64,000 bases of DNA from Candidatus Tumulicola sp. (GTDB taxonomy: Bacteria > Vulcanimicrobiota > Vulcanimicrobiia > Eremiobacterales > Eremiobacteraceae): NCBI GenBank assembly GCA_035601835.1, contig DATNNM010000012.1, forward strand, positions 62,001 through 126,000. Direction: 5' to 3'. Shown here one piece after another: positions 1 through 64,000 of the stretch. Both the position numbers and the translations under genes were made by a program. Position 1 is the first letter of the stretch, and each line of letters begins with the position of its first letter. The notes under the pieces were generated by a model. The model searched no databases. It was given only the letters and a program-made list of their open reading frames with translations, and was not told the DNA's origin.

Positions 1-257
1 ATGCCGCCGACGTTGAGGAGCAACGCGTGCAGGTCATGATTCTTGATCGCGACGTCGATGATCCATTTGGCGAACAGCGGGGGGAACTGGTAAGCGGCCG
101 CCACCACGAGGATGCAGGCGAGCACCAGCGCTTCTTGGCGCCAGTACGGGGCGAAGTAGCGCAGGATGCGCCGCAGGTCGACCGGCTTTGTCGGCTTTGA
201 CGACGGCCCGCCTATGCCGTAGCCGTAGAACATCGGAGCTCCGCCAAGCATGATCAT
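1..257 (-). CDS. ABC transporter, permease/ATPase fusion (N-terminal fragment)
   Basis: Reading the minus strand from 257 gives about 85 residues that run off the window edge. A short Gly/Pro-rich head is followed by LRRILRYFAPYW and a hydrophobic helix, then PPLFAKWIIDVAIKNHD. This pattern is typical of the first transmembrane helix and coupling region of MsbA/LmrA-type exporters. The ATPase half lies outside the window, so the substrate cannot be named. ATG at 257 is assumed; ATG at 251 is equally possible because neither has a strong ribosome binding site. Confidence 0.7.
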   Translation of the reverse strand, partial: MIMLGGAPMFYGYGIGGPSSKPTKPVDLRRILRYFAPYWRQEALVLACILVVAAAYQFPPLFAKWIIDVAIKNHDLHALLLNVGG

Positions 258-267
258 AGCTCTATGT

Positions 268-290
268 GGAGCAGGACCTTGAGGTCCTGC
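268..290 (+). repeat. REP-like palindrome, type B (GGAG head)
   Basis: A GGAG head is followed by a perfect 8-bp stem GCAGGACC/GGTCCTGC with loop TTGA. It lies between the ABC transporter gene and the cyclophilin gene and belongs to the same family as the copies at 38171 and 50486. Confidence 0.7.
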
Positions 291-301
291 TAACCCATCG
301 T

Positions 302-325
302 GTAGGCCTGAGGCTTTAGCCCCGG
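302..325 (+). repeat. REP-like palindrome, type A, degenerate copy
   Basis: GTAG head followed by a decayed version of the CCGGGGCTTTAGCCCCGG hairpin (left arm reads CCTGAGGC). It sits just upstream of the AGGAGG ribosome binding site of the cyclophilin gene. The copy at 52010 has the same substitutions, so these two form a subtype. Confidence 0.6.
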
Positions 326-341
326 TAATTTAGGAGGACAT

Positions 342-827
342 ATGCCGCAGCCGCCCACCGCCGACGAGGTCAAGACACTTGCCGCCGAAGCCAAAAACCT
401 GCGCGCGCGCGTCCAGACGAATAAGGGCGACGTCGTGCTCGAATTCTTTCCCGACGACGCCCCGACGCACGTCGCCGCGTTCATCAAGCTCGCGCGCGCG
501 GGCTTCTACGACGGCCTGAAATTCCACCGCGTCGAGCCGAACTTCGTGGCGCAGACCGGCGATCCGGAAGGAACAGGCCGCGGTGGGCCTGGTTACACGT
601 TGCGCGAGGAATTCAATACGCGCAAGCACCTGCAAGGGACGTTAGGCATGGCGCGCTCTTCGTCTCCGAACTCGGCCGGTTCGCAGTTCTACATCTGCCT
701 CGACGCTGCGCCCCATCTCGATCGGCAGTATACCGTTTTCGGGCAGGTCACGCAGGGCATGGATGCCGTCAAGAAGATCGCCGTCGGCGACCAGATGAAG
801 TCCGTCAAAATCGAACCGAAAACGTGA
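342..827 (+). CDS. Peptidyl-prolyl cis-trans isomerase, cyclophilin type
   Basis: 161 residues. Cyclophilins catalyse cis-trans isomerisation of Xaa-Pro bonds and assist folding. The core is complete: VVLEFFPDDAPTHVAAF near the N-terminus, the catalytic FHRVEPNFVAQTGDP block (about residues 65-79), then GSQFYICLDAAPHLD and YTVFGQV. There is no signal peptide or membrane anchor, so it is probably cytoplasmic. ATG at 342 follows AGGAGG with 6 nt spacing. It stands alone between REP-like repeats, and no operon partner is visible. Confidence 0.93.
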   Translation: MPQPPTADEVKTLAAEAKNLRARVQTNKGDVVLEFFPDDAPTHVAAFIKLARAGFYDGLKFHRVEPNFVAQTGDPEGTGRGGPGYTLREEFNTRKHLQGTLGMARSSSPNSAGSQFYICLDAAPHLDRQYTVFGQVTQGMDAVKKIAVGDQMKSVKIEPKT

Positions 828-838
828 TCCGCCGCGAA

Positions 839-861
839 CGGACCTAAAGGTCCGTTGCTAC
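839..861 (-). repeat. REP-like palindrome, type B (GTAG head)
   Basis: On the minus strand: GTAGCAA followed by the perfect hairpin CGGACC-TTTA-GGTCCG. It lies 11 bp past the stop codon of the M56 gene on the same strand, and between that gene and the converging cyclophilin gene. Confidence 0.75.
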
Positions 862-871
862 GCGAACTGCG

Positions 872-2869
872 CTAGTCGCTGGGCGCGTCGAGCTTCTTGT
901 GCGGCTGCATCCCCTGCTGCTCCATAGCCTTACGCACGTCCTCAAGCGCTCTGCGAGCCTCCGTGAGCTCGGCCGCCGAGGCCTTTGTGGCCTTGGCCGC
1001 CTGTGCGCATGCGCGCGACGCCTCTTCAAGGGCACGCTTCACGGCTGCATCCTCATCCGCATACGGCGCGAGCGTCTGAGCCGCGGCTCGGCGGATCTTC
1101 ACGTTTTCCGATCGGAGCGCTTCGACGACGGCAGCGCGAATCGCGGCTTCGTCGAGATATGGCTGGAGCGCATCGAGCGCGATCGCTTGGATGGTCGCGA
1201 TGTTGCTCGCGCGCAGAGCGCTTGCGAGCGCGGCTTTCGCGTAAGCCTCTTCCGCCCTGTCTGCCAGCACGTGAGCGGCTTGAACTCGGATGCGCACGCT
1301 GGAATCGCCGGCGAGCGCGCTCACCAAGGCATCGCGGGCGGCGGCGTCGTCATAGCGGTCTGCAAGTTCTCGAACGATGCGCGCCCGGTCCGCGAGCGAG
1401 TTCGAAGCGCGCAGCTCTTGCGCGAGCGCATCGCTCGTCGCGACGGCGAGATCGGAGCTTGCGCTTGCCCAGGCGGCGGTGGCGGGCGTCGTCATGGGAA
1501 CGCTAACGGCGTCGGTCTCCACGACTTTCGGCGCTCGCACCATGGCCACGATCTCGGGAGCCGCGCGAACTCCGGCTGCCGGCGCCGGGCGAGCGCTGAT
1601 GACTCGAGCATCGACCCATACATTGCGCGCGGCGACGCGCGCAACGCTAACGAGAGCGTGCCTTGTCATGTGGATGATGAAATGCATGCGCCCCAGCGTT
1701 TTCTGGACCGGCGACCACCGGAAGCCCACCACCTTGAATGCGATCGCATCGGGAGAGTGGGGCTGTTGTTCGTTCGGCAACGATGCGACCATCACGAAGG
1801 AGCTGGCGGCCGTTCCACTCGTGCTCGCCGCGGCCAACCGGCTGGAGGCGGCCGTCTCGGCGGTTCTGGTCGCGCCGGAGACGTCAGGCGTCGCAGGCAC
1901 TGCGACCACCGGGGTGAGTTGCGCGGCGACGAAGATCGCCGCTGCGATCGCCGCAGCCGCGGTAGCGCCGAGGAAACGCGAGAAGGCGGGAAGAGAGCGG
2001 CGATCGCGGTCGAGCAGCCGCTCGACGCGGATCGCGAGCTGCTTGCGAGGGGCGAGCGCGCCCAGCGCCGGCAGCCCGTGCTGCAGCAGCGTGGCGGACT
2101 CGGCCAACCTGGTCAGACATGCCGCATAGGTGACGGGCTTGCCGGTGGCGGCGACCACCGCATCGTCGCACGCGATCTCGCGCTCGAGCGCCAGTTGCCG
2201 TCCGACCCAATGCACCACCGGATTGAAAAAGCAAAGCGCCTCTGCGATTTTTTGAGCGACATTCGTGACGTCGTCCCAACGCTGCAGGTGGGCCAGCTCG
2301 TGCAGCCCGACTTGATCCAACTCGAGGTCGCTGAGGTGATCGAGGAGATAGCGAGGGATGACGATGATGGGATCGCGCAGTCCGATCGCGACCGGCATGG
2401 GGATCTGCTCGGAGCTGCACAGACGGGCCGTCCGGTGTCCGCCGCTCGCGCGAAGCCAGCGCCGGACCCGATGCTGCTCAAGCGCCGGCAGCGGGGTCGC
2501 GCTGGCCTTGATCTGCTGCAAGCGGACGTAATTCCATATCAGCCGGGCGATCAAGAGCGTCGCGATGACATACCACGTTGCGAAGAGCGCGCGGGCCCAG
2601 CTCTCGGGCAGCGTGAGCGGCGGCAAACTCTGGAGGTAGCCGAAGCAGCAAAGACCGGCGGAGCGAAGCGCAAGAAGCGGCAAGGTCAGCATTGCCGCAA
2701 GGGTGGCGCACCATACCGTATAGCGCACTCCCGCGCTGGTGCGCGGAACGAGCCGCATGACGCACCAGACCGCTGTTGCCAGGACCACGCCTTGCCAAAG
2801 CGCGTTCAGCATGGCCCCCATGCCGTCGCGCGCGAACGCTTCAAAAAGGTGGGTCAGCGGAAGGCTCAT
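872..2869 (-). CDS. BlaR1-like M56 metallopeptidase with C-terminal HEAT repeats
   Basis: 665 residues. The N-terminal half is a membrane-embedded M56 peptidase: transmembrane helices near residues 22-40, 50-70 and 95-115, zinc motif HELAH at 190-194 and downstream LEREIACDD supplying the third ligand. In BlaR1/MecR1 this domain cleaves a BlaI-type repressor. The usual C-terminal penicillin-binding sensor is absent. After another hydrophobic helix (about 300-320) and a linker, the tail (about 480-640) is Ala-rich helical repeats (ADRYDDAAARDALVSAL, ADEDAAVKRALEE) resembling HEAT/PBS repeats. Its start overlaps the stop of the BlaI gene by 4 nt, so the two are co-translated. Family call is strong; the sensed signal is unknown. 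Confidence 0.88.
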   Translation of the reverse strand: MSLPLTHLFEAFARDGMGAMLNALWQGVVLATAVWCVMRLVPRTSAGVRYTVWCATLAAMLTLPLLALRSAGLCCFGYLQSLPPLTLPESWARALFATWYVIATLLIARLIWNYVRLQQIKASATPLPALEQHRVRRWLRASGGHRTARLCSSEQIPMPVAIGLRDPIIVIPRYLLDHLSDLELDQVGLHELAHLQRWDDVTNVAQKIAEALCFFNPVVHWVGRQLALEREIACDDAVVAATGKPVTYAACLTRLAESATLLQHGLPALGALAPRKQLAIRVERLLDRDRRSLPAFSRFLGATAAAAIAAAIFVAAQLTPVVAVPATPDVSGATRTAETAASSRLAAASTSGTAASSFVMVASLPNEQQPHSPDAIAFKVVGFRWSPVQKTLGRMHFIIHMTRHALVSVARVAARNVWVDARVISARPAPAAGVRAAPEIVAMVRAPKVVETDAVSVPMTTPATAAWASASSDLAVATSDALAQELRASNSLADRARIVRELADRYDDAAARDALVSALAGDSSVRIRVQAAHVLADRAEEAYAKAALASALRASNIATIQAIALDALQPYLDEAAIRAAVVEALRSENVKIRRAAAQTLAPYADEDAAVKRALEEASRACAQAAKATKASAAELTEARRALEDVRKAMEQQGMQPHKKLDAPSD

Positions 2870-3255
2870 GCTTTGTCGTCCTCGCTGTGCTCGATCATGC
2901 GTTTGAGCCGCTGCAGCTCTTCTTGGTCGAGATTCTCACGCTCGAGCAGGCGCAATGCGAGCAGCCCGGGCGAGTTGTTGAAAAAGCGGCTCACCAGCAG
3001 CTCTGTTGCGCTGGCTTGAGCCTCCTCGCGTTCCACCAACGGGTGGTACACGTAGGCGCGCCCGGATTCTAAATGAGCGACGAAGCCCTTTTGCTCGAGG
3101 ATGCGCAGCGTCGTCAGCACGGTACTATACGCGAGCGCAGTTTCCCCGGGCAGCCCGGCCATGACTTCGCCGACGGTGGCCGACCGTTTCTCCCACAGCA
3201 CTTCCATGAGACGGAGTTCCGCCTCCGTAAGTGTTGGAGATCGTTTGCGCGCCAA
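2866..3255 (-). CDS. BlaI/MecI/CopY-family transcriptional repressor
   Basis: 129 residues, normal for the family. The N-terminal winged helix begins PTLTEAELRLMEVLWEKRSATVGEV, followed by ALAYSTVLTTLRILEQKGFV, the BlaI recognition-helix pattern. The C-terminal half (ASATELLVSRFFNNSPGLLAL) is the dimerisation arm where cognate M56 enzymes cut. The gene overlaps the M56 gene by 4 nt, forming a two-gene sensor/repressor unit. Candidate operators lie upstream at 3295-3374, consistent with autoregulation. The regulon is not evident from the window. Confidence 0.92.
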   Translation of the reverse strand: MARKRSPTLTEAELRLMEVLWEKRSATVGEVMAGLPGETALAYSTVLTTLRILEQKGFVAHLESGRAYVYHPLVEREEAQASATELLVSRFFNNSPGLLALRLLERENLDQEELQRLKRMIEHSEDDKA

Positions 3256-3269
3256 GAACGCCTCGTTTT

Positions 3270-3293
3270 CCGGGGTTAAAACCCCGGCACTAC
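3270..3293 (-). repeat. REP-like palindrome, type A, in the blaI-like leader
   Basis: Minus-strand GTAGTGCCGGGGTTTTAACCCCGG: GTAG head and a perfect stem with a TTTTAA centre. Unlike most copies it lies in the 5' leader of a gene, between the putative operators and the BlaI start codon. Confidence 0.7.
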
Positions 3294-3294
3294 A

Positions 3295-3374
3295 CCTACT
3301 AAGGAATTAATAGTTGGCGGTATCATACACCGGGTCGGCCCCAGTTGTCAATTAAGAAATTAATAGTTTGCCGG
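3295..3374 (-). promoter_or_regulatory. Candidate operator pair for the BlaI-type repressor
   Basis: This AT-rich patch in a GC-rich genome contains two similar sites 52 bp apart: GAATTAATAGTTGGCGG at 3304-3320 and GAAATTAATAGTTTGCCGG at 3356-3374. The first extends into an imperfect dyad ACTA...TAGT (3297-3313), and TACTA/TAGTA-type dyads are what BlaI-family repressors bind. Position upstream of the repressor gene supports autoregulation. Binding is inferred. Confidence 0.5.
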
Positions 3375-3378
3375 GCTC

Positions 3379-4023
3379 TTAGAGCGCCTGCTTCGCGACG
3401 TCAGCCAGCAACGGCCCTAAATGCGTCGTATCGTTGCGCCTGACCAGCCGCGTCTGTTGCCCCTCATAGTGGATCTCGGTGATGGCGCAGTTGTCGCTGC
3501 GGTCCTCGAAAAACCCCGCGACACCCTTGCCGGCCGCCTCAAGCGCCGCCAGGCGCACGATGACGTCGTGCGTCACCACCACGAGCGGCGACTCAAAGCG
3601 CGCCAGGTCGGAGCGGAAAGACTGCCAGCGCTCCAGGACGTCCTTCAGGCTCTCCCCGCCCGGGAACGTCACGCTTTCGGGCCGCGCTTTCCAATCGCGC
3701 AACATCTCGGGCCAGCGCCGCGCCACGTCGGAGGCAAGTTCGCCTTCCCACGCGCCGTGGTCGATCTCGACCAGCCGCGCATCGATCGCAAGGCTCAAGC
3801 CGCAGGCCTGCGCCGCGAATTGAGCCGTTTGACGGGCGCGCGACAGTGGGCTCGACGCGATCGCGCGCGGCCGCTCCTTTGTCGCGAGGGCAGCCGCCAG
3901 CGCCTGCGCCTGCAGTACTCCTAAATCCGATAAGGCAGAGTCGCGCCTGCCTTGATAACGGCCCTCGGCGTTCCACGTCGACTCGCCGTGGCGCACGAGC
4001 AGCAACGCGAAGGGCCGGCTCAA
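3379..4023 (-). CDS. Histidine phosphatase (dPGM-like), possible phosphoserine phosphatase
   Basis: 214 residues of the phosphoglycerate mutase-like histidine phosphatase superfamily. The catalytic LLVRHGESTWN is at residues 8-18, with the second-arginine region ASSPLSRARQT and the second catalytic histidine in VVTHDVIVRL. The translation start is TTG at 4023, overlapping the serA stop codon in TTGA. Coupling to serA suggests the cofactor-independent phosphoserine phosphatase role (iPSP, as in Hydrogenobacter PspA), which would complete serine synthesis with a transaminase found elsewhere. The alternative is a generic phosphatase such as a cobalamin-type enzyme. Family certain, substrate inferred. 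Confidence 0.8.
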   Translation of the reverse strand: MSRPFALLLVRHGESTWNAEGRYQGRRDSALSDLGVLQAQALAAALATKERPRAIASSPLSRARQTAQFAAQACGLSLAIDARLVEIDHGAWEGELASDVARRWPEMLRDWKARPESVTFPGGESLKDVLERWQSFRSDLARFESPLVVVTHDVIVRLAALEAAGKGVAGFFEDRSDNCAITEIHYEGQQTRLVRRNDTTHLGPLLADVAKQAL

Positions 4024-5612
4024 AGCTCGATCGCGCGCACGCTGTGCAGCTGGGCGACGTCGCGAAGTCGCGTGAGCACGTCGGCGGGCGCCGCACGATC
4101 CACGCCCAGTATCATCAGGGCCTGGCCGGTCTGTTCGCGCCGCGCGACGCTCATGTTCGAGATGTTGATGCCGGCTTCACCGAGGATCGTGCCGACCTTG
4201 CCGACGACGCCGGGCACGTCGCCGTGGTGCGTCAGAAGAAGATGACCTGCCAGGGCGACGTCAAGCTCGTAGCCGTCGATCTCGATGAGGCGCAACTGTT
4301 CGCCGTGAACCACCGTGCCGGCAAGCGCCGTTCGACCGCCGCGAACGAAGACGGCGCGAGCAAAACCTCGCTCGCACGGCGCCGGCAAAGCTTCGATCGA
4401 CAGACCCATCTCGCGCGCGACGTCGAACGCGTTGACCGTCGAGATGCGGCGATCGGTGATGTTCTGCAACAGCCCGACCAAAAACGCGGCGACGAACGGC
4501 GCCGTGTCGTGCGCGCCGAGTTCGCCTTCCATGAACAGCGCGAACGGCGGCAACGCAGACTCCTGCGCCAACTGTGGATACGCGCGGCCAAGCACGTAGC
4601 TGAGTTCGACGAAAGGGCGCAGTTCCGGAGCGGCGACGAACGGCGCATTCACGGCAGATGAGGGCGGTTTGCCGCGAAGCACCGCGACGACATCGCGGCA
4701 AAGATCCGTTGCGATGCGCGCTTGCGCTTCGCGCGTCGAGCCGCCCAAGTGCGGCGTCGCAAGCACGCGATCGTGATGAAGCAGCTTCCATACAGGATGA
4801 CCGGGCGGCGGCGGCTCGATGTCGACGACGTCGACTGCGGCGCCCGCCAGGCGGCCGGCTTCCAAAGCTGCAAGCAGCGCCTCGTGGTCGACGAGCCCGC
4901 CGCGCGCGCAATTGACCAATCGTGCTCCCGGCTTCATGAGCCCAAACGCTCGCGCGTCCATCATCGCTTGCGTCTGCGGTGTGAGCGGCGCGTGCAACGT
5001 CACAACGTCCGCGGCGCTGAGCAGCTCATCGAACGCGACCAAGCGCGCGCCCAATGATTCGGCGCGCGCCTGGCTGACAAACGCGTCGTGCGCGAGCACG
5101 GTCATGCCGAACGCACGCGCGCGGACGGCCACGGCCGAGCCGATGCGGCCGAGTCCGATAATGCCCAACGTCTTTCCCGCGAGTTCGCTGCCCGCAAGTC
5201 CCTTCGCGCTCCAAGCGCCCGACAGGACGCGCTGATGACCGGCGCTGAGGTGGCGGCACAGCGCCAGCAACATCGCGAAGGTGTGCTCCGCTGTGGCGAG
5301 CGTGCTGGCGTCGGGCGTGCTGAGCACGACGATGCCGTGACGCGTCGCGGCGGCGACGTCGATCGCATCGACTCCGACCCCGGCTCGGCCCACCACGCGC
5401 AACTGGGGAGCCGCGGCGAGCAGCTCCGCGTCGACCGCGGTCTTGCTGCGCACGATCAGCCCTTGGGCATCGCGCAGCAGTTCGATGAGCGCTTGGCGCG
5501 GCTGGTCATAGGCCTCGCGAACGTCCGCGCCGCCTTCTTGGAGGACGGCCACACCTTCCGCCGCGAGAGGTTCCGCGACGAGGACCGTGGGACGGACGCC
5601 AGAGTGTCGCAT
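4020..5612 (-). CDS. serA: D-3-phosphoglycerate dehydrogenase
   Basis: About 530 residues, the long SerA form. It oxidises 3-phosphoglycerate to 3-phosphohydroxypyruvate, the first committed step of serine synthesis. Visible are GRAGVGVDAIDV, the Rossmann motif GIIGLGRIGSAVA, NCARGGLVDHEAL and the ATPHLGGSTREAQ block with the catalytic histidine. An intervening ASB-like domain is followed by a C-terminal ACT domain (HHGDVPGVVGKVGTILGEAGINISNMSV), implying serine feedback. ATG at 5612 is chosen; a TTG three codons earlier is possible. The gene overlaps the downstream phosphatase by 4 nt. Confidence 0.95.
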   Translation of the reverse strand: MRHSGVRPTVLVAEPLAAEGVAVLQEGGADVREAYDQPRQALIELLRDAQGLIVRSKTAVDAELLAAAPQLRVVGRAGVGVDAIDVAAATRHGIVVLSTPDASTLATAEHTFAMLLALCRHLSAGHQRVLSGAWSAKGLAGSELAGKTLGIIGLGRIGSAVAVRARAFGMTVLAHDAFVSQARAESLGARLVAFDELLSAADVVTLHAPLTPQTQAMMDARAFGLMKPGARLVNCARGGLVDHEALLAALEAGRLAGAAVDVVDIEPPPPGHPVWKLLHHDRVLATPHLGGSTREAQARIATDLCRDVVAVLRGKPPSSAVNAPFVAAPELRPFVELSYVLGRAYPQLAQESALPPFALFMEGELGAHDTAPFVAAFLVGLLQNITDRRISTVNAFDVAREMGLSIEALPAPCERGFARAVFVRGGRTALAGTVVHGEQLRLIEIDGYELDVALAGHLLLTHHGDVPGVVGKVGTILGEAGINISNMSVARREQTGQALMILGVDRAAPADVLTRLRDVAQLHSVRAIEL

Positions 5613-5736
5613 GGCGACCAAGTGCGCGGGATTCGCGGGACCCTCCTGTGGAGCCGCAGCGGTCCAAGCGCGGCAGGTCCCCGGTCGGGCAGCGAGAACC
5701 CGAGGGGTCTCACCACTTTACTTTATGGAGAGTGCA

Positions 5737-6183
5737 ATGCGCATATCTGTCCTTTTGCTTGCCGTGGTCGTTGCGGCGACCCTGACGGCCTGCTCGAAGT
5801 CGAGCGACACCAGCACCACCACTTCGACGGCAACCGAGGCCGCCGCCACCACAGCGCCCGCAGGCGGCGCGATGTCGTCCACAACAGAGAAGACCGGCTT
5901 GCCGTCCTATCCCGGCGCGACCGAAGCCGCGGCCGGAACGTCGGCCAACGGCGCCATGGGCCAGGCCTCGGGCAAGGTCATGACGACCGCCGATTCGTTC
6001 GCCAAAGTGTACGCATGGTACCAGGGCAAGATGCCCAAGGGCTCCGAGAAGGCGCACATGACCGTCGCCGGCAACGAAATGGCGACCTTCCAGATCGGCA
6101 CGGCCGGGAAGAACCAGCAGGTCGTCACCATCACCGCGCAGGGCGGCAAGACGACGATCACGCTGGCCAGCGTCTCCAAGTAA
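5737..6183 (+). CDS. Small lipoprotein, paralogue of the gene at 35484
   Basis: 148 residues. A hydrophobic signal ends in the lipobox LTAC (Cys about residue 19), followed by a Ser/Thr/Ala-rich tether and a compact C-terminal domain. Motifs in that domain are TGLPSYPGA, DSFAKVYAWYQ and TTITLASVSK. The same motifs occur in the lipoprotein at 35484-36044. ATG at 5737 follows GGAG with 6 nt spacing. I do not recognise a named family; it is probably anchored in the periplasm. A clear terminator follows at 6218. Confidence 0.8.
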   Translation: MRISVLLLAVVVAATLTACSKSSDTSTTTSTATEAAATTAPAGGAMSSTTEKTGLPSYPGATEAAAGTSANGAMGQASGKVMTTADSFAKVYAWYQGKMPKGSEKAHMTVAGNEMATFQIGTAGKNQQVVTITAQGGKTTITLASVSK

Positions 6184-6184
6184 T

Positions 6185-6208
6185 GTAGTGCCGGGGCTTT
6201 AGCCCCGG
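6185..6208 (+). repeat. REP-like palindrome, type A
   Basis: GTAG head, then the perfect hairpin CCGGGGC-TTTA-GCCCCGG, starting 2 nt after the TAA stop of the lipoprotein gene. Confidence 0.8.
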
Positions 6209-6217
6209 GAGTGAAGA

Positions 6218-6242
6218 CGCCGGACTTAGGTCCGGCGTTTTT
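6218..6242 (+). terminator. Rho-independent terminator after the lipoprotein gene
   Basis: Perfect 8-bp stem CGCCGGAC/GTCCGGCG with loop TTAG, immediately followed by five T residues. The stem resembles the type B repeats. Confidence 0.85.
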
Positions 6243-6312
6243 GTTGGCCAAACGTCGATAGCGCGAGCCGCAACCATGTCGTACACTGTTGCGAAAATGG
6301 AGGGCCGCGCCG

Positions 6313-7563
<1,251 letters not shown>

Positions 7564-7572
7564 ATGTGGTAT

Positions 7573-7590
7573 GCCGGACTTTAGTCCGGC
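7573..7590. repeat. Type B-like palindrome between convergent genes
   Basis: Perfect palindrome GCCGGACTTTAGTCCGGC between the ends of amt (+) and the DUF3999-like gene (-). The tetranucleotide head is not well conserved here. It may act as a bidirectional terminator, although no T-run follows. Confidence 0.6.
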
Positions 7591-7594
7591 CGGG

Positions 7595-8833
7595 CTAGCG
7601 GCGTAGTGTCCGGATCGCCAGGCCGCCCATCACTAATACCGCGATTGCCAGCGCGATCCAAAGGATGACCGGATGCTGTTCGGTCCACGGAGCCGGATCG
7701 ACATACGCGGCGTTGGTCTGCTCAGCGCCGAGGTTGACCGTCGGCGCGGCGGAGCGCTCCGCGGCCGTCGTCAGGTCAGCGACGTCGTATTGCGGCGCCG
7801 TCGCCCGGTTGTCGCCGTAGAGCAGCCGGTACGTGCGGCCAGGTTCCTGCCGGAACGAAACGTGACGCGGTGAGGCGAGCAGCGTCGCAGAAAGTCCGGT
7901 GACGGGCGGGTCGTTGTGATTGAAGACGGTGATGCGCCAATACCGCCCGCCTCCTTCTTGAAACTCGATACGGCGTGCCGTCTGCGTTGAAGCTCCACTC
8001 GCGATCACGCCCTCGCCGATCTCCGTAAACGTGCCTGCGTCATCGCTGACGCTGATCCGCACCGGGCGGTGGTATTCCACCTGTTGAGCGTCGATCTCGA
8101 CCACTGCGCCGGGCAGCCGCGGGGCGCCGGCGTCGGCCTCGAGCCAGGTCTGCTGCGTGTCCTCCTTCGGGTTCTCTTTGAAGGCAAGCGGCCACGGCGC
8201 AAGCTCTGCTGGTCTTACCTGCCGGTAGCCCACCAAGATGTCATCGATGGGGAATGCCGCATCGGGTTCGAGCACCCGCACTCGGAGCCAACGGGCGCGC
8301 GTCGCCGGAAACGACACGGTTTGCGTGCCGGCGAGCGCGTCGCGCCGGAATTTGAAGATAGGCGCTTGCTCCCTGATGACGCGCCAGGAGGTCTCGTCGT
8401 CGCTGGCGGCGATCTCGACCCAGCTGAAATAATTCGCGTTCGACGAGTCGATCCTGAGGGTGTCTATAAGTTCCTTGCGCCCCTCGCCAGTATCCGCAAC
8501 GACTTGCGTGTAAGAGCCGCGCACGAACCCATACTCGCTCTGCGGCGCCTCGCGCAACCCGCCGACCTGACTGCCGCGTTCGATGTCGATCACATACGGG
8601 ATCTCACGCCCCGTGTCGTCGATGATGCGAAGATCCGGAAGGCCTGCTTGCGAGCGGCGAAAAGCCGTCATGGGCACGGTGACGCGTACCATGCGGCGCA
8701 GCGTTATGACGCCTACCTCAATCGGCGCGGAATAGAGCCAGTACTTCCACTGATCAGGGAGCGCGGTCATCGATTCGGCGGATGCGCCGGGGCCCTGAAG
8801 CAGAAGCGCGGCGAGTGCGATCGATGCAATCAT
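7595..8833 (-). CDS. DUF3999-like exported protein
   Basis: 412 residues. A cleavable signal (MIASIALAALLLQGPGASA) is followed by an extracytoplasmic beta-rich region with repeated jelly-roll-like segments (DTLRIDSSNANYFSWVEI, RRIEFQEGGGRYWRITV) and a single C-terminal helix (VILWIALAIAVLVMGGLAI) before RTLRR. Layout and pairing match DUF3999, whose genes commonly follow DUF2339 genes. ATG at 8833 overlaps the DUF2339 stop by 4 nt. The function of the pair is not established; a joint cell-envelope or glycan role is a guess from the carbohydrate-binding-like segments. Confidence 0.75.
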   Translation of the reverse strand: MIASIALAALLLQGPGASAESMTALPDQWKYWLYSAPIEVGVITLRRMVRVTVPMTAFRRSQAGLPDLRIIDDTGREIPYVIDIERGSQVGGLREAPQSEYGFVRGSYTQVVADTGEGRKELIDTLRIDSSNANYFSWVEIAASDDETSWRVIREQAPIFKFRRDALAGTQTVSFPATRARWLRVRVLEPDAAFPIDDILVGYRQVRPAELAPWPLAFKENPKEDTQQTWLEADAGAPRLPGAVVEIDAQQVEYHRPVRISVSDDAGTFTEIGEGVIASGASTQTARRIEFQEGGGRYWRITVFNHNDPPVTGLSATLLASPRHVSFRQEPGRTYRLLYGDNRATAPQYDVADLTTAAERSAAPTVNLGAEQTNAAYVDPAPWTEQHPVILWIALAIAVLVMGGLAIRTLRR

Positions 8834-10662
8834 GGTTTTGAGGCTCCAAGCGCGCGGCGGCGCTGGTAGAGGAACGACACGCCCAGCAACAGCGCGCCGA
8901 CGACGAAGAACGCGGCGATGCGGAAGCCGAGCGCGAGAGCGGTCAGGTCGACGAGGAAGATCTTGAGGATGACCACTCCGAACACGATGAGCGCCTGCCA
9001 GCGCATGAGCGCCGAGTTGCGCCATACACCGAGGACGATCAGGACCGTCGCGTAGACCGCCCAGACGACGGAAACAGACAGCTGCGACACGGGAGTCTCC
9101 GTGCCGGCGACCGAGCCGAATTGTTTGCCCCAATCCCAGCCCTCGAGCGTTAACGCCACGATACCGTAGACATTCGCCGCGACCTCGAGGATGGCGAATA
9201 GCGTGCGTTCGCCCTGCGATAGCGCAACGCGGTTGCGCGCCGATTGCCATATCGAAACCCACAACGCGGCGACGAAGGCCGCAAACGCGCCGAAGCGCGC
9301 GTTGAAGAACAGCACACCGCCATCCGGCGTTGCGAAGGCGAGATACCCGGCTACGATCGCCGCCAGCACGAGTCCGAACCCCCGCAGCAGACGCGTCTGC
9401 GTCGTGAAGCCCGCCCAGACAAGAGCTGCCGCTTCGACGGACCACCCGACGACCAGCCACTCGCCGTGCAGACGTATGGGAATGGCTGCGGTGACGAGGG
9501 TCAACGCGATGCTGCCGTAGATGACTCGCGCGAGCGAGGGGTTGTCACCGGTTCGCCGTTGGACCAGCTGCGCGGCGACGAGGTGTCCGCCGCCAAGGGC
9601 CAATACAGCGAGGGTGAGCAGCCAGCGACGGGTATCGTTCAGATCGAGGATCCAATTCCGCGCAGGGTCGGCCGCGGCCGAGAACATGAGCTGCAACGCT
9701 ACCGTATACCACCCGGCGTTCAGCAGCGCCATGATGACATGGTCGGAGCGCATCGCACCGTCGCGGCGGGAGCGCAAGAGCGGCAACACGGAGAACTCGC
9801 CGAAAAAGATCGTGGCGAAAATGAAGGTCAGCGCGAGTTTCGACGGCTCGAAGTAGTGCAACCACCACGCGACCGCGTAGGCGATGGTGAAGAAGAACGC
9901 CGCCGGCAGGTTGCGCCAATCGCGGATGCGCGCCACGGTGAGGAGGCCCGCATTGAGGATCGCCAGATAGGTGAAAAGTGGAACCAGCGGGTCTGCTCCG
10001 GTGTTGATCAGCAGCGGCGTGATGAAACCAGCCGCGAGCGCGAGAAGCGCAAGGCGCTGAGAATCGCGGCCGAGTGAGATCGCCAACACCGTCGCCGTCG
10101 TCGCTGCCATGCCGGCAAAAGCGGCGAAGGGAGTGAGAAAGTGATAGAATTGGAAGCCTGCATATAGCGAAAGATAGATGACGCCGACCGCCAGCGCAGC
10201 GATGCCCTCAGAGAAATATGTCCAGCGTTTTACGAAGAGCCATTCGCTCCATAATAGCAGGCCGGCACCCGCGATCAGACCGATGACGACGCGCCCAATC
10301 GGACCGATCCAATTGTTGTCGAAGGCGAACTTGAGGAAGAACGCGGCGGCGAAGAGCAGCACGACGATGCCGACGCGATTGAGCCATGCCGAACCGATGA
10401 CCGTTTCGATGTCGGCCTTGGGCTGTGTTATAGGCGGTTGCACGGGCGGCGCCTGGGGCGCCTGCGTCCGTACCGCCGGTGCTTGAACCACGGGAATCGT
10501 CGGCGCTTGTGCTTGCGGCGCCGGGGCCTTAGCCCCGGTCGCCAACGACCGAATTTCCTTTTCGAGCCGCGCGACTCGAGCGAACGCGATGATGCCGAGA
10601 ATCGCCCCGATCGGAAGAACGAGTGCGAGCAGAAGTGCAAAGAGCACCAGCGTCACATCCAT
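8830..10662 (-). CDS. DUF2339 multi-pass membrane protein
   Basis: 610 residues. One N-terminal helix, a short basic/acidic stretch (RVARLEKEIRSL), an Ala/Pro/Gln-rich linker (about residues 45-85), then IGSAWLNRVGIVVLLFAAAFFLKFA, the DUF2339 hallmark, and some 15-18 further helices. ATG at 10662 follows GAGGA with good spacing. Co-translated with the DUF3999-like gene. Part of the linker is encoded by a REP-like palindrome (10521-10538). Biochemical role unknown. Confidence 0.88.
   Translation of the reverse strand: MDVTLVLFALLLALVLPIGAILGIIAFARVARLEKEIRSLATGAKAPAPQAQAPTIPVVQAPAVRTQAPQAPPVQPPITQPKADIETVIGSAWLNRVGIVVLLFAAAFFLKFAFDNNWIGPIGRVVIGLIAGAGLLLWSEWLFVKRWTYFSEGIAALAVGVIYLSLYAGFQFYHFLTPFAAFAGMAATTATVLAISLGRDSQRLALLALAAGFITPLLINTGADPLVPLFTYLAILNAGLLTVARIRDWRNLPAAFFFTIAYAVAWWLHYFEPSKLALTFIFATIFFGEFSVLPLLRSRRDGAMRSDHVIMALLNAGWYTVALQLMFSAAADPARNWILDLNDTRRWLLTLAVLALGGGHLVAAQLVQRRTGDNPSLARVIYGSIALTLVTAAIPIRLHGEWLVVGWSVEAAALVWAGFTTQTRLLRGFGLVLAAIVAGYLAFATPDGGVLFFNARFGAFAAFVAALWVSIWQSARNRVALSQGERTLFAILEVAANVYGIVALTLEGWDWGKQFGSVAGTETPVSQLSVSVVWAVYATVLIVLGVWRNSALMRWQALIVFGVVILKIFLVDLTALALGFRIAAFFVVGALLLGVSFLYQRRRALGASKP
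10521..10538. repeat. REP-like hairpin inside the DUF2339 coding sequence
   Basis: The palindrome CCGGGGCCTTAGCCCCGG, one base from the type A core, lies in frame within the linker codons of the DUF2339 protein and encodes part of GAKAPAP on the minus strand. No GTAG head is present. It may be a repeat insertion tolerated in a flexible linker. Confidence 0.6.
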
Positions 10663-10823
10663 GTGCGTGTCCTCTGGCCGTTTATCGTACCGGTACGGAA
10701 GCCCCTCGTTTGCTCGGCCCAGAGCTGGAGACGAGTGAGCGGCCGACAAGTGTGGCATGGCGGCGTGCGAGCATTCGCCATCTGCACATATCGCGACCGT
10801 AGCGCGACCGGTAGAATAGGGCC

Positions 10824-10940
10824 ATGGAATTGCTCGCATCGTTCACCGTCTTTGGGCTGCTGGTCGTCGGCTGGGCTGTGGCGGGACGTCGCCCTAGACT
10901 GACCGCAGCGGCCGAGGAAAGAGGTTCGACAGCCGCCTAG
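10824..10940 (+). CDS. Possible small single-pass membrane protein
   Basis: 38 codons. The product has a hydrophobic helix (LLASFTVFGLLVVGWAVAG) followed by a basic and then mixed tail (RRPRLTAAAEERGSTAA), a plausible type of bacterial small membrane protein. It is divergent from DUF2339 and upstream of malate synthase. There is no clear ribosome binding site and no recognisable family, so it may be chance. Confidence 0.3.
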   Translation: MELLASFTVFGLLVVGWAVAGRRPRLTAAAEERGSTAA

Positions 10941-10979
10941 AACGCGGCGCGAGGTACTCCGTAGGGCCCATGCCAAGTG

Positions 10980-11006
10980 GCCCTCCTCTCACCATCTGAG
11001 GAGGGC
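10980..11006 (+). promoter_or_regulatory. Hairpin sequestering the malate synthase Shine-Dalgarno
   Basis: A perfect 9-bp stem GCCCTCCTC (10980-10988) / GAGGAGGGC (10998-11006) with a 9-nt loop. The right arm contains the whole GAGGAGG ribosome binding site, 8 nt before ATG 11013. As folded, translation initiation would be blocked, so an RNA switch, protein or temperature release is plausible. Confidence 0.6.
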
Positions 11007-11012
11007 TTCGTG

Positions 11013-12560
11013 ATGCCAGGACAAGGGCGCATCCAAGGCGCCGAAATCCAGGCTCCCCGCGTCGACGGCGCCGCGGATATCCTGACGCCGCAAGCGCTCG
11101 ACTTTCTCCTCCGGCTTTCTTCTGAATTCGAACCGCGCCGCCGCGAACTGCTCGATCAGCGCGCGCAGCGCCAGCGCGAGTTCGATGCGGGCGCGCTGCC
11201 CGATTTTCTGACGTCGACGAAAGCCGTTCGAGCCGACACATGGCGGGGCAAGGCCGCGCCGCGCGACTTGACCAACCGTCGCGTGGAGATCACAGGTCCG
11301 GTGGAGCGCAAGATGATGATCAACGCGCTCAACTCAGGCGCGCAGGTCTTCCTGGCCGATTTCGAAGACGCCAACACGCCCACGTGGGAGAACCTGATCG
11401 CTGGCCACGTGAACTTGATCGACGCGTACGAGCGCCGCATCGAACTCAAGACGCCCGACAAACATTACAAACTCGGCGACCATCCGGCTACGCTGGTCAT
11501 CCGCCCGCGCGGCTGGCACCTCCCCGAAAAGCATGCGCTTATCGAGGGCAAGCCGATGTCGGGCAGCCTCTTCGACTTCGGACTCTATATGTTCCACAAT
11601 GGCAAGCGCTCGATCGAAAGGGGCAGCGGTCCCTATTTCTATCTGCCCAAGCTCGAGAGTCACCTCGAGGCGCGCCTCTGGAACGACGTCTTCAATTTCG
11701 CGCAAGACGCTTTAGGCATGCCTCGCGGCACGATTCGCGCCACCGTGCTCATCGAGACGATCCTCGCGGCCTTTGAAATGGATGAGATCCTCTACGAGCT
11801 GCGCGATCACAGCGCCGGATTGAATGCCGGCCGCTGGGACTATATGTTCAGCATCATCAAGAAGTTCCGCAACCGGGCGGAGTTCGTGCTGCCGGACCGG
11901 GCTCAGATCGCGATGACCGTGCCGTTCATGCGCGCGTATACCGAGCTGCTGGTCAAGACGTGCCACCGGCGCGGCGTGCACGCCATCGGCGGCATGGCGG
12001 CGTTCATCCCGAGCCGGCGCGATGCGAAGGTGAACGAAGCGGCCATCGCGCGCGTGCGCGAGGACAAGATCCGCGAGGCCAACGACGGCTTCGACGGCAC
12101 GTGGGTGGCGCATCCGGACCTCGTGCCCATCGCGCGCGAGGAATTCGACCGCGTTCTCGGGCCGCGTCCGAATCAGCTCGAGCGCCAGCGCGACGACGTG
12201 CACGTGAGCGCGCGGCAACTGCTCGACGTCGCGATCCAGGGCGGCGCGGTGACGGATGCCGGCGTGCGCACCAACGTGAGCGTCGGACTGCAGTACCTCG
12301 ACTCATGGCTGCGCGGCATCGGCGCGGCCGGCATCAACAATTTGATGGAAGACGTCGCGACGGCGGAGATCTCGCGCTCGCAACTGTGGCAATGGGTGCG
12401 TCATGGCCGGCGTACCCGCGCTGACGTCGAACGCAGTATAGAAGAAGAAACTGGAAAAGCCAGCATCGCGCCGGCCGCCCGCAAGGTGTTCGAACGCGTG
12501 GCCCTGAGCGACGACTTCACGGAGTTCCTGACGCTGCCGGCCTACGAACTGCTCCCCTAA
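11013..12560 (+). CDS. aceB: Malate synthase A
   Basis: 515 residues, usual length for the A isoform. It condenses glyoxylate with acetyl-CoA to malate in the glyoxylate cycle. Diagnostic blocks are [78 protein letters not shown] split around the acid residues, and [14 protein letters not shown] 11013 is preferred over GTG 10977 because GAGGAGG lies 8 nt before it. No isocitrate lyase lies in the window. The start region is folded into a hairpin (see 10980). Confidence 0.96.
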
Positions 12561-12675
12561 GCCTTCGTCCGTCCGATGAACCTTCTAGGCCCTTTGCACG
12601 ACACACGGGCAGAGCGACGCGACACCACCAGCCCGCCCGCCGCGCCGCTCAACCTCACCGCAACGGACGGACGAG

Positions 12676-13254
12676 ATGCAGACACAACAGGCATCCAGCC
12701 CACAGGTCGAGGCGCAGTGGATACGCCAGATCGCAAAGCGCGATCGCGGCGCGTTCGAGCAGCTGTACCGCGCGTACGAGCGCAAGCTCTACCGCTACCT
12801 GCTGGGCATCGTCCGTTCACCGGAATTGGCTGAAGAACTGACCGGCGACGTCATGATCGAGGTGTGGAAGAACGCCTCGCGCTATCGCGGGCACGCGAAG
12901 CCCTCAACCTGGATCTTCGGCATCGCTCACAACAAAGGCATCGACGTTCTGCGGCGCAGGCAACCGCAGGTCACCGAACTGCACGCCGTCGCCGGCGCGC
13001 CCGACCCTCGGCCAGGTCCCGAGGCGGCGGCGATCGACGAGAGCGAGCGGCGCGAGGTGGCCGCGGCGCTCGACGCTCTGTCGGCAGAGCACCGCGGCGT
13101 CCTCGACCTGGCGTTCAACAACGGCTGCTCGCAGGCCGAGATCGCGCAGATCGTCGGCTGCCCCATCAACACTGTCAAATCGCGCATGTTCTACGCAAAA
13201 CAGCAACTGCGCCAAGTGCTCGAGCGGCGGGGTTTCCGGAGAGAGATATCATGA
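12676..13254 (+). CDS. ECF-type RNA polymerase sigma factor
   Basis: 192 residues. Region 2 is visible as FEQLYRAYERKLYRYLLGIV and WIFGIAHNKGIDVLRRR, and region 4 as LSAEHRGVLDLAFNNGCSQAEIAQIVGCPINTVKSRM, which binds the -35 element. The stop overlaps the start of the anti-sigma gene (ATGA), the usual ECF/anti-sigma arrangement. A possible autoregulatory -35 (GAACCTT near 12579) was seen without a convincing -10. The regulon is unknown. Confidence 0.93.
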   Translation: MQTQQASSPQVEAQWIRQIAKRDRGAFEQLYRAYERKLYRYLLGIVRSPELAEELTGDVMIEVWKNASRYRGHAKPSTWIFGIAHNKGIDVLRRRQPQVTELHAVAGAPDPRPGPEAAAIDESERREVAAALDALSAEHRGVLDLAFNNGCSQAEIAQIVGCPINTVKSRMFYAKQQLRQVLERRGFRREIS

Positions 13255-14471
13255 ATCACGCCAAAATCGCCGAATTGCTGCCGTGGTACGTCAACGGCAC
13301 GCTCGCGCCGGCTCAAGCCGAGGCGGTTGAAAAAGAGATCGAGACCTGCGAGCTGTGCGCATCGGACCTCGAGACGCTCAAGGCGCTGCAGAAGACGATG
13401 CTCGACGTAGAAGCGCATGCTCCGGGTCCGTCGCAGTTCTTGCTCAATCGCACGCTTGCGAACGTCGAAGAGATCGAGCGCATGCGCGAGACGCAAAAGG
13501 CCGGCTCGCAATGGTGGAGCGGCCTCTCCACCGGCGCAAAAGCAGCGGTGCTCGTCACGTCGTTGGCGCTGTTCCTCATCGCGGGCGGCACGCTCGTGCG
13601 CTTCACGAGCGCGCCCAGCGGGCAGAGGGCATTGCCTCCGCCGCAGCTGATCCCGGTAGAGGCCCTTAAGGTCCCCGCTCCGGCAGACCGCGCCAGTGGC
13701 GGCGTCGCCGCCCCGAGATCTGTGATGGAAGCCGATCAAGTCACAAGAGAGAAGTCCACGACGAGCGCCGTCAATAAGCCTCCATTCGAACGGCCGCAGA
13801 TCATCCGCACGGGAAGCATGAGCCTGCTCGTGCCCGACGTCGAAAAGACGATCGCCCGCTTGCAGGAGATCGCTCAGGCGCAATTCGGGGACGTGCTGGC
13901 GCTCGATGACACCACGCCCTCACAGCCCGGCGAGCGGCACATCGCAACGCTCAGGCTCAGCGTGCCGCAAGACCGCTTCACGCAGACGATGGACACCATC
14001 GCGAAACTCGGCGGCGTGCAGACGCGCTCGGTGGCGGCCGAGGACGTCACCAACCAAATCGTGGACTCGCAGGCGCGGCTCAAGAACTTGCGCCATACCG
14101 AGGAAGACCTGCTGCGCATCATGGACCGGCAAGGCAAGGTCGCCGACCTGCTCGACGTGCAGAACCAGATCTCGTCGACGCGCGATGAGATCGAGCAGCT
14201 CGACGCGCAGCTCAAATCCATGCAGCACCGCGTCGCCTACTCAGCGCTTTCGATCAGTCTCGAGGACGAGATCCCAGCCGCCCTCGTCGGCCCCGGCGCC
14301 GGCACGCAGCTGGGCGAGGCATGGCAGACCGCGCTGCGCGATTCGAAAGAGCTGGCGCTGCGCATCGGCGCCGGCGTCCTGCGCGTCGTGGCGTTCGCGC
14401 CGTACTGGGCAGTGCCGATCGCGCTCTTCTGGTGGCTGGTCGCATGGCTGCGCCGCCGCCCGGCGTACTAG
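13251..14471 (+). CDS. Anti-sigma factor fused to a DUF4349 domain
   Basis: 406 residues. An N-terminal zinc-finger anti-sigma domain (about 1-45; WYVNGTLAPAQ and CELCASDL) is followed by a membrane helix near 105-122 (AAVLVTSLALFLIAGGTLV). A Pro/Ala linker leads to a DUF4349-type extracytoplasmic domain (about 180-380) with IIRTGSMSLLVPDVEKT and a coiled coil (LLDVQNQISSTRDEIEQLDAQL). A second helix near the C-terminus (FAPYWAVPIALFWWLVAWL) precedes a basic tail. GGAGAGA precedes ATG 13251. This suggests signal sensing by DUF4349 and release of the cognate sigma factor. Zinc coordination appears as CxxC with an upstream His. Confidence 0.85.
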   Translation: MNHAKIAELLPWYVNGTLAPAQAEAVEKEIETCELCASDLETLKALQKTMLDVEAHAPGPSQFLLNRTLANVEEIERMRETQKAGSQWWSGLSTGAKAAVLVTSLALFLIAGGTLVRFTSAPSGQRALPPPQLIPVEALKVPAPADRASGGVAAPRSVMEADQVTREKSTTSAVNKPPFERPQIIRTGSMSLLVPDVEKTIARLQEIAQAQFGDVLALDDTTPSQPGERHIATLRLSVPQDRFTQTMDTIAKLGGVQTRSVAAEDVTNQIVDSQARLKNLRHTEEDLLRIMDRQGKVADLLDVQNQISSTRDEIEQLDAQLKSMQHRVAYSALSISLEDEIPAALVGPGAGTQLGEAWQTALRDSKELALRIGAGVLRVVAFAPYWAVPIALFWWLVAWLRRRPAY

Positions 14472-14561
14472 CGCCGGCGGGCGCAGGAAAAGGTGCGCGC
14501 GTAGGGTAGTCACCCGTCCCCGAAGACGAGTATCCTCGCACATCCTGGAGGGCTACCTCCC

Positions 14562-15077
14562 ATGCTTGCCATTCGATTGTCGGTCAACGGCGTCGCGCAC
14601 GAGCTCGACGTCGAGCCGCGCTTGTTGCTCGCGCATCTGTTGCGAGAAAAATTGGGACTCACCGGCACGCACATCGGCTGCGACACATCCAGCTGCGGCG
14701 CGTGCACGGTGATGCTCGACGGCAAATCCGTGAAGAGCTGCACGGTGTTGGCGGTGCAAGCCGACGGCGCCAGCGTCATGACGATTGAAGGCCTCGGCAG
14801 CGACGAAGCGCTGCACCCGATGCAGGAAGCCTTCTGGGCCGAACACGGCTTGCAGTGCGGCTACTGCACGACCGGCATGATCGTCAGCGCGGTGGATCTG
14901 CTGCAGCGCAACCCAGATCCCAGCGACGATGAGATCCGAGCGGGGCTGGAGGGCAACCTCTGCCGCTGCACCGGTTATGAGAACATCGTGAAGTCAGTTC
15001 GCGCCGCGGCCAAAGCCATGCGAAGCGGCACGAAGGCAACGCCGGCCGAGCGCGAGCCGGTGGGAGCGAGACGCTGA
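14562..15077 (+). CDS. coxS: CO dehydrogenase-like small subunit, two [2Fe-2S] clusters
   Basis: 171 residues. Carries electrons from the molybdenum site to FAD in xanthine-oxidase-family enzymes. The plant-type cluster motif is [12 protein letters not shown] (about 43-54) and the second cluster uses QCGYCTTGM and [12 protein letters not shown]. The CDTSSCGAC form is closer to CoxS than to xanthine dehydrogenase. The stop overlaps the large-subunit start by 1 nt. First gene of the S-L-M operon. Confidence 0.92.
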
Positions 15078-17416
15078 TGGCATTCACAACGATGGTCGGC
15101 GCTCGCATCAAGCGCCGCGAGGACCCGCGGCTCATCACCGGCCGCGCCACATATGTCGACGACGTCAAACTGGTCGGCATGCTGCACGCGGCATTCGTGC
15201 GCAGCCCGTACGCGCACGCCAAGATCGGCAACATCGACACGGCTGCCGCCAAAAAGCATCCCGGCGTCGCCGGCGTCTTCACCGCCAAAGACATGCAAGG
15301 CAAAGGCATGGCGCCGGGGCTCCCGGTCGCGCCGCAAATCGAGGGCTTGGTGTCGCCGGACCACTTTCCGCTGACGACCGACGAAGTGAATTGCCTTGGT
15401 GAAGGGGTGGCCGTGGTCGTCGCAACCGATCCTTACGTCGCGCGCGACGCTGCGGAGCTCGTGAAGGTGAGCTATACGCCCCTCCCGGTGGTCGTTGACC
15501 TCGAAAAAGCTGCCGCCGGCGCGCCGTACGTCCACGATCACGTGAAGACCAACATCGCGTTCAGCATGCCCTTCGTGTCGGGTGACGTGGACGGCGCATT
15601 CAAGGCAGCCGACGTGGTGGTGAAGGAGCGCATCGTCAATCAGCGCCTGTTGCCCTCAGCCATAGAACCGCGCGCTTGCATAGGCAGCTGGGACCGCGGC
15701 ATGGGCACGATGACGCTGTGGTCATCGACGCAGATACCGCACATCTTGCGGACGCAGCTGGCCTTGACGCTCAGTGTGCCGGAGACGAAAATGCGCGTGA
15801 TCGCGCCGGAAGTCGGCGGCGGCTTCGGCTCGAAGCTCAACGTGTACGCGGACGAAGCGATAGTTTGCTGGCTATCCCGCGCGCTCGGCAAGCCCGTGAA
15901 GTACGTCGAGACGCGCACCGAAAACCATCATCAGACAACGCACGGCCGCGATCAGATCCAATTCGTGGAAGTCGCGGCGAAAAAAGACGGCACGGTGCTC
16001 GGGCTGCGCGTCAAGATCCTCGCGAACATGGGCGCGTATCATCAGGTCCTGACGCCGGCCATCCCGACGCTCACCGTGCTTATGCTCTCCGGACCTTATG
16101 CGATCAAGAACATCGCATACGACCTTCAGGCGGTCTTCACGAACACGATGTCGACCGACGCATACCGCGGCGCCGGCCGCCCGGAGGCGACCTTCCTTTT
16201 GGAGCGCGCCATGGATCTGCTGGCGCGCGAGCTCAAACTCGATCCCGCAGAAGTGCGGCGGAAGAATTTCATCCCATCCAGCGCTTTTCCGTATACGACC
16301 GCGACCGGCCTCACCTACGATACCGGCGACTACCCGAAGACGCTCGACAAAGTGCTCGAGCTTTCCGATTACAAGGGGTTGCGCGCTCAGCAGAAGAGCC
16401 TGCGCGAGCAAGGCCGCTATCTCGGCATCGGGGTGTCGACCTACGTGGAGGTCTGCGGCTTCGGCCCATCCATGGCGTTGCCCGCGCCGGGTTGGGAGAG
16501 CGCGACGATACGCGTCGAACCGACCGGCAGCGTCACCGTGATGACCGGCACGTCGCCGCACGGTCAGGGCGAAGAGACGACGTTCGCGCAGATCGTGGGA
16601 GATAGGCTCGGCGTGCCGATCGAGAGCGTCAACGTCGTGCACGGCGACACCGATCGGGTGCAGTACGGCGTGGGCATCTTCGGCTCGCGCGGCACTGCGG
16701 TCGGCGGCGCGGCGCTGTGGCTGGCCATCGACAGCATCCAGGAGAAGGCCAAGCTCTTCGCGGCGCACGCCTGGGAGGCCAATCCGGCCGACGTCGAGTG
16801 GCGCGAAGGCAAGATGTGGGTGCGCGGCGACGATTCGCGCAGCATGACGATCGGGGAAGTCGCCTTCGCGGCGTTCCGCGCCGACAAGCTGCCGCCCGGA
16901 GTGGAGCCGTTCCTCGACGCCACGCGCCGGTTCGAGCCCGCCAACTTCGTGTATCCGTTCGGCGCGCACATATGCGTCGTCGAGGTCGACAAGGAAACGG
17001 GCGACGTCAAACTGGTGAAGTATTTCGCCGTGGACGACTGCGGCAAGGTCATCAACCCGATGATCGTCGACGGCCAACTGCACGGCGGCATCGCGCAGGG
17101 CATCGGCCAAGCGCTCTTCGAGGAAGCGGTTTATGACGAGGACGGTCAGTTGCTGACCGGCACGTTCATGAACTACGCCGTGCCGCACGCGGAGCAGATG
17201 ATCGATTTCGAGCTCGCGCGCACGGTGACGCCGACGGACGTCAACCCGCTGGGCGTCAAGGGCATCGGCGAAGCAGGCACGATCGGCTCGACGCCGGCGG
17301 TCGCCAACGCGGTGATCGACGCCCTCGCGCCCTTCGGCGTCAAACACCTCGACATGCCGCTCAAGCCCGAAAAGGTCTGGAAGGCGATGCAACGCACGGG
17401 AGACGGAAAACCATGA
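15077..17416 (+). CDS. coxL: Molybdenum-containing CO dehydrogenase-like large subunit, form II
   Basis: 779 residues; the Mo-pterin catalytic subunit. The active-site loop reads AYRGAGR (about 362-368), the form II signature. Genuine form I CO dehydrogenase has AYXCSFR with the Mo-Cu cysteine, absent here. Other cofactor motifs are GGGFGSK and GIGEAGTIGS with the catalytic glutamate. The S-L-M gene order also fits form II. Physiological substrate is uncertain; form II proteins may act on other small substrates. It ends 4 nt into the FAD-subunit gene. Confidence 0.93.
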   Translation: MAFTTMVGARIKRREDPRLITGRATYVDDVKLVGMLHAAFVRSPYAHAKIGNIDTAAAKKHPGVAGVFTAKDMQGKGMAPGLPVAPQIEGLVSPDHFPLTTDEVNCLGEGVAVVVATDPYVARDAAELVKVSYTPLPVVVDLEKAAAGAPYVHDHVKTNIAFSMPFVSGDVDGAFKAADVVVKERIVNQRLLPSAIEPRACIGSWDRGMGTMTLWSSTQIPHILRTQLALTLSVPETKMRVIAPEVGGGFGSKLNVYADEAIVCWLSRALGKPVKYVETRTENHHQTTHGRDQIQFVEVAAKKDGTVLGLRVKILANMGAYHQVLTPAIPTLTVLMLSGPYAIKNIAYDLQAVFTNTMSTDAYRGAGRPEATFLLERAMDLLARELKLDPAEVRRKNFIPSSAFPYTTATGLTYDTGDYPKTLDKVLELSDYKGLRAQQKSLREQGRYLGIGVSTYVEVCGFGPSMALPAPGWESATIRVEPTGSVTVMTGTSPHGQGEETTFAQIVGDRLGVPIESVNVVHGDTDRVQYGVGIFGSRGTAVGGAALWLAIDSIQEKAKLFAAHAWEANPADVEWREGKMWVRGDDSRSMTIGEVAFAAFRADKLPPGVEPFLDATRRFEPANFVYPFGAHICVVEVDKETGDVKLVKYFAVDDCGKVINPMIVDGQLHGGIAQGIGQALFEEAVYDEDGQLLTGTFMNYAVPHAEQMIDFELARTVTPTDVNPLGVKGIGEAGTIGSTPAVANAVIDALAPFGVKHLDMPLKPEKVWKAMQRTGDGKP

Positions 17417-18267
17417 TGCCCGCATCTTTCGAATACGCGCGCGCGGCGAGCGTCGCGGAGGCGATCGCCCTGCTCCACAAACACGGCGCCGACGCCAAAC
17501 TGCTGGCCGGCGGCCACAGCTTGGTGCCGATGATGAAACTGCGCTTGGCGCGGCCGAGCGTGCTCATCGATATCGGGCGCTTGCGCGAGCTTGCCGGCAT
17601 CAAACACGAAGGCGGCCGCTTCACCATCGGCGCCCTCACCACGCACGCCGCGCTGGCCGCGTCGAAAGAACTGGAGAAGCGCGCGCCGGCCTTGTGGGAT
17701 GCCGCAAATCAGCTGGGTGATCCGCAGGTGCGCAATCGCGGCACGATCGGCGGCGCATGTGCGCACGCCGATCCGTCCGCCGACTATCCGGCGGTCATGC
17801 TGGCCCTCGATGCGCGCCTGCACGTCGAAGGTCAAAAGGGCAAACGCGAGATACCCGCGGACAAGTTCTTCGTCGGCACGTTCGAGACCGCGTTGGGAGA
17901 CGGCGATATCCTCACCGCGATATCCTTCGCTGATGCGCCGAACTCAGCGTACGCGAAGTTCCACAGTCCTGCTTCGCACTATGCGGTGGTGGGCGTCGCC
18001 GTGAGCCTCACGCTGAAGAGCGGCGCGATCGCCGCATCGCGGCTCGCGGTGACCGGCGTCGGCGACATCGCATTTCGCGCGACTGCGGCGGAGAAAGCTC
18101 TGATCGGCGGCAAGGCCGACGATGCAGAGGCGGGGCGCCGGGCGTGTTCTGGAATGGCCTCCGGCGTCGAGGTTCGCGGCGACACGTTCGCGTCCGGCGA
18201 CTATCGCAAGGCTATGACCGAGGTGTTCGCGGCACGGGCCATTCGCATCGCCCTGAAGCGCGCCTGA
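17413..18267 (+). CDS. coxM: CO dehydrogenase-like medium subunit, FAD-binding
   Basis: 284 residues. FAD contacts are in LLAGGHSLVPMMKLR (about 30-45) and the second motif RNRGTIGGACAHADPSAD (about 108-125). The C-terminal CO_deh_flav_C domain contains YAVVGVAVSLTL. No extra cysteine insert is present, unlike the FAD subunit at 36137. Completes the coxSLM operon. Accessory genes such as coxD/E/F/G are not adjacent. Confidence 0.92.
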   Translation: MMPASFEYARAASVAEAIALLHKHGADAKLLAGGHSLVPMMKLRLARPSVLIDIGRLRELAGIKHEGGRFTIGALTTHAALAASKELEKRAPALWDAANQLGDPQVRNRGTIGGACAHADPSADYPAVMLALDARLHVEGQKGKREIPADKFFVGTFETALGDGDILTAISFADAPNSAYAKFHSPASHYAVVGVAVSLTLKSGAIAASRLAVTGVGDIAFRATAAEKALIGGKADDAEAGRRACSGMASGVEVRGDTFASGDYRKAMTEVFAARAIRIALKRA

Positions 18268-18270
18268 ATC

Positions 18271-19233
18271 TTATTTCAATCCGGCGAGGAAATCGGTCAG
18301 CGCTTTGTTGACCGCTTCGGGCTGATCGATCATCGCGAAATGCCGCGCGTTCGCGATCGGTTTGACGGTCACGCTCGTGGCGCCGCCCATCAGACTTCCA
18401 TCGAACTGCACGATCGCTTGGGTCAGCTGGTCCGGGGTCATGGCTTTGGCGTAGTCGGGCCAATCCGCCGGCACCTTGTCCGGAACCGGCGCGAGCGCCA
18501 GGACCGGGACTTTGATGGTTCCCAGCGCGGGCCGTAGGTCAGCCTGCAGCATTTCCTCGAGATATTGCGCGGTGGCGTCGGGATCGCTCTTGGCTGCAAG
18601 GCTGGCGACTTGCGAGACTTTTTGCGGATCGGTGATCAGCCCCATGAGCGCGCGCTGCTGGCCCATGGCGAAGAAATCTTTGTAATCGCGGACCTGGCCT
18701 GCGGTGAGACGCGCTGCGGCTTTGCGCTGCTCAGCCGTCATGTTGACGTAGGTCGGGAAAACCGGCCAGCCGTCCACGGTGACCGCACCGCGCAGCAGAT
18801 CGGAATGCTCCTCTGCGAAACGCAGCGCGAGAAAACCGCCGAGGCTGTGGCCGATCAGGACGGGCCTGTCGAGGTGCTCCTTGGTGATGAGCTGCAGCAG
18901 CCCGGCGTCGGCTGCATCGAGCAGTGGGGGCGTTGCGGGCGGCAAACCGTCGAAGCCGGGTAGGGTCACAGCATACACGGTGTGCGATGCGGCGAGCGCG
19001 TTGATGGCGCTTTCCCAAACCCACGGTCCGCAGGTCAAACCGGGCACCAAGATGACGGCCGGTGTGCCGCTGCCATATTTGTCGACGTGCAGCGTGCCGG
19101 CCTCGATGCGCGCCAGGGGGCTGGGAAGATTTGTGCCGATGTCGGCAGCGCGCGCGCTCTGAGCGGCACCGGCTAGTGTTGCGGCGACCGCCGCGGCGGC
19201 GATCACACGGGAATAAACGGATGATGATGTCAT
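18271..19233 (-). CDS. Exported alpha/beta hydrolase
   Basis: 320 residues with a signal peptide (ending AGAAQSARA). The fold is marked by VILVPGLTCGPWVWE (oxyanion region), the nucleophile elbow IGHSLGGFLALRFA with Ser about 129, and a late ANARHFAMIDQPEAV with the catalytic histidine. The substrate is unknown. ATG 19233 lies 1 nt after the stop of the DapA-family gene, so it is the last gene of a proline dehydrogenase-aldolase-hydrolase operon. Confidence 0.85.
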   Translation of the reverse strand: MTSSSVYSRVIAAAAVAATLAGAAQSARAADIGTNLPSPLARIEAGTLHVDKYGSGTPAVILVPGLTCGPWVWESAINALAASHTVYAVTLPGFDGLPPATPPLLDAADAGLLQLITKEHLDRPVLIGHSLGGFLALRFAEEHSDLLRGAVTVDGWPVFPTYVNMTAEQRKAAARLTAGQVRDYKDFFAMGQQRALMGLITDPQKVSQVASLAAKSDPDATAQYLEEMLQADLRPALGTIKVPVLALAPVPDKVPADWPDYAKAMTPDQLTQAIVQFDGSLMGGATSVTVKPIANARHFAMIDQPEAVNKALTDFLAGLK

Positions 19234-19234
19234 G

Positions 19235-20185
19235 CTATCTCTTAATCGGCGCCGGGAAGGCCGGACTCGAGTCTGTCGCCCCTAGCCGCTTGAAAAGGTC
19301 GCGTTCCTGCGCGTCGGTGAGCGCAAGCAACGGCGGGCGGACGTTGCGCCACGATCGCACGCCGGTCGTCTGTGCGACTGACGCTTTGAGCGCCGGGATC
19401 AAGCCAAATGCTTCGAACGTGGCGCGCGCAGCCGCGACGCTGCGTTCCAGCGTCGCCGCGTCGCCGCGTTCACGCGTAAGGAAAAGTTCGACGATCGCGC
19501 GCGCATTGACATTCGCGGTCGCCGTCACGCAGCCGGCGGCGCCGGCGGCGAGTGCGCGCACGAGCAGCGTCTCGTTGCCGACGAAGACATCGATCGCAGA
19601 GCCCAATCTCCGGCAAAGCGCTTCGGTGTCTTCCCACTTGCCGCTGCTGTCCTTGATGCCGGCGACGATGGAGGGATACGCGGCGTGGAGCGCCTCGACC
19701 AGATCGATCCCGACGTCGACGCCGGTCATCTGCGGGATGCGATAGATATAGGCGCGCAGCCGCTCGTCATTCACGCGCTCGAACACCCTGGCGTAAGCGG
19801 CGAACACACCCGCGTCGCTGACCCCCTTGTAGTAGAACGGCGGGAGCATGAGCGCGCGCGAAACGCCCAGGGAGAGCGCGTGCCGCGTGAGCATCGCGCT
19901 GTCTTCGATCGCGCAGCAGCCGGTGCCGACGATGAACGCGTCGGCAGCTAGGCCGGCCTCAAGCACCGCTTCGAGCAGCGCTTGCCGCTCCGCGAGTGTG
20001 AACGAGTTCGCTTCGCCGGTCGTGCCCAGCAGCACGATGCCGCTGCAGCCGGCCTCGATGAGCCGGCGGCAATGTTCGGCCAGCAGGCCTGCGTTTGCGG
20101 CACCGTCATCGTCCATCGGCGTCAACACCGCTGCCATGACGCCGGATAGTCGCTGCCTCCGCGCCGGCGCTTTCAGTTCCGCCAC
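19235..20185 (-). CDS. DapA/NAL-family class I aldolase
   Basis: About 316 residues. The TIM-barrel Schiff-base aldolase shows GIVLLGTTGEANSFT, the catalytic tyrosine region YIYRIPQM and the Schiff-base lysine in AGIKDSSG. Members include dihydrodipicolinate synthase, sialate lyase and 4-hydroxy-2-oxoglutarate aldolase (HOGA). Because it follows proline dehydrogenase, HOGA in a hydroxyproline route is one option. The start is uncertain: GTG 20185 overlaps the proline dehydrogenase end by 13 nt and gives the expected N-terminal length; ATG 20137 would be short. Confidence 0.82.
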   Translation of the reverse strand: MAELKAPARRQRLSGVMAAVLTPMDDDGAANAGLLAEHCRRLIEAGCSGIVLLGTTGEANSFTLAERQALLEAVLEAGLAADAFIVGTGCCAIEDSAMLTRHALSLGVSRALMLPPFYYKGVSDAGVFAAYARVFERVNDERLRAYIYRIPQMTGVDVGIDLVEALHAAYPSIVAGIKDSSGKWEDTEALCRRLGSAIDVFVGNETLLVRALAAGAAGCVTATANVNARAIVELFLTRERGDAATLERSVAAARATFEAFGLIPALKASVAQTTGVRSWRNVRPPLLALTDAQERDLFKRLGATDSSPAFPAPIKR

Positions 20186-21084
20186 AACGAACCCAAGAAG
20201 AAGAAGAGGTTGGCCGGGCGCTCCGCCAGACGCCGCATCAAGTACGGGAACCATTGCGAACCGAACGGGATCGCCAGTCGTACCGAAAAGCCGCGCTCGA
20301 GCAGCTCCGACTGCAGCGACGGCCGGACGCCATACAGCATCTGGAACTCAAATCGCTGCCGCGGAATCGCATGCCGCTCGATGAACGCCACCGCATGTTC
20401 GATGATGGCGCGATCGTGCGTCGCTACGGCGGTGAAGCCGCCGCCCAACAGCGATGCCTCGATGAGGCGCACGAGCGCTCGGTCCACGTCGGCCTTGCGC
20501 GGATACGCGATGCTTCCCGGCTCGAGGTAGGCGCCCTTGACCAGCCGCAGGTTCGGCTGCAGCGGCAGCAAGGCGCGCAGGTCGTCCTCCGAGCGATACA
20601 GATACGATTGCAGCACCGTCCCCACATTCGCGTGCCCGGCCTCGCGCAGCGCGCGGTACATCGAAAGCGTCGCATCCGTGTATGCCGATTGCTCCATATC
20701 CACGCGCACGGAATTGCCGTGCGTGGCGGCATGTTCGACTACGGACCTCAGGTTGTCGCGCGCGAGATCCTGATCGATGACAAGCCCGAGGTGCGTGAGT
20801 TTGAGCGCGATGTTCGCACGCAGACGCTCGGCCGCCATGCGATTTAGAATCGCGCGGTACTCGAGCGAGGCGGCAACAGCTTCAGACCTGTCGCCCACGC
20901 TCTCGCCGAGCAGGCCGGCCGCGACTGAAAACCCACGGCCGTTCACCGCGCGGGCCACGCCCACGAATTCATCGAGTGTTTCGCCCGCGACGAAGCGCCG
21001 CGCACCGAGATTCATCCCATGGCGGTACATGAAGCGCCGCAGCGAGCGGTTGTCGGCAGCCCCCAGCAGGGCGGTTCGCAGCAC
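20173..21084 (-). CDS. putA: Proline dehydrogenase (monofunctional)
   Basis: 303 residues, matching single-domain PRODH. It oxidises proline to pyrroline-5-carboxylate with FAD. Signatures are LKLTHLGLVID, VRVDMEQSAYTDATL, LQSYLYRSEDDL, RLVKGAYLEP, and the C-terminal substrate-binding region FQMLYGVRPSLQ with PFGSQWFPYLMRRLAERPAN. No P5C dehydrogenase is adjacent. The downstream aldolase overlaps its stop region. 'putA' is used loosely for the PRODH function; fadM-type naming would also apply. Confidence 0.92.
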   Translation of the reverse strand: MLRTALLGAADNRSLRRFMYRHGMNLGARRFVAGETLDEFVGVARAVNGRGFSVAAGLLGESVGDRSEAVAASLEYRAILNRMAAERLRANIALKLTHLGLVIDQDLARDNLRSVVEHAATHGNSVRVDMEQSAYTDATLSMYRALREAGHANVGTVLQSYLYRSEDDLRALLPLQPNLRLVKGAYLEPGSIAYPRKADVDRALVRLIEASLLGGGFTAVATHDRAIIEHAVAFIERHAIPRQRFEFQMLYGVRPSLQSELLERGFSVRLAIPFGSQWFPYLMRRLAERPANLFFFLGSLWRN

Positions 21085-21118
21085 TACGGCTCAGCGCTCG
21101 CCTGAGCTCGCCCGAACA

Positions 21119-21796
21119 CTACATCGCCGACTTGGGTGCTTTGCTTGGAATCACGTTCGGGTTGCGTTCCGCGAAGGGACCGTTCGGATTGGGCACGAGC
21201 CAGAATTGCAGATCCCAAATGGCCGGGAACACAAACACAAAGGCGACATCGCCGGTGCTCTTGGCGCGGTGGAGTTTGACGACATCGTTTGCGGTCGGAC
21301 GGTCAGGGTTGCCTCCGGCCTTGCTTATTTTCAGCGGCCCGACCCCGCCGTAGGTCAGGCCCGATGCGTTCTTCACGCCGAAATGGACGTGCTTCCTAAA
21401 CGTGATCCAGCGTGACGGCGAGATGCCCCATAGATTCGGAGCCGTCGCTGAATCACTCTTGGGAACAGAGAGGTCGACGCCGATCAAGCGTCCTTTGGCA
21501 TCGTACCAGAGCTGACTTGGATGCTGCGGGTCGCTCTTCCAATACTTGGTGTTGACCCAACTGATGGCCCCCGTGTCGTCTTCATCGGTGAAGCGGTAGT
21601 AGCCCGCCGCCGATGCGGCGCGCTGCGAACCGAATCGCTTTTGCAGATCGGCCGTGACCCGCGCGACGAAGCTCTGCTCTGCGGCAGTTGCCGGCGCGGT
21701 GGTGGGTTTCGGCGTTACCGCAGCGGACGCGGTGCCGAGGCTCGCGCACACGAGCGCGAACGCGAACAAGAGCGCGGATATGCTTTGTCGTTTCAT
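21119..21796 (-). CDS. Exported protein of unknown function
   Basis: 225 residues. A signal peptide (SALLFAFALVCASLGTASA) is followed by a Thr/Pro/Ala spacer and a globular domain: AASAAGYYRFTDEDDTGAISWVNTKYW split, LWYDAKGRLIGVDLSVP, and FVFPAIWDLQFWLVPNPNGPFA. I do not recognise the family. Divergent from the MsrB gene at 21849, 52 bp away, so they may share a promoter region. Confidence 0.7.
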   Translation of the reverse strand: MKRQSISALLFAFALVCASLGTASAAVTPKPTTAPATAAEQSFVARVTADLQKRFGSQRAASAAGYYRFTDEDDTGAISWVNTKYWKSDPQHPSQLWYDAKGRLIGVDLSVPKSDSATAPNLWGISPSRWITFRKHVHFGVKNASGLTYGGVGPLKISKAGGNPDRPTANDVVKLHRAKSTGDVAFVFVFPAIWDLQFWLVPNPNGPFAERNPNVIPSKAPKSAM

Positions 21797-21848
21797 AGCC
21801 AGCCAATTCGGTCGGGGAAAAGCGCATCCTGCGTCGAACCGCGCAGAC

Positions 21849-22244
21849 ATGAGCAAAGTCGAAAAAAGCGACGCGGAGTGGCGTCGCGATCTCACGCCCG
21901 AGCAGTATGAAGTGCTGCGCCGCGCCGGCACCGAGCGGCCGTTCAGCGGCGCCCTGCTGCACAACAAAGAATCAGGCAGCTACGCGTGCGCGGCGTGCGG
22001 AGCCACGCTCTTCGGCTCGGACACAAAATTTGATTCTGGCACAGGCTGGCCGAGTTTCTGGGAGCCGGTCAACCGGGAAGCCGTCGAGCTGATCGAGGAC
22101 GCCGGTCTGGGCATGGTTCGGACCGAAGTGCGTTGCAAAGCGTGCGGCTCGCACCTGGGGCACGTCTTCGATGATGGACCGAAGCCGACAGGCCAGCGCT
22201 TCTGCATGAACTCAGCTGCCCTCTCGTTCAAACCGAAGAAGTGA
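21849..22244 (+). CDS. msrB: Peptide-methionine (R)-S-oxide reductase, cytoplasmic
   Basis: 131 residues. Reduces methionine-R-sulfoxide in proteins. Zinc-binding CAAC and CKAC pairs, TKFDSGTGWPSF, the HLGHVFDDGP block and the catalytic cysteine in RFCMNSAAL are all present. No signal peptide with ATG 21849; upstream in-frame extension lacks a better start. The stop overlaps the GTG start of the next gene (GTGA). A second, exported MsrB is at 24991. Confidence 0.94.
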   Translation: MSKVEKSDAEWRRDLTPEQYEVLRRAGTERPFSGALLHNKESGSYACAACGATLFGSDTKFDSGTGWPSFWEPVNREAVELIEDAGLGMVRTEVRCKACGSHLGHVFDDGPKPTGQRFCMNSAALSFKPKK

Positions 22245-23122
22245 TCGCGGCGCTTCTCGCGTCGACTACGTTGATCATCGCCGCCGGCGACCTCGCTTGC
22301 GACCGTTCCAAAGGCGGCTTCGACTTCGAAAAGTGGTTGGGCGGCTGTCACGAAGCGGACACCTACGCGCTTGCCCGCGCGCAGCCGTATCGCGCTTTCT
22401 TGGCGCTCGGGGACGAACAGTATCAGGACGGCACGCTCGCGCAGTTCGACAACTCGTACGACAAGCTGTGGGGCCGGCTCAAGGCGATCACGCACCCGAG
22501 TCCCGGCAATCACGAATACTACACGCGGGGCGCTCGAGGCTACTTCGCATACTTCGGTCGATCCGCGGGAGACCCACGCGCCGGATATTACAGCTTCGAC
22601 CTCGGGACGTGGCATCTGATCTCGCTCAACGGGAACTGCTGGGCGGTAGGCGGGTGCGGATCGGGATCGCCGCAAGAACGCTGGCTTGCTGCAGACCTGC
22701 ACGTCCACCGAGGCGCTGCGTGCACGTTGGCGTATTGGCATCAGCCGCGCTTCTCGTCCGGAACCCATCACAGCGACAAGACGTATCAAGCGTTGTGGAG
22801 CGATCTATACGCGGCGCGCGCAGATCTCGTCTTGAACGGCCACGATCATGACTACGAGCGCTTTTCGCCGCAAACGCCGGCCGGCGCAGGCGATCCGGTC
22901 CGCGGCATCCGGGAGATCGTGGCCGGAACCGGGGGCAGAAGCCACAGCGTCTTCTACAAAACCGAACCGAATAGCGAAGTGCGCGATGCTTCGACGTTCG
23001 GAGTTTTGGAACTCGCTCTGCACGCGAACGGGTATGATTGGCGTTTCGTGCCGGTCGCCGGCGGCAAGTTCAGCGACCGCGGTAGCGCGCTATGCCACAA
23101 ACATGTAGTGCCGGGGCTTTAG
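22241..23122 (+). CDS. Metallophosphoesterase, secreted
   Basis: 293 residues from GTG 22241, coupled to msrB. Calcineurin-like core: IIAAGDLACD (GD motif), FLALGDEQYQDGT, SPGNHEYY, ACTLAYWHQPRFSS and LVLNGHDHDYER (GHDHDYER is typical of purple-acid-phosphatase-like enzymes). A hydrophobic N-terminus suggests export. Its last six codons (HVVPGL) and its TAG stop come from a REP-like repeat, so the ancestral C-terminus may have been different. Confidence 0.87.
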   Translation: MIAALLASTTLIIAAGDLACDRSKGGFDFEKWLGGCHEADTYALARAQPYRAFLALGDEQYQDGTLAQFDNSYDKLWGRLKAITHPSPGNHEYYTRGARGYFAYFGRSAGDPRAGYYSFDLGTWHLISLNGNCWAVGGCGSGSPQERWLAADLHVHRGAACTLAYWHQPRFSSGTHHSDKTYQALWSDLYAARADLVLNGHDHDYERFSPQTPAGAGDPVRGIREIVAGTGGRSHSVFYKTEPNSEVRDASTFGVLELALHANGYDWRFVPVAGGKFSDRGSALCHKHVVPGL

Positions 23123-23128
23123 CCCCGG
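23105..23128 (+). repeat. REP-like palindrome, type A, supplying a stop codon
   Basis: GTAGTG followed by the perfect hairpin CCGGGGC-TTTA-GCCCCGG. The metallophosphoesterase frame reads into it and terminates at the TAG in the loop/right arm. Confidence 0.85.
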
Positions 23129-23134
23129 AAATTA

Positions 23135-24754
23135 TTACTTCGTGGTTTGGACCGTGATGTTGGGCTGCGACATCGCGCTGCCGGTCGGAGCCTTGTAGTC
23201 CTTCGGGCAGGGCGTCACGACCCAGTTGATCTTGCTCGGCACCTGCAGTGGGATGTTCGCCACCGTACGCGGTCCGACGGTGACGCCCACGCACATGCCG
23301 AAACCTAAGAACTGCAGCGCGCGGACGATCACGTAGTACGAGCCATCTTTGGCCTGGTACAGCCGCCCGTTCTTGAGCAATCCCGCAAGTTCCGGCGGCG
23401 GCTTGTGCTCCTCCGCCATGAGCGCGACTCTCTTCTGGTCCATCGCGCGGTAGAACGCGTCGGTATCGCCCTCGATGCCTCGCATCTTGGTGACCTTTTG
23501 CAATGCGAGGTCGGCGTTGAGACGGCGATTCAGCGCGTCGATGTCGAGCCCGGGCGCAGGCGTACCGCCTATAGGAGCATGCACAACCGTCGTGCTCGTT
23601 GGCCGCGGCGCGGATGTGCCTTTCGACGACGGCGCCGGCGATCCGGATGGTTGCTTACCAGGACCTTTGGTCGGCCCCGAAGTCGGCGCCGCGCTGGGTC
23701 CCGGCGATGGCCCGGCCGATGGTCCTGCCGACGGATGCGGGTTCGCGTTTGCCGCGACACTGGTCGATGAAGGTCCTGGGGTCTTTTGAGCGACCGGCTT
23801 GGCGGTTGCGGGTGCATTGGTGTTCGACGCGGATGCCAGGGGATGCGGTGATGGTCCGATGGTGGCTCTTGCGACCACGGCCGTCGGCGCCGCGGGCGCC
23901 GTTGTCGCCGCCACAGTCGGCGCTGAGGTTGGTTTGGCAGTCGGCTGCGCGGTCGCGGGCGCAACGCTGGGAATGATGCTCGGCGTCGGCGCCACCGTTG
24001 GCGGAGCAGGCCGGGGCGTGGCTTTGGGCGTCGGCACTTGCGTGGGCGAGACCACCGGCATCGGCTTCAGGGTCGGCGCGGTCGTCGGCTTCTCCGTCGG
24101 CTCGGGAGAGGGCGGCAGCGTTGGCTGCACGGTCGGCTTAAGGCTTGGCGAGGGCTGCACGGTGGGGGGCGCGGTGACGACGGCGACGACCGTGGCGCTG
24201 GGCTGAGGTGACGGCCGCAGCGTTTGGGTGGGCTGCGGCGACGGCGACGGCGGCAGTGTCGGTTGCACGGTCGGCGGCGGCGAGACGCGCGCGACGTGCT
24301 CCGTTTCTTTGAAGGTCTTGAAGGTCGAAGGCGTCGGCTGCGGCGTGGCCAACCGGCTTTTCCGCGCCAGTTCGTGTTTCGTCGGGGTCAGCACTCTTGC
24401 GATGACACGCGGACGCTCTGGACGCGGCGTCGGAGCCGGCGTCGCGGGTGGCGGTGTGACGACCGGACGCACGACGCGATGCGGCGTCACGGGAACGGCA
24501 GGCGCGGGTATCGGCGGCGCCGGCACCGGCTTGACCGGCGGCGGCGTGCGGACCAGCGTCTGGATGATCAGCGAGTACGTGCTCGGCGCCTGCTCGGTCG
24601 GGCCGCCGCCGTAGATGAAACTCATGATTGATACGATGAAGAACAGGACGAGAAAGGTGTGGAGGACGATGGACACGCCGAAGCCCGCAGGTCTATCGTA
24701 GCGACCCTCGTGCCGCGTCCTTTGGTAACCGTTAAGCGGATGTGGTTTCTGCAT
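23135..24754 (-). CDS. TonB-like protein with very long Pro/Thr/Ser-rich linker
   Basis: 539 residues. Cytoplasmic head, one membrane helix (about 26-48; VSIVLHTFLVLFFIVSIMSF), then about 330 residues dominated by Pro, Thr, Ala and Ser (PTVQPTLPPSPSP-type runs; one stretch PSAGPSAGPSPGPSA). The C-terminal 130 residues form a compact domain (LNADLALQKVTKM, LYQAKDGSYYVIVRALQFLGF) with two cysteines. The architecture is TonB/TolA-like, but the C-terminal domain is not a clear TonB_C. No ExbB/ExbD genes are adjacent. A candidate attenuator lies just upstream at 24784. Confidence 0.65.
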   Translation of the reverse strand: MQKPHPLNGYQRTRHEGRYDRPAGFGVSIVLHTFLVLFFIVSIMSFIYGGGPTEQAPSTYSLIIQTLVRTPPPVKPVPAPPIPAPAVPVTPHRVVRPVVTPPPATPAPTPRPERPRVIARVLTPTKHELARKSRLATPQPTPSTFKTFKETEHVARVSPPPTVQPTLPPSPSPQPTQTLRPSPQPSATVVAVVTAPPTVQPSPSLKPTVQPTLPPSPEPTEKPTTAPTLKPMPVVSPTQVPTPKATPRPAPPTVAPTPSIIPSVAPATAQPTAKPTSAPTVAATTAPAAPTAVVARATIGPSPHPLASASNTNAPATAKPVAQKTPGPSSTSVAANANPHPSAGPSAGPSPGPSAAPTSGPTKGPGKQPSGSPAPSSKGTSAPRPTSTTVVHAPIGGTPAPGLDIDALNRRLNADLALQKVTKMRGIEGDTDAFYRAMDQKRVALMAEEHKPPPELAGLLKNGRLYQAKDGSYYVIVRALQFLGFGMCVGVTVGPRTVANIPLQVPSKINWVVTPCPKDYKAPTGSAMSQPNITVQTTK

Positions 24755-24783
24755 TCGTCCCCAAGGCCACCGAACGCCCCACT

Positions 24784-24808
24784 AAATAAAGCCCGCTTTC
24801 CAGCGGGC
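24784..24808 (-). terminator. Intrinsic terminator/attenuator upstream of the TonB-like gene
   Basis: On the minus strand: stem GCCCGCT/AGCGGGC, loop GGAA, then TTTATTT, ending 30 nt before the start codon of the TonB-like gene. With no minus-strand gene directly upstream, it is better explained as attenuation of a leader RNA (24984-24809) than as the end of another transcript. Confidence 0.55.
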
Positions 24809-24990
24809 GTCTCAGCACCCTCGTTCCCTTCCTTAGGTATAGATGCCCTGCGCCTGGGTCGCAGAGACCGCGCGAAACGGGCCGATCGCTCACACGGCCG
24901 GATTCGCCGCGCGCACCCCCGATTTCTTGTGCCGTGGGTCACAGGCTGAACCAACGCGCTCCCCAAAACGTACTCTGTTAAGGAATGGTG

Positions 24991-25500
24991 ATGAAGCAAG
25001 GATCGATGAAGCGAGAAGCCTTTCTCATCCGCGGTGCCGCCGCGCTGCTCTCCGCGATCGGAAGTGCGGGCGTTTCGCTTGCGACGCCGAGGCCGAGCGA
25101 CGCGCTTGACTACCGCACCCTCTCGGAGGATCAGTGGCGCAAGCGCTTGACGCCCGCGCAGTTCGTCGTCCTCCGAAAGCAAGGGACCGAGTGGGCGTTT
25201 TCCAGCCCGCTGGATCACGAGAAGAGGTCGGGGTTGTATTCATGCGCCGGCTGCGACCTGCCGTTGTTCTCGTCCAAGACGAAATTCGACAGCGGCACCG
25301 GCTGGCCGAGCTTCTGGGCGCCGCTGCCCAACGCGGTCGCGACCACGACGGACAACAGCCTCTTCGAAGTGCGAACCGAAGTGCACTGCCGCCGCTGCCT
25401 CGGACACCTTGGCCACGTCTTCGACGATGGACCGAAGCCCACGGGTCTGCGCTACTGCATGAACGGCGTCGCGCTGACGTTCAGACCGAACCGGGGCTAA
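24991..25500 (+). CDS. msrB: Peptide-methionine (R)-S-oxide reductase, exported
   Basis: 169 residues. An N-terminal export signal (FLIRGAAALLSAIGSAGVSLA) precedes a full MsrB domain: CAGC and CRRC zinc pairs, TKFDSGTGWPSF, HLGHVFDDGPKPTG and catalytic RYCMNGVAL. Placed in the periplasm it would repair oxidised envelope proteins. ATG 24991 follows AAGGA; ATG 24985 is too close. The last codons and the TAA stop lie within a REP-like repeat (25491). Confidence 0.92.
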   Translation: MKQGSMKREAFLIRGAAALLSAIGSAGVSLATPRPSDALDYRTLSEDQWRKRLTPAQFVVLRKQGTEWAFSSPLDHEKRSGLYSCAGCDLPLFSSKTKFDSGTGWPSFWAPLPNAVATTTDNSLFEVRTEVHCRRCLGHLGHVFDDGPKPTGLRYCMNGVALTFRPNRG

Positions 25501-25514
25501 AGCCCCGGCACTAC
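25491..25514 (-). repeat. REP-like palindrome, type A, overlapping the msrB stop
   Basis: Minus-oriented GTAG head with the perfect hairpin. On the plus strand it encodes the last two residues (RG) and the TAA stop of the exported MsrB. Confidence 0.85.
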
Positions 25515-25523
25515 ATCTTCCTG

Positions 25524-28043
25524 CTACGTCTTGCGGTGCAGTTCGATGAGCCGATAGCCGTGCGTTTCGATTGTGACCGCGAGCGAGCGCAGGCTCTCGC
25601 CGCTGGCCGGTGCGCCCTTTTCCCACCCGTCGCGTTCGCTGTCGTAGATGCGAGGCTCGTACGTGGCGTCTGTCTCGACGATCCGACTGATGTTCAGCGG
25701 CACGGCGGAAGTCTGCGAGCCGACGTTGCCCACGAGGATCGCGATGCCACCGCGGCGCCGGAACGCGATGACGGCGGCGCTTTCAGAAAAAGCCGTGACC
25801 CGACCCGAAACGTCTTCCTCATACGTCTCCGCGAGATGCTCCGTCTCGACCTCCGCGGTGGCGTAGACATGGAAGCGCCCGGCTTGACGCACCGCAAAAT
25901 ACGAAAGCTTGGCGCCGTGATACGGGAGGCGTCGCAGCGCGACCCACTTCCACGTCGCCGGGACCAACGGATTCACGGACGCTTTGCCGGGCGAGAGCAT
26001 GAGGCCGCACACGCCCTCGATGGCAGCCCATAGAAAGCGCGGCGGCTCCCACGGGCTCAAGCGCATGCCGCGATTGACCAAGCTTTCACCGTCGAACCAT
26101 TCGCTGAACTGACCGGGGACGGTATTGTTCACTTTCGGATTTGCGCCATAGTGCTCGAACGAGCTGCGCAAAGCGCGCACCATGAACTCAGGGTGGTAAC
26201 GCGCCGCTGCAAACGCATACCACCAGGTCAGGCCCGGCCAGACGCCCCCGAGGAGTCCGGCGTAGGCCGAGGGGTCGTACATCGGATCGTAGCGCGACGC
26301 GGTGCGCAGACCGGCGGACGTCCAAAAATCCGGGAAGTTCAGGCGGCTGATGATGCGGAAGCCCGTCTCCTCGTCGCACACCCGCAGCATCACCGGGAAG
26401 ACCTGGTCGCCGGTGACGTCCGTATGCACGTTGCCATCCACGTCGATGTTGAGGTAGTACAATCCGTTCTCCGGGTTCAACAAGTGCCGATTCATGGCGT
26501 CGCGGATGCCGAGCGCCGCCGCTGCGAATTCGTCGCACTCGCCCTTCGGCCGCTTCGCCTCTTGAGCGAGATGGCCGGCGGCGCGCAGCGCTGCCACGCA
26601 CTCCGCGTTGATTTCGGTCACCGCGCCGTTGATGCTGTACAAGGGGATCACGTTGCGCCAGCTCGCGATCGCCCACACGTTGCCGCGCGGATCGCGCGCC
26701 TTGCAGAAGATCAGGCCGCGCTCGTCGCGCTGCGACATGATATAGCGCGCCGCCTTCGCCACCGCCGGATACGTGCGGCCCAGCCATGCCTCATCGCCGG
26801 TCGCGCGATAGTGATGGTTGACGGCGAGCACGAAGAGCGGCGTGTCGTCGTTGATGTTCAGGCCGTCGTCCTCGCGCAGTCCGTCGATGGCGTTGTAGAA
26901 TTCGGGCAGCTTGCCATCCGGATATTGCTGTGCGACGAATTTGCCCAGCAGCGCCCGCGAAAAGCCCGGCATGAAGTGATCGCAGCCGTAGACGAACCAT
27001 GCGCCATCCCGGATGACCACGTTCGACGACACGCCCGGCTCGTTGGTGAAAGCGCGTCCTTGAGGATACGCAGCCATCACGCGCCGCATGTTCACCTTGC
27101 TCCACAGCGCGCCTTGATTGATGACGGGGTCGGGCGTGAGAACGCGCGCGGTTTGGAGCAGGCTCTCGACGTATTTGATGGTCTGTTCGAAAGCGTCCGA
27201 GAAGTCCAGCGCTCGTTTGTGCTCTTCAATCGCCTCGAGCTCGTTTCGCGCGTACACGCCCGTGATGAAGCAGATGCGGAACCGCTCGCGCGGGCCGACC
27301 ATCGTGTCGAGTTGCAGCGCAGCCAGAACGTCGCCGCTCGCTTCGGTCGAGTTCGAGAGCGGATGCGCGTGCGACGGATCGTAGACCGCCCCGAAATCGA
27401 AAGTCGTCGCGTAGCGCGCCGGCGGCGCGGAGAGGCCGAAGATGCGGACCGCATCGGGACGGCTGCGGTTTCGCGCTACGAGCGCGCTCAGCTCGGGAAC
27501 GAAACGAGCCTCGACGTCGGCGGCGAGCGTGCCGCGCAAGCGGGCAAAACCGGTGATGCGCAGCTCGTACGGCATGCGTCCGCGATTGAACAACTCGACC
27601 ACCTGGTAGACGACCGGCCGGTCCACCTCGGCTTTTAAGCCGCGGCCGAGCGATACGAACGTCGTTTCAGAAACGCTGACCGCGCCGGCGAGCGAGTAGC
27701 GACGGCGCTGGTACGCGGGGTGGATGTCGAACTTGCCGGGCGTATCGTGCCGCAGGCCCACGAATGGGGTGTCCGATGTGTCGTGCGCGCGCGAAGGCGG
27801 TGGGTTCAGCGTGTTGCCGGTAGAGGCATAGCGCAGCGATATGTCGCCGACCAACGTCTCGCCGAGCGCGAGACAAAACACGCGCTCGATCGCGCCGTTG
27901 CCCTTCGTGTTGACCCAGACCGAAGCGTTGCCAAGGCTGGCGCCGCTCGCCAGCTCGGTTTCAGAAATGGTGTATTGCGGGAGCGTGCGGAGGCGCGGCC
28001 GGTACTGCACCAGCCCGGAACTCGGTGATCCTTCCATATCCAT
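25524..28043 (-). CDS. Six-hairpin glycosidase-like protein, (alpha/alpha)6 barrel
   Basis: 839 residues, no signal peptide. A beta-rich N-terminal domain (about 1-290, with ERVFCLALGETLVGD) leads to a catalytic-type toroid (about 300-700): NVVIRDGAWFVYGCDHFMPGF, INDDTPLFVLAVNHHYRATGD, INAECVAALRAAG and WPGLTWWYAFAAARYHP. A C-terminal beta domain follows. The layout resembles GH94 phosphorylases, GH63 or amylo-1,6-glucosidase-type enzymes; the family and substrate cannot be fixed by eye. Divergent from the HBCR-like operon. Confidence 0.7.
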   Translation of the reverse strand: MDMEGSPSSGLVQYRPRLRTLPQYTISETELASGASLGNASVWVNTKGNGAIERVFCLALGETLVGDISLRYASTGNTLNPPPSRAHDTSDTPFVGLRHDTPGKFDIHPAYQRRRYSLAGAVSVSETTFVSLGRGLKAEVDRPVVYQVVELFNRGRMPYELRITGFARLRGTLAADVEARFVPELSALVARNRSRPDAVRIFGLSAPPARYATTFDFGAVYDPSHAHPLSNSTEASGDVLAALQLDTMVGPRERFRICFITGVYARNELEAIEEHKRALDFSDAFEQTIKYVESLLQTARVLTPDPVINQGALWSKVNMRRVMAAYPQGRAFTNEPGVSSNVVIRDGAWFVYGCDHFMPGFSRALLGKFVAQQYPDGKLPEFYNAIDGLREDDGLNINDDTPLFVLAVNHHYRATGDEAWLGRTYPAVAKAARYIMSQRDERGLIFCKARDPRGNVWAIASWRNVIPLYSINGAVTEINAECVAALRAAGHLAQEAKRPKGECDEFAAAALGIRDAMNRHLLNPENGLYYLNIDVDGNVHTDVTGDQVFPVMLRVCDEETGFRIISRLNFPDFWTSAGLRTASRYDPMYDPSAYAGLLGGVWPGLTWWYAFAAARYHPEFMVRALRSSFEHYGANPKVNNTVPGQFSEWFDGESLVNRGMRLSPWEPPRFLWAAIEGVCGLMLSPGKASVNPLVPATWKWVALRRLPYHGAKLSYFAVRQAGRFHVYATAEVETEHLAETYEEDVSGRVTAFSESAAVIAFRRRGGIAILVGNVGSQTSAVPLNISRIVETDATYEPRIYDSERDGWEKGAPASGESLRSLAVTIETHGYRLIELHRKT

Positions 28044-28065
28044 AGGTACGCGCTATCAACTGCTC

Positions 28066-28127
28066 TTGCCCGCGCCATAGGGCGCGGCTATAATGTTCTC
28101 AGCCGGCTGAACGGTCGTTCGGCTGAG
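28066..28127 (+). promoter_or_regulatory. Promoter and inverted repeat ahead of the HBCR-like operon
   Basis: -35 TTGCCC (28066-28071), 17-bp spacer, perfect -10 TATAAT (28089-28094). An inverted repeat CTCAGCCG (28098-28105) / CGGCTGAG (28120-28127) with a 14-nt spacer covers the predicted start of transcription, where an operator would repress. GGGGGAGA precedes the GTG start at 28145. Confidence 0.65.
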
Positions 28128-28144
28128 CGAACGGGGGAGAACAG

Positions 28145-28627
28145 GTGACGGTAGCTCCTGCAAAAGTGCTCAAGCGGCTTCGCATCAACGGCGAGGCGAT
28201 CGAGTGCGCGTTCAACCCAAACAAGACGCTGCTCGAAGTGCTGCGCGAAGACGTCGGGCTGACCGGCACCAAGCACGGCTGCGAGATGGGGCACTGCGGC
28301 GCATGCTGTGTGTTGATCGACGAGGAGCCGATTCTATCGTGCCTAGCCCTCGCCGTTGAAAGCGAGGGCCACGAGATCCGCACGGTCGAGGGGCTCGCGC
28401 ATAACGGCACGCTGCATCCGATCCAGCAGGCGTTCGTCGAGTGCGGCGCGGCGCAGTGCGGCTACTGCACGCCCGGCTTTCTCATGGCGGGCGCTGCGCT
28501 CGTGGAGAAAAAGCAAGACCTGACCGACGACGAGATCCGCCAAGCCATCTCCGGCAATCTGTGCCGCTGCACCGGTTACACCAAGATCGTCGAGGCCATC
28601 GCATTGGCCGCGGGCAGGATGCGATGA
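28145..28627 (+). CDS. 4-hydroxybenzoyl-CoA reductase-like gamma subunit, [2Fe-2S]
   Basis: 160 residues from GTG 28145. The two cluster motifs are TKHGCEMGHCGACCVLID (about 43-60) and QCGYCTPGF with [12 protein letters not shown]. The GCEMGHCGAC form is typical of aryl-CoA/aromatic molybdenum hydroxylases and differs from the CoxS at 14562. The stop overlaps the alpha-subunit start (ATGA). The FAD subunit with a diagnostic 4Fe insert is at 36137, supporting an HcrABC-type enzyme. Confidence 0.85.
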   Translation: MTVAPAKVLKRLRINGEAIECAFNPNKTLLEVLREDVGLTGTKHGCEMGHCGACCVLIDEEPILSCLALAVESEGHEIRTVEGLAHNGTLHPIQQAFVECGAAQCGYCTPGFLMAGAALVEKKQDLTDDEIRQAISGNLCRCTGYTKIVEAIALAAGRMR

Positions 28628-31071
28628 ACGACGACGTGCGCGCCGTTTCCACCGCGACCAATCCCGACGGCGACGCGCGGGCCATCACGCCCGCCAGCGA
28701 GACGTCGAGCATCGTCGCTCGAGCTCCGCAGAGGCCCAAAGATAAACCCGAGGGTTTTCACGTCGTCGGCAAAGCGCTTCCCAAACTCGATGCGTACGCG
28801 CGCGTGACGGGCGAGGACAAATTCGCGGACGACATCTTCCTGCCGCAGATGCTCTACGGGAAAATGCTGCGCAGCGTGCACGCGCACGCGCGCATCACGC
28901 GCGTCGATGCGAGCAAAGCGCTCAAGCTGCCTGGCGTGGTCGCCGTCGCGACCGGACAGGACCTGCCGGTGCGCTACGGCATCTTGCCCTCCAGCCCGGA
29001 CGAAACGGTCATGGCGACCGACCGCGTGCGTTACGTCGGCGATCCGATCGCCTGCGTGGTGGCCGACGACGAGCTCACCGCGGAAGAGGCGCTCGAACTC
29101 ATCGACGTCGAGTACGAGCCATTGCCCGCGATCATGTCGATCGAGCAAGGGCTGCGCGACGACCTGCCGCAGATCCATCCCAATCCGCGGCGCACGAACA
29201 ACGTGCACAAAGAAGTGCATCTCGAATTCGGAGACGTCGAAGGCGGCTTCGCGCAAGCAGACCATATCTTTGAGGACGAATATTTCTTCGAGGGCAACAC
29301 GCACGCGCCGATCGAGCAGCACGCTGTCGTGGCGCAGTACGGCGCCGACGGCAAGCTGACGTTCTGGTGCTCCACGCAAACGCCGCACTACCTCCACCGC
29401 ATCGCGGCGGCGGTGTTGCAACTCCCCGGCAGTCACGTGCGGGTGATCGCGCCGCCGGTCGGCGGCGGTTTCGGCGGCAAGACCGAGCCGTTCGCGCATG
29501 AGCTCGCCGCCGGCTACCTGGCGATGAAGACGGGCCGGCCGGTCAAGATCGCGCTGACGCGCCAAGAAGTCTTCTATGCGCATCGCGGCCGGCATCCGGT
29601 GAAGTTCAAGCTCAAGACCGGCGTGCGCAAGGACGGCACGATCACCGCGATCCATCTCCAGTCCTGGCTCGACGGCGGAGGGTATGGGTCGTACGGCGTG
29701 GCGACCACGTACTACACCGGGGCCTTGACGACGGTCACGTACAAGATCCCCGCGTACAAATTCGACGGCTGCCGGGTGTTCACGAACAAGCCGCCGTGCG
29801 GACCCAAGCGCGGGCATGGTACTACGCAGCCGCGCTTCGCGCTCGAAGCGCAACTCGACAAGATCGCCGCGGCGCTCAAGCTGGATCCGGCCGAGTATCG
29901 CAAGCGCATCGCGGTCGATCCTTACACCACCACCGTCAACGGACTGCGCGTGACCTCGTGCGGCCTCAAACAGTGCATCGACGCGGCGGTGGAGCGCACG
30001 GGGTTCAAGCAGAAACGAGGCAGGTTGCCTTCAGGCAAGGGCATCGGCCTGGCCGCGAGTTCGTACCTGTGCGGCGCCGGCTTGCCGGTGTACTGGAACG
30101 CCATGCCGCAGTCGGCTGCGATCGTCAAAGTTGATCGCGGCGGCGGCGTGACCATTCTGGCCGGCACAAGCGAATGCGGACAAGGCTCGACGCACATGCT
30201 GGGTTCGATCGTCGCGGAGACGCTGGGCGTCGATATCATGGACGTGCGCGTGTGCTACGGCGACACCGATCTCACGCCCGTCGATCTGGGCTCGTATTCA
30301 AGTCGCGTGACGTTCATGGCGGGCAACGCAGCGCGCCAAGCGTGCGAAGCGGCGCGCAAGCAGATCGCCGAGGCTGCCGCCGAGAAACTTGGAATCCCGG
30401 TCGAACGGATCGCGCTGGCGAACCGTCGCGCCTTCGACATCGACGATCCGGCAAAGCAGCTGACCTTCATCGACGCCGCGCAGGCCGCCGAGGCGAAGTT
30501 CGGCACGATCGTCGGCGTCGGTTCGTACGCGCCGCCCCGCTTGGCAGCGGAATACAAGGGCTCAGGCGTCGGGCCGTCGCCTGCGTACTCGTATAGCGTG
30601 TGCGTGGCGGAAGTCGACGTCGATCTCGACACCGGCGAGATCAAGGTGGAGAAGCTCACGCTGGCTCACGACGTCGGACGCGCGCTCAACCCCGATTCGG
30701 TCGAAGGGCAGATCGAGGGCGGCGTGTACATGGGACTGGGCGAAGCGCTCTACGAGGAGTGGCCTTTCCGCGCCGGCGAGCACAAGATCCCCAATCTGCT
30801 CGACTACAAAACGCCGACCAGCCTCGACACGCCGCCGATCGAAGCGCTCATCATCGAAACCGACGACAAAGAGGGGCCGTTCGGCGCCAAAGAAGCGGGC
30901 CAGGGGCCGCTCAACCCGGTGATCCCCGCGATCGCTAACGCGGTGGCTGACGCCATCAAGGCGCGCATCTATTCAACGCCGATCACGCCGGAGAAAGTGC
31001 TCAAGGCGCTGGACGCTTCGACGGGCGCCACGCTCAAGTTGCGAAAGGTCCCGACGCCCGCCCGCGCCTGA
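28624..31071 (+). CDS. 4-hydroxybenzoyl-CoA reductase-like alpha subunit, molybdopterin-binding
   Basis: 815 residues. After a Ser/Ala/Thr-rich N-terminal extension of about 45 residues the molybdenum-hydroxylase fold begins (FHVVGKALPKLDAYARVTG). Cofactor motifs are GGGFGGKTEP, GPKRGHGTTQPRFALE at the active-site loop, and FGAKEAGQGPLNPVIPAIANAV, whose glutamate aligns with the catalytic one. The loop lacks both AYRCSFR and AYRGAGR, so this is not CoxL. HBCR enzymes reductively remove a para-hydroxyl from 4-hydroxybenzoyl-CoA; the actual substrate here is inferred. Confidence 0.85.
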   Translation: MNDDVRAVSTATNPDGDARAITPASETSSIVARAPQRPKDKPEGFHVVGKALPKLDAYARVTGEDKFADDIFLPQMLYGKMLRSVHAHARITRVDASKALKLPGVVAVATGQDLPVRYGILPSSPDETVMATDRVRYVGDPIACVVADDELTAEEALELIDVEYEPLPAIMSIEQGLRDDLPQIHPNPRRTNNVHKEVHLEFGDVEGGFAQADHIFEDEYFFEGNTHAPIEQHAVVAQYGADGKLTFWCSTQTPHYLHRIAAAVLQLPGSHVRVIAPPVGGGFGGKTEPFAHELAAGYLAMKTGRPVKIALTRQEVFYAHRGRHPVKFKLKTGVRKDGTITAIHLQSWLDGGGYGSYGVATTYYTGALTTVTYKIPAYKFDGCRVFTNKPPCGPKRGHGTTQPRFALEAQLDKIAAALKLDPAEYRKRIAVDPYTTTVNGLRVTSCGLKQCIDAAVERTGFKQKRGRLPSGKGIGLAASSYLCGAGLPVYWNAMPQSAAIVKVDRGGGVTILAGTSECGQGSTHMLGSIVAETLGVDIMDVRVCYGDTDLTPVDLGSYSSRVTFMAGNAARQACEAARKQIAEAAAEKLGIPVERIALANRRAFDIDDPAKQLTFIDAAQAAEAKFGTIVGVGSYAPPRLAAEYKGSGVGPSPAYSYSVCVAEVDVDLDTGEIKVEKLTLAHDVGRALNPDSVEGQIEGGVYMGLGEALYEEWPFRAGEHKIPNLLDYKTPTSLDTPPIEALIIETDDKEGPFGAKEAGQGPLNPVIPAIANAVADAIKARIYSTPITPEKVLKALDASTGATLKLRKVPTPARA

Positions 31072-31087
31072 AGCCTAAAGGAGCATC

Positions 31088-31567
31088 GTGGGAACAGTTG
31101 CGGTGAAGAAGATCAATCACGCGGTCCTCAAAGTCCGCAGTCTTGACCGTTCGGTCAAATTCTATCGCGACGTCTTCGGCCTCGAAGAGATCGCGCGCGC
31201 CGGAGGCCAAATGGCGTTCATGCGGGCCGCGGGGTCGGCCAACCATCACGATCTCGGGTTTCTGGAGCTTGGGCCGCGCGCGACCGAGCCGCCGCCCAGC
31301 GCCGTCGGCCTCTTCCACATCGCGTGGGAGGTGCCGTACATCGAAGATCTGCTCTCCGTGCGCGATGTGCTGACCAAGCTCGGCGCGCTTGAAGGCGCAA
31401 GCGACCATGGCGCGACCAAATCGCTGTATGGCAAAGATCCGGACGGCAACGAGTTCGAGGTCATGTGGCTCGTGCCGCGCGAGCAGTGGGGCGACCACGA
31501 GAAAAGCGCGCCGACGAGGCCGCTCGACCTCGAAGCAGAAGTTCGCCGCTTCGGCAAAGCTCTTTAG
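31088..31567 (+). CDS. VOC-superfamily protein, extradiol dioxygenase/glyoxalase-like
   Basis: 159 residues from GTG 31088, with AAGGAG upstream and 16 bp after the alpha subunit, so probably in its operon. Two betaalphabeta-beta-beta modules show candidate metal ligands in KINHAVLKV, LFHIAWEV and NEFEVMWLV (His-His-Glu). Single-domain members include catechol 2,3-dioxygenase-like and glyoxalase-like enzymes. Context with an aromatic molybdenum enzyme favours a role in aromatic or ring-derived metabolite breakdown. It ends tail-to-tail, overlapping the regulator gene by 3 nt. Confidence 0.78.
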   Translation: MGTVAVKKINHAVLKVRSLDRSVKFYRDVFGLEEIARAGGQMAFMRAAGSANHHDLGFLELGPRATEPPPSAVGLFHIAWEVPYIEDLLSVRDVLTKLGALEGASDHGATKSLYGKDPDGNEFEVMWLVPREQWGDHEKSAPTRPLDLEAEVRRFGKAL

Positions 31568-34380
31568 GAGTCCAGTACTTTCATTTTCGCGACCAACTCG
31601 CTGCGCGAAACGAGCTGCAATTTGCTCAGGATCGAAGAAACGTGACTCTCGACCGTCCGCTCGCTGATGACCAACGCTTGCGCGACCGCTCGGTTCGACT
31701 TGCCGCCGGCGATGAGTTTTGAGATCTCGAGTTCGCGTGAGGTCAGCGCATTGGGCGCGCGCCCACGCCGGTTGACCGGCGCAAGCACCGTCTCAAGGCG
31801 CCGCGCGTCGTGCAGATCTCCTATGTGGCGGTAGATGTCGAGCGCTTCCGGCAGGCGATCGGCGAGTTCGAGCGCCTGCGCTTCATGATACGGCCAGCGC
31901 AATTCGCGGAATAGCTCCGCGGCCTCGAGCGCCTCTATCTGCGCACCCTCCTTGTGGATGCGCGTGGAAGCAAAAGCCTCGAAGAGCGCGATAAAGGCCG
32001 GCACCGAGCGAGCCGCGGTGATTTCCGACGATTTTCGGAGAAACTCCCTGGCTCGCGGTATGTCCGCAAGGTCGCCGTATTTGGCGACCGAGAGGAAGAG
32101 GAGATCCGCGTCACCCGGCGCGGGCAAGACCTCGAGCGTGCGGAGCGCTTCAATGGCTTCGTGCAATAGTTTTCGGGCGGCATCGTCGCGCCCGGCAGCC
32201 ATCTCGTGCTCGACGAATGTGGCCACGCACGCGATGGAGTACGCCCCGCTCGAGCGCAGCGCGAAGGCGACGAGATCGGCGCCGGCGCAGCGCTGGACGA
32301 GATCGGCGTCATCGAGGAGCAGCCCCAAGAGGACGCCTGCCGCCGCGAGGCGGAGGCGAAAGCTCGCCATGTCGATGTTGGCGGAGAGCGCTTGCTCGAT
32401 GAGCTCGCGGCCTCTTTCCAGCTCGCCGTGCATCACGCAGGCATAGGCGAATTCCACCACGCTCCAACTCGCGGTGAGGCCGCGGAATTGTTTCACGCGG
32501 GCCGTTTCGAGCGCGCGTTCGAAGGCCTCGACCGCAAGCCGTCGCTCGCCGGTCTGTGCCATGCTGATCCCGAAGTTGGCCCAACACCGGATCGTGCCTT
32601 GAAGGTCTCCGGCGTGCTCGCTGATGCCGGCCGCGTGCGTCACGTCGTCGAGCGCGTCGGAAGGCCGCCCAAGCTGCGCATGCAGCGCCGAGCGATATTC
32701 GAAGAAGCGGAACAACGCTCTGGGGCCTGCGGCTTCCTTGAGCTCTTCCGCCTTGGCCAGATGCTCGAGAGCCTTCTGGCCCGACCAGTGAGAGCCGATG
32801 TAGTATCGCGCCATTTCGACGTGGGCGCTGAAAAGCGAATGCTTGGAAGGCAGGCTCTCGGCGACGCTCAAGGCGCGCAACGTCATCGCACGATGGCCCG
32901 CGAAATCCGCGAGCGCGTCGCATAGCCGCGCCAAGCTGAGGCAGGCGCTTGCGACCTCCTGCTGGTCGCCGACGGATTCATAGTAATCAAGCGCGGACTC
33001 GAGGGCCGCTCGGGCTCGATCGCCGAAACCGCATCGTTTTAGCGCTCGCGCGAGCTTGCGGTACAGCCTCGCGCGCGATGCGCCGTCAAGCGCCTCGGAT
33101 TCGAGCGCCCGCTCGTAGTTGGCCACGCTGTCGTGATAGGCATAGAGCGAGAACGCGCGGTCACCGGCGCGCTCGTTCGACTGCGCCGATTTCTCGGGAT
33201 CGCGCGCTTGCCACCAGTGATATGCCAATTCCGCGATACGGTCGTCGGCAGCGCCCGCATCTTCGAGCGCCGTCGCGATGCGCCGATGCAGCGGTCGCGC
33301 CTCTGCCGCCAAGAGCTCGTCGTAGACGGCATCGCGGATGAGTGCGTGCCGAAATCCATAGTGGATGGCGCCATCCGCTTTTTCGACGACCAACTGCAAG
33401 TCCAGCGCCTTGCGCAACGTCGGGGTCACGCTCTCCAGCGTCAGGTCGAGCGTCTTCGCCAAGAACTCGGCCCCGAATTCTCGTCCGATGGCGGCGGCGC
33501 ACGAGAGTATCGATCGCTCCGATGCGTCGAAATGCGCCAAACGTTCAAGCGCCGCCTCGCGCAGCGTCGGCGGAAGCTCGATCTGCTTGGCGCCGCGACT
33601 ATCGAGCGCGCTCTTGAGCAGCTCTTCCGCGAAGAGCGGATTGCCTTCCGACCTCGAGCGGATCGCGTCCACCGTCGCCGTCGGCAACGGCGCATGGCCC
33701 TCGAGCGCATGGAAGATGAACATCTGCATGTCGGGATCGCTCAGTGGTTCGAGTTTGATCTGCCATATGTACGGGAGGCGCGAGAGCCGCGCGAGCACAT
33801 GCCGAAGCGGATGCCCGCGCGACAACTCGTCTTGGCGGTACGTGCCGACCACCAGCAGCGGCGAGGCTGCGATGGCGCGAACCAGGTGTTGAAGGAATCG
33901 CAAGGTCGCGTCGTCGCCCCACTGAAGGTCGCCGAGCACGACAACGGTCGCTTTCCTGGCGGCGAAGCGGCGAAAGACTTCCGTCAGCGCATCGAACTGT
34001 CTCAGCTCATCGCGCTGTGCCGCTTCGGATTTCTTGACGAGTTCGGGCGTCAGTCCGGCAAGCGCCGCATCGGAATCCTCGATCGAGGGGATGACGCTCG
34101 GGTCCTCGGCGTGTAAAGCACGCACGAGGGAAACGAACGGGGCAAACGGCGAGCGTACGTAATCGTAACAGTCGCTTTCAGCAAAGCGCGCGTCAAGCGT
34201 CTTGGCTCTGGCGCCGAACTCCGCGATCAGCCGGCTCTTGCCGGACCCCGCGTCGCCCCCTACAAGCACGAGGGAGCCTTGCCCCGACAGCGCCGCCTTG
34301 CACCGCTCGAGGAGCAGCTCGAGCTGTTCGCGCCGGTCGACAAAGCGCCCGCAGTACACCGGCCTGGCACTCATCACCAT
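31564..34380 (-). CDS. LuxR-family regulator with AAA ATPase and TPR-like domain (LAL type)
   Basis: 938 residues. N-terminal ATPase: FVDRREQLELLLERC, Walker A GGDAGSGKSR (41-50), Walker B VVVLGDLQWGDD. A long helical tetratricopeptide-like region (about 400-850) follows. The C-terminal LuxR helix-turn-helix reads LTSRELEISKLIAGGKSNRAVAQALVISERTVESHV split at the turn. These large ATP-binding regulators sense small ligands or proteins. It is 24 bp downstream of the borosin methyltransferase on the same strand, making it a candidate regulator of that operon or of the HBCR-like genes. Confidence 0.9.
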   Translation of the reverse strand: MVMSARPVYCGRFVDRREQLELLLERCKAALSGQGSLVLVGGDAGSGKSRLIAEFGARAKTLDARFAESDCYDYVRSPFAPFVSLVRALHAEDPSVIPSIEDSDAALAGLTPELVKKSEAAQRDELRQFDALTEVFRRFAARKATVVVLGDLQWGDDATLRFLQHLVRAIAASPLLVVGTYRQDELSRGHPLRHVLARLSRLPYIWQIKLEPLSDPDMQMFIFHALEGHAPLPTATVDAIRSRSEGNPLFAEELLKSALDSRGAKQIELPPTLREAALERLAHFDASERSILSCAAAIGREFGAEFLAKTLDLTLESVTPTLRKALDLQLVVEKADGAIHYGFRHALIRDAVYDELLAAEARPLHRRIATALEDAGAADDRIAELAYHWWQARDPEKSAQSNERAGDRAFSLYAYHDSVANYERALESEALDGASRARLYRKLARALKRCGFGDRARAALESALDYYESVGDQQEVASACLSLARLCDALADFAGHRAMTLRALSVAESLPSKHSLFSAHVEMARYYIGSHWSGQKALEHLAKAEELKEAAGPRALFRFFEYRSALHAQLGRPSDALDDVTHAAGISEHAGDLQGTIRCWANFGISMAQTGERRLAVEAFERALETARVKQFRGLTASWSVVEFAYACVMHGELERGRELIEQALSANIDMASFRLRLAAAGVLLGLLLDDADLVQRCAGADLVAFALRSSGAYSIACVATFVEHEMAAGRDDAARKLLHEAIEALRTLEVLPAPGDADLLFLSVAKYGDLADIPRAREFLRKSSEITAARSVPAFIALFEAFASTRIHKEGAQIEALEAAELFRELRWPYHEAQALELADRLPEALDIYRHIGDLHDARRLETVLAPVNRRGRAPNALTSRELEISKLIAGGKSNRAVAQALVISERTVESHVSSILSKLQLVSRSELVAKMKVLDS

Positions 34381-34404
34381 GGCACTTCGACTCGCATCGG
34401 TGGC

Positions 34405-35193
34405 CTACTTTTGGGCCCGCGACTCCGCGCTCAGACCCAAGCGTTCTAGCATCGCGTCGTCAAGCGGCGCGGGGCCTTTGGGCGGAACGAACATGGTGGA
34501 CGTGGCCAGAATGCGGGCCCGGGACGCTTTTGACAGCGGAAGGCGTTGGATAACGGCGTCGCATACCGGAAACCGCGCTGCTTCATAGATCACGATTTCG
34601 TGGTCGGGTCCATACGTCGCCTCGAGCACCTCGAGCAACACCTGATAGCCTTTGAGTGCGTAGACGTCTTGATGCGTGAAATCACCGGTCAACCCGATTT
34701 GGAGCAAGACGAGTGCCGTGCACGGATCGAAGACGCGCCGTCGCGCCAGAAAGTCGGTGGCTTCGTAGCACTGACAGCCGTTCGTGCCCGGATCGATCCC
34801 GAGATCGGCGTAGAGACAGTCAATCGCGGAAATCGCCGGCAGCATCGTGGCAGGAAAGCCCTCGCCCCGGGCGAGGCGCATGGCTTCGTGAGTCGGATAC
34901 GCGAAGATGCCGGGGTGACCGTACGTCACGACGCAAACGTCCATGCCCGCCCGCACGAAGTTCATGATGCGTTCCACCATCTCGTTGTAGATATCGATGC
35001 GGGGTTTGTCCAGCGCATAGAGCCCGTGCAGCGATTCTGCTGCGGGGTTGAGCTCGTCGATCCATGCTGCGGTTGCCTGATCTCCCGCGAGGTGGAGGAC
35101 CTTGTCGGCCGCGGCGATGGAGCGGCGCGCGCCCATGGAGGCATGGGCGCCGAACTGGATGCCGACGCCGACGCAGGTCAGCGAGCCTGGCAC
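34405..35193 (-). CDS. Borosin-type peptide backbone N-methyltransferase
   Basis: 262 residues of the tetrapyrrole-methylase fold. Key blocks are GSLTCVGVGI, KVLHLAGDQ, LNPAAESL, VCVVTYGHPGIF and TMLPAISAIDCLYADLGIDPG. The residues Y59, R65, Y69 and Y91 have exactly the spacing (6, 4, 22) of catalytic Tyr66, Arg72, Tyr76, Tyr98 in the fungal borosin enzyme OphMA. GCQCYEATDF follows as in split borosin enzymes. The start is GTG 35193, directly abutting the TAA of the precursor gene, so translation is coupled. It would methylate amide nitrogens of the 80-residue neighbour using S-adenosylmethionine. Tetrapyrrole substrates are unlikely given the context. Confidence 0.85.
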   Translation of the reverse strand: MPGSLTCVGVGIQFGAHASMGARRSIAAADKVLHLAGDQATAAWIDELNPAAESLHGLYALDKPRIDIYNEMVERIMNFVRAGMDVCVVTYGHPGIFAYPTHEAMRLARGEGFPATMLPAISAIDCLYADLGIDPGTNGCQCYEATDFLARRRVFDPCTALVLLQIGLTGDFTHQDVYALKGYQVLLEVLEATYGPDHEIVIYEAARFPVCDAVIQRLPLSKASRARILATSTMFVPPKGPAPLDDAMLERLGLSAESRAQK

Positions 35194-35436
35194 TTACTTG
35201 AGTCTATCGATCAACGCTTTGAGAGTGAGCTCGATGTGACCGAATTGCACCGTCGAGCCGTGCTCGACATTGAGCGCGGCTTGGATGTGCGCCTGGTCTT
35301 TGCTCTTGAGCGCATCTCCCTGCGCCTTGGTCAACCCCGCCGAAGCGACGCACGCATCGGGATCCTTTTTGAACCGCGCGAGTTCCGCATCGTCTTTGTG
35401 CAGCTTGACCAGATAGTCCGTGAACGGCTTGGCCAT
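35194..35436 (-). CDS. Split-borosin precursor peptide with borosin-binding (LigA-like) domain
   Basis: 80 residues. Residues 1-55 match the small helical borosin-binding domain: AELARFKKDPDACVASAGL then TKAQGDALKSKDQAHI. This fold resembles the LigA subunit of protocatechuate dioxygenase, but no LigB gene is near. The C-terminal tail, about residues 56-80 (STVQFGHIELTLKAL...), is the candidate substrate region; it is more polar and charged at the end than fungal cores. GGGAGG lies upstream of ATG 35436. No protease gene lies next to it. Order precursor-methyltransferase matches known bacterial split borosin pairs. Confidence 0.8.
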   Translation of the reverse strand: MAKPFTDYLVKLHKDDAELARFKKDPDACVASAGLTKAQGDALKSKDQAHIQAALNVEHGSTVQFGHIELTLKALIDRLK

Positions 35437-35483
35437 GATCGCCCTCCCCCTAGAGGCGGACGGGCAAGCTAGTCGCTTGCTCG

Positions 35484-36044
35484 TTACTTGGTCGACGATG
35501 CCAGCGTGATCGTCGTCTTGTCTTTGGTGCCCGCCACCATGACGCTCTTGGTGGTCGAGCCCTGTTCCAGTTGGAATGTCGCAACCGAGCCGTCAGCAGT
35601 GTCCATTTTCGCGCGCTGCCAGTCCGCGGGGATCTGGCTTTGATACCAGGCGTACACCTTGTCGAAGGAGTCCGTCGTGACCATCACGGTCGCCGCTCCG
35701 CTGTTGTCGGCGCCGCTGATGCTCGTGTCTTGCTTCGCGCCGGGATACATGGGCAGGCCGGTCTTGTCGGAGCCGGTCACGTAAGCGCCTTCGGTCGATT
35801 GCGCCGTTGCTTGCGCGGAGGCGCTGGCCGCCGGTTCGGGCGACGCGACCTCCCCGACCGGCGACCCTGAAGACTCAGGGCCTGGAAAAGCTTGACTCGT
35901 GCTCGCCGGCGCGACGCTGGCCGCGGGCGTTGCGTTGCTTGCGACCTCGCTTTTCTTCGCGCAACCCGCAGCGATGACAAGCGCAGCAGCCAAGGCCGCC
36001 CCTGCAAACGCGGACGCTGACGGAATGGATAACCGTAGGTTCAT
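35484..36044 (-). CDS. Small lipoprotein upstream of the borosin precursor, paralogue of 5737
   Basis: 186 residues from ATG 36044, preceded by AGGAGAGG. Signal ends in lipobox IAAGC. A Ala/Ser/Pro-rich tether of about 90 residues precedes the conserved domain, with TGLPMYPGA, DSFDKVYAWYQ and TTITLASSTK shared with the lipoprotein at 5737. It lies 47 bp upstream of the borosin precursor on the same strand, so it may be part of that operon, or only upstream of it. Function unknown. Confidence 0.8.
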   Translation of the reverse strand: MNLRLSIPSASAFAGAALAAALVIAAGCAKKSEVASNATPAASVAPASTSQAFPGPESSGSPVGEVASPEPAASASAQATAQSTEGAYVTGSDKTGLPMYPGAKQDTSISGADNSGAATVMVTTDSFDKVYAWYQSQIPADWQRAKMDTADGSVATFQLEQGSTTKSVMVAGTKDKTTITLASSTK

Positions 36045-36136
36045 GAACCCTCTCCTGACGTGCGGCAATGCTTCGGTCATGGCCGGTGTGCGCCTGCCGG
36101 ATGAGTTCCTCGCGCGCGGCGAGAAGGCGTGCGACG

Positions 36137-37138
36137 ATGTTGCGCCTCCCGCCATTTCGCTACGAGCCCGCCTCGAGCGTCGCCGCGGCGGTGTCCCTGC
36201 TCGCGCAGTACGGGCCGGACGCCCTCCCCGTCTCGGGCGGCACTGACCTGTACGCCAACATGAAGCAGCGGCTGTTCACCCCCAAGGTGCTGGTCGGACT
36301 GCGCCCGATCAACGAGTTGAGATTCATCCGCTACAACGAAGTCACCGGCCTGACGCTGGGGGCGCTCGCCACCCTCACCGACATCGCCGAGAGCGCCGTG
36401 GTCAGGAAGTACTATCCAGCGCTCGCGCAAGCAGCCGCGCTGATCTCGACACCGCAATTGCGGAACATGGGAACGATCGGCGGCAACGTGTGCGTGGACA
36501 CCCGCTGCAACTATTACAATCAGAACCTCGATTGGCGCAAAGCGCTCGGCTATTGCATGAAAAAAGACGGCGATATCTGCCGCGTCGCGACGAGCAGCCG
36601 CCTGTGCTTGGCCGTCAACTCATCCGACACCGCGCCGGTGCTGCAAGCCTTCGCAGGCATGGTGACGTTGTGCGGTCCCGACGGCGAGCGGGAAGTGTCG
36701 ATCGCGGACTTCTACGTGAACGACGGCATCAACGCGTGGGCGAAGCAGCCAGGCGAGATCGTCACCGGCGTGACCGTGCCGCCTCCGGCTCCCCATACGC
36801 GGAGCGCTTATCGCAAGCTGCGGCTGCGCAACTCGTTCGACTTTCCGATCCTTGGCGTCGCGCTGGTGGTGCGGCTCGATGATGCCGGCGTGTGCCGCGA
36901 CGCGCGTATGGTCATCAATGCGGTGGCGTCGAAGCCCGTGGCGGTGCCCGCCGTCGCGCAGTGCCTGATCGGCAGCACGTTGGAGAAAGAAGCGCTGGAA
37001 GCCGCGGCAGACGCCGCGTTCGCCGCCGGCAAGCCGCTCGACAACACGAGCGCCACCATCCCGTATCGCAAACGCATGGTGCGGGTCTTCGCGCGCCGTG
37101 CCCTCGAAGACGTCGCTACCGGATATCCCCGCGCGTGA
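36137..37138 (+). CDS. 4-hydroxybenzoyl-CoA reductase-like beta subunit with [4Fe-4S] insert
   Basis: 333 residues. FAD-binding motifs are PVSGGTDLYANMKQR and LRNMGTIGGNVCVDTR. Cysteines at 124, 140, 148 and 157 have spacing 16, 8 and 9, identical to the four that bind the extra [4Fe-4S] cluster in HBCR beta of Thauera (C122, C138, C146, C155). No other xanthine-oxidase-family FAD subunit has this insert. ATG 36137 follows GAGAAGG. It is 5 kb from its presumed alpha and gamma partners, separated by the borosin operon, and is divergent from the lipoprotein. Confidence 0.88.
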   Translation: MLRLPPFRYEPASSVAAAVSLLAQYGPDALPVSGGTDLYANMKQRLFTPKVLVGLRPINELRFIRYNEVTGLTLGALATLTDIAESAVVRKYYPALAQAAALISTPQLRNMGTIGGNVCVDTRCNYYNQNLDWRKALGYCMKKDGDICRVATSSRLCLAVNSSDTAPVLQAFAGMVTLCGPDGEREVSIADFYVNDGINAWAKQPGEIVTGVTVPPPAPHTRSAYRKLRLRNSFDFPILGVALVVRLDDAGVCRDARMVINAVASKPVAVPAVAQCLIGSTLEKEALEAAADAAFAAGKPLDNTSATIPYRKRMVRVFARRALEDVATGYPRA

Positions 37139-38135
37139 ACCACAGCGTGATGTCGAAATACCACGTGCGGCGTTCGTGCGTGGTCGGACATTCGCCGACG
37201 ACCTTCGCGTAGTTGCGGCGGTTCTCGAACAAGATAGACTGATCGATCACACGCCAATCCGCGCTGCCGTCGCCGCACGGCAAGCTCTCGACGTAGCGAT
37301 AGATGTAGATGAAGCCGGTCGATTGATCGGGTGCTTTCACCAAAATAGCGGTCTGCACGGATTTGCCGTCGAGCGACTCGAGCGCCGCGGCGGGCGGCGA
37401 GACGCTGCCGCCAGGCGAGGTCGTGGCCGCTGCGGCCGTTCCCATCGGAACCGGAGATGGCGTGGACGCGAGCACGATATGCGAGGGTGTCGGCGTGACC
37501 GGCGGCGGCGCAGTCGTCGCAAGCGGTCCGGCGCTCGCGTAAGGCTTCGGCGTGCCGTGCAGAACGATCGGCGTCGCCTTCGGCTTGGGGGTGCCTTGCA
37601 GCACAAGGGTGCCACGCGGTCCGATGACGACCGGCGGCGGCGGTTTTGGCGCTTGCACGCTGATCGCATAGACGATGTTGTCGCGGATCGTGTATACCCA
37701 GCGCACGGCTGACGTTTCGCCGTAGTAGCTCGTGCCTTCGCCTTCGCCGTCGTCGTAGTATCGATTCGGGTTTCCGCGGGCGGCGAGCAGGTGGTAGACG
37801 CTGTCGCCGAGGCTCACGCCGAACGGATCCGAGACCGACACGAGCATCTGCTTCGGCGCGGGTGCCTCGAGGCGGATCTCGGAGACGCGTCCTTCCAATC
37901 CCGTCAGCAGCATGGTGGCGTCGGTGCCCCGCAAGGGGTATTCGACCAAGCTCTCGCCCAAGATGATCTTGCGGATGAAGATCGGGCGGCCAAGGCGCGC
38001 GCGCACGCGATCGAGATTCTCACCGAGGGTGACGCCCTGCCAGGTGACCGGTTTGTAGGAGGGCGTGGCGACGGGCGAAGGCGTAGGGCTTGGCGCCGCG
38101 GCGGCCAACGCAAACGCGAGAAGATAGACGAACAT
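37116..38135 (-). CDS. Exported protein with two BamE/SmpA-like repeats
   Basis: 339 residues. Signal peptide followed by a Pro/Thr spacer. Two related segments occur: GVTLGENLDRVRARLGRP (about 34-51) and FGVSLGDSVYHLLAARGNP (about 104-122), similar to the helix-turn pattern of BamE/SmpA-fold proteins. A second Pro/Ala-rich region (about 165-245) leads to a C-terminal domain with ESLPCGDGSADWRVIDQ and a cysteine pair. I do not recognise a named family. It overlaps the HBCR-like beta gene by 23 nt, tail to tail. Confidence 0.65.
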   Translation of the reverse strand: MFVYLLAFALAAAAPSPTPSPVATPSYKPVTWQGVTLGENLDRVRARLGRPIFIRKIILGESLVEYPLRGTDATMLLTGLEGRVSEIRLEAPAPKQMLVSVSDPFGVSLGDSVYHLLAARGNPNRYYDDGEGEGTSYYGETSAVRWVYTIRDNIVYAISVQAPKPPPPVVIGPRGTLVLQGTPKPKATPIVLHGTPKPYASAGPLATTAPPPVTPTPSHIVLASTPSPVPMGTAAAATTSPGGSVSPPAAALESLDGKSVQTAILVKAPDQSTGFIYIYRYVESLPCGDGSADWRVIDQSILFENRRNYAKVVGECPTTHERRTWYFDITLWFTRGDIR

Positions 38136-38170
38136 TCGACCCCTTCTATGCGGAGGAGCACCCCAGATGT

Positions 38171-38193
38171 GCAGCAGGACCTTTAGGTCCTGC
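38171..38193 (+). repeat. REP-like palindrome, type B (GCAG head)
   Basis: GCAG head, then perfect GCAGGACC-TTTA-GGTCCTGC. Lies just past the stop of the RDD gene and upstream of the exported protein, within the only gap between two minus-strand genes. Confidence 0.75.
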
Positions 38194-38201
38194 TTCCGTT
38201 G

Positions 38202-38972
38202 TTACCTCCGCCGCGAGGCGGCCAAGCGCATCAGCAATTCGTCGGCGGAAAGTCCGTTCGCTTCGGCGCTCAACTTCGGGCGCAATGCTGTTGCGATGCG
38301 CGCCGCGGTCGCGATCGCAGCCGCAGGCGGCAACGAGGTGCGCCGATCGATATAGCGATCGACCAAGGCCCACTCCTCATCGCTGAGCGCGATGGCGCTC
38401 ACCAACGCCGGTCCGGCTGCCGCTGCGCCATCGCCCTCGAGCCATTTCTTGGGATCGGGAACTTCGAAGGCTACGTCGCGGACGACGATCGTGCCGGCGG
38501 CATAATCGCCCAAGCGTTTGTTCTGCGACGACAGCACCGCGCTGATCGCGGACATGAGATAGAAGCCGAACACCGCTTCGACGATGCGGATCATGTTGCG
38601 CAAGAGCGAGCCCATGAAATCCAAAGGGTAGCCGCCGTCGCGCACGACCCGGATGCCCAGCAGCCTCTTGCCGGGCGTCTGACCGTGCCAACGAGCTTCG
38701 AAGACGATGAAGTAGCCGAACCAGATCCAGAACAGCACGAGGATCAGGAACGCCACGACGAGCGCTTCGAATTGTTTGCCGTCCAGGCGCAGCGCGTTCG
38801 CGAGCTGACTCGCTCGATCCGCAGCGACGCTGAACAAGACGAACAAGAGAACCGTTGCGACCCCTTGGATCACCCCGTCAACGAAGATCGCGAGGCAGCG
38901 GCTTCCAAGCCCCGCCAATTCATAGTAAAAGGCGATGCTCTCCGGCGTACGGACGGTGACCGTTCGCTCCAT
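38202..38972 (-). CDS. RDD-family membrane protein
   Basis: 256 residues. The RDD hallmark GLGSRCLAIFVDGVIQ begins near residue 22, followed by several hydrophobic helices and GQTPGKRLLGIRVVRDGG, the second RDD motif. A cytoplasmic helical tail follows. ATG 38972 is chosen; it is 25 bp from the divergent SpoIIM-like gene. RDD, SpoIIM-like, DUF58 and MoxR genes travel together in many bacteria, as here. Confidence 0.88.
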   Translation of the reverse strand: MERTVTVRTPESIAFYYELAGLGSRCLAIFVDGVIQGVATVLLFVLFSVAADRASQLANALRLDGKQFEALVVAFLILVLFWIWFGYFIVFEARWHGQTPGKRLLGIRVVRDGGYPLDFMGSLLRNMIRIVEAVFGFYLMSAISAVLSSQNKRLGDYAAGTIVVRDVAFEVPDPKKWLEGDGAAAAGPALVSAIALSDEEWALVDRYIDRRTSLPPAAAIATAARIATALRPKLSAEANGLSADELLMRLAASRRR

Positions 38973-38997
38973 GACGGTAGGCTCATTCGCGCGAAAG

Positions 38998-39984
38998 ATG
39001 GAAATCGCCCGCATGCGGCAAGCGGTTTTCGTCGAACGGCGGCGCCAAGGTTGGCAGCGGCTCGAGCAATTGCTCGCCGTCGCCGAGCGGCGCGGCTTGC
39101 GCGCGCTGGCGCCCGAGGAGATCGAGGAACTCGGTCGTCTCTACCGTTGGGTGACGTCTGATCTGGCGTTTTCGGAGGGCCGGCAGTTCGATCCGAGTCT
39201 GCGCGCTTATCTCCATCGCCTGACGGCACGCGCCCATGGTTATGTCTACGGCGGGAGCGTCGAAGGCGGGTGGGACCGCGTCGCCGGCTTTCTCAAGCGC
39301 GATTTTCCGAACGAGGTGCGGCGCTCGCGCTGGTACATCCTCAGCTGCGCGGCGCTGTTCGTGCTCGCAGCGGTCATCGCGTACACGCTCATCATCGCCA
39401 AACCGACCAACGCCTATGTCGTGCTCGGCCCAAGCATGGTGCAGCCGATCCACAAGAGCCTGCACGACAGCAACTTCGCATTCGATCGAGGCTATTCGGC
39501 GACCGTTTCGGCGCTGATCATGACCAACAACATCAAGGTGTCGATCATCGCCGCGTTCGGCGGCATCACGCTCGGCCTGCTGACCCTCTACGCCATCCTG
39601 GGCAACGGCCTGGTGGTCGGGGGAGAGGGCGCGATGTACACCAACGCGGGCTTCGGCTACGATTTTTGGGCGACGATCGCCCCGCATGGCGTCATCGAGC
39701 TCACCGCTATCCAACTCGCAGGCGGCGGGGGGCTGCTGCTGGCCGCGGCGTTCTTCAATCCCGGAAGGCTGCGGCGGGCGGACGCCCTCGTGCGCAACGC
39801 GCGCCGCGCGGGCGTGCTGTTCCTAGGCGTGTGCTGCATGCTGCTCGTCGCCGGGCTGATCGAAGGATTTTTCTCGCCGCAGCGCTTTTCGCCTGAGCTG
39901 CGCCTTAGCATGGGGGCGCTCACCGCGCTGGCGCTCTTCTATTACTTCGGATTCGTTGGTATTGATAAAAAATCAAATGTGTAG
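38998..39984 (+). CDS. SpoIIM-like membrane protein (DUF95)
   Basis: About 328 residues. N-terminal cytoplasmic helices (FVERRRQGWQRLEQLLA, LYRWVTSDLAF) precede about five transmembrane helices, with FGGITLGLLTLYAILGNGLVVGG and APHGVIELTAIQLAGGGGLLLA. The latter matches the conserved HG(V/I)xEL segment of the family. Function outside sporulation is unknown; the gene is a standard member of MoxR/DUF58 clusters. The TAG stop is the GTAG head of a REP-like repeat. Start 38998 is chosen; ATG 39013 is an alternative. Confidence 0.85.
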   Translation: MEIARMRQAVFVERRRQGWQRLEQLLAVAERRGLRALAPEEIEELGRLYRWVTSDLAFSEGRQFDPSLRAYLHRLTARAHGYVYGGSVEGGWDRVAGFLKRDFPNEVRRSRWYILSCAALFVLAAVIAYTLIIAKPTNAYVVLGPSMVQPIHKSLHDSNFAFDRGYSATVSALIMTNNIKVSIIAAFGGITLGLLTLYAILGNGLVVGGEGAMYTNAGFGYDFWATIAPHGVIELTAIQLAGGGGLLLAAAFFNPGRLRRADALVRNARRAGVLFLGVCCMLLVAGLIEGFFSPQRFSPELRLSMGALTALALFYYFGFVGIDKKSNV

Positions 39985-40004
39985 TGCCGGGGCTTTAGCC
40001 CAGG
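39981..40004 (+). repeat. REP-like palindrome, type A, head forms a stop codon
   Basis: GTAG at 39981-39984 contains the TAG stop of the SpoIIM-like gene. The hairpin reads CCGGGGC-TTTA-GCCCAGG with one mismatch at the base. It ends 1 nt before the last base of the DUF58 gene. Confidence 0.8.
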
Positions 40005-40005
40005 C

Positions 40006-41358
40006 CTAGATCAGATTGCGGCCCTTGACGTCGATGTAAGCGTTGATCAGCGACACGGTCAGATCTCGCGCCGGCACGTCGATCACCCCGATGCCCCGCT
40101 TCATGAGCATGGCGACGGCCTTGCGCCGCTCGGCCTGCAGCACCGCGGCCACGCTCGCGCGATACGCCGCCTCGGGATCGGCCGGGTCGAGTGAGAGCGC
40201 AGTTTCGATCGCCTCGTCATTCATGAGCACGCAGATGACCAGATGCCGCGGCGACAGGACTGCGACGTTGGCAAGCACGGTCGCAGAGGCCACCGGATCG
40301 AACATGTCGGTGAAGAAGACGACGAGGCTGCGCTTGGGCTGACGCTGCCTCAAGTATGCGAACGCGCCGGCGTAATCGGACTCCTCGAAGCGCGGCTGCA
40401 GGTCGTACATGCGTTGCACGAGGCCCGCGACGTGCCGGTCGCCGGAGCGAGGCGCCACGTGTTCGCGCACAGTGCCGGCAAAAGCCATCAGCCCGACCTT
40501 GTCGTCGGCAAGCGAGGCGATGAAGGCCACCGACAGCGCGGCCGTGACCGCGTAGTCGAACTTGCGCTGCGCGCCGATGCGCGGGGTCATCAGGCGGCCG
40601 GCGTCGAGCACGAGCATCACCGTTTGGCTGCGCTCGATGTCGAATTGAGCGACCATCAGCTTGTTGCGGCGCGCCGTCGCCTTCCAATCGATCATCCGGA
40701 ACTCGTCGTCGGGCAGCCATTCGCGCAGACTATCGAACTCGCCGCCGCCGCCGCGCAAGCGCAATTTCCGGAAGCCGGCTTCGACCAAGCGGCCCCGGCG
40801 AGCGAGCGCGCCGTAGCGCTCTACCGCGGAGAGGTCGGGATACACGCGCGCTTCGACGTTCGACTGCACGCGCCAACGTCGCTGGATCATGCCGATGGGG
40901 TTTTCCGCCGTGACGTAGAGGTCGCCGAGCGGCGCACTGCCGCGTTCGAGCGGCGTGACGGAAAGGCGCTCGACTTGGCGCCGATTCGGACCGACCGTTC
41001 CCAGCACAGGCTCCTCGGGCATCTGCACCAGGTCGATCGGCGTGTCCACGATGCCGTAGCGGATCGGAACTTGGGAACGGTTCTCGATCGAGTACGTAAA
41101 GGAAGAGGGCGTTCGCAGGGCGAGGTGGCCGAGGGGCTCGCGCTCGATGACGACCTCGCGCCTGCGCGGGCCTGCGGCGAGATCGGCCAGCACAAAGCCT
41201 GCGAGCGCGATTCCCCCGGTTAAACCCAGCCACACCAAAGGCTGCCACAACGCGCCAAGCGAGATCACCAACGCGACGACGATGAGCCAGCCGGCGAAGC
41301 GCGGCGTGATCCACGGAAAAGCCGGATCGAAACGGCGCGGTTTTCGCGCCTGGATCAT
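40006..41358 (-). CDS. DUF58 protein (vWA-like)
   Basis: 450 residues. Two N-terminal helices, then a beta domain (YSIENRSQVPIRYGI) and the DUF58 signature FDSLREWLPDDEFRMIDWKATARRNKLMV split over about 210-240. VMLVLDAGRLM and VVFFTDMFDP are vWA-like with MIDAS-type residues. In MoxR clusters these proteins are thought to work with the AAA ATPase in envelope protein assembly. Overlaps the MoxR gene by 4 nt. Confidence 0.9.
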   Translation of the reverse strand: MIQARKPRRFDPAFPWITPRFAGWLIVVALVISLGALWQPLVWLGLTGGIALAGFVLADLAAGPRRREVVIEREPLGHLALRTPSSFTYSIENRSQVPIRYGIVDTPIDLVQMPEEPVLGTVGPNRRQVERLSVTPLERGSAPLGDLYVTAENPIGMIQRRWRVQSNVEARVYPDLSAVERYGALARRGRLVEAGFRKLRLRGGGGEFDSLREWLPDDEFRMIDWKATARRNKLMVAQFDIERSQTVMLVLDAGRLMTPRIGAQRKFDYAVTAALSVAFIASLADDKVGLMAFAGTVREHVAPRSGDRHVAGLVQRMYDLQPRFEESDYAGAFAYLRQRQPKRSLVVFFTDMFDPVASATVLANVAVLSPRHLVICVLMNDEAIETALSLDPADPEAAYRASVAAVLQAERRKAVAMLMKRGIGVIDVPARDLTVSLINAYIDVKGRNLI

Positions 41359-42323
41359 GCCGGCGAAGCTTCTTTCGGCACAGCGACCGTGTCCAGCACA
41401 CGCTTGACGACGTCATCGGGCAGAAGACCCTCGACTTCGGCCTCGGGTTTCACGAGAATGCGGTGCGGGAGCACCAACGGCGCGACGCTCTTGACGTCGT
41501 CGGGCGTCGCGAAATCGCGGCCGTCCATGCCTGCCGCCGCTTGCGCGGCGACGAGCAAATGAATGCCCGCGCGCGGACTCGCCCCGAGGCTCACATCGGA
41601 AGCGCTGCGCGTCTGCGCGACGATGTCGTAGACGTATCGTTGCAAGCCGGCCGAGACGTGCACCGCGCGCACGTCCTGACGAGCGGCCTCCACTTCGGCC
41701 TCGGTGACGACCGCCGCAAGGCCCTCGCGCTCGAGCTTGCGCGCGTCGAAACCGGCGGCGACTCGCTCTAACAGCGCCAATTCATCAGGCGTCGCGGGAT
41801 AGCCCGTGTGCGCTTTCACGAGGAAGCGATCGAGCTGGGCTTCCGGCAGCGGATAAGTCCCTTCGTACTCGATGGGGTTCTGCGTCGCGCACACCATGAA
41901 GAGCGCGGGCAGCGGCGTCGTGACGCCGTCGATCGTCACCTGGCGCTCTTCCATGGCTTCGAGCAACGCCGACTGCGTTTTCGGCGGCGTCCTATTGATC
42001 TCGTCGGCAAGGAGCAGATTGGTGAAGATCGGGCCGCGGCGCGTGAAGAACTCGCCGGTCTTGGGATTGAACACGGTGGTGCCGACGACGTCGGAAGGCA
42101 TGAGATCCGGAGTGAACTGGATGCGCCGGAAATCCGCGCCCAGCAGGATCGCGAGCACGCGGACGATCAGCGTCTTGGCAGTGCCCGGCACCCCTTCGAT
42201 CAGCGCGTGGCCCTGGGCGAGCAGCGCGAGCTGCAACGCGAAGATCGCTTGTTCCTGTCCGACGATGACTTTACGCAGACCGCCTTGCAGGCGCTCCGCG
42301 ACGACCGAAGCCGAAGCGGCCAT
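41355..42323 (-). CDS. MoxR-family AAA ATPase
   Basis: 322 residues. Walker A EGVPGTAKT (about 45-53), Walker B LLLADEINRTPPKTQSALLEAM, sensor 1 VCATQNPIEYEGTYPLPEAQLDRF, and a lid domain. MoxR ATPases act as chaperones that insert cofactors or assemble complexes. ATG 42323 gives the family's normal N-terminus. The gene overlaps the end of the DUF4350 gene by 53 nt, which is unusually long, so the true start could be a little downstream. Confidence 0.93.
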   Translation of the reverse strand: MAASASVVAERLQGGLRKVIVGQEQAIFALQLALLAQGHALIEGVPGTAKTLIVRVLAILLGADFRRIQFTPDLMPSDVVGTTVFNPKTGEFFTRRGPIFTNLLLADEINRTPPKTQSALLEAMEERQVTIDGVTTPLPALFMVCATQNPIEYEGTYPLPEAQLDRFLVKAHTGYPATPDELALLERVAAGFDARKLEREGLAAVVTEAEVEAARQDVRAVHVSAGLQRYVYDIVAQTRSASDVSLGASPRAGIHLLVAAQAAAGMDGRDFATPDDVKSVAPLVLPHRILVKPEAEVEGLLPDDVVKRVLDTVAVPKEASPA

Positions 42324-43518
42324 ACCGCGAGTATTCCTTTCGTAACGTAGCGCAGAGGTGCGCCGCGCGCACGAGTTCTCTTGGGGTCGGCGCAAGGTAG
42401 CCGCGCATCCGGTCCAATTCCATGATCGCGTCGGCGTTGGCCGCGCCATTTTCGCTCGTCCGTAGACGGGCCGCGACGACGCTTGCGTCCGTTTTCTCCG
42501 GCAAGCCGAGCGCACCCGCTACGTCGCGCACGCTGATGTCGACCAGGTCCCGCACCGCCTTGCGCGCCGCGTGGCCACGCGCGAACAGGGTCGCCATTGA
42601 GCTCAGGTACTCGGCTGAGGTCCGCTCGGTGTCTTGCGGCAGCCGGGCGGTGGGGCCAAAGCGAAACGCGGTGCCCAGCACGAGCAGCAACAGCGCGACG
42701 GCGACCACGCTCGCTCCAACGCGCATCGGCACCGGCAAGATCGTCCACCACGAATCGCCGGACAAAAATCCATGCACGTGCTCGTCGAATGCCACTACAC
42801 CGCGCGCGCGCCCGCCGACTGCGGCGATGTTGAACGCCAAACGCGCGTTGCCGGCTTTGGCCAGGTTGGCGTTGTTGAACAGCGTTTGATCGGTGACGAC
42901 GACCACGCTGCCTTTCCCAAGCGGATACTCCAAGACGACCGCGCCGACGTCGTCGGCGATGAGCGGTGCGAACGCCTGAGAGTGTTTGAATGGCACGCGC
43001 CCGCGGCCCGAGCCGGAAATGCTGTCCACGCCTGCGGTGAGGCGCGACACCGCCACCGCAACGGCGTCGTCGCGCTGCGGGCTGGACTCATCGAACGGCG
43101 GCACCCCCAAATCGACTCCCTCAGTGCCGTCCGTTATCCAGATCAGCCGGCCGCCGGCTTTGACCCAGCGCACGAGCGCATCGAGATCGGCAGCGGTGAG
43201 CTGACCTGCAGTGCCTTTTCCCGATGCCGCGCGCAGCAGTTGCTCTTCCAAGTTGTAGGCGAGGACGAGCGTGCGGACTGATTCGTCCAAGAACACCGGG
43301 CGCAACTCGAAGCGCTCCTCGCGAATGCCTTCTCGCTTCAGCAGCTCGTACCAGGCGCGATAGCCGCCGCGGTGCGCGTCGTAGGTCGAAAATGTGTCAA
43401 AGCGCGGCGCCGCCGCCTGTTGGCGGCGATAGTTGAGATACGTGACCAGCACGAGAAGGACGAGCGCCGTCACCACGATCGCCAACTCGAGGAAGGGGAA
43501 TTGGCGGCCGCGCATCAT
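42271..43518 (-). CDS. DUF4350 membrane protein
   Basis: 415 residues. One N-terminal helix (LELAIVVTALVLLVLVTYL), then a large extracytoplasmic GATase-like fold (YDAHRGGYRAWYELLKREG, LVRWVKAGGRLIWITDG), a second helix (VVAVALLLLVLGTAFRF) and a helical C-terminal cytoplasmic region. This is the DUF4350 arrangement in MoxR clusters. ATG 43518 overlaps the DUF4129 stop by 4 nt. Confidence 0.85.
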   Translation of the reverse strand: MMRGRQFPFLELAIVVTALVLLVLVTYLNYRRQQAAAPRFDTFSTYDAHRGGYRAWYELLKREGIREERFELRPVFLDESVRTLVLAYNLEEQLLRAASGKGTAGQLTAADLDALVRWVKAGGRLIWITDGTEGVDLGVPPFDESSPQRDDAVAVAVSRLTAGVDSISGSGRGRVPFKHSQAFAPLIADDVGAVVLEYPLGKGSVVVVTDQTLFNNANLAKAGNARLAFNIAAVGGRARGVVAFDEHVHGFLSGDSWWTILPVPMRVGASVVAVALLLLVLGTAFRFGPTARLPQDTERTSAEYLSSMATLFARGHAARKAVRDLVDISVRDVAGALGLPEKTDASVVAARLRTSENGAANADAIMELDRMRGYLAPTPRELVRAAHLCATLRKEYSRYGRFGFGRRGAPARRSA

Positions 43519-44528
43519 CGGCGTTCCGCCAACGGCTCGAACCGATTGAATGCGTCCTCCGCTTGCGACCAATCATCGTCCGACACCGGGACCTCGGCGT
43601 AGGTGGCCAGCGTGAAGGTCTTGGCCAGCCTGTCGAACGGCGCGGCGGCCGGCGCGAGCCTGCGCCGGACCTCTGCGCGATATTCGCCCGCGGTGCGCGC
43701 GGGATCGTACGGAACGCGTCCGGCTCTATCCAGGAGCATCAGGCTCGCGCGAAAGACGAGCGCGACGGCTTTTCCGTACTGGCGGTTTCGGGCGGCGACG
43801 CGCGCCAAACCGTACAGGCTCGAAGAATCGGGCAGTGGCTCCAACGCTTCGCCGACGTCCAGAGCGACGGCGCGGCGGCGCCGAGCCAAGAACGCTCGTG
43901 CTAACCGGTAACTCATGAGGCCGAGCAGGCCGATGAAGGTCACGAGCAAGACGACGGCGAGCACTTTGCCGAAGAGCGGCGAGCCTGCCGCAACGTTATA
44001 AAGTCCGCCGAAGATCTTGTCGACGAGACCGGCTAGCCATTCCACAAAACGGTCCCATAAGGTCCTTTGCGGTTTTGCGGCGGTGCCGGACTCCGCTATG
44101 TGATACGCCGGGTCCGCAAGGATGGCAGCAGCGGTCTTCGCCGCGTCGAGTTTGGGCTGCGCCGCGTTCTGCGACTGCGCGGTTTCCGCGCCGATCCCAC
44201 GCAGCGTTTTCGCCAAGTCGCGCAGTTCGAGACTGCGCGTCTTCGCCTTGAACTCCCCGCGAGCCTGACGCAACCCCGCCTGGAGCCAATCGTCGAGCGA
44301 CGGGGAGAATCGCGGCGGGCCCGGCAGCGGCGCCGGCGGTACGTGAAGATCGGCCACGACCGCGTCATGAGCTTGTCCCTTGGCAGCCGCTTCGAGTGCA
44401 TCGGCGGCACGGTTGAGCGCCGCGGCGTACTGCGCGCCGGCCGTTGCGGTGTTCCGAGCATCGCATGGAGCGCACAAAAGCGACACGGCTGCTGCGCAGG
44501 CACCCGCGACGACGACGTGCCGGGTCAT
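43515..44528 (-). CDS. DUF4129 membrane protein
   Basis: 337 residues. Signal-like N-terminus, helical extracytoplasmic part with LDAAKTAAAILADPAY, one membrane helix (VLAVVLLVTFIGLLGLMSY, about 190-210), and the cytoplasmic DUF4129 domain: GKAVALVFRASLMLLDRAG, then DPARTAGEYRAEVRRRL. The family sits beside transglutaminase-like and MoxR genes in many genomes. Overlaps genes on both sides by 4 nt, confirming the operon. Confidence 0.87.
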   Translation of the reverse strand: MTRHVVVAGACAAAVSLLCAPCDARNTATAGAQYAAALNRAADALEAAAKGQAHDAVVADLHVPPAPLPGPPRFSPSLDDWLQAGLRQARGEFKAKTRSLELRDLAKTLRGIGAETAQSQNAAQPKLDAAKTAAAILADPAYHIAESGTAAKPQRTLWDRFVEWLAGLVDKIFGGLYNVAAGSPLFGKVLAVVLLVTFIGLLGLMSYRLARAFLARRRRAVALDVGEALEPLPDSSSLYGLARVAARNRQYGKAVALVFRASLMLLDRAGRVPYDPARTAGEYRAEVRRRLAPAAAPFDRLAKTFTLATYAEVPVSDDDWSQAEDAFNRFEPLAERR

Positions 44529-45544
44529 GTCGCGGTGGGAGGCGTGCTTGAGCGTGCGGCGGGGAGCTGATCCGCGAGCAGTTGGAGGTCGAAGCCCTCG
44601 CGGCGGATGCGGATGTCGTAGTAGTACAGCGCGACGACCGTGAACGCGAATGCGGTGAAGAAGATCTGCGCGATGTTCGCGATGAGCAGGTACAGCAGCG
44701 GCGCCTTCGTCGCGTACGAAGCCAGACCGCCGGCCCCTGCGGCGACAAGCGCGAACGCAAGACCGATGACGAGCAGCGCGCATGCCACCCAAAAGGAACG
44801 CCAGAACTGTTTGCCGCCGAAGATGCGGGTGATGCCGAGCACGAAGCCGCGCAAGGGATCGACTTTCTCCAAGACCGTCGCGATGAACGAAGACGCAAAC
44901 GCCATGTAGAGCATCACCATCAAGGCGAGAAACGCCAGGAACATGCCGATGCCGACGATCGCCGCGATCACTTCACCCGGCGTCTTGATGAGCGCAGCCA
45001 AAGCGCCGAGAGCGACGGCGATCAAAACGATCGCGAAGACCATGGTGAAGACGAGCAAGAAGATGATGGCTCCCCACAGGAGCACCAACAGCAGCACCCA
45101 GCCCCAGCGGCTGAACGCGTGCCGATAGCAGTCGGCGAAGCGTACCGGCAGACCCAGATACGCGCGCGAAACCCCCGATACGACGGCCGCATTGGCTAGC
45201 GGCACGGCGAAAAATGCGAAGAGATAGTAGAACGGGAGCAGGACGTAGACAAGCGGGTTGTCTTGCGCCGCCTGCAGCTTGGAAAGGTCCGGCGGGTTGC
45301 CGGGATGCTGCGCGACGGCCTGGATCACGTCCATGGATGCGCCCAAAGTATCCTTATACATGAAATACTGGATCAGCGCGAAGGGGATGACCATCACCAG
45401 CAGGATCGCCGCGAAGGTGAGCACGTGGCGGAAATACAGGTTGAATGCGCGGTCGAAGAGTTCGCCGATGGACAAAGGGCGCAGGCTCGCGGCTGCGCCG
45501 GCCGCAGACGTAGCGGGGGGCGTGCCAGACTGCAACGACGACAT
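44525..45544 (-). CDS. Multi-pass membrane protein heading the MoxR operon
   Basis: 339 residues with a Pro/Ala-rich head, LRPLSIGELFDRAFNLYFRH, then about six helices, and a short hydrophilic tail. The LSIGELFDRAF motif is common in DUF7544/GDPD-membrane-domain-like proteins. No catalytic residues are apparent. Its stop overlaps the DUF4129 start, so it is translated first in the five-gene run (45544 to 40006). Confidence 0.72.
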   Translation of the reverse strand: MSSLQSGTPPATSAAGAAASLRPLSIGELFDRAFNLYFRHVLTFAAILLVMVIPFALIQYFMYKDTLGASMDVIQAVAQHPGNPPDLSKLQAAQDNPLVYVLLPFYYLFAFFAVPLANAAVVSGVSRAYLGLPVRFADCYRHAFSRWGWVLLLVLLWGAIIFLLVFTMVFAIVLIAVALGALAALIKTPGEVIAAIVGIGMFLAFLALMVMLYMAFASSFIATVLEKVDPLRGFVLGITRIFGGKQFWRSFWVACALLVIGLAFALVAAGAGGLASYATKAPLLYLLIANIAQIFFTAFAFTVVALYYYDIRIRREGFDLQLLADQLPAARSSTPPTAT

Positions 45545-45566
45545 ATTTTTGATATTCCCTTTACTC

Positions 45567-45588
45567 GTAGCAACGGACCTTTAGCTTC
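45567..45588 (+). repeat. Decayed REP-like element, type B
   Basis: GTAGCAACGGACC-TTTA with a mutated right arm (GCTTCG rather than GGTCCG). Lies between divergent genes at 45544 (-) and 45610 (+). Confidence 0.5.
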
Positions 45589-45609
45589 GCCAACCGAACT
45601 AGCCTCGCG

Positions 45610-46641
45610 ATGCATGCGTCCAATGAAGTCAACGCGACGCCTTTTGATGCCGGCAGCCGACCGGCCGTGGTCGTGACCAGAGGCGGAATCGTGGAAAGCG
45701 AGCACTTCGTGCGCTTCGCGGTCGCGACGCCGGACGGAACGGTGCAAGAGTCGGTCGGCGATATCACCGGCCCGGCATTCCTGCGCTCATCCGCGAAGCC
45801 GCTGATCTGCGCGGTCGTGGTGCAAAGCGGCGCGGCCGAGCGATTCGGGCTCAGCGATGAGGAACTGGCCGTGGCCGCGGGCTCGCATAGCGGCGAGCCC
45901 TACCACATCCAAGCGGTGCGCAGCATCCTCCGCAAGATCGGCGTTGACGAAAGCGCGCTGGAATGCGGGCCGCACCCGCCGATCCACGAGCCCAGCGCGA
46001 AAGCGCTCGTCGCAGAAGGGCTCCAGCCGCAGCGCATCCACAACAACTGTTCGGGTAAACACGCCGCCATCATGGCGCTCGCCGTACACCGCGGCGTCGA
46101 CCCGGCGGGTTACACCAATCCCGAGCATGCGGCGCAGGTCGAGATCCTCAACGGCTGCGCGGAGCTGCTCGGCGTCGAACGCGCTTCGCTGATCATCGGG
46201 ACCGACGGCTGCGGCATCCCGGTGATCGCCGTACCGCTGCGAGCGGCCGCGGTGTGCTTCGCTCGCTTTTCGGATCCCAACCGATTCGGGTCGCGCTGGA
46301 GCGCCGCCGTCGCGCGCGTGCGCAATGCGATGCTGGCCCATCCTCAATATGTGGCCGGAACGGGTCGCTTCGACACCGATCTCATGAAGGCGGCCGCTGG
46401 AGCGGTCTTGTGCAAGGGCGGAGCGGAAGGTTATCATGCTTCGAGCGCTCTCGAAAAAGGCCTGGGCCTGTGCCTGAAGGTCGCGGACGGCAACTATCGG
46501 GCTGTGTCGCCGTTCGTCGTCGACAAGTTGACGAACATCGGAGCGCTCGACCAACGCATGGCCGCCGCGCTTCGAAACCATCGGCGCCCCAAAGTCAAGA
46601 ACTACGCGGGAACGGTAGTGGGAGAAATCCGCGCGATCTAG
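45610..46641 (+). CDS. L-asparaginase, Rhizobium etli (ReAV) type
   Basis: 343 residues of the asparaginase class distinct from the E. coli type I/II and plant types. The ReAV active-site residues are all present with conserved spacing: S60-K63 (RSSAKP), S92 (SHSGEP), C147-K150 (NCSGKHA) and C201 (TDGCGIP), equivalent to S48, K51, S80, C135, K138, C189. The Cys-Lys-Cys set binds zinc in ReAV. It hydrolyses asparagine to aspartate and ammonium. No signal peptide. Tail-to-tail overlap of 4 nt with nagA. Confidence 0.92.
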   Translation: MHASNEVNATPFDAGSRPAVVVTRGGIVESEHFVRFAVATPDGTVQESVGDITGPAFLRSSAKPLICAVVVQSGAAERFGLSDEELAVAAGSHSGEPYHIQAVRSILRKIGVDESALECGPHPPIHEPSAKALVAEGLQPQRIHNNCSGKHAAIMALAVHRGVDPAGYTNPEHAAQVEILNGCAELLGVERASLIIGTDGCGIPVIAVPLRAAAVCFARFSDPNRFGSRWSAAVARVRNAMLAHPQYVAGTGRFDTDLMKAAAGAVLCKGGAEGYHASSALEKGLGLCLKVADGNYRAVSPFVVDKLTNIGALDQRMAAALRNHRRPKVKNYAGTVVGEIRAI

Positions 46642-47753
46642 TCGTTGGCATACACCAACTCGCCGCCTACGAAGACGTGGGAGATGTGATTGCGCCGATC
46701 CCATATGGCGAGATCCGCGCGTAGGCCCTCGCGCAACGAACCGAGTTCGCCGTCGACGCCGATCGCCCGCGCGGGCGCCCACGTGGCGCAGACGACAGCT
46801 TCGGCGAGCGTGATGCCGGTGGCGGCCATCAGATTGCGTACGCCGGCATCCTGGCTCAAGCGGCTGCCTGCGATCACGCCGTCGATCGTCCGCACGACCC
46901 CGCCTTCATCGACGAGACCTTCGACGAGCGGCATCGCATCCGACGTCAGGACCAGATTCACGCCCTTCAAGCGATACAGCAGCGCGAGGTGCTCCGGTGA
47001 GACGTGGACGCCGTCCGCGATGACCTCGCAATACGCGGCGGGATCGAGCAGATACGCCACGAGGATCGATGACCCGCGATGCTGGATCGGCGGCATCGCG
47101 TTGAACGCGTGAGTCAAGATCTGAAAGCCTTGCTCGATGGCCGCAAGCCCGATGGCGTAGGTGCCCGCAGTGTGACCTGCGGCCAGCACGACACCGCGAC
47201 GGGCCAATTCGGCTGCCGCGCGCGGCGCGCCGTCGATCTCCGGCGCCATGGTCACGCGGCAACGACCCGCGGTCCAGGTCTCCAAGAGCGCCTCAACCCG
47301 AGCGGGGGTCGGGGGCAACAGATGCTCGGCGGCGTGAAAGCGCCGGTATTCGGGGTTCAAGAAGGGTCCTTCGAAATGCACGCCGAGGGAGCGCGCGCCG
47401 GCGACGGGCATGTCGACGCAGCGCGATATCTCGGCAGCGGCGCGCAGCATCTGCTCCCATGGCCCCGACATGAGCGTCGGCAGGTAAGCCGTGACTCCGT
47501 GCATCGGCGCCATCGTGGAGAGCGACTTCAGCGATTCGAGCGGCTCTTTGTTGAACCAATGCGTGCCCGCGCCGTTGACGTGCAAGTCGATCAGGCCCGG
47601 GGTCACCGTGCTGCCGAGAGGCAGTTCGAAATCGAGATGATGGGGCCCATCGTCGAGGCGCGCGATGCGGCCGTTCTCGATGCGGATCGAGCCCTGGTGT
47701 GAAGTCCCGTCGCCAATCGCCAGAAGCGCGTGACCTATCGTCTTGCCGCCCAC
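46638..47753 (-). CDS. nagA: N-acetylglucosamine-6-phosphate deacetylase
   Basis: 371 residues of the amidohydrolase superfamily. It deacetylates GlcNAc-6-P for amino-sugar recycling. Signatures are TPGLIDLHVNGAGTHWFN, LGVHFEGPFLNPEYRRFH, the metal ligand region MAPEID, LAAGHTAG and LTHAFNAMPPIQHRG, then VIADGVHVSPEHL and LTSDAMPLV. GTG 47753 is used but lacks a good ribosome binding site. No nagB or PTS gene is adjacent; the MFS gene upstream is 40 bp away and could be co-transcribed. Confidence 0.93.
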   Translation of the reverse strand: MGGKTIGHALLAIGDGTSHQGSIRIENGRIARLDDGPHHLDFELPLGSTVTPGLIDLHVNGAGTHWFNKEPLESLKSLSTMAPMHGVTAYLPTLMSGPWEQMLRAAAEISRCVDMPVAGARSLGVHFEGPFLNPEYRRFHAAEHLLPPTPARVEALLETWTAGRCRVTMAPEIDGAPRAAAELARRGVVLAAGHTAGTYAIGLAAIEQGFQILTHAFNAMPPIQHRGSSILVAYLLDPAAYCEVIADGVHVSPEHLALLYRLKGVNLVLTSDAMPLVEGLVDEGGVVRTIDGVIAGSRLSQDAGVRNLMAATGITLAEAVVCATWAPARAIGVDGELGSLREGLRADLAIWDRRNHISHVFVGGELVYAND

Positions 47754-47792
47754 AAGAAGTCGGCAATTCTCCCATGGCGTGGAACCGGCCCT

Positions 47793-49025
47793 CTACGGCT
47801 CCTTGCGGAGCGCCGCGTTGCCGAAGAAGAACAAGGAATATAAGAAAAGCAGGCCGCCCGACAGCTCGAGCATCGGCCTCACGCCGAGCGGCGTCACTGC
47901 GAATCCTGCGGCCCCTTGAGCGAACGGTACGCTCACGACGTTGAGCAGCATGCTGGCGCCGACGACGCGCGCGACCAAACCGGGCGGGGGCGTGCGCTGG
48001 CGGATCTCCGACATCCAGATGAAGAGCGCGGCATCGACCGCTCCTAAGCAGGCCAACAGCACGCAGGCGATCGCGAGGGAGGGTGCGAGTCCGACGAACA
48101 ACACGAACGCGCCGAGAAGCACGTTGGCGACGATGAACGAAAGGCCGCGCGGCCAGGGCCAGCGCACCGATCCCATCACGAGACTGGCCAGCAGCGCGCC
48201 CGCGGCGATCGCGGCCAACATGATGCCCTGGCCCTGCGCCGCGTTGCCAAAAACATCTTTGCTCAGGAACGCCAAGCCTACGATGAACACGCCGAAGAAG
48301 AAGTTGCCGACGGTCAGCAGCATGGTCATGGGGCGCAGCACCGGGTGGGTGAGGATGTAGCGCGCGCCGCGCAGTTCCTCATTCGCCGACACCGGCCTCG
48401 CCTGAGGCGGAACGCCCGTGTCGAGCGACTTGCTCGGGATGAACGCTGCGAGCGCGACGAAGCATGCGAACAAGCCGGCTGCCACGCTCAGTGACACGGC
48501 GGCGCCATACCGCGCCGTGACGAGACCGGCCAGCGCCGGGCCCACGATGCTCGCGATCTGGAACTGGGCCGAATCGACTGCAAACGCCGTGACGATCAAG
48601 CCTTCCGGCAACATCGTCGGGAGGTAGGCGCGCACCCCGACCATCGTGATCGCGGCGGCCGCCGAGGAGAGAACGGCGAGCACGATCAGCCAATCGATCG
48701 TCAGCGCATGACGCCATGCCGCCACCGCCATCCCGGCGAGCACGGCGCAGCGCAGCGCGTTGTCCGACAACATCAAGAGTTTGCGTGGAAATCGATCCAA
48801 CAGCGAACCGGAGAAAAGCCCGAAGCCCAGTCCGCCTGACGTGTACGCCATCAACACGAGACCGGCGCTCGAGGCCCGATGGGTCAATTCGAGCGCCTCC
48901 CAAAGCAGCCCGATCATCACGAACTGATCGCCCAAGCGCGTGAACAACTGCGCCGTCACGAGCAGCGTGACGGCGCGGTGCGCGAACAGCGCGCGGTAGC
49001 GCGCCAGTCCGCTGGCTTCTTTCAA
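47793..49025 (-). CDS. Major facilitator superfamily transporter
   Basis: 410 residues, about 12 helices. The MFS cytoplasmic-loop motif appears as GSLLDRFPRKLLMLSDN after TM2. Subfamily resembles MFS_3-type (enterobactin exporter/macrolide efflux-like). No substrate evidence; neighbours are a phosphohexomutase and NagA. ATG 49025 overlaps the phosphohexomutase stop by 4 nt. Confidence 0.88.
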   Translation of the reverse strand: MKEASGLARYRALFAHRAVTLLVTAQLFTRLGDQFVMIGLLWEALELTHRASSAGLVLMAYTSGGLGFGLFSGSLLDRFPRKLLMLSDNALRCAVLAGMAVAAWRHALTIDWLIVLAVLSSAAAAITMVGVRAYLPTMLPEGLIVTAFAVDSAQFQIASIVGPALAGLVTARYGAAVSLSVAAGLFACFVALAAFIPSKSLDTGVPPQARPVSANEELRGARYILTHPVLRPMTMLLTVGNFFFGVFIVGLAFLSKDVFGNAAQGQGIMLAAIAAGALLASLVMGSVRWPWPRGLSFIVANVLLGAFVLFVGLAPSLAIACVLLACLGAVDAALFIWMSEIRQRTPPPGLVARVVGASMLLNVVSVPFAQGAAGFAVTPLGVRPMLELSGGLLFLYSLFFFGNAALRKEP

Positions 49026-50359
49026 GAGCGGATCAGAGCGAGCACTTCTTCGCGCTTCGCCTCCAACTCCTCACGCGTGTCCGCCTCGACGTTGAGCCGC
49101 AGCAGCGGCTCCGTATTGCTCGGCCGGACGTTGTACCACCACGTAGGGTAGTTCACGGTCACCCCGTCCAGGTGATCGATTTCGCTGGCACTCGAATAGT
49201 GCGACTCGAGCAGGGCGAGCTTCGCGGGGATATCGTCGACGTGGGTGTTGATCTCGCCCGATCGGAAGCGCGTGTCGAGCGGACGGAGCAGTTCGCTCAC
49301 AGGCTTGCCTTCACGCGATACGAGTTCGAGCACCACCAGCAGTGCGATCAGCCCGGAATCTGCATAGTAGTTGTCGCGGAAATAGAAATGCCCGGAGTGC
49401 TCTCCGCCGAACACAGCGTTTTCTTCGCGCATGATGGCTTTGATGTGCGAGTGCCCGACGCGCGTTCGCACGGGAATGCCGCCTTCGCCTTTGATGACTT
49501 CGGGCACGCTGCGCGAGGAGATGAGGTTGTAGAGGATCTTCGCTCCCGGATGCTTGCGCAACAGCATCTTGGCCACGAGCGCGGTGACCATGTCGCCGCC
49601 GACCAGCTCGCCGCGCTCGTCGGTGATGAACATGCGGTCCGCGTCGCCGTCGAACGCCACGCCGAGGTCGGCCTTGTGCTCGCGCACTGCGCGCTGCACG
49701 TCGGCCATGTTCTCCGCTTCGATCGGGCTGGCCGGGTGGTTCGGGAACGAGCCGTCCAACTCGAAGTAGAGCGGGATGACCTTGCACGGAAGGTGCCGGA
49801 AGATCGCCGGCACGATAAGTCCGGCCATGCCGTTACCGGCGTCGATGGCGATGGTCAGCGGGCGCAGGCTTGTGACGTCGATGAATGAGAGGCAGTGCTG
49901 GACGAACTCCGGCAATGGATTGCGGGCGATGATCCGTCCGGTTGTTCGCGGTGTTGAGAACCCACCCCGAGCCGCGAGGTCGCGGATCGCGAAGACGCCG
50001 GTGTCGCCCGAGAGCGCGATCGCCTGCTCGCGGCACAACTTGAACCCGTTGTAATCCTTCGGGTTGTGCGACGCCGTGATCATGGCCCCACCCGGGTACG
50101 CGAACTTGCCGACCGAGAAGTAGAGCTCGTCGGTGGACGTCAAACCGAGGTCGATGACGTCCGCGCCCTGAGCGGTCGCGCCGCGAGCGAAGGCCTCGAA
50201 CAGCGGTCGCGATGACGGGCGCATGTCGCGTCCGACGGCTACTGCGGGGGCGCCGAGATGCTGCACGAACGCCCGGCCTATGCGCTCGGCGGTCTCGTCA
50301 TCCAACTCCGTCGGATAGATGCCGCGGATGTCGTACGATTTGAAGATGGAAAGGTTCAA
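49022..50359 (-). CDS. Phosphomannomutase/phosphoglucomutase
   Basis: 445 residues, four-domain alpha-D-phosphohexomutase. Catalytic serine loop AMITASHNPKDYNGFKL (about 93-109), metal loop FDGDADRMF, sugar loop VFGGEHSGHFYFRD (GEHSGH is typical of dual PMM/PGM) and phosphate loop RPSNTEPLLR. It interconverts hexose-1- and -6-phosphates for polysaccharide precursors. The start is TTG 50359, overlapping the stop of a 34-residue membrane peptide gene. Confidence 0.94.
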   Translation of the reverse strand: MNLSIFKSYDIRGIYPTELDDETAERIGRAFVQHLGAPAVAVGRDMRPSSRPLFEAFARGATAQGADVIDLGLTSTDELYFSVGKFAYPGGAMITASHNPKDYNGFKLCREQAIALSGDTGVFAIRDLAARGGFSTPRTTGRIIARNPLPEFVQHCLSFIDVTSLRPLTIAIDAGNGMAGLIVPAIFRHLPCKVIPLYFELDGSFPNHPASPIEAENMADVQRAVREHKADLGVAFDGDADRMFITDERGELVGGDMVTALVAKMLLRKHPGAKILYNLISSRSVPEVIKGEGGIPVRTRVGHSHIKAIMREENAVFGGEHSGHFYFRDNYYADSGLIALLVVLELVSREGKPVSELLRPLDTRFRSGEINTHVDDIPAKLALLESHYSSASEIDHLDGVTVNYPTWWYNVRPSNTEPLLRLNVEADTREELEAKREEVLALIRS

Positions 50360-50460
50360 TGAACGCCGTTCGAGACGGCGTAATAGTGGAGCCAGACGAT
50401 CGCGACGATGACGGCGAGCAGCATCAGCCCGAGCAACCAGGGTTTCTGGGGCTTATCCAT
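50356..50460 (-). CDS. Small membrane peptide coupled to the phosphohexomutase
   Basis: 34 residues: MDKPQKPWLLG, a hydrophobic helix (LMLLAVIVAIVWL), then HYYAVSNGVH. Its TGA stop overlaps the TTG start of the phosphohexomutase, which is the standard coupled arrangement, and the mutase otherwise lacks a strong ribosome binding site. ATG 50463 is one codon earlier. No known family. Likely a real small protein. Confidence 0.5.
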   Translation of the reverse strand: MDKPQKPWLLGLMLLAVIVAIVWLHYYAVSNGVH

Positions 50461-50485
50461 CATGCAAAGGGGTTTTTGTGAATGT

Positions 50486-50510
50486 GGAGCGGGACCTTTT
50501 CAGGTCCCGC
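50486..50510 (+). repeat. REP-like palindrome, type B (GGAG head)
   Basis: GGAG head and the perfect 9-bp stem GCGGGACCT/AGGTCCCGC with loop TTTC. Between glnA (ends 50517) and the small membrane peptide gene. Confidence 0.75.
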
Positions 50511-50516
50511 CGGTCA

Positions 50517-51968
50517 TCACAGGTCGTAGTACAGGTAGAACTCGTAGGGATGCGGACGGATGCGCACCTCTTGGAGCTCGCGGTTGCGCTTGTAGTCGAT
50601 CCATGTCTCGACGAGGTCTTCGCTGAACACGCCTCCGTCGAGCAGGAACGCGTGATCCTTCTCGAGCGCGGCAAGCGTGGCGTCGAGGCTTCCCGGCACG
50701 GACTTGATGCGCCGCGCCTCGCTCGCGGGCAGTTCGTAGATGTTCTTGTCGAGCGGGCCGAAGCCGGCCTTGGTCGGGTCGATTTTCTTCTTGATGCCGT
50801 CGAGACCGGCCATCAACATCGCCGCGAACGCGAGATATGGATTGGCCGCCGGGTCGGGAGGCCGGAATTCGATGCGCTTGGATTTCGAGAAGCGCGGTCC
50901 TTTGAAGAAGATCGGGATGCGCACCGCCGCCGAGCGGTTGCCCTTCGAGTACGCGACGTTCACCGGCGCTTCGTAATGCGGCACGAGGCGCTTGTACGAG
51001 TTGGTGGTCGGCGCGCAAAATGCGAGCAGCGCGTCGATGTGGGTCAGCAGCCCGCCGATGTAGTAATGGCCGAGTTTCGAGAGCTCGGCGTAGCCCTTTT
51101 CATCATAGAACAGGTTCTTGCCGGCTTTCCACACGCTTTGGTGCACGTGCATGCCCGAACCGTTGTCGCCGAAGAGCGGTTTCGGCATGAACGTCACGGT
51201 CTTGCCGTGCCGGCGCGCCACGTTGCGCGTCACATATTTGTAGATCATGACGTTGTCGCACTGTTGCACGAGCGAGTTGTAGCGGATGTCGATCTCGCTC
51301 TGGCCGCCGGTAGCGACTTCGTGGTGGTGCATCTCGACCGGCACACCCCAATCTTTGAGCCCGAGCACCATCTCCGAGCGGATATCCATGTGCTTGTCGG
51401 AAGGCGGCACCGGGAAATAGCCCTCCTTCGGACGCAGCGTGTAGCCAAGATTCGGCGATTCGTCGGCGCCGGAGTTCCAATGCGCTTCTTCGGAGTCAAG
51501 CGCGTAGCCCGTCATGTATGGCTGGATGTCAAAGCTGACATGATCGAAGATGTAGAACTCGAGTTCCGGCCCGAAATAGGCGACATCGCCGACGCCGGTT
51601 TTCTTGAGATAGGCTTCGGCGCGCTTGGCGACGCCGCGCGGGTCACGGCCGTACAGCGCCTGCTCGCGCGGGTCGTAGACGTCACATACGAACGAGACAG
51701 TTGGGATCGAGCAAAATGAATCGACCCTGGCTGAGCCTGGGTCGGGCAGCAGCACCATGTCGCTTTCTTGGATCTCCTGGAAGCCCCGAATGCTGGAGCC
51801 GTCAAATCCGATGCCGTGGACGAACGTGTCGTCGTCGACCACGTCGGCCGGAACCGACGTGTGCTGCCACATGCCGGGTATGTCGATGAATTTGAAATCC
51901 ACGATTTTCGCGCCATGCAGTTTGATGAAATCGACGGCGCTCGAGCTTGCCCGCCGGCCTTTTGCCAC
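50517..51968 (-). CDS. glnA: Glutamine synthetase, type I
   Basis: 483 residues. It makes glutamine from glutamate, ammonium and ATP. Signatures: GFDGSSIRGFQEIQESDM, VEMHHHEVATGGQSEID, MPKPLFGDNGSGMHVHQS, NSYKRLVPHYEAPVN, RIEFRPPDPAANPYLAFAAM. KNIYELP retains the tyrosine that is adenylylated in GSI-beta enzymes. GTG 51968 is chosen because AAGGAGG lies 6 nt upstream, within a GTGATCGTG context. It differs from the shorter GS at 56523, suggesting separate regulation. Confidence 0.95.
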   Translation of the reverse strand: MAKGRRASSSAVDFIKLHGAKIVDFKFIDIPGMWQHTSVPADVVDDDTFVHGIGFDGSSIRGFQEIQESDMVLLPDPGSARVDSFCSIPTVSFVCDVYDPREQALYGRDPRGVAKRAEAYLKKTGVGDVAYFGPELEFYIFDHVSFDIQPYMTGYALDSEEAHWNSGADESPNLGYTLRPKEGYFPVPPSDKHMDIRSEMVLGLKDWGVPVEMHHHEVATGGQSEIDIRYNSLVQQCDNVMIYKYVTRNVARRHGKTVTFMPKPLFGDNGSGMHVHQSVWKAGKNLFYDEKGYAELSKLGHYYIGGLLTHIDALLAFCAPTTNSYKRLVPHYEAPVNVAYSKGNRSAAVRIPIFFKGPRFSKSKRIEFRPPDPAANPYLAFAAMLMAGLDGIKKKIDPTKAGFGPLDKNIYELPASEARRIKSVPGSLDATLAALEKDHAFLLDGGVFSEDLVETWIDYKRNRELQEVRIRPHPYEFYLYYDL

Positions 51969-52009
51969 GATCACCCTCCTTTGTGAATGCGCACTGAACG
52001 CAACGTATT

Positions 52010-52035
52010 GTAGGCCTGAGGCTTTTAGCCCCGGG
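52010..52035 (+). repeat. REP-like palindrome, type A, degenerate copy
   Basis: GTAG head, then CCTGAGGC-TTTTA-GCCCCGGG, sharing the left-arm changes of the copy at 302. It lies in the upstream region of glnA. Confidence 0.6.
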
Positions 52036-52115
52036 AGCCTGTACAACATTCTTGATGGGCGCGCTTTTCGACGTTGGTCTAGACGCGCGCGCGCGGCGTT
52101 GGCCACAGGTAGGGC

Positions 52116-52151
52116 TGTGGATAGTGCGGATAACGCGGATAACGCGGATAA
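52116..52151 (+). repeat. Four tandem 9-mers resembling DnaA boxes
   Basis: TGTGGATAG, TGCGGATAA, CGCGGATAA and CGCGGATAA run end to end with no spacer. The DnaA box consensus is TGTGGATAA, so the first two have one mismatch and the last two have two. An inverted CCACAG/CTGTGG flanks the first. No dnaA, dnaN or AT-rich unwinding element is near, so this is not evidence of an origin. Confidence 0.4.
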
Positions 52152-52155
52152 CGCG

Positions 52156-53298
52156 TCAGCGCGCTAAGACTGCTGCCGGATGCCCGCTGTTCGTCCCGAT
52201 GCTGTACGAAGGCGCCGGCGCTCCGTTGAGCGTGCCGTCAGGTCTGACGGCGAACAGCGTCGCCCCGAACGAAAGCTCGTCGAGCGCCACCAACAGCTTG
52301 CCGGATCCGTCGAGCGAGACCATCGCCGTCTTGGTGGACTGCGTCGCGTAGGGTCCGGCCAAATGTGACATCGACGAACCGCTCACCGTGAAGACATCCA
52401 CCGCGTTCGAGGCCGCGGCCGCAACGTAGAGGATCGTTCCGGCGGCGTTGAGCGCGATGCCGATCGGAGCGGTAGCGGTTGAAACCGTACCTTGTGAACT
52501 GAGCGAGCCATCGCCGGCGATGGCCAGCGCTGCGATCTTGCTGGTGTCTTGATCGGCCGCGTAGACGGTCGAGCCGTTCGGCGAAACGACGATGCCCTGC
52601 GTGACCGCTCCGCCCGAGGCAAAGGGTGAACCGCTGATCGCCGTGAGCGCGCCGAGGATGGACACGTTGAATCCGGAGACGCCCCCGGATCCGCCGTTGT
52701 TGCTCACGTACAAGTGGGCGCCGTCTTGACTAAACGCGACCGCGGCCGGGGCGTTGAGGCCGCCCGTTCCGACGGGGCTGCCGACCGCCGCCAGCGTGCC
52801 GTTGACGGCGACGGAGAACATCTGCACCGTGTTGTTCACCGAATTCGCTGCCGCCGCAAATGTGCCGGCAGGATTGAGCGCGATCCCCGATGCGCCTGTT
52901 CCACCGGTGCTCACCGCCGAACCAAGCGTCGCCAGCGTGCCGTCGGCGTTGACCGTAAACGCGCTCACCGTGCCGGTGTCGTTCACCGCGTAGAGAAAGC
53001 CGCGGCCCGGCTTGAAGGCGATGCCGAACGGCGAACCCACGCTGCTCGAGCCCGTGGTGTTGTACGGCGAACCGGTGAGTGCGCTCGGCGTGCCGCCTCC
53101 AGCGACCGGAGCGGTCGAAAAGGCGGCGACCGAGTTGTTCGCTGTCGTCGTCCCCAAGTTGACGTAGAAAATTGCGCTCGGGATGGGAAGCGGGTTGCCA
53201 CCGCCGCCACCAGAACCGGGGGCGGCAGCGCTGCTGCAGCCTGTGAGGATAAGGACAGCGAGCAAACGATAGGCTTTGTGCATGCGCTCGCGGTTCAA
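52156..53298 (-). CDS. Beta-propeller lipoprotein, lactonase/YncE-like
   Basis: 380 residues. Lipobox ILTGC near residue 21, a Gly-rich spacer, then about seven repeats of the type VAFSQDGAHLYVSNN and IVVSPNGSTVYAADQD, as in 6-phosphogluconolactonase-like seven-bladed propellers. Catalytic lactonase residues are not evident; secreted members often act in surface binding. ATG 53298 or 53283 start. Codons are Gly/Thr/Ala rich. Confidence 0.8.
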   Translation of the reverse strand: MNRERMHKAYRLLAVLILTGCSSAAAPGSGGGGGNPLPIPSAIFYVNLGTTTANNSVAAFSTAPVAGGGTPSALTGSPYNTTGSSSVGSPFGIAFKPGRGFLYAVNDTGTVSAFTVNADGTLATLGSAVSTGGTGASGIALNPAGTFAAAANSVNNTVQMFSVAVNGTLAAVGSPVGTGGLNAPAAVAFSQDGAHLYVSNNGGSGGVSGFNVSILGALTAISGSPFASGGAVTQGIVVSPNGSTVYAADQDTSKIAALAIAGDGSLSSQGTVSTATAPIGIALNAAGTILYVAAAASNAVDVFTVSGSSMSHLAGPYATQSTKTAMVSLDGSGKLLVALDELSFGATLFAVRPDGTLNGAPAPSYSIGTNSGHPAAVLAR

Positions 53299-53326
53299 GA
53301 CAAAAGTAATAGCGACCTCCGGTTTT

Positions 53327-53350
53327 CCGGTGCTAAAGCCCCGGCACTAC
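53327..53350 (-). repeat. REP-like palindrome, type A, head forms a stop codon
   Basis: Minus-strand GTAG (53350-53347) supplies the TAG stop of the Fpg-like gene; the hairpin CCGGGGC-TTTA-GCACCGG with one mismatch follows it. Confidence 0.8.
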
Positions 53351-54168
53351 ATCTGACAGCCCCTACACCAGTACGTCGCTTCTCCGCCGGGGTGCACGAC
53401 CGAGATCCGGTGCCCGCATCGCGGGCAAACCTTTTTGCCCTTGCCGTGCACGTTCAGGAAACCGCGTTCTTGTTTGTGCAGCGGATGATCGCCGCGCTCG
53501 TACTGTCGCGCGGTGACGTCGACGGCGTGCTTGAGCACGCTTCGCATCGCATCGTACAAAGCTTTGCGCTCTCCAGGCTTCAGCGTCGAGGCGCGCCGCA
53601 GCGGCCGCAGCTTAGCTGCCCAAAGGATCTCGTCCGAATACGCATTGCCGATGCCGGCGACGAAGACTTGATTGCGCAGGACGTTCTTCAACTCGCCGCG
53701 ATGCCTGCGTAAGCGTCCTTCGAACACCTCAAACGTCAGCGCCGGATCGAGCGCATCGGGGCCGAGCTCCGCAAACGCCGGCACATCGATTTGCGGCCGA
53801 TCGGTCAGGTAGATGCGCGCCATCAGGGTCGAGTCGAGAAAGCGGATGTCCAGCGCTTTGGACAGCTGCAGGACGAAGCACGTCGAAGGCAGCGCGGGCG
53901 CGGCGCGGCTGCACACGGCGAAGCGGCCGCCTAGCATCGGATTGATGATGAGCTGGTCCTCACGACCTTCGAACGAAAAGACGAGAGATTTGCCGCGGCG
54001 CTCGATCGCTCGGATCTTCCGCCCGGCGAGGTCGCGCGCGAAGTCCGAAGGCGGATAGCGGATGATGAAGGCTCGCTTCGGATCGAGCACCACCGAGAGA
54101 ATCGTGCTGCCGACCGCATGCTTGGAGAGCGTCGCGCGAAGCAGCTCGAGTTCGGGAAGCTCAGGCAA
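53347..54168 (-). CDS. Formamidopyrimidine-DNA glycosylase-like (Fpg/Nei family)
   Basis: 273 residues. PELPELELLR keeps catalytic Pro1 and Glu2; IERRGKSLVF keeps the active-site lysine; GIGNAYSDEILWAA is the helix-two-turn-helix; a C-terminal zinc finger CPRCGHRI...CRGC is present. Differences from E. coli MutM: NPMLGGRF replaces the HLGMSG-type segment, and the finger reads GGEATYWC, with Glu where the finger arginine that contacts DNA phosphate is usual. It excises oxidised bases, but specificity may be altered. The stop TAG is part of a REP-like repeat. Confidence 0.88.
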   Translation of the reverse strand: MPELPELELLRATLSKHAVGSTILSVVLDPKRAFIIRYPPSDFARDLAGRKIRAIERRGKSLVFSFEGREDQLIINPMLGGRFAVCSRAAPALPSTCFVLQLSKALDIRFLDSTLMARIYLTDRPQIDVPAFAELGPDALDPALTFEVFEGRLRRHRGELKNVLRNQVFVAGIGNAYSDEILWAAKLRPLRRASTLKPGERKALYDAMRSVLKHAVDVTARQYERGDHPLHKQERGFLNVHGKGKKVCPRCGHRISVVHPGGEATYWCRGCQM

Positions 54169-54180
54169 AAAGTCTCAACT

Positions 54181-54519
54181 TCACCCGTTGGACGGCTTCA
54201 TCGTGAGCGATGCAGACGAGACGTTCCCCTCGGTCACTTGCACGTTGACGGGGTTGGCGTCAAGCCCCGGTGCGTGCGCCGTCACCACGTTGAGACCGAC
54301 GGGCACCATGTCGATCTGGCACGAGCCGTCGGAGCCGGACGTGCACGTCTGCGTGCTGTTGACGGCGACCAAGGCGCCGGCGACCGGCTGGCCGGTGGCG
54401 AGCGTGCAATGCGCTGCGACCGAGCCATAGTGCTGCACACCGATGGCGTTCGGGTTCGGACAACCCGCTAAGAGAACCGCGGCTGTGGCCGCGACAAGAC
54501 CGGCACTGAGTGCACGCAT
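54181..54519 (-). CDS. Small lipoprotein with carboxypeptidase-regulatory-like (Ig-like) domain
   Basis: 112 residues. Lipobox LLAGC (Cys about 18) and one beta-sandwich of the CarboxypepD_reg type: GQPVAGALVAVNSTQTC, GSDGSCQIDMVPVGLNVVTAHAPG. AGGAGG precedes ATG 54519 by 9 nt. Cell-envelope surface location is likely. It is 12 bp upstream of the Fpg-like gene on the same strand. Confidence 0.8.
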   Translation of the reverse strand: MRALSAGLVAATAAVLLAGCPNPNAIGVQHYGSVAAHCTLATGQPVAGALVAVNSTQTCTSGSDGSCQIDMVPVGLNVVTAHAPGLDANPVNVQVTEGNVSSASLTMKPSNG

Positions 54520-54650
54520 GGCGCTGCGCCTCCTATTTCCACTCCGTTTTGCACCGAACCGCGCCACCCCTCGTGCGCGATGTTATTGCACCCATCCGGC
54601 TTGCGGGAGTATAATTCTTTGCGCTGAATCTTTCGGGAAGCGGGTAAGCT

Positions 54651-55856
54651 ATGCGCTCAACGAGTTTCTTTCAGTTAATTTTCATCGCGCTCGCGGCGAG
54701 CATCGCGCTGCTCTTCGGTGCGCCCGCTTCGGCGGATTCGCCCGCCGCAAACGCCCCGCGGGGCACCGCTCCGGCGCCCATTGCGCCGGATCTCAGCGCC
54801 TCCCAACTGCTCGCGCAGGCGCAAATCGATGCCGCCGCCGGCCATAACGATGCGGCCGCCGAGAAGCTTCACCGCGCCCTTGCGCTCGAGCCGAAGAACT
54901 TGGCGGTCCAGAAGCTGCTCGGCGACGTCGAGTATCGGCTGGAGCACTACAAAGCGGCGGAAGCTGCATACAACGCAGTGCTCGCCTCGGATCCTGGAAA
55001 CAAGGATGTGCTCAACCGGCTTGGCGGCGTCTATGCGGCAGAAGACCGCTTCGACGACGCGGTCGGCGCATTCCGCCGTACCTTACCCTCGGCTGAAGGC
55101 TTTGCGAACTTGGTGCAGCAGTACACGGACGCCGGCCGGCTCGGCGAACTTGAAGGCCAGTATCAGGCAGAAGAAGCGCGCCAGCCTTACGAGACGAGCA
55201 GCCACTACAATCTGGCCGTCATCTATGAGGCCGGGAAGAAATACGACGCGGCGATCGCGCAACTGCAAATAGCGCTCGACCGCAGCCCGCGCTTCACGTA
55301 TGCGCTCAACGAACTTGGCGTCGTGTACGGCAAGACCGGCCGCTACAACGACGCGATCGAGCAGTACAAGAAGGCGATCGCCGTGGATCCGGCATTTCCT
55401 CTCGCCTGGATGAATTGGGGCGTCGAGCTGATCAATCTCAACGACTACTCGAGCGCCGACGAGAAGATCACCCACGCGATCAGCCTTGCGTCCGACTACG
55501 CGCTCGCCTACGAGAACCTCGGAGTGGTATACGAATTCCTCGGCCAGTTCACGCAAGCCGTCGAAAGTTACCAGCGCTGCATCGGTCTGGACCCACGCGA
55601 CCGCAACGTCTATTACAACCTGGGCGGGCTCTATCTCCGCCACAACCTTTTCAATCTCGCCGAAGCGGCGTTCATCAAGGGACTGGCCGTGCAGCCGCGC
55701 AACGAACAGCTGCACTACGCGCTGGGATTCACGTATCAGCGACAGCGCAAGTTCGCGCTGGCGGCCGAACAATTCCGCGTCGCGCTGGCCGAGAACCCGA
55801 ACGACAGTAACGCGCGCGAGCTCCTAGCCCAGGTCGAGGACCAGATCAAGCACTAG
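54651..55856 (+). CDS. Exported tetratricopeptide-repeat protein
   Basis: 401 residues with a signal peptide (IFIALAASIALLFGAPASA). About nine TPR units span roughly 50-395, e.g. AAEKLHRALALEPKNLAVQ, YNDAIEQYKKAIAVDPAFP and AEQFRVALAENPNDSNA. TPRs mediate protein-protein contacts; likely periplasmic. Lies head-to-head with the small lipoprotein gene. No specific family recognised. Confidence 0.85.
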   Translation: MRSTSFFQLIFIALAASIALLFGAPASADSPAANAPRGTAPAPIAPDLSASQLLAQAQIDAAAGHNDAAAEKLHRALALEPKNLAVQKLLGDVEYRLEHYKAAEAAYNAVLASDPGNKDVLNRLGGVYAAEDRFDDAVGAFRRTLPSAEGFANLVQQYTDAGRLGELEGQYQAEEARQPYETSSHYNLAVIYEAGKKYDAAIAQLQIALDRSPRFTYALNELGVVYGKTGRYNDAIEQYKKAIAVDPAFPLAWMNWGVELINLNDYSSADEKITHAISLASDYALAYENLGVVYEFLGQFTQAVESYQRCIGLDPRDRNVYYNLGGLYLRHNLFNLAEAAFIKGLAVQPRNEQLHYALGFTYQRQRKFALAAEQFRVALAENPNDSNARELLAQVEDQIKH

Positions 55857-56226
55857 GCTGCGCGGCGATCGCCTCGACTTCGATCATCGCTCCGAGCGGC
55901 AGCGCGGCCACACCAACGGTCGATCGAGCCGGCCGATGATCTCCGACAAAGCGCGCGTAGACCGCGTTGACGAGAGCGAACTTCGAGAGGTCGGTCACGA
56001 AGATCGTGACCTTGACGATGTCGGCCACCGACAGCCCTGCGGCCTCGATGATGTTCTTGACGCTCGTCAGGGCGCGCTCGGCCTGTGCTTCGATGCCGTC
56101 GACGAGCAAACCCGACGCGACATCGAGGCCGACCTGCCCGGCGGTGTAGACAAAACCGTTCGCGACGATGCCTTGGGAATATGCGGCGACGGGTTGCGGG
56201 GCGGATGGCGTTGAAATGACTTTCAT
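55846..56226 (-). CDS. ridA: RidA-family enamine/imine deaminase
   Basis: 126 residues, family length. Hydrolyses reactive 2-aminoacrylate-type enamines to ketoacids. AAYSQGIVANGFVYTAGQVGLD, NIIEAAGLSVADIVKVTIFVTD and the active-site arginine RPARSTVGVAALPLGAMIEVEAIA (split) are present. ATG 56226 gives the expected start. The gene overlaps the end of the TPR gene by 11 nt, tail to tail. Confidence 0.93.
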   Translation of the reverse strand: MKVISTPSAPQPVAAYSQGIVANGFVYTAGQVGLDVASGLLVDGIEAQAERALTSVKNIIEAAGLSVADIVKVTIFVTDLSKFALVNAVYARFVGDHRPARSTVGVAALPLGAMIEVEAIAAQPSA

Positions 56227-56280
56227 GCGCGCGGTTACGGTTGTCGCGCGACGCCACCCTCTACGAAGGACAGGGACCCG

Positions 56281-56493
56281 ATGCCCCAAACCATCATCTA
56301 TACTAAGCCCGGCTGCCCATATTGCGCGGCAGCGATGGAGGATTTTCGGGCGCGTAGCGTCCCGTTCACGCAGATCGACGTCCAAGCCGATCGCGTCGCT
56401 CGTGAAGAGATGCGCAAACTGTCCGGCGGTCTGCGCGTGCCGACGATCGTCAACCCGGATGGTGCGGTCGTCGTCGGATTCGGCGGCGCCTGA
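56281..56493 (+). CDS. Glutaredoxin-like protein
   Basis: 70 residues. YTKPGCPYCAAAMEDF contains the CPYC redox motif; LRVPTIVNPDG has the cis-proline loop. Reduces disulfides or carries Fe-S/thiols. Shorter than NrdH (about 75) but complete. Confidence 0.88.
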   Translation: MPQTIIYTKPGCPYCAAAMEDFRARSVPFTQIDVQADRVAREEMRKLSGGLRVPTIVNPDGAVVVGFGGA

Positions 56494-56522
56494 ACGGTGC
56501 ACTAAGCCGGCGTGTCCGGCTT

Positions 56523-57839
56523 TCACAACGAGAGGTACTGATCCAGCTCCCACGGGTGCACGCGCGTCCGGTACTCTTCCCATTCGGCCAACTTGGCCTC
56601 GCGAAAGCGATGGTAGCTGTGATCGCCAAGCGCGGCGCGCACGACCGCATCGCCATCGAGCGCGAATACGGCTTCTTGCAGCGACGCTGGCAATTGCTCG
56701 ACGCCCAGATTGGCGCGTTCGTCGTCGGAGAGCTGGGCCACGTTGAGCTCGATCGGATCGCCGGGCACGAGTTTGCGCCGTACGCCGTCCAAGCCGGCCT
56801 TGAGGATGCACGCGAGCGCAAGGTAAGGATTGCAGGACGGATCAGGCGAGCGCAGCTCGACGCGCACGCCGCCGCGCTCTTCGGGCACGCGGACGAGCGA
56901 ACTCTTGGCGCGCTGCGACCACTGCACGAAGGACGGCGCATCGTAACCAGGCACGAGGCGCTTATACGAGTTGACGGTCGGGTTTGTGACCGCGGTAAAG
57001 CCGCGCGCGTGCGCGAGCAAGCCGCCGACGAATCCCAGCCCGGTCTCCGACAAGCGCAAGGGATCGCTGTCGTCGTGAAACGCGTTGCGCCCGTCTCGCT
57101 GGAAGTAGTGCGCCAGGTGCAGGCCGCTACCGTCTTGGTTCGGGAGCGGCTTGGGCATGAACGTCGCATGCAGTCCATGCCGGGCAGCCACCGTTTTCAC
57201 GACCACGCGCGCCGTCGCGATCGCATCGGCCAACGCGAGCGGATCGGTGAAGGCCAAGTCGATCTCGTGCTGTCCGTGCGAGACCTCATGATGCGTCGCG
57301 TCCACGCGGATGCCCATGTCCTCAAGCGCCAAGCTGACGTCGCGCCGCGCGACGTCGCCCCGATCGATCGGACCGAGATCGAAATACGAACCGCGATCGC
57401 TCGTCGCGGTGGTCGCTCCGCCCGTCGGGGATTGTTCGAACAGGAAGAATTCAAGCTCGGCGCCGGCGTGGACGCTGAAGCCCAGCGTGGTGGCTTCGTC
57501 GACGACGCGGCGCAGCGCGCTGCGCGTGCAGCCTTCAAACGGCGTGCCATCCGGGTTGCACACGTCGCACATGAGGCGCGCTTCCAGCGGCGCTCCGGCG
57601 ACTTCGGAGAAGACCGCAAACGTCGCCGGGTCGGGCGTCAAGCACATGTCCGCTTCTTCATGGCGCACGAAGCCTTCGATGCACGAGCCGTCGAACACGA
57701 CCCGGCCGTCGAGCGCAGATTCGAGTTCGGTCAGCGGGATCGCGACGTTCTTGGTGATGCCATGGATGTCGGAGAACTGCAAGCGTACGAAGCGGACGCC
57801 GAGTTCGCGCGCGCGCCGCGCGAGTTCGCGCTTAGTCAT
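56523..57839 (-). CDS. Glutamine synthetase, short GSI-alpha-like form
   Basis: 438 residues. FDGSCIEGFVRHEEADM matches the Bacillus-type N-domain with the feedback arginine. THHEVSHGQHEID, MPKPLPNQDGSGLHLAHYF and NSYKRLVPGYDAP give a complete active site. The adenylylation tyrosine segment is absent (replaced by LQEAVFALDGD). ATG 57839 overlaps the PucR gene stop by 4 nt. Could be a true second GS or a gamma-glutamyl-ligase of the GS fold for amine catabolism; PucR linkage slightly favours a nitrogen-scavenging role. Confidence 0.87.
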   Translation of the reverse strand: MTKRELARRARELGVRFVRLQFSDIHGITKNVAIPLTELESALDGRVVFDGSCIEGFVRHEEADMCLTPDPATFAVFSEVAGAPLEARLMCDVCNPDGTPFEGCTRSALRRVVDEATTLGFSVHAGAELEFFLFEQSPTGGATTATSDRGSYFDLGPIDRGDVARRDVSLALEDMGIRVDATHHEVSHGQHEIDLAFTDPLALADAIATARVVVKTVAARHGLHATFMPKPLPNQDGSGLHLAHYFQRDGRNAFHDDSDPLRLSETGLGFVGGLLAHARGFTAVTNPTVNSYKRLVPGYDAPSFVQWSQRAKSSLVRVPEERGGVRVELRSPDPSCNPYLALACILKAGLDGVRRKLVPGDPIELNVAQLSDDERANLGVEQLPASLQEAVFALDGDAVVRAALGDHSYHRFREAKLAEWEEYRTRVHPWELDQYLSL

Positions 57840-59083
57840 TCCTCGTCGTGCTCCATCTGCCAGATCGCCAGGGCTGTGCGCAACGACAGCTGATCGCGCG
57901 GCAAGCGCAAATCCACTTTGAGGATCTGCGAGATCTGATTCAGGCGATAGAAGATGGTATGCCGGTGCACCGAGAGCCGCTCGGCCGCCTCCTTGACGTT
58001 TTCGCCGATGTCGAAGTACAAGCGCAGCGTCTTGAGCAGATCGGTCTTGTGCTTGCGATCGTAGCCGTCGAGCGGAGCGATCTGCGATTCCGCGAAGCGC
58101 ACGAAGGCTTCGCGCTCCGCGCCCGCGTGCAGTAACGCGTAGACGCCAAGATCGGCATACAGCGTCACCGAGCCGCGGCCGTGCAGGCGGCGGCCCAGAC
58201 TCAAGCTGTGCCGCGCCTCTTCGACGGAAGCCGGTCCCTCCAGGATATCCGCATGAAACGCGCCGATGCCGCAGGTCATCGAGCGCGCCGCCGCCTGCGC
58301 GGGGACGTCGCGCACCGCGTTGGTCGCCGCCTGGCGGGCGCGCGCGACGTCCGCGACATGCCGGACCGGGATCAGCGCGAGCACCTGGCCGGCGGGCATG
58401 GCCACCGGCGGGCATACCGCTTCGGTCGGCGCCAGCGCCTGAGCCACCGCCTCGCGCGCCACGTTCGGCAGCGCGCCTTCGACGTCGAACACCGCTCCCA
58501 AAAACGCCGTAGGCAAGACGACGCCGGCTGCGCTTGCTTCATCTCGCAGCGAAGCCGCATCGGCGAAGGCACTGGAAAGATAGCTCTCCCAGAAAGCGCG
58601 CCGCACATGCGAGCGCCCGGCGCCGCGCCGGAGGCACTCGACGCTGGCCGCGCTCGCTATGATACGCAGCGCCGCGGCTAAGGGCTGGCCGGACTTCGCG
58701 CGGGTGAAAAGGGTGACGTAGCCCGGCGGGCTTTCTCCGTCACCCGGCACGGGCATCGCGGCGCACGCCGCGTGCAGGGTGGGCGACAGCGAAACGCGCA
58801 CGACGCCATTGCTGCGTCCACCCGCCTTGAAGTGCGTCGCAAACGTCGGCGGCACTTTGCCCACGCCGCCGCGCCGCTCGGCGAGCGCGAGATGCCGCCA
58901 CTGCTCGTCCTCCACCAAGACCGCGCCCTGCGCGGCATCGGCAAGCAGTTGGGCGAGCGCCTTCAGACCGCCGCCGCCGGCAATGACGCGCGCAGCCTTC
59001 TCGGAAAGCTCGGCAAGTTCGTCCGCGGTCATGTTCGTCAACCGATGTGGAGGATCGCTGTGATGAGCGAACACCATTGCCAT
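57836..59083 (-). CDS. PucR/CdaR-family transcriptional regulator
   Basis: 415 residues. N-terminal GAF-like sensing region, a central GGDEF-like CdaR segment, and the C-terminal PucR helix-turn-helix: LLKTLRLYFDIGENVKEAAERLSVHRHTIFYRLNQI split at the turn. PucR controls purine/allantoin use in Bacillus. It is translationally coupled to the GS gene and probably controls it. Start 59083 is used; ATG 59032 is an alternative. Confidence 0.88.
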   Translation of the reverse strand: MAMVFAHHSDPPHRLTNMTADELAELSEKAARVIAGGGGLKALAQLLADAAQGAVLVEDEQWRHLALAERRGGVGKVPPTFATHFKAGGRSNGVVRVSLSPTLHAACAAMPVPGDGESPPGYVTLFTRAKSGQPLAAALRIIASAASVECLRRGAGRSHVRRAFWESYLSSAFADAASLRDEASAAGVVLPTAFLGAVFDVEGALPNVAREAVAQALAPTEAVCPPVAMPAGQVLALIPVRHVADVARARQAATNAVRDVPAQAAARSMTCGIGAFHADILEGPASVEEARHSLSLGRRLHGRGSVTLYADLGVYALLHAGAEREAFVRFAESQIAPLDGYDRKHKTDLLKTLRLYFDIGENVKEAAERLSVHRHTIFYRLNQISQILKVDLRLPRDQLSLRTALAIWQMEHDEE

Positions 59084-59126
59084 ACCTGCCCGTCAATCCC
59101 TTGCAGCGGCGCCGCTGAGGCAAGGG

Positions 59127-59156
59127 TTGACGCGGTCGCCGACGCCGATGTAAAAT
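59127..59156 (+). promoter_or_regulatory. Promoter of the M-box RNA
   Basis: -35 TTGACG (59127-59132), 18-bp spacer, -10 TAAAAT (59151-59156); transcription would begin about 59163, at the 5' edge of the riboswitch. Confidence 0.7.
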
Positions 59157-59164
59157 CGTCGAGA

Positions 59165-59330
59165 ACAGGCCTCGTTAGGTGAGGCGTCGACACGCAGAAA
59201 GGCCGCTACCCGGAAAGGTCGAGAGACCCCAATGGGTGACCAGGCATCGCCGAAATAAGGCGATATCTAAGACGGCTAAGTTTTCGGGCTTTATGGCGTG
59301 TCGTGCCAAAACTCAACGCATGAGGACGCT
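59165..59330 (+). ncRNA. M-box (ykoK leader) Mg2+-sensing riboswitch
   Basis: Conserved blocks of the M-box occur in order: CCTCGTTAGGTGAGGC (59170-59185), GCCGCTACCC (59211-), AGAGACCCCAATGGGTGACC (59222-59241), CATCGCCGAAATAAGGCGAT (59245-59264) and ACTCAACGCATGAGGAC (59311-59327). These parallel the B. subtilis ykoK (mgtE) leader block for block. High Mg2+ compacts this RNA and favours termination. A terminator follows at 59361. It fills most of the 316-bp gap between PucR and the NRAMP gene. Confidence 0.9.
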
Positions 59331-59360
59331 GCCGGCCACGGGCCACAGTCGCGATTTCAT

Positions 59361-59399
59361 GACCGTTGAGTGCGAAAAGCGCCGGCGGTCTTTTATTAT
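59361..59399 (+). terminator. M-box expression-platform terminator
   Basis: Stem GACCG (59361-59365) / CGGTC (59386-59390), inner pairing GTGC/GCGC around GAAAA, then TTTTATTAT directly before ATG 59400. Formation would stop transcription at the start of the NRAMP gene. Confidence 0.7.
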
Positions 59400-60719
59400 A
59401 TGGCGATAGCGCAACAACCGCAAACGACGTCCGCACGCCGGCCGAGCATCTGGCGCTCTGTCGCTATGTTCTTGTCGGTGATCGGACCGGGCATCATCAC
59501 CGCCAACGCCGATAACGACGTCGGCGGCATCACCACATACTCGCTCGCCGGCGCGCAGTTCGGCTATACGCTGCTGTGGATCCTCATCCCAGTGACGGTC
59601 GCGCTCATCGTCGTCCAAGAGATGTGCGCGCGCATGGGCGCGGTCACCGGCAAGGGGCTCGCCGATCTCATCCGCGAGAACTTCGGCGTCAAGGTCACCT
59701 TCTGGGTGCTGTTGGTGTTCGTGCTCGGCAATCTCGGAAACACGGCGTCGGAATTCGCGGGCGTGGCCGCGGTCTCGCCCATATTCCAGCACTCGGTGCC
59801 CTGGCTCTCGGCGTACGTGCTCGTGCCGCTCGTAGCCGTCTTCGTGTTCACCGTGGTGACGCGCGGCAACTACCAGCTCGTCGAGAAGATATTCTTCCTG
59901 TTTTGCTTCGTGTATCTCTCGTACGTCATCAGCGGCTTCATCATCAAGCCGGACTGGGGCGATGTGATGCACCAGTTCATCTTCCCGCACTTCACGCCGA
60001 CCAAGGCCTATCTGCTGATGGCGATCGCCGTCATCGGCACGACGATCTCACCGTGGATGCAGTTCTACATCCAGTCGGCGATCGTCGAGAAAGGCATCAA
60101 GATCCAGGATTACAAGTACTCGCGCATCGACGTCGTCACCGGCTCTACCTTTACCGACATCATCGCGTTCTTCGTCATCGTGGCCTCTGCGGCGACGATC
60201 TACGTCCACAATCAACATGCCGGCGCGAGCGCGCAGATCACCGTGACCGACGCGGGGGCGCTCGCCGCGGCGCTGGCCCCGCTTGCCGGCAAGTTCGCCT
60301 CGCTGCTCTTCGCGATCGGTCTGCTCAACGCCGCTGTCTTCGCTGCGTCGATCATCCCGCTCTCGACCGCGTACTACGTCTGCGAGGCCTTTGGCTTCGT
60401 GTCAGGTGTCGACAAGCGTTTCCGCGAGGCCCCGTTCTTCTATGGCTTGTACGGCGCGCTGCTCGCGATCGGCGCGGGAGTCGTGCTGCTGCCAGGGGCG
60501 CCCCTGCTTGGCATCATCTTCTGGTCGCAGGTGCTCAACGGCGCGCTGCTGCCGGTGGTTCTGCTTATCATGTTGCTGCTGATCAACAACCGGACGCTGA
60601 TGGGCGCGTACACCAACGGGCTCCTGTTCAATATCATCGCGTGGGGCACGGTGATCATCGTGGGCGGACTCACCGTGGTCTCGACCGTGCAACTGCTTTT
60701 TCCGTCGCTCGGCGGCTAA
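59400..60719 (+). CDS. NRAMP-related magnesium transporter (NrmA/NRMT-like)
   Basis: 439 residues, about 11 helices. The TM1 metal site reads TANADNDVGGITTYS rather than the DPGN of Mn/Fe NRAMPs, and TM6 (about 210-220) reads GTTISPWMQFY rather than A-x-x-MPH. Loss of the TM6 methionine and DPGN is characteristic of the Mg2+-transporting NRMT clade (NrmA of Clostridium). Control by an M-box, a Mg2+ riboswitch, supports Mg2+ as substrate. ATG 59400 has no clear ribosome binding site because the terminator T-tract abuts it; an upstream GTG at 59370 would lie inside the terminator. Faces the PRC/MgtE_N/CBS gene. Confidence 0.9.
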   Translation: MAIAQQPQTTSARRPSIWRSVAMFLSVIGPGIITANADNDVGGITTYSLAGAQFGYTLLWILIPVTVALIVVQEMCARMGAVTGKGLADLIRENFGVKVTFWVLLVFVLGNLGNTASEFAGVAAVSPIFQHSVPWLSAYVLVPLVAVFVFTVVTRGNYQLVEKIFFLFCFVYLSYVISGFIIKPDWGDVMHQFIFPHFTPTKAYLLMAIAVIGTTISPWMQFYIQSAIVEKGIKIQDYKYSRIDVVTGSTFTDIIAFFVIVASAATIYVHNQHAGASAQITVTDAGALAAALAPLAGKFASLLFAIGLLNAAVFAASIIPLSTAYYVCEAFGFVSGVDKRFREAPFFYGLYGALLAIGAGVVLLPGAPLLGIIFWSQVLNGALLPVVLLIMLLLINNRTLMGAYTNGLLFNIIAWGTVIIVGGLTVVSTVQLLFPSLGG

Positions 60720-60725
60720 AGCTTG

Positions 60726-62060
60726 CTAGCGCGCCGGCTGGCCCGCGTGCGCATGTCGGTTACCCGAGCGCGACTTGCCGACGCGCGGCAGCATCTTACG
60801 CAGCCTTTCCGGCAGCACGACGTCGAGCGCATCGTCTACTGTGACGATGCCGTGCATGTGGCCCTCGTCGTCGACGACAGGCACGGCGACGAAGTCATAA
60901 CGCGCGATGACGGCGGCGACTTCCTCACGCGACGCGCTCAGCGGCACGCTCACGACATGCTCTTGGATGAGTTTGTCGGTGGGCTGCGAGGGATCGCTGC
61001 CGACCAAGTCGCGCAGCGACAAGACGCCCAGAAGATGCTCGGACTGGTCCAGCACGTACACGTAATACACCAGCTCCGCGTCCGGCGCGGCCTTGCGGAT
61101 GTGTTCGAAGGTCTCCCCGACCGTCAGCCCCGGCGGTACTGAGAGGAACTCGGTCGTCATAATGCCGCCGGCGGTCGCTTCGTCGTGCGCGAGCAGCTCG
61201 CGCACGTCTTTGGCCTCATCCGGCTCCATGAGATTGAGGAGCTGGCGCTGCTTGTCGGGTTCGACCTCGGCCAACAGGTCGGCCGCGTCATCGCTGCTCA
61301 TGTTCTCGATGATGTCCGCCGCGCGCTCCGGTTTCAGATCTTCAAGGATGGAGAGTTGCGTGTTGACGTCGAGCTGCTCGAACGCGTCGGCGGCGGTCTC
61401 TTCGTCGAGCGAGCTCACCAGCGACGCCTGGTCGGACGCGTTGAGTTCCTCGATGATGGCCGCCATGTCGACGGGATGGATGCGCTCGATCTTGTCGCTG
61501 GGTACGCGCAAGCGGACCGAGTCGGTGGGTCCGACGCGCGAAAGCGGCTGCACGGAATCCCAGGAGATAAGCGATCTCGGAACACCGAGGCGGGTCGAAC
61601 GCTCCAGCAAATGCTTGCTGAAGCCGCTCAGTCCGAGCCGGCGCAACAAGCCGGACGCGCCGATGTCGGCGGCGATGATGCGCAACTGGTCGCCGGCCGG
61701 CGCCAACTTGACGTCGTTCACACGGACGACCTTGCGCCCGTCGACGTCGACGATCTGCTTATCGAGGAGTTCGCGGTTGAGCAGCAGCTCGTCGTCAGCC
61801 GCCACCTTGTGCTCGGCGTCGCGCGGCGGAGCATTGAGGATCACCTCTTTGTCCGTGATGGCGCGCACCGAGGAGAACTGAGCGAAACGCATGCCGCCGT
61901 CGCGGCACTTGATGTACAGCCCGGTCACCGGCGGGAATTCCTCGCGGCCGTCCACGACGACGTCGTGCACCTTGCCGATAGGCATGCTCGAGCCCTCGGT
62001 CCACAGTTTGACCGGGCGGCCGATCAGTTCGCTGACGTACGCCTCGTGCAGTTCCACCAT
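60726..62060 (-). CDS. Soluble PRC-barrel + MgtE_N + CBS protein
   Basis: 444 residues with no membrane helix. N-terminal PRC-barrel (about 10-100; PIGKVHDVVVDG), a second barrel-like segment, the MgtE N-domain superhelix (about 195-295; IHPVDMAAIIEEL, LEDLKPERAADIIENM, DEATAGGIMTTEF) and two CBS domains (about 295-425; LLGVLSLRDLVG, MHGIVTVDDAL). In MgtE these parts bind Mg2+ and gate the channel, but the transmembrane channel is missing. Tail-to-tail with the NRMT-like gene, 6 bp apart. Possibly its Mg2+ sensor in trans. ATG 62060 follows GAGG. Confidence 0.88.
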   Translation of the reverse strand: MVELHEAYVSELIGRPVKLWTEGSSMPIGKVHDVVVDGREEFPPVTGLYIKCRDGGMRFAQFSSVRAITDKEVILNAPPRDAEHKVAADDELLLNRELLDKQIVDVDGRKVVRVNDVKLAPAGDQLRIIAADIGASGLLRRLGLSGFSKHLLERSTRLGVPRSLISWDSVQPLSRVGPTDSVRLRVPSDKIERIHPVDMAAIIEELNASDQASLVSSLDEETAADAFEQLDVNTQLSILEDLKPERAADIIENMSSDDAADLLAEVEPDKQRQLLNLMEPDEAKDVRELLAHDEATAGGIMTTEFLSVPPGLTVGETFEHIRKAAPDAELVYYVYVLDQSEHLLGVLSLRDLVGSDPSQPTDKLIQEHVVSVPLSASREEVAAVIARYDFVAVPVVDDEGHMHGIVTVDDALDVVLPERLRKMLPRVGKSRSGNRHAHAGQPAR

Positions 62061-62174
62061 AATGCCTCTTTAAGGCCATTGTAAGGGGAGGTGTCGGGAT
62101 GCGTCAACCCACAAGACCCGCGCCCTTGGTCAGTTGATGGATTGCTCCGCGAGCAATGAGCGGCTAGAGTTCAT

Positions 62175-62711
62175 CTAGTCCGGCCAAAGATCTTGAACGT
62201 GCATGCTCCAACCAGGCAGCAGCGCCGTCAGGTGCAGCGTATCTCCGTCCTTTAGAAGCTGTGCGTGACCAAGCTCGTGCACCGCGACGGTGCGCTGGTC
62301 CGGATCGATGAGCCAGGTGATCTGCGCGCCTAGCTCTCGAAGCAGCCCGAGTTTTTCCTCGAGCTCGCGTATCCGGTCGGATGGCGATTTGACTTCGACC
62401 GCGAGATTGGGAACCGCGTCCGCGAAGCCCGCGGGAAGCGTCGGCAACCGGTCTCGCGTGACGAAGGAGACATCGGGAGCGATGATGTCTCCATTCGGCA
62501 GCCTGAACCCGCCGTTTGAACCAAGGATATAGCCAAGCCTTTTCGGGTGCACCCAGGCGTTCAATCTGCTAGCGAGCATGACGGCGATGACTTCGGACAA
62601 GGCTCCCGAAGGGCTCATGATTATTATCCGGCCGTCGCGCAACTCGACGCGGCAGGCCGGATTCGCTTGCTGCACCTTGAGGAGTTCGCGCTCTGTAAGT
62701 ACCATGTGCAT
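62175..62711 (-). CDS. Uma2-family (DUF820) putative nuclease-fold protein
   Basis: 178 residues. VELRDGRIIIMSPSGALSEVI, GGFRLPNGDIIAPDVSFV and AVPNLAVEVKSPSDRI show the PD-(D/E)xK core (D...ExK). These are abundant, often multicopy proteins of unknown function related to restriction-endonuclease folds. ATG 62711 or 62705. Confidence 0.9.
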   Translation of the reverse strand: MHMVLTERELLKVQQANPACRVELRDGRIIIMSPSGALSEVIAVMLASRLNAWVHPKRLGYILGSNGGFRLPNGDIIAPDVSFVTRDRLPTLPAGFADAVPNLAVEVKSPSDRIRELEEKLGLLRELGAQITWLIDPDQRTVAVHELGHAQLLKDGDTLHLTALLPGWSMHVQDLWPD

Positions 62712-62796
62712 AAGAGAAATAACCTCACGGACTCCGTTTCCCTCCTTTCGAGCGTGCGTCAAGGGAGCAGTCCTTTTCGGGCTCGAACGCGGACCT

Positions 62797-63582
62797 ATGG
62801 AGTTCGCTCGAGTGCTCGCCGTGGCCGAGCACGCCGCGCGCGGCGCCGGCGAGCTGCTGCGTTCGAAGCTGGGCACGCACATCGCCGTACGTTCTAAAGG
62901 GCTGCGCAGCAATCTCGTCACCGAAGCCGACACGGAGAGCGAGGCCATCATTCGGAACGTCATCGCTCAGACGTTTCCGGACGACCGCATCTTAGGAGAA
63001 GAAGCAGGCGAAAGCGGCAGCCCATCGCGCGGCCGGTGGATCGTCGATCCCCTCGACGGCACCACGAACTACGCGCACGCATATCCGCTCTTCGGCGTTT
63101 CGATCGCATACGAGTACGATGGCGAACTGCGCGCCGGCGTCGTGTACAATCCGGTTTCGGGCGAGATGTTCCGCGCGCTGCGCGGCGGCGGGGCGGAGTG
63201 CAACGGCCGTCCGATCCGCGTTTCGGACGAAGACGATCTCAAAGACGCTCTGCTGGTGACTGGATTTCCGCCGCAGCGCGACAACGAAGTGTCTTCGAAC
63301 CTCGCCCCCTTCGCGGAGTTCATGCGCCGCAGCCAAGCGATCCGCCGGGATGGCTCAGCCGCGCTGGATCTATGCTTCGTCGCTTGCGGGCGCTTCGATG
63401 GGTTTTGGGAAGCCGACTTGCAGGCGTGGGATGTGGCGGCAGGCACCGTGATCCTCACGGAAGCCGGCGGCGTGGCCACCGACTATCGGGGCGGTCCGTC
63501 CGCGCTCGACGCGCGCCAGATCGTGGCGAGCAACGGAAAGATCCATCGGTCGATGCTCGAGGTGCTCGCACCGCGTGCGTGA
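62797..63582 (+). CDS. Inositol-1-monophosphatase family phosphatase
   Basis: 261 residues. Metal and catalytic motifs: LVTEADTESEAII, ILGEEAGE, WIVDPLDGTTNYAHAYP (about 85-101) and ADLQAWDVAAGTVILTEAGG. Hydrolyses inositol phosphates or related sugars/nucleotides such as PAP or FBP. ATG 62797. Overlaps the next gene by 8 nt. Confidence 0.93.
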   Translation: MEFARVLAVAEHAARGAGELLRSKLGTHIAVRSKGLRSNLVTEADTESEAIIRNVIAQTFPDDRILGEEAGESGSPSRGRWIVDPLDGTTNYAHAYPLFGVSIAYEYDGELRAGVVYNPVSGEMFRALRGGGAECNGRPIRVSDEDDLKDALLVTGFPPQRDNEVSSNLAPFAEFMRRSQAIRRDGSAALDLCFVACGRFDGFWEADLQAWDVAAGTVILTEAGGVATDYRGGPSALDARQIVASNGKIHRSMLEVLAPRA

Positions 63583-64000
63583 ATGCGCGAGCTGGCGCGA
63601 GGCATTCGATCTCGGGTCGAGCGAGCACATCGCGCTGGTCGGCGGCGGCGGCAAGACCACGACCTTGTGGTCGCTCGCGCGCGAGCTTTCTACGACAGCG
63701 CCCACCATCGTGACCTCGACGACGAAAGCGGGAGCTCGTCCGCCGGATGTGGCGTTCGTGGCCTACGGCAAAGCCGTGCCGGACCACACGCTCAAAGAGG
63801 CCGTCGGTTCCGCTTTGCAGCACGCGCGACTGGTGGCGGTCGGGAGCGGAGCACGCGAGGGGCGGCTGGAAGGCATCGCACCGGAGATCGCCGACGAGCT
63901 CTTTTTCCGTTGCGGCGCGAGCTACGTGATCAACGAGGCCGACGGCGCGCGCATGAAGCCGTTCAAAGCCCCGGCAGCGCACGAACCGGTCCTCGCTTCC
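63575..64000 (+). CDS. YqeC-like maturation protein for molybdenum hydroxylases (N-terminal part)
   Basis: 142 codons from GTG 63575, running off the window. IALVGGGGKTTTLWSLARELS is a P-loop with the GGGGKTT form of YqeC, followed by VTSTTKA. YqeC proteins cluster with xdhC, mocA and molybdenum-hydroxylase genes and are thought to help mature these enzymes. It fits the two molybdenum hydroxylases in the window. The C-terminal part is not visible. Confidence 0.8.
   Translation, partial: MRECASWREAFDLGSSEHIALVGGGGKTTTLWSLARELSTTAPTIVTSTTKAGARPPDVAFVAYGKAVPDHTLKEAVGSALQHARLVAVGSGAREGRLEGIAPEIADELFFRCGASYVINEADGARMKPFKAPAAHEPVLAS

What the first reader, a model, noticed from the sequence alone, without database searches (positions are those of the whole stretch)
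34405..36044. Split-borosin RiPP operon with lipoprotein and large LuxR regulator
An 80-residue protein with the small helical borosin-binding domain abuts, with zero intergenic bases (TAA|GTG), a tetrapyrrole-methylase-fold enzyme. Y59/R65/Y69/Y91 of that enzyme have the exact spacing of the OphMA catalytic set. A lipoprotein gene lies 47 bp upstream and a 938-residue ATPase/LuxR regulator 24 bp downstream, all on one strand. The precursor tail is short and partly charged (KALIDRLK end), unlike hydrophobic fungal cores, and no protease is present. The product may be a methylated small protein rather than a released peptide.
Basis: partly seen in the sequence, partly recalled or inferred. Interest (0 to 1): 0.85.

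Follow-up and report, generated by a model that had tools for sequence, protein, structure and literature searches.

The report
Split borosin peptide pathway beside regulator
A bacterium of the phylum Eremiobacterota carries a small-protein-and-methyltransferase pair of a known kind (a split borosin, which adds methyl groups to a peptide's backbone), and it sits, as in all its family relatives that have the pair, directly beside a very large ATP-driven regulator gene, which suggests that the peptide belongs to a regulated or signalling circuit.

Summary
34405-35193(-) encodes a borosin alpha-N-methyltransferase: its only significant PDB relatives are SonM (E 9e-56) and the fungal OphMA/MroMA enzymes. 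35194-35436(-) encodes a precursor with a five-helix borosin-binding domain (BBD) and a ~20-residue tail. Stop and start codons abut (TAAGTG). The genome has no LigB, so this is not LigAB. Corrections: the catalytic spacing is not OphMA's (Y59-R65 is 6 residues, not 9); the lipoprotein is not conserved at related loci and should be dropped; the 938-aa STAND-ATPase/LuxR gene belongs to the unit, lying 5-34 bp behind the methyltransferase in all five family members that have the enzyme (40-44% identity). This is a new member of a known kind (type IV split borosin). The wider pattern is more interesting: of 19 Eremiobacterota borosin loci, 12 adjoin a STAND ATPase (LuxR, XRE or cyclase output) and 6 a PDZ-membrane-GAF protein; STAND genes also lie near borosin loci in cyanobacteria, actinobacteria, myxobacteria and an archaeal MAG. 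One 99%-complete genome keeps a BBD gene 19 bp behind a STAND cyclase without any intact methyltransferase. Methylation, product and signalling role are inferred, not shown.

The parts
35194..35436 (-). Borosin-type precursor: BBD leader (residues 1-59, 35260-35436) plus C-terminal tail GSTVQFGHIELTLKALIDRLK (residues 60-80, 35197-35259)
   Evidence: BBD-family profile matches SonA at E 2.3e-16 and the OphMA clasp at E ~1e-6; AlphaFold2 model with five helices H4-14, 16-24, 26-32, 37-45, 48-59, pLDDT 86; the 50 best Foldseek rows listed are all SonA or fungal borosin proteins; strong Shine-Dalgarno GGGGGAGGG at 35442-35450
34405..35193 (-). Borosin alpha-N-methyltransferase (SonM-like), GTG start abutting the precursor stop codon
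   Evidence: phmmer best hit SonM 7ltc E 9e-56; all significant PDB hits are borosin enzymes; Pfam TP_methylase E 1e-16; Foldseek top 50 all borosin enzymes; Y59/R65/Y69 invariant, Y91 in 16 of 18 homologues
31564..34380 (-). STAND-type ATPase / LuxR regulator (AAA_16 residues 12-178, TPR region, GerE HTH 878-931), 24 bp downstream
   Evidence: Pfam; TIGR03903 TOMM kinase/cyclase STAND part E 7.5e-41, far below its cut-off; same position and strand in all five family members that have the methyltransferase, 40-44% identity, gaps 5-34 bp
35484..36044 (-). Lipoprotein 47 bp upstream; adjacent but probably not part of the conserved unit
   Evidence: lipobox; no homologue at any other borosin locus; two paralogues in this genome and C-terminal-domain homologues in 13 of 14 family genomes, none at a borosin locus

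Best explanation
It is a type IV split borosin RiPP pathway under, or serving, a neighbouring STAND-ATPase transcription regulator. The 80-aa precursor is made from a strong ribosome-binding site, and the methyltransferase is translated by coupling at TAAGTG (inferred). The five-helix BBD of the precursor (shown by profile and model) docks on the methyltransferase (inferred from SonM-SonA). The C-terminal tail is threaded through the active site (Y59, R65, Y69, Y91), and backbone amides are methylated with SAM from N to C, most likely near V63/F65, the positions closest to SonA L63/I65 (inferred). The 938-aa ATPase/LuxR protein is a MalT-like switch (domains shown): a ligand and ATP promote its oligomerisation, and its C-terminal HTH activates the operon or other targets (inferred from the STAND/MalT class). 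Its gene is kept directly behind the methyltransferase throughout the family (shown), so the product is probably made in response to, or itself contributes to, the signal that the STAND protein reads (inferred). Any final cleavage or export would use genes elsewhere.
For: Enzyme: (SonM E 9e-56, borosin-only hits). Precursor. A BBD ORF was found at 82 of 92 borosin loci; in nearly all intact Eremiobacterota loci it lies directly upstream of the enzyme (fused to the enzyme in L037). Unit: BBD-MT-STAND-LuxR in all five methyltransferase-bearing family genomes, with ten STAND-LuxR paralogue loci without BBD or MT as a control. Among 117 class genomes, profile BBD hits occur only in genomes with the methyltransferase, except G075 and a true LigA-type dioxygenase in G077. 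Tails diverge clearly more than BBDs in four of six pairs.
Against: No methylation, product or regulon was or could be tested. The single-sequence match of the precursor to SonA is weak (E 0.12), and the BBD assignment rests on a profile built from linked genes. The window's tail is an outlier within its family and is predicted helical. No exporter or protease is adjacent. Regulator linkage by itself does not show that the regulator controls or senses the product. The methyltransferase model has a poorly placed domain arrangement (TM 0.49, rmsd 17 A), so only its sequence-driven ranking counts.
Confidence: 0.78

Rival explanations
1. The BBD protein, methylated or not, is itself a ligand or partner of the STAND ATPase: a peptide-signalling or self-sensing module in which backbone methylation tunes binding, not a secreted natural product.
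For: 12 of 19 Eremiobacterota borosin loci adjoin a STAND protein with one of three different output domains (LuxR, XRE, adenylate cyclase), and 6 adjoin a PDZ-8TM-GAF membrane protein. The LuxR-type STANDs of the two families are separate clades. G075 keeps a BBD gene 19 bp behind a STAND cyclase with no intact methyltransferase in a 99%-complete genome. In cyanobacteria the BBD gene directly precedes a kinase-STAND gene.
Against: Many borosin loci (Xanthomonadaceae, Acidobacteria, others) show no STAND gene within 8 kb. Biosynthetic clusters often carry regulators. Cyanobacteria and Myxobacteria have many kinase-STANDs (from memory). TOMM clusters are also accompanied by a large kinase (PMC2887384), so the link may only be regulatory.
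Confidence: 0.25
2. A methylated small protein: the tail is methylated but never released, and the 80-aa protein acts intact.
For: No protease or exporter at the window's locus. The tail is short, charged and predicted helical. No final product was known for any split borosin in the paper that described them (PMC8429565).
Against: Tails vary more than BBDs between most relatives (26% against 45%, 22% against 36%, 24% against 39%), as expected for a core. RiPP proteases are often encoded elsewhere.
Confidence: 0.2
3. An ordinary tetrapyrrole (cobalamin/siroheme) methylase beside a stray LigA subunit of a dioxygenase.
For: Pfam names alone: TP_methylase for the enzyme and a sub-threshold LigA match for the precursor.
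Against: PDB hits are borosin enzymes only. NCBIfam cobalamin models match far below their cut-offs. No LigB in the genome.
Confidence: 0.01

Closest known systems
SonM-SonA, type IV split borosin of Shewanella oneidensis (PMC8429565)
   Same: Separate ~262-aa methyltransferase and ~75-80-aa BBD precursor in adjacent genes; conserved Tyr/Arg/Tyr/Tyr set; five-helix BBD; short C-terminal tail
   Different: Three residues fewer between the first Tyr and the Arg; unrelated, more charged tail; a STAND-LuxR gene directly downstream (whether Shewanella has one near was not checked)
OphMA / dbOphMA / MroMA fungal borosins
   Same: Same enzyme fold and the same BBD-like clasp domain
   Different: There enzyme, clasp and core are one protein; here the enzyme is separate
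TOMM/NHLP clusters with a large kinase, and NCBIfam TIGR03903 kinase/cyclase fusions
   Same: A RiPP-type leader gene beside a big STAND-type signalling protein (PMC2887384; TIGR03903 match to the STAND part)
   Different: Different modification enzyme; LuxR output and no kinase here; match far below the model's cut-off
Mycobacterial IniR / IniB-Rv0340
   Same: IniR is a signal-transduction ATPase that regulates iniBAC (PMC5760070); the IniB N-terminal domain model matches 35 of 52 BBDs, best E 1.2e-9, the window's at 1.8e-6
   Different: The window's match is below the model's cut-off (27.8 against 40 bits); IniR matches the window's regulator essentially in the HTH only; no borosin methyltransferase is known there (from memory)

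Membership tests
Type IV split borosin | alpha-N-methyltransferase homologous to SonM/OphMA | tested here: met
   E 9e-56 to SonM, E about 1e-46 to OphMA, no non-borosin PDB hit of significance
Type IV split borosin | Catalytic Tyr/Arg/Tyr/Tyr set (SonM Y58, R67, Y71, Y93) | tested here: met
   Y59, R65, Y69, Y91; residues conserved, first gap 6 instead of 9
Type IV split borosin | Separately encoded precursor with a BBD leader | tested here: met
   profile E 2e-16 to SonA, five-helix model, Foldseek hits SonA/OphMA with prob up to 1.00 although E-values are above 0.1 for so small a domain
Type IV split borosin | Backbone N-methylation of the precursor tail | not testable with these tools
   needs co-expression and mass spectrometry
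LigAB extradiol dioxygenase | LigB catalytic subunit present | tested here: not met
   no PF02900 match in the 97.9%-complete genome; positive controls ring
Cobalamin/siroheme tetrapyrrole methylases | Score above the curated cut-off of an equivalog model | tested here: not met
   best cobalamin model 20 bits against a cut-off of 163
STAND / MalT-like LuxR regulators | AAA/NTPase domain, TPR sensor region, C-terminal LuxR HTH | tested here: met
   AAA_16 E 1e-22, GerE E 6e-15, TPR_12 E 6e-6, the last just under its cut-off
STAND / MalT-like LuxR regulators | Ligand- and ATP-dependent activation | not testable with these tools
   biochemistry needed

The most novel reading that the evidence does not exclude
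BBD proteins are partners of STAND ATPases: across several phyla split borosin pathways form a module 'BBD protein + STAND switch' with exchangeable outputs (LuxR, XRE, cyclase, kinase), the methyltransferase tunes the peptide, and the pair can outlive the methyltransferase (G075); the mycobacterial IniB/IniR pair may be a distant version of the same module.
Probability: 0.25. Interest if true: 0.7.

Novelty: new member of a known kind. Interest (0 to 1): 0.45.

Why it matters
[quoted passage not shown] A conserved three-gene unit with a dedicated regulator gives a handle: find what switches the regulator on and one may find what the peptide is for. If the STAND link holds across phyla, bacterial borosins would be better seen as signalling peptides or internal ligands than as orphan natural products.

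Tried and rejected
(1) Viral origin: no relative in IMG/VR or phages; sparse, diverged plasmid hits only. (2) Defence system: only HTH-level PADLOC matches. (3) Lipoprotein as a system part: rejected. (4) The neighbour genes of the second Eremiobacterota family first looked like proteases because of a PDZ match; no peptidase domain was found, they have about 8 hydrophobic segments and weak GAF matches, i.e. membrane sensors. They are a multi-copy family, but the borosin-linked ones are mutually 58-65% identical and the rest at most 40%. (5) TAL-effector hits in the BBD profile search are a repeat artefact, with no stretch significant alone. (6) BBD beside STAND-LuxR paralogues without a methyltransferase in the same family: none at ten loci. 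(7) Fold search with the methyltransferase model: ranking fine, superposition poor, so no weight put on TM-scores. (9) Two key surveys of bacterial split borosins (Imani 2022, Cho 2022) are not held in the library; no held paper names borosin and LuxR together.

Full report
What is there. On the minus strand lie, in order of transcription, a lipoprotein gene (36044-35484), an 80-aa ORF (35436-35194), a 262-aa ORF (35193-34405) and a 938-aa ORF (34380-31564), with gaps of 47, 0 and 24 bp. The 80-aa ORF has a strong Shine-Dalgarno (GGGGGAGGG); the 262-aa ORF starts at a GTG that abuts the TAA, so translational coupling is likely (inference). The genome is 2.57 Mb, 97.9% complete; record titles of related loci show that its class belongs to Candidatus Eremiobacterota.

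The enzyme. phmmer against the PDB gives SonM at E 9e-56, then dbOphMA, MroMA and OphMA at about 1e-46 to 1e-51, and nothing else below 0.6. Cobalamin models score an order of magnitude under their cut-offs. The catalytic residues of SonM (Y58, R67, Y71, Y93; PMC8429565) correspond to Y59, R65, Y69 and Y91; the first three are invariant in 18 class homologues and the fourth is changed in only two. The claimed exact OphMA spacing is wrong: the first Tyr and the Arg are six residues apart, not nine, as in the class relatives.

The precursor. Alone, it matches SonA at only E 0.12 and Pfam LigA under the cut-off. Together with BBD sequences from other borosin loci it forms a family whose profile matches SonA at E 2e-16, the clasp of fungal borosins at 3e-7 to 9e-7 and the LigA-type domain of gallate dioxygenase at 9e-6 (the TAL-effector rows are a repeat artefact). 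The AlphaFold2 model has the five helices expected of a BBD plus a sixth in the tail, and the best 50 fold matches are all SonA or fungal borosins (E-values are above 0.1 because the domain is tiny). PMC8429565 describes the BBD as a five-helix bundle and reports that an unmethylated SonA core can be helical. The genome has no LigB. By ungapped numbering SonA L63/I65 fall next to V63 and F65 here; that these are the methylated residues is a guess.

Relatives. 17 further genomes of 117 in the class carry the enzyme or a piece of it, and nearly all have a BBD ORF directly upstream; in L037 BBD and enzyme are fused in one ORF. G104 (L040) has a decayed copy. A profile search of the same 117 genomes finds the BBD only where the enzyme is, apart from G075 and a true LigA-type dioxygenase in G077. 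Beyond the class, a scan of GTDB genomes gave at least 583 loci in many phyla, and a BBD ORF could be found at 82 of 92 loci examined. Tails diverge clearly more than BBDs in four of six pairs (for example 24% against 39% for the window and its nearest relative), which fits a RiPP core. Bacterial split borosins are a known kind (PMC8429565; types listed in PMC11395268); the larger surveys cited there are not held in the library, so I could not check whether this phylum or its regulators had been noted.

The regulator. The 938-aa protein is an AAA_16 STAND ATPase with a TPR region and a C-terminal LuxR HTH. A homologue of 40-44% identity lies 5-34 bp behind the methyltransferase, on the same strand, in all five family members that have the enzyme (WIN, L023, L032, L034, L035), while flanking genes mostly differ. 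In the other family of the class the neighbour changes but its kind does not: LuxR-type STAND, divergent (L026, L038, L039; a separate clade), XRE-type STAND (L024, L040), cyclase-type STAND (L025, L027), or a PDZ/8-TM/GAF membrane protein (L028-L031, L033, L036). Only L037, at a contig end, shows none. G061's two strongest AAA_16 genes lie at its two borosin loci. From counts of strong AAA_16 genes about 0.05 adjacencies are expected over these loci and 8 are seen; counting related loci once leaves three (P about 2e-5 under a simple Poisson). These counts were read by eye from a truncated list and genes per genome were approximated, so this is an order-of-magnitude estimate. The PDZ/GAF family is multi-copy and is weaker evidence.

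Beyond the phylum, a STAND gene lies within about 5 kb of the enzyme in Solirubrobacter (L077), three actinobacterial MAGs (L083, L086, L112), a Gemmatimonadota MAG (L102), two Sorangium strains (L071, L088), an archaeal MAG (L068) and most cyanobacteria, where the BBD gene directly precedes a kinase-STAND gene. About two thirds of the 92 loci, including the Xanthomonadaceae, show none in the flanks read. In G075 (99% complete) a BBD ORF lies 19 bp behind a STAND cyclase with no methyltransferase in the remaining 340 bp of contig and only a decayed one elsewhere, itself beside a STAND-LuxR gene.

Mechanism. Shown: homology, domain make-up, gene order, conservation. Inferred: docking, tail methylation, coupling, regulation. 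The simplest account is a split borosin pathway with its own MalT-like regulator. The bolder one, that the BBD protein and STAND protein work together, is not excluded, and G075 favours it, but a single genome with a contig break is thin evidence.

Verdict. The finding is sound, the system is a new member of a known kind, the lipoprotein should be dropped, and the regulator link is the part worth following.

Noticed in passing
window 28621-37138: The borosin cassette (31564-36044, minus) and a glyoxalase-family gene (31088-31567, plus) separate a molybdenum-hydroxylase large subunit (28621-31071, plus) from its FAD subunit (36140-37138, plus) by 5.07 kb; in six family genomes without the borosin enzyme the two are only about 24-120 bp apart. 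In G006 and G008 the cassette also lies within 2-6 kb of the large subunit.
   Followed up: partly
L157 (G075:C128) 2671-5757: STAND adenylate cyclase followed after 19 bp by a BBD protein, with no methyltransferase in the 340 bp left on the contig and no intact one in a 99%-complete genome.
   Followed up: partly
L158 (G075:C145) about 3390-7618: Decayed borosin locus: BBD remnant, N- and C-terminal fragments of the methyltransferase with the middle missing, then a gene that reads like an HNH nuclease and an intact STAND-LuxR gene.
   Followed up: partly
BBD family alignment A2: 35 of 52 BBDs match the NCBIfam model of the mycobacterial IniB N-terminal domain (best E 1.2e-9); iniBAC is regulated by the signal-transduction ATPase IniR (PMC5760070). 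Possible remote kinship of the two modules.
   Followed up: partly
L032 (G007), oriented -2910 to -2551 from the methyltransferase start: A second BBD ORF in the same neighbourhood whose tail shares the pattern NLSGIQ/GLSGIT with the main precursor.
   Followed up: no
L040 (G104:C1 near 3360000): BBD start joined in frame to the C-terminal half of the methyltransferase: a deletion remnant.
   Followed up: no
L041-L060, L072 (cyanobacteria): Precursors with proline/aspartate tails (DPGPDPLPDPDPFP...) several kb from the methyltransferase, with two genes between (TPR-like by eye), directly before a kinase-STAND gene.
   Followed up: no

Follow-up and report, generated by a model that had tools for sequence, protein, structure and literature searches.

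The locus analysed here raises the question of what a soluble, MgtE-like protein does beside an NRAMP-type transporter gene that is under the control of an M-box riboswitch. The whole stretch of DNA, 64,000 nucleotides in length and called the window (G000:C12:62001-126000), belongs to a 2.57 Mb genome that is 97.9% complete, and most of its nearest named relatives carry the title Candidatus Eremiobacterota. Our preferred reading, to which we give a probability of about 0.5, is a two-part, NrmT-type Mg2+ uptake unit in which the soluble sensor would regulate the NRMT in trans. This trans-regulation model is not new, since it is printed as speculation in PMC4072509. Shin et al. (2014) described there M-boxes upstream of NRAMP-related genes, whose products they named NrmT, and most members of the NrmT group adjoin a gene for the MgtE N-terminal cytoplasmic domain; the MgtE-like protein was suggested to be a cytoplasmic feedback regulator of NrmT or a chaperone (PMC4072509). 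The role of this MgtE-like fragment was left open in 2014, and a full-text search, with most subscription journals outside its coverage, found no later work on the NrmT-adjacent gene.

The leader of the transporter gene contains the complete M-box that an earlier note on this DNA had recognized from the sequence. A covariance-model search with cmscan places a full-length RF00380 aptamer at 59164–59331 on the plus strand (135.3 bits, well over the gathering score of 44; E 3e-31, model positions 1–169), and this is the sole RF00380 match in the whole genome. Both of the flanking elements that had been claimed, a promoter and a terminator, are also found. The predicted sigma-70-like promoter TTGACG-18-TAAAAT (59127–59156, plus strand) agrees with the consensus at 10 of 12 positions and ends 7 bp before the aptamer; the consensus scan returns two promoter-like sites in 3.4 kb, compared with a mean of 0.7 after shuffling. 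The intrinsic terminator predicted by folding (59361–59397, plus strand) consists of a hairpin at 59361–59390 followed by the T-rich stretch TTTTATT, and the 69-nt end of the leader folds with −25.4 kcal/mol (z −2.1). The 3′ strand of the aptamer, ACTCAACG, is able to pair with the 5′ arm of the terminator over 8 bp (p = 0.025 by shuffling), with CTCAACG at 59312–59318 complementary to CGTTGAG at 59364–59370, and this pairing could possibly act as an antiterminator. It is weak evidence, because a nominal p < 0.05 is reached in just 2 of 30 leaders, the window's among them, and we do not retain it as a general trait. Terminator-like hairpins lie 47–101 nt 3′ of the aptamer in 27 of the 30 M-box leaders of the phylum that were examined, which suits transcriptional off-switches.

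The gene behind this leader, nrmT (59400–60719, plus strand), encodes a transporter of 439 residues counted from the ATG at 59400, which is a likelier start than the listed GTG at 59370 that falls within the terminator. The frame matches PF01566 with 309 bits, and its closest solved relative is EleNRMT (7qia; 330 bits, 41% identity over 403 residues), while every other NRAMP chain, MntH and DMT included, scores at most 89 bits; in a tree of 53 rows with several weak forks, EleNRMT itself sits on a long, unsure branch. The published NRMT ion site combines DxxG in TM1 with TxxA/T in TM6 and a missing binding-site Met (PMC8806188). In the window's protein TM1 reads NDVGG and TM6 reads GTTISPWM, giving D40xxG43 and T214xxS217. 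The assignment to the NRMT type and the loss of the TM6 Met, replaced here by Ser217, are thus borne out, whereas the statement that the DPGN motif is lacking holds for its Asn, now Gly, and not for its Asp, which is retained as in known NRMTs. Ser at the former Met position departs from the Ala or Thr of the published motif and is shared by the window with most of its clade, with Ala in the close relatives L017, L109 and L128. Mg2+ is the presumed substrate.

The remaining gene content makes the NRMT likely to be the organism's main Mg2+ importer, since no CorA, MgtE channel or MgtA-type ATPase scores over cut-off in the window's genome, an absence read from an incomplete assembly; one CNNM/CorC-type protein and two further NRAMP-type matches are present. 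The 148 genomes of the phylum (Eremiobacterota) that were searched for NRMT, sensor and M-box include 116 of the window's class, where CorA occurs in 17 (41 in all 148) and an MgtE channel over cut-off in none (15 in all 148). As a class in which most genomes lack CorA and all lack an MgtE channel over cut-off, it is well suited to a test of the model. These data bear on the second of the rival readings, in which the pair serves Mn2+, the NRMT being a Mn2+ importer of relaxed selectivity and the sensor responding to Mn2+. That reading, which we consider improbable, draws on Acidobacterium Acp2977, whose gene lies beside an MgtE-like gene and which looks like a Mn2+ importer, having fully rescued a Mn2+ mutant in the assays reported in PMC4072509. 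It also draws on the other phyla, where most pairs have no genomic M-box: one is found in 9 of 46 genomes searched, drawn from the named GTDB loci, the best 80 of 518 confirmed, and the sensor-NRMT pair is therefore more widespread than the riboswitch. Against Mn2+ as the substrate stand the M-box, a Mg2+ sensor in the tested cases described in PMC4072509, which controls the window's nrmT, and the lack of any other known Mg2+ importer over cut-off in the genome.

Facing nrmT is the gene for the predicted sensor (60726–62060, minus strand; 444 residues), which had been described as a soluble protein with the PRC, MgtE_N and CBS parts of MgtE and no channel. Pfam agrees, with matches to MgtE_N (91 bits), CBS (64.5 bits over two stretches) and PRC (24 bits) and to no other family. 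The channel domain PF01769 is absent from the protein and from the entire genome, and no hydrophobic segment is found, the maximum 19-residue Kyte-Doolittle mean being 0.99. Among 30 orthologues scanned, MgtE_N and CBS are present in all 30 and PRC in 27, and the seven families listed for them do not include the MgtE channel. In an AlphaFold2 model (pLDDT 82.4) the N-terminal region forms two strand-rich parts, and the model also contains a helical repeat and a CBS-like pair; the relative placing of the domains is uncertain given a pTM of 0.54. The model's top Foldseek matches are MgtE chains, among them the Mg2+-bound cytosolic domain 2yvy (TMt 0.81), and the protein has further matches to MgtE entries in the PDB. 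Two roles considered for this protein were set aside. It is not the servant of a separate MgtE channel, as none exists in the genome and none over cut-off in the class, and a functional role for its basic C-terminal tail was dropped because in other phyla the profile match of the sensors ends at about position 407–424 of 430, short of the tail.

The residues that bind ligands in Thermus thermophilus MgtE (Mg2+ sites from PMC5882242, ATP site from PMC5529423) were traced through an alignment of 58 sensor rows that includes at least two repeats (L002 is the gene of the window itself, and L044 and L086 are the same gene). Asp is conserved at D91 (58/58), D95, D226 and D247 (57/58 each) and D250 (54/58), and the E59 position holds Asp or Glu in 56 of 58 rows. 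The window's sensor carries D225, D257, D261, D389, D410 and D413 at these sites, such that the acids of Mg4–Mg7 are present and the plug-helix acids of Mg2 and Mg3, E258 and D259, have no counterpart, the tail being basic. D214 is not conserved, Asp being outside the six commonest letters in the 58 rows. The ATP-site positions D188 (ribose; Asp in 14/58) and F227 (ring; Phe in 12/58, Leu in 45/58) are poorly held, and the window has Asp and Phe, respectively. The stretch around D247 and D250 is common to many CBS domains, and the conservation of these two residues therefore counts for less. The sensor presumably binds Mg2+.

Whether sensor and transporter belong together can be judged from their distribution. 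Within the 148 genomes, NRMT matches occur in 129 (E ≤ 1e-20), sensor matches in 131 (E ≤ 1e-15; MgtE channels counted in) and M-boxes in 96, and the rows used for linkage number 124, 126 and 123, respectively. Both genes are present in 114 genomes, NRMT only in 2, the sensor only in 5 and neither in 27 (Fisher p 2.6e-22, relatedness ignored). In the 91 genomes at least 90% complete, filtered by completeness alone, the corresponding counts are 76, 0, 0 and 15 (p 1.8e-17, relatedness again ignored); where the genes are linked, a single gap or deletion removes both. The nrmT and sensor genes are almost inseparable in the phylum, even where unlinked, and the genomic association that the earlier note had proposed to look for is evident. 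A sensor lies within 500 bp of the NRMT in 68 of the 124 rows, upstream on the same strand in 64, with 2 of these overlapping by 2–8 nt, and convergent in 4 (G000, the window's genome, G101, G064 and G017); in the other 56 rows this distance holds no sensor. Of the 124 rows, 40 have a sensor-nrmT pair with the M-box ahead of its sensor, in 42 more the M-box lies upstream of nrmT by up to 4 kb, and 42 lack one. An M-box also precedes 7 of 58 stand-alone sensor matches, of which those in G087 and G093 fall below the Rfam cut-off and that in G019, at 44.8 bits, is just above. Among the best 80 of the 518 loci, the sensor lies within 1.5 kb in 51 (49 upstream on the same strand, 1 downstream and 1 convergent, the last, L103, and G064 being one and the same contig stretch), at a greater distance in 4 and is not found in 25. 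A sensor-NRMT fusion, considered as a direct link, does not occur among these best 80 loci.

That two unrelated genes merely converge by chance is very improbable in light of this distribution: the convergent order is indeed rare, in 4 of 124 NRMT rows and 1 of the best 80 of 518 loci, and the idea is refuted by the co-occurrence and by the shared operon in which the two genes usually lie in several phyla. The main rival to regulation of the NRMT is a chaperone or wider Mg2+-responsive role, in which the sensor would chaperone or buffer Mg2+ (or Mn2+), or report Mg2+/ATP to another target, without contacting the transporter. It would be co-inherited with the NRMT because both serve metal homeostasis. 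We regard this as possible and as the less probable account; a chaperone is the alternative named by Shin et al. (PMC4072509), sensors are unlinked to the NRMT in many genomes, and the pucR and glutamine synthetase neighbours of the sensor are conserved in the class. Outside the Eremiobacterota-type loci, however, pucR is a neighbour in 0 of 59 loci (among the best 80 of 518), while 42 of these 59 have the sensor beside nrmT, at most 1.5 kb upstream. The genes of many Nitrospirota loci among the best 80 overlap or nearly touch, as would suit a stoichiometric partner.

The gene order of the window proves to be a local variant. As the earlier note had it, nrmT and the sensor gene converge, with 6 bp between their stop codons (60720–60725), an arrangement that most of the linked relatives do not share, their sensor being upstream in the same operon. 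With the sensor set on the plus strand, the relatives read sensor, nrmT, pucR and glutamine synthetase in one direction (e.g. L083–L086, L090, L091, L107, L115 and L120), and stand-alone sensors are followed by pucR and glutamine synthetase with an empty nrmT slot (L063–L068, L071, L074 and L075) or with pucR across a wider gap (L069, L072 and L073). The window retains both neighbours, a pucR-type regulator gene across the nrmT slot (57836–59083, minus strand; Pfam HTH_30) and a glutamine synthetase gene after it (56523–57830, minus strand), in the order sensor, inverted nrmT, pucR, glutamine synthetase. Polyamine catabolism was rejected as the theme of this neighbourhood; the synthetase is a type I glutamate-ammonia ligase by cut-off (TIGR00653, 468.6 bits against 429) and fails the cut-off as a gamma-glutamylputrescine synthetase. 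The NRMT tree of 53 rows, several of its forks weak, places the window in one group with L006, which has an unlinked sensor, and with the remaining convergent rows of the family, L003 and L004. The synteny of relatives and this grouping mark the convergent order as a local change, either by inversion in place or by return of a moved M-box-nrmT cassette. Because nrmT occupies its usual slot, between sensor and pucR, in inverted orientation, the M-box controls nrmT only. The window's sensor appears left on a promoter-like site of its own (TTGACG-18-TACAAT at 62078–62107, minus strand, about 18 bp before the ATG) without an M-box, no RF00380 match or remnant being found in 60600–62700 even at E up to 5.

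In the mechanism that we propose, low cell Mg2+ would keep the M-box open, its 3′ strand could keep the 5′ arm of the terminator open and nrmT would be transcribed, while at high Mg2+ the terminator would form. The NRMT would import Mg2+, probably as the cell's main importer. The sensor, modelled on the cytosolic part of MgtE with two PRC-type barrels in front, would sense Mg2+ by closure of its N and CBS domains, and the closed form would most likely bind the cytosolic face of the NRMT and thereby reduce its activity. The M-box would then govern how much NRMT is made and the sensor how active it is, the logic of MgtE on separate chains. The contact and the sign of the effect are the presumptive steps. 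Gating in trans agrees with the conserved Mg2+ sites and stays our best guess as a candidate mechanism. NrmT carries Mg2+ without a partner protein, and in the rescue experiments given in PMC4072509 co-expression of Acp2976 with Acp2977 brought no better Mg2+ rescue; this null result is compatible with gating, as a brake acting at high Mg2+ need not aid rescue. The near-obligate pairing, even when unlinked, together with the Mg2+-site acids, most of which are retained, makes a direct test worthwhile. If the sensor gates the NRMT, Mg2+ sensing and Mg2+ transport would be exchangeable modules.

A separate observation concerns a protein of 610–710 residues that has a secretion-type N-terminus and, in the three members scanned, matches no Pfam family. 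It is found in 53 of the 148 genomes, with a linked copy in 27 of the 53 (at most 4.5 kb downstream of an M-box, or at most 3 kb from nrmT on the same strand); the copy in the window's genome (G000:C10:9310-11190) is unlinked to the M-box. Its AlphaFold2 model (pLDDT 84.3, pTM 0.84) is rich in long strands and matches mostly assorted outer-membrane barrels in Foldseek, at 7–11% identity and with low TM-scores. By its model this is an undescribed outer-membrane beta-barrel family recurring in M-box/NRMT operons, possibly with the function of an outer-membrane Mg2+ channel. A parallel to the barrel gene in M-box operons is known from M. tuberculosis, whose pe20-ppe31 operon is under M-box control and is reported in PMC12810186 to be required for growth when both Mg2+ and pH are low. 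A single dedicated Mg2+ uptake line in these diderm bacteria, with an M-box-controlled outer-membrane barrel, an inner-membrane NRMT replacing CorA, MgtE and MgtA, and a soluble MgtE-derived sensor closing the NRMT in trans, is a tentative extension that we hold to be doubtful; were it true, sensor and transporter would be separately controllable, as in the window.

Comparison with known systems sets the parts of this unit in context. Like the cytosolic domain of T. thermophilus MgtE (2yvy/2yvx), the sensor has the MgtE_N superhelix and CBS pair, and the two have in common the Mg4–Mg7 site acids and the Tyr and Arg of the ATP site; unlike T. thermophilus MgtE, it has no channel and no plug-helix acids, and it adds two PRC-type barrels and a basic tail. 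The window's NRMT has the ion-site Asp, Gly and Thr of EleNRMT from Eggerthella lenta (7qia) and likewise no TM6 Met, the TM6 His is replaced by Trp in both, and the former Met position is Ser in the window and Ala in EleNRMT (PMC8806188). The NrmT loci described by Shin et al. (Ca_c0685, Ca_c3329 and Acp2976-Acp2977; PMC4072509) resemble the window in the M-box before an NRAMP-related gene and in the neighbouring gene for an MgtE cytoplasmic domain, for which the same role was proposed. To these loci the present analysis adds the near-inseparability of the two genes, the retention of the Mg2+-site acids outside the plug helix, the lack of a CorA, MgtE channel or MgtA over cut-off in the window's genome and the local rearrangement. 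The window differs from them in its host phylum, in the PRC barrels of its sensor and in a sensor gene that is convergent and lies outside the M-box transcript with its own promoter-like site.

The neighbourhood of the sensor gene is kept in this class, with genes for IMPase, PucR and glutamine synthetase, and in some genomes an aminotransferase as well (56523-59083 and 62578-63582 in the window; L063-L075 among the loci from relatives), conserved whether or not nrmT sits between the sensor gene and pucR. A distant second instance of an NRMT and a channel-less sensor in convergent order is found in the phylum genome G017 (L079:2953-4215 and L079:4238-5212, about 40% and 30% identity), which additionally encodes two MgtE channels.

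Several relatives encode, close to an M-box, another NRAMP-related protein that is only distantly similar, at roughly 32-34% identity (loci L045, L046, L048, L051/L102 and L053, and L100:2046-2894); where read, its TM1 has IAKNDT and its TM6 GTTVAPWQLF.

A putative outer-membrane β-barrel family without a Pfam match is present in 53 of the 148 phylum genomes searched, 27 of which link it to an M-box (≤4.5 kb upstream) or to nrmT (≤3 kb, same strand). Its members include L101:1984-4029, L099:1557-3392, L100:2916-5048 and the window genome's own copy (L208:4001-6001, equivalent to G000:C10:9310-11190), and the protein was modelled with a pLDDT of 84.3 and a pTM of 0.84. The family is possibly an outer-membrane Mg2+ channel.
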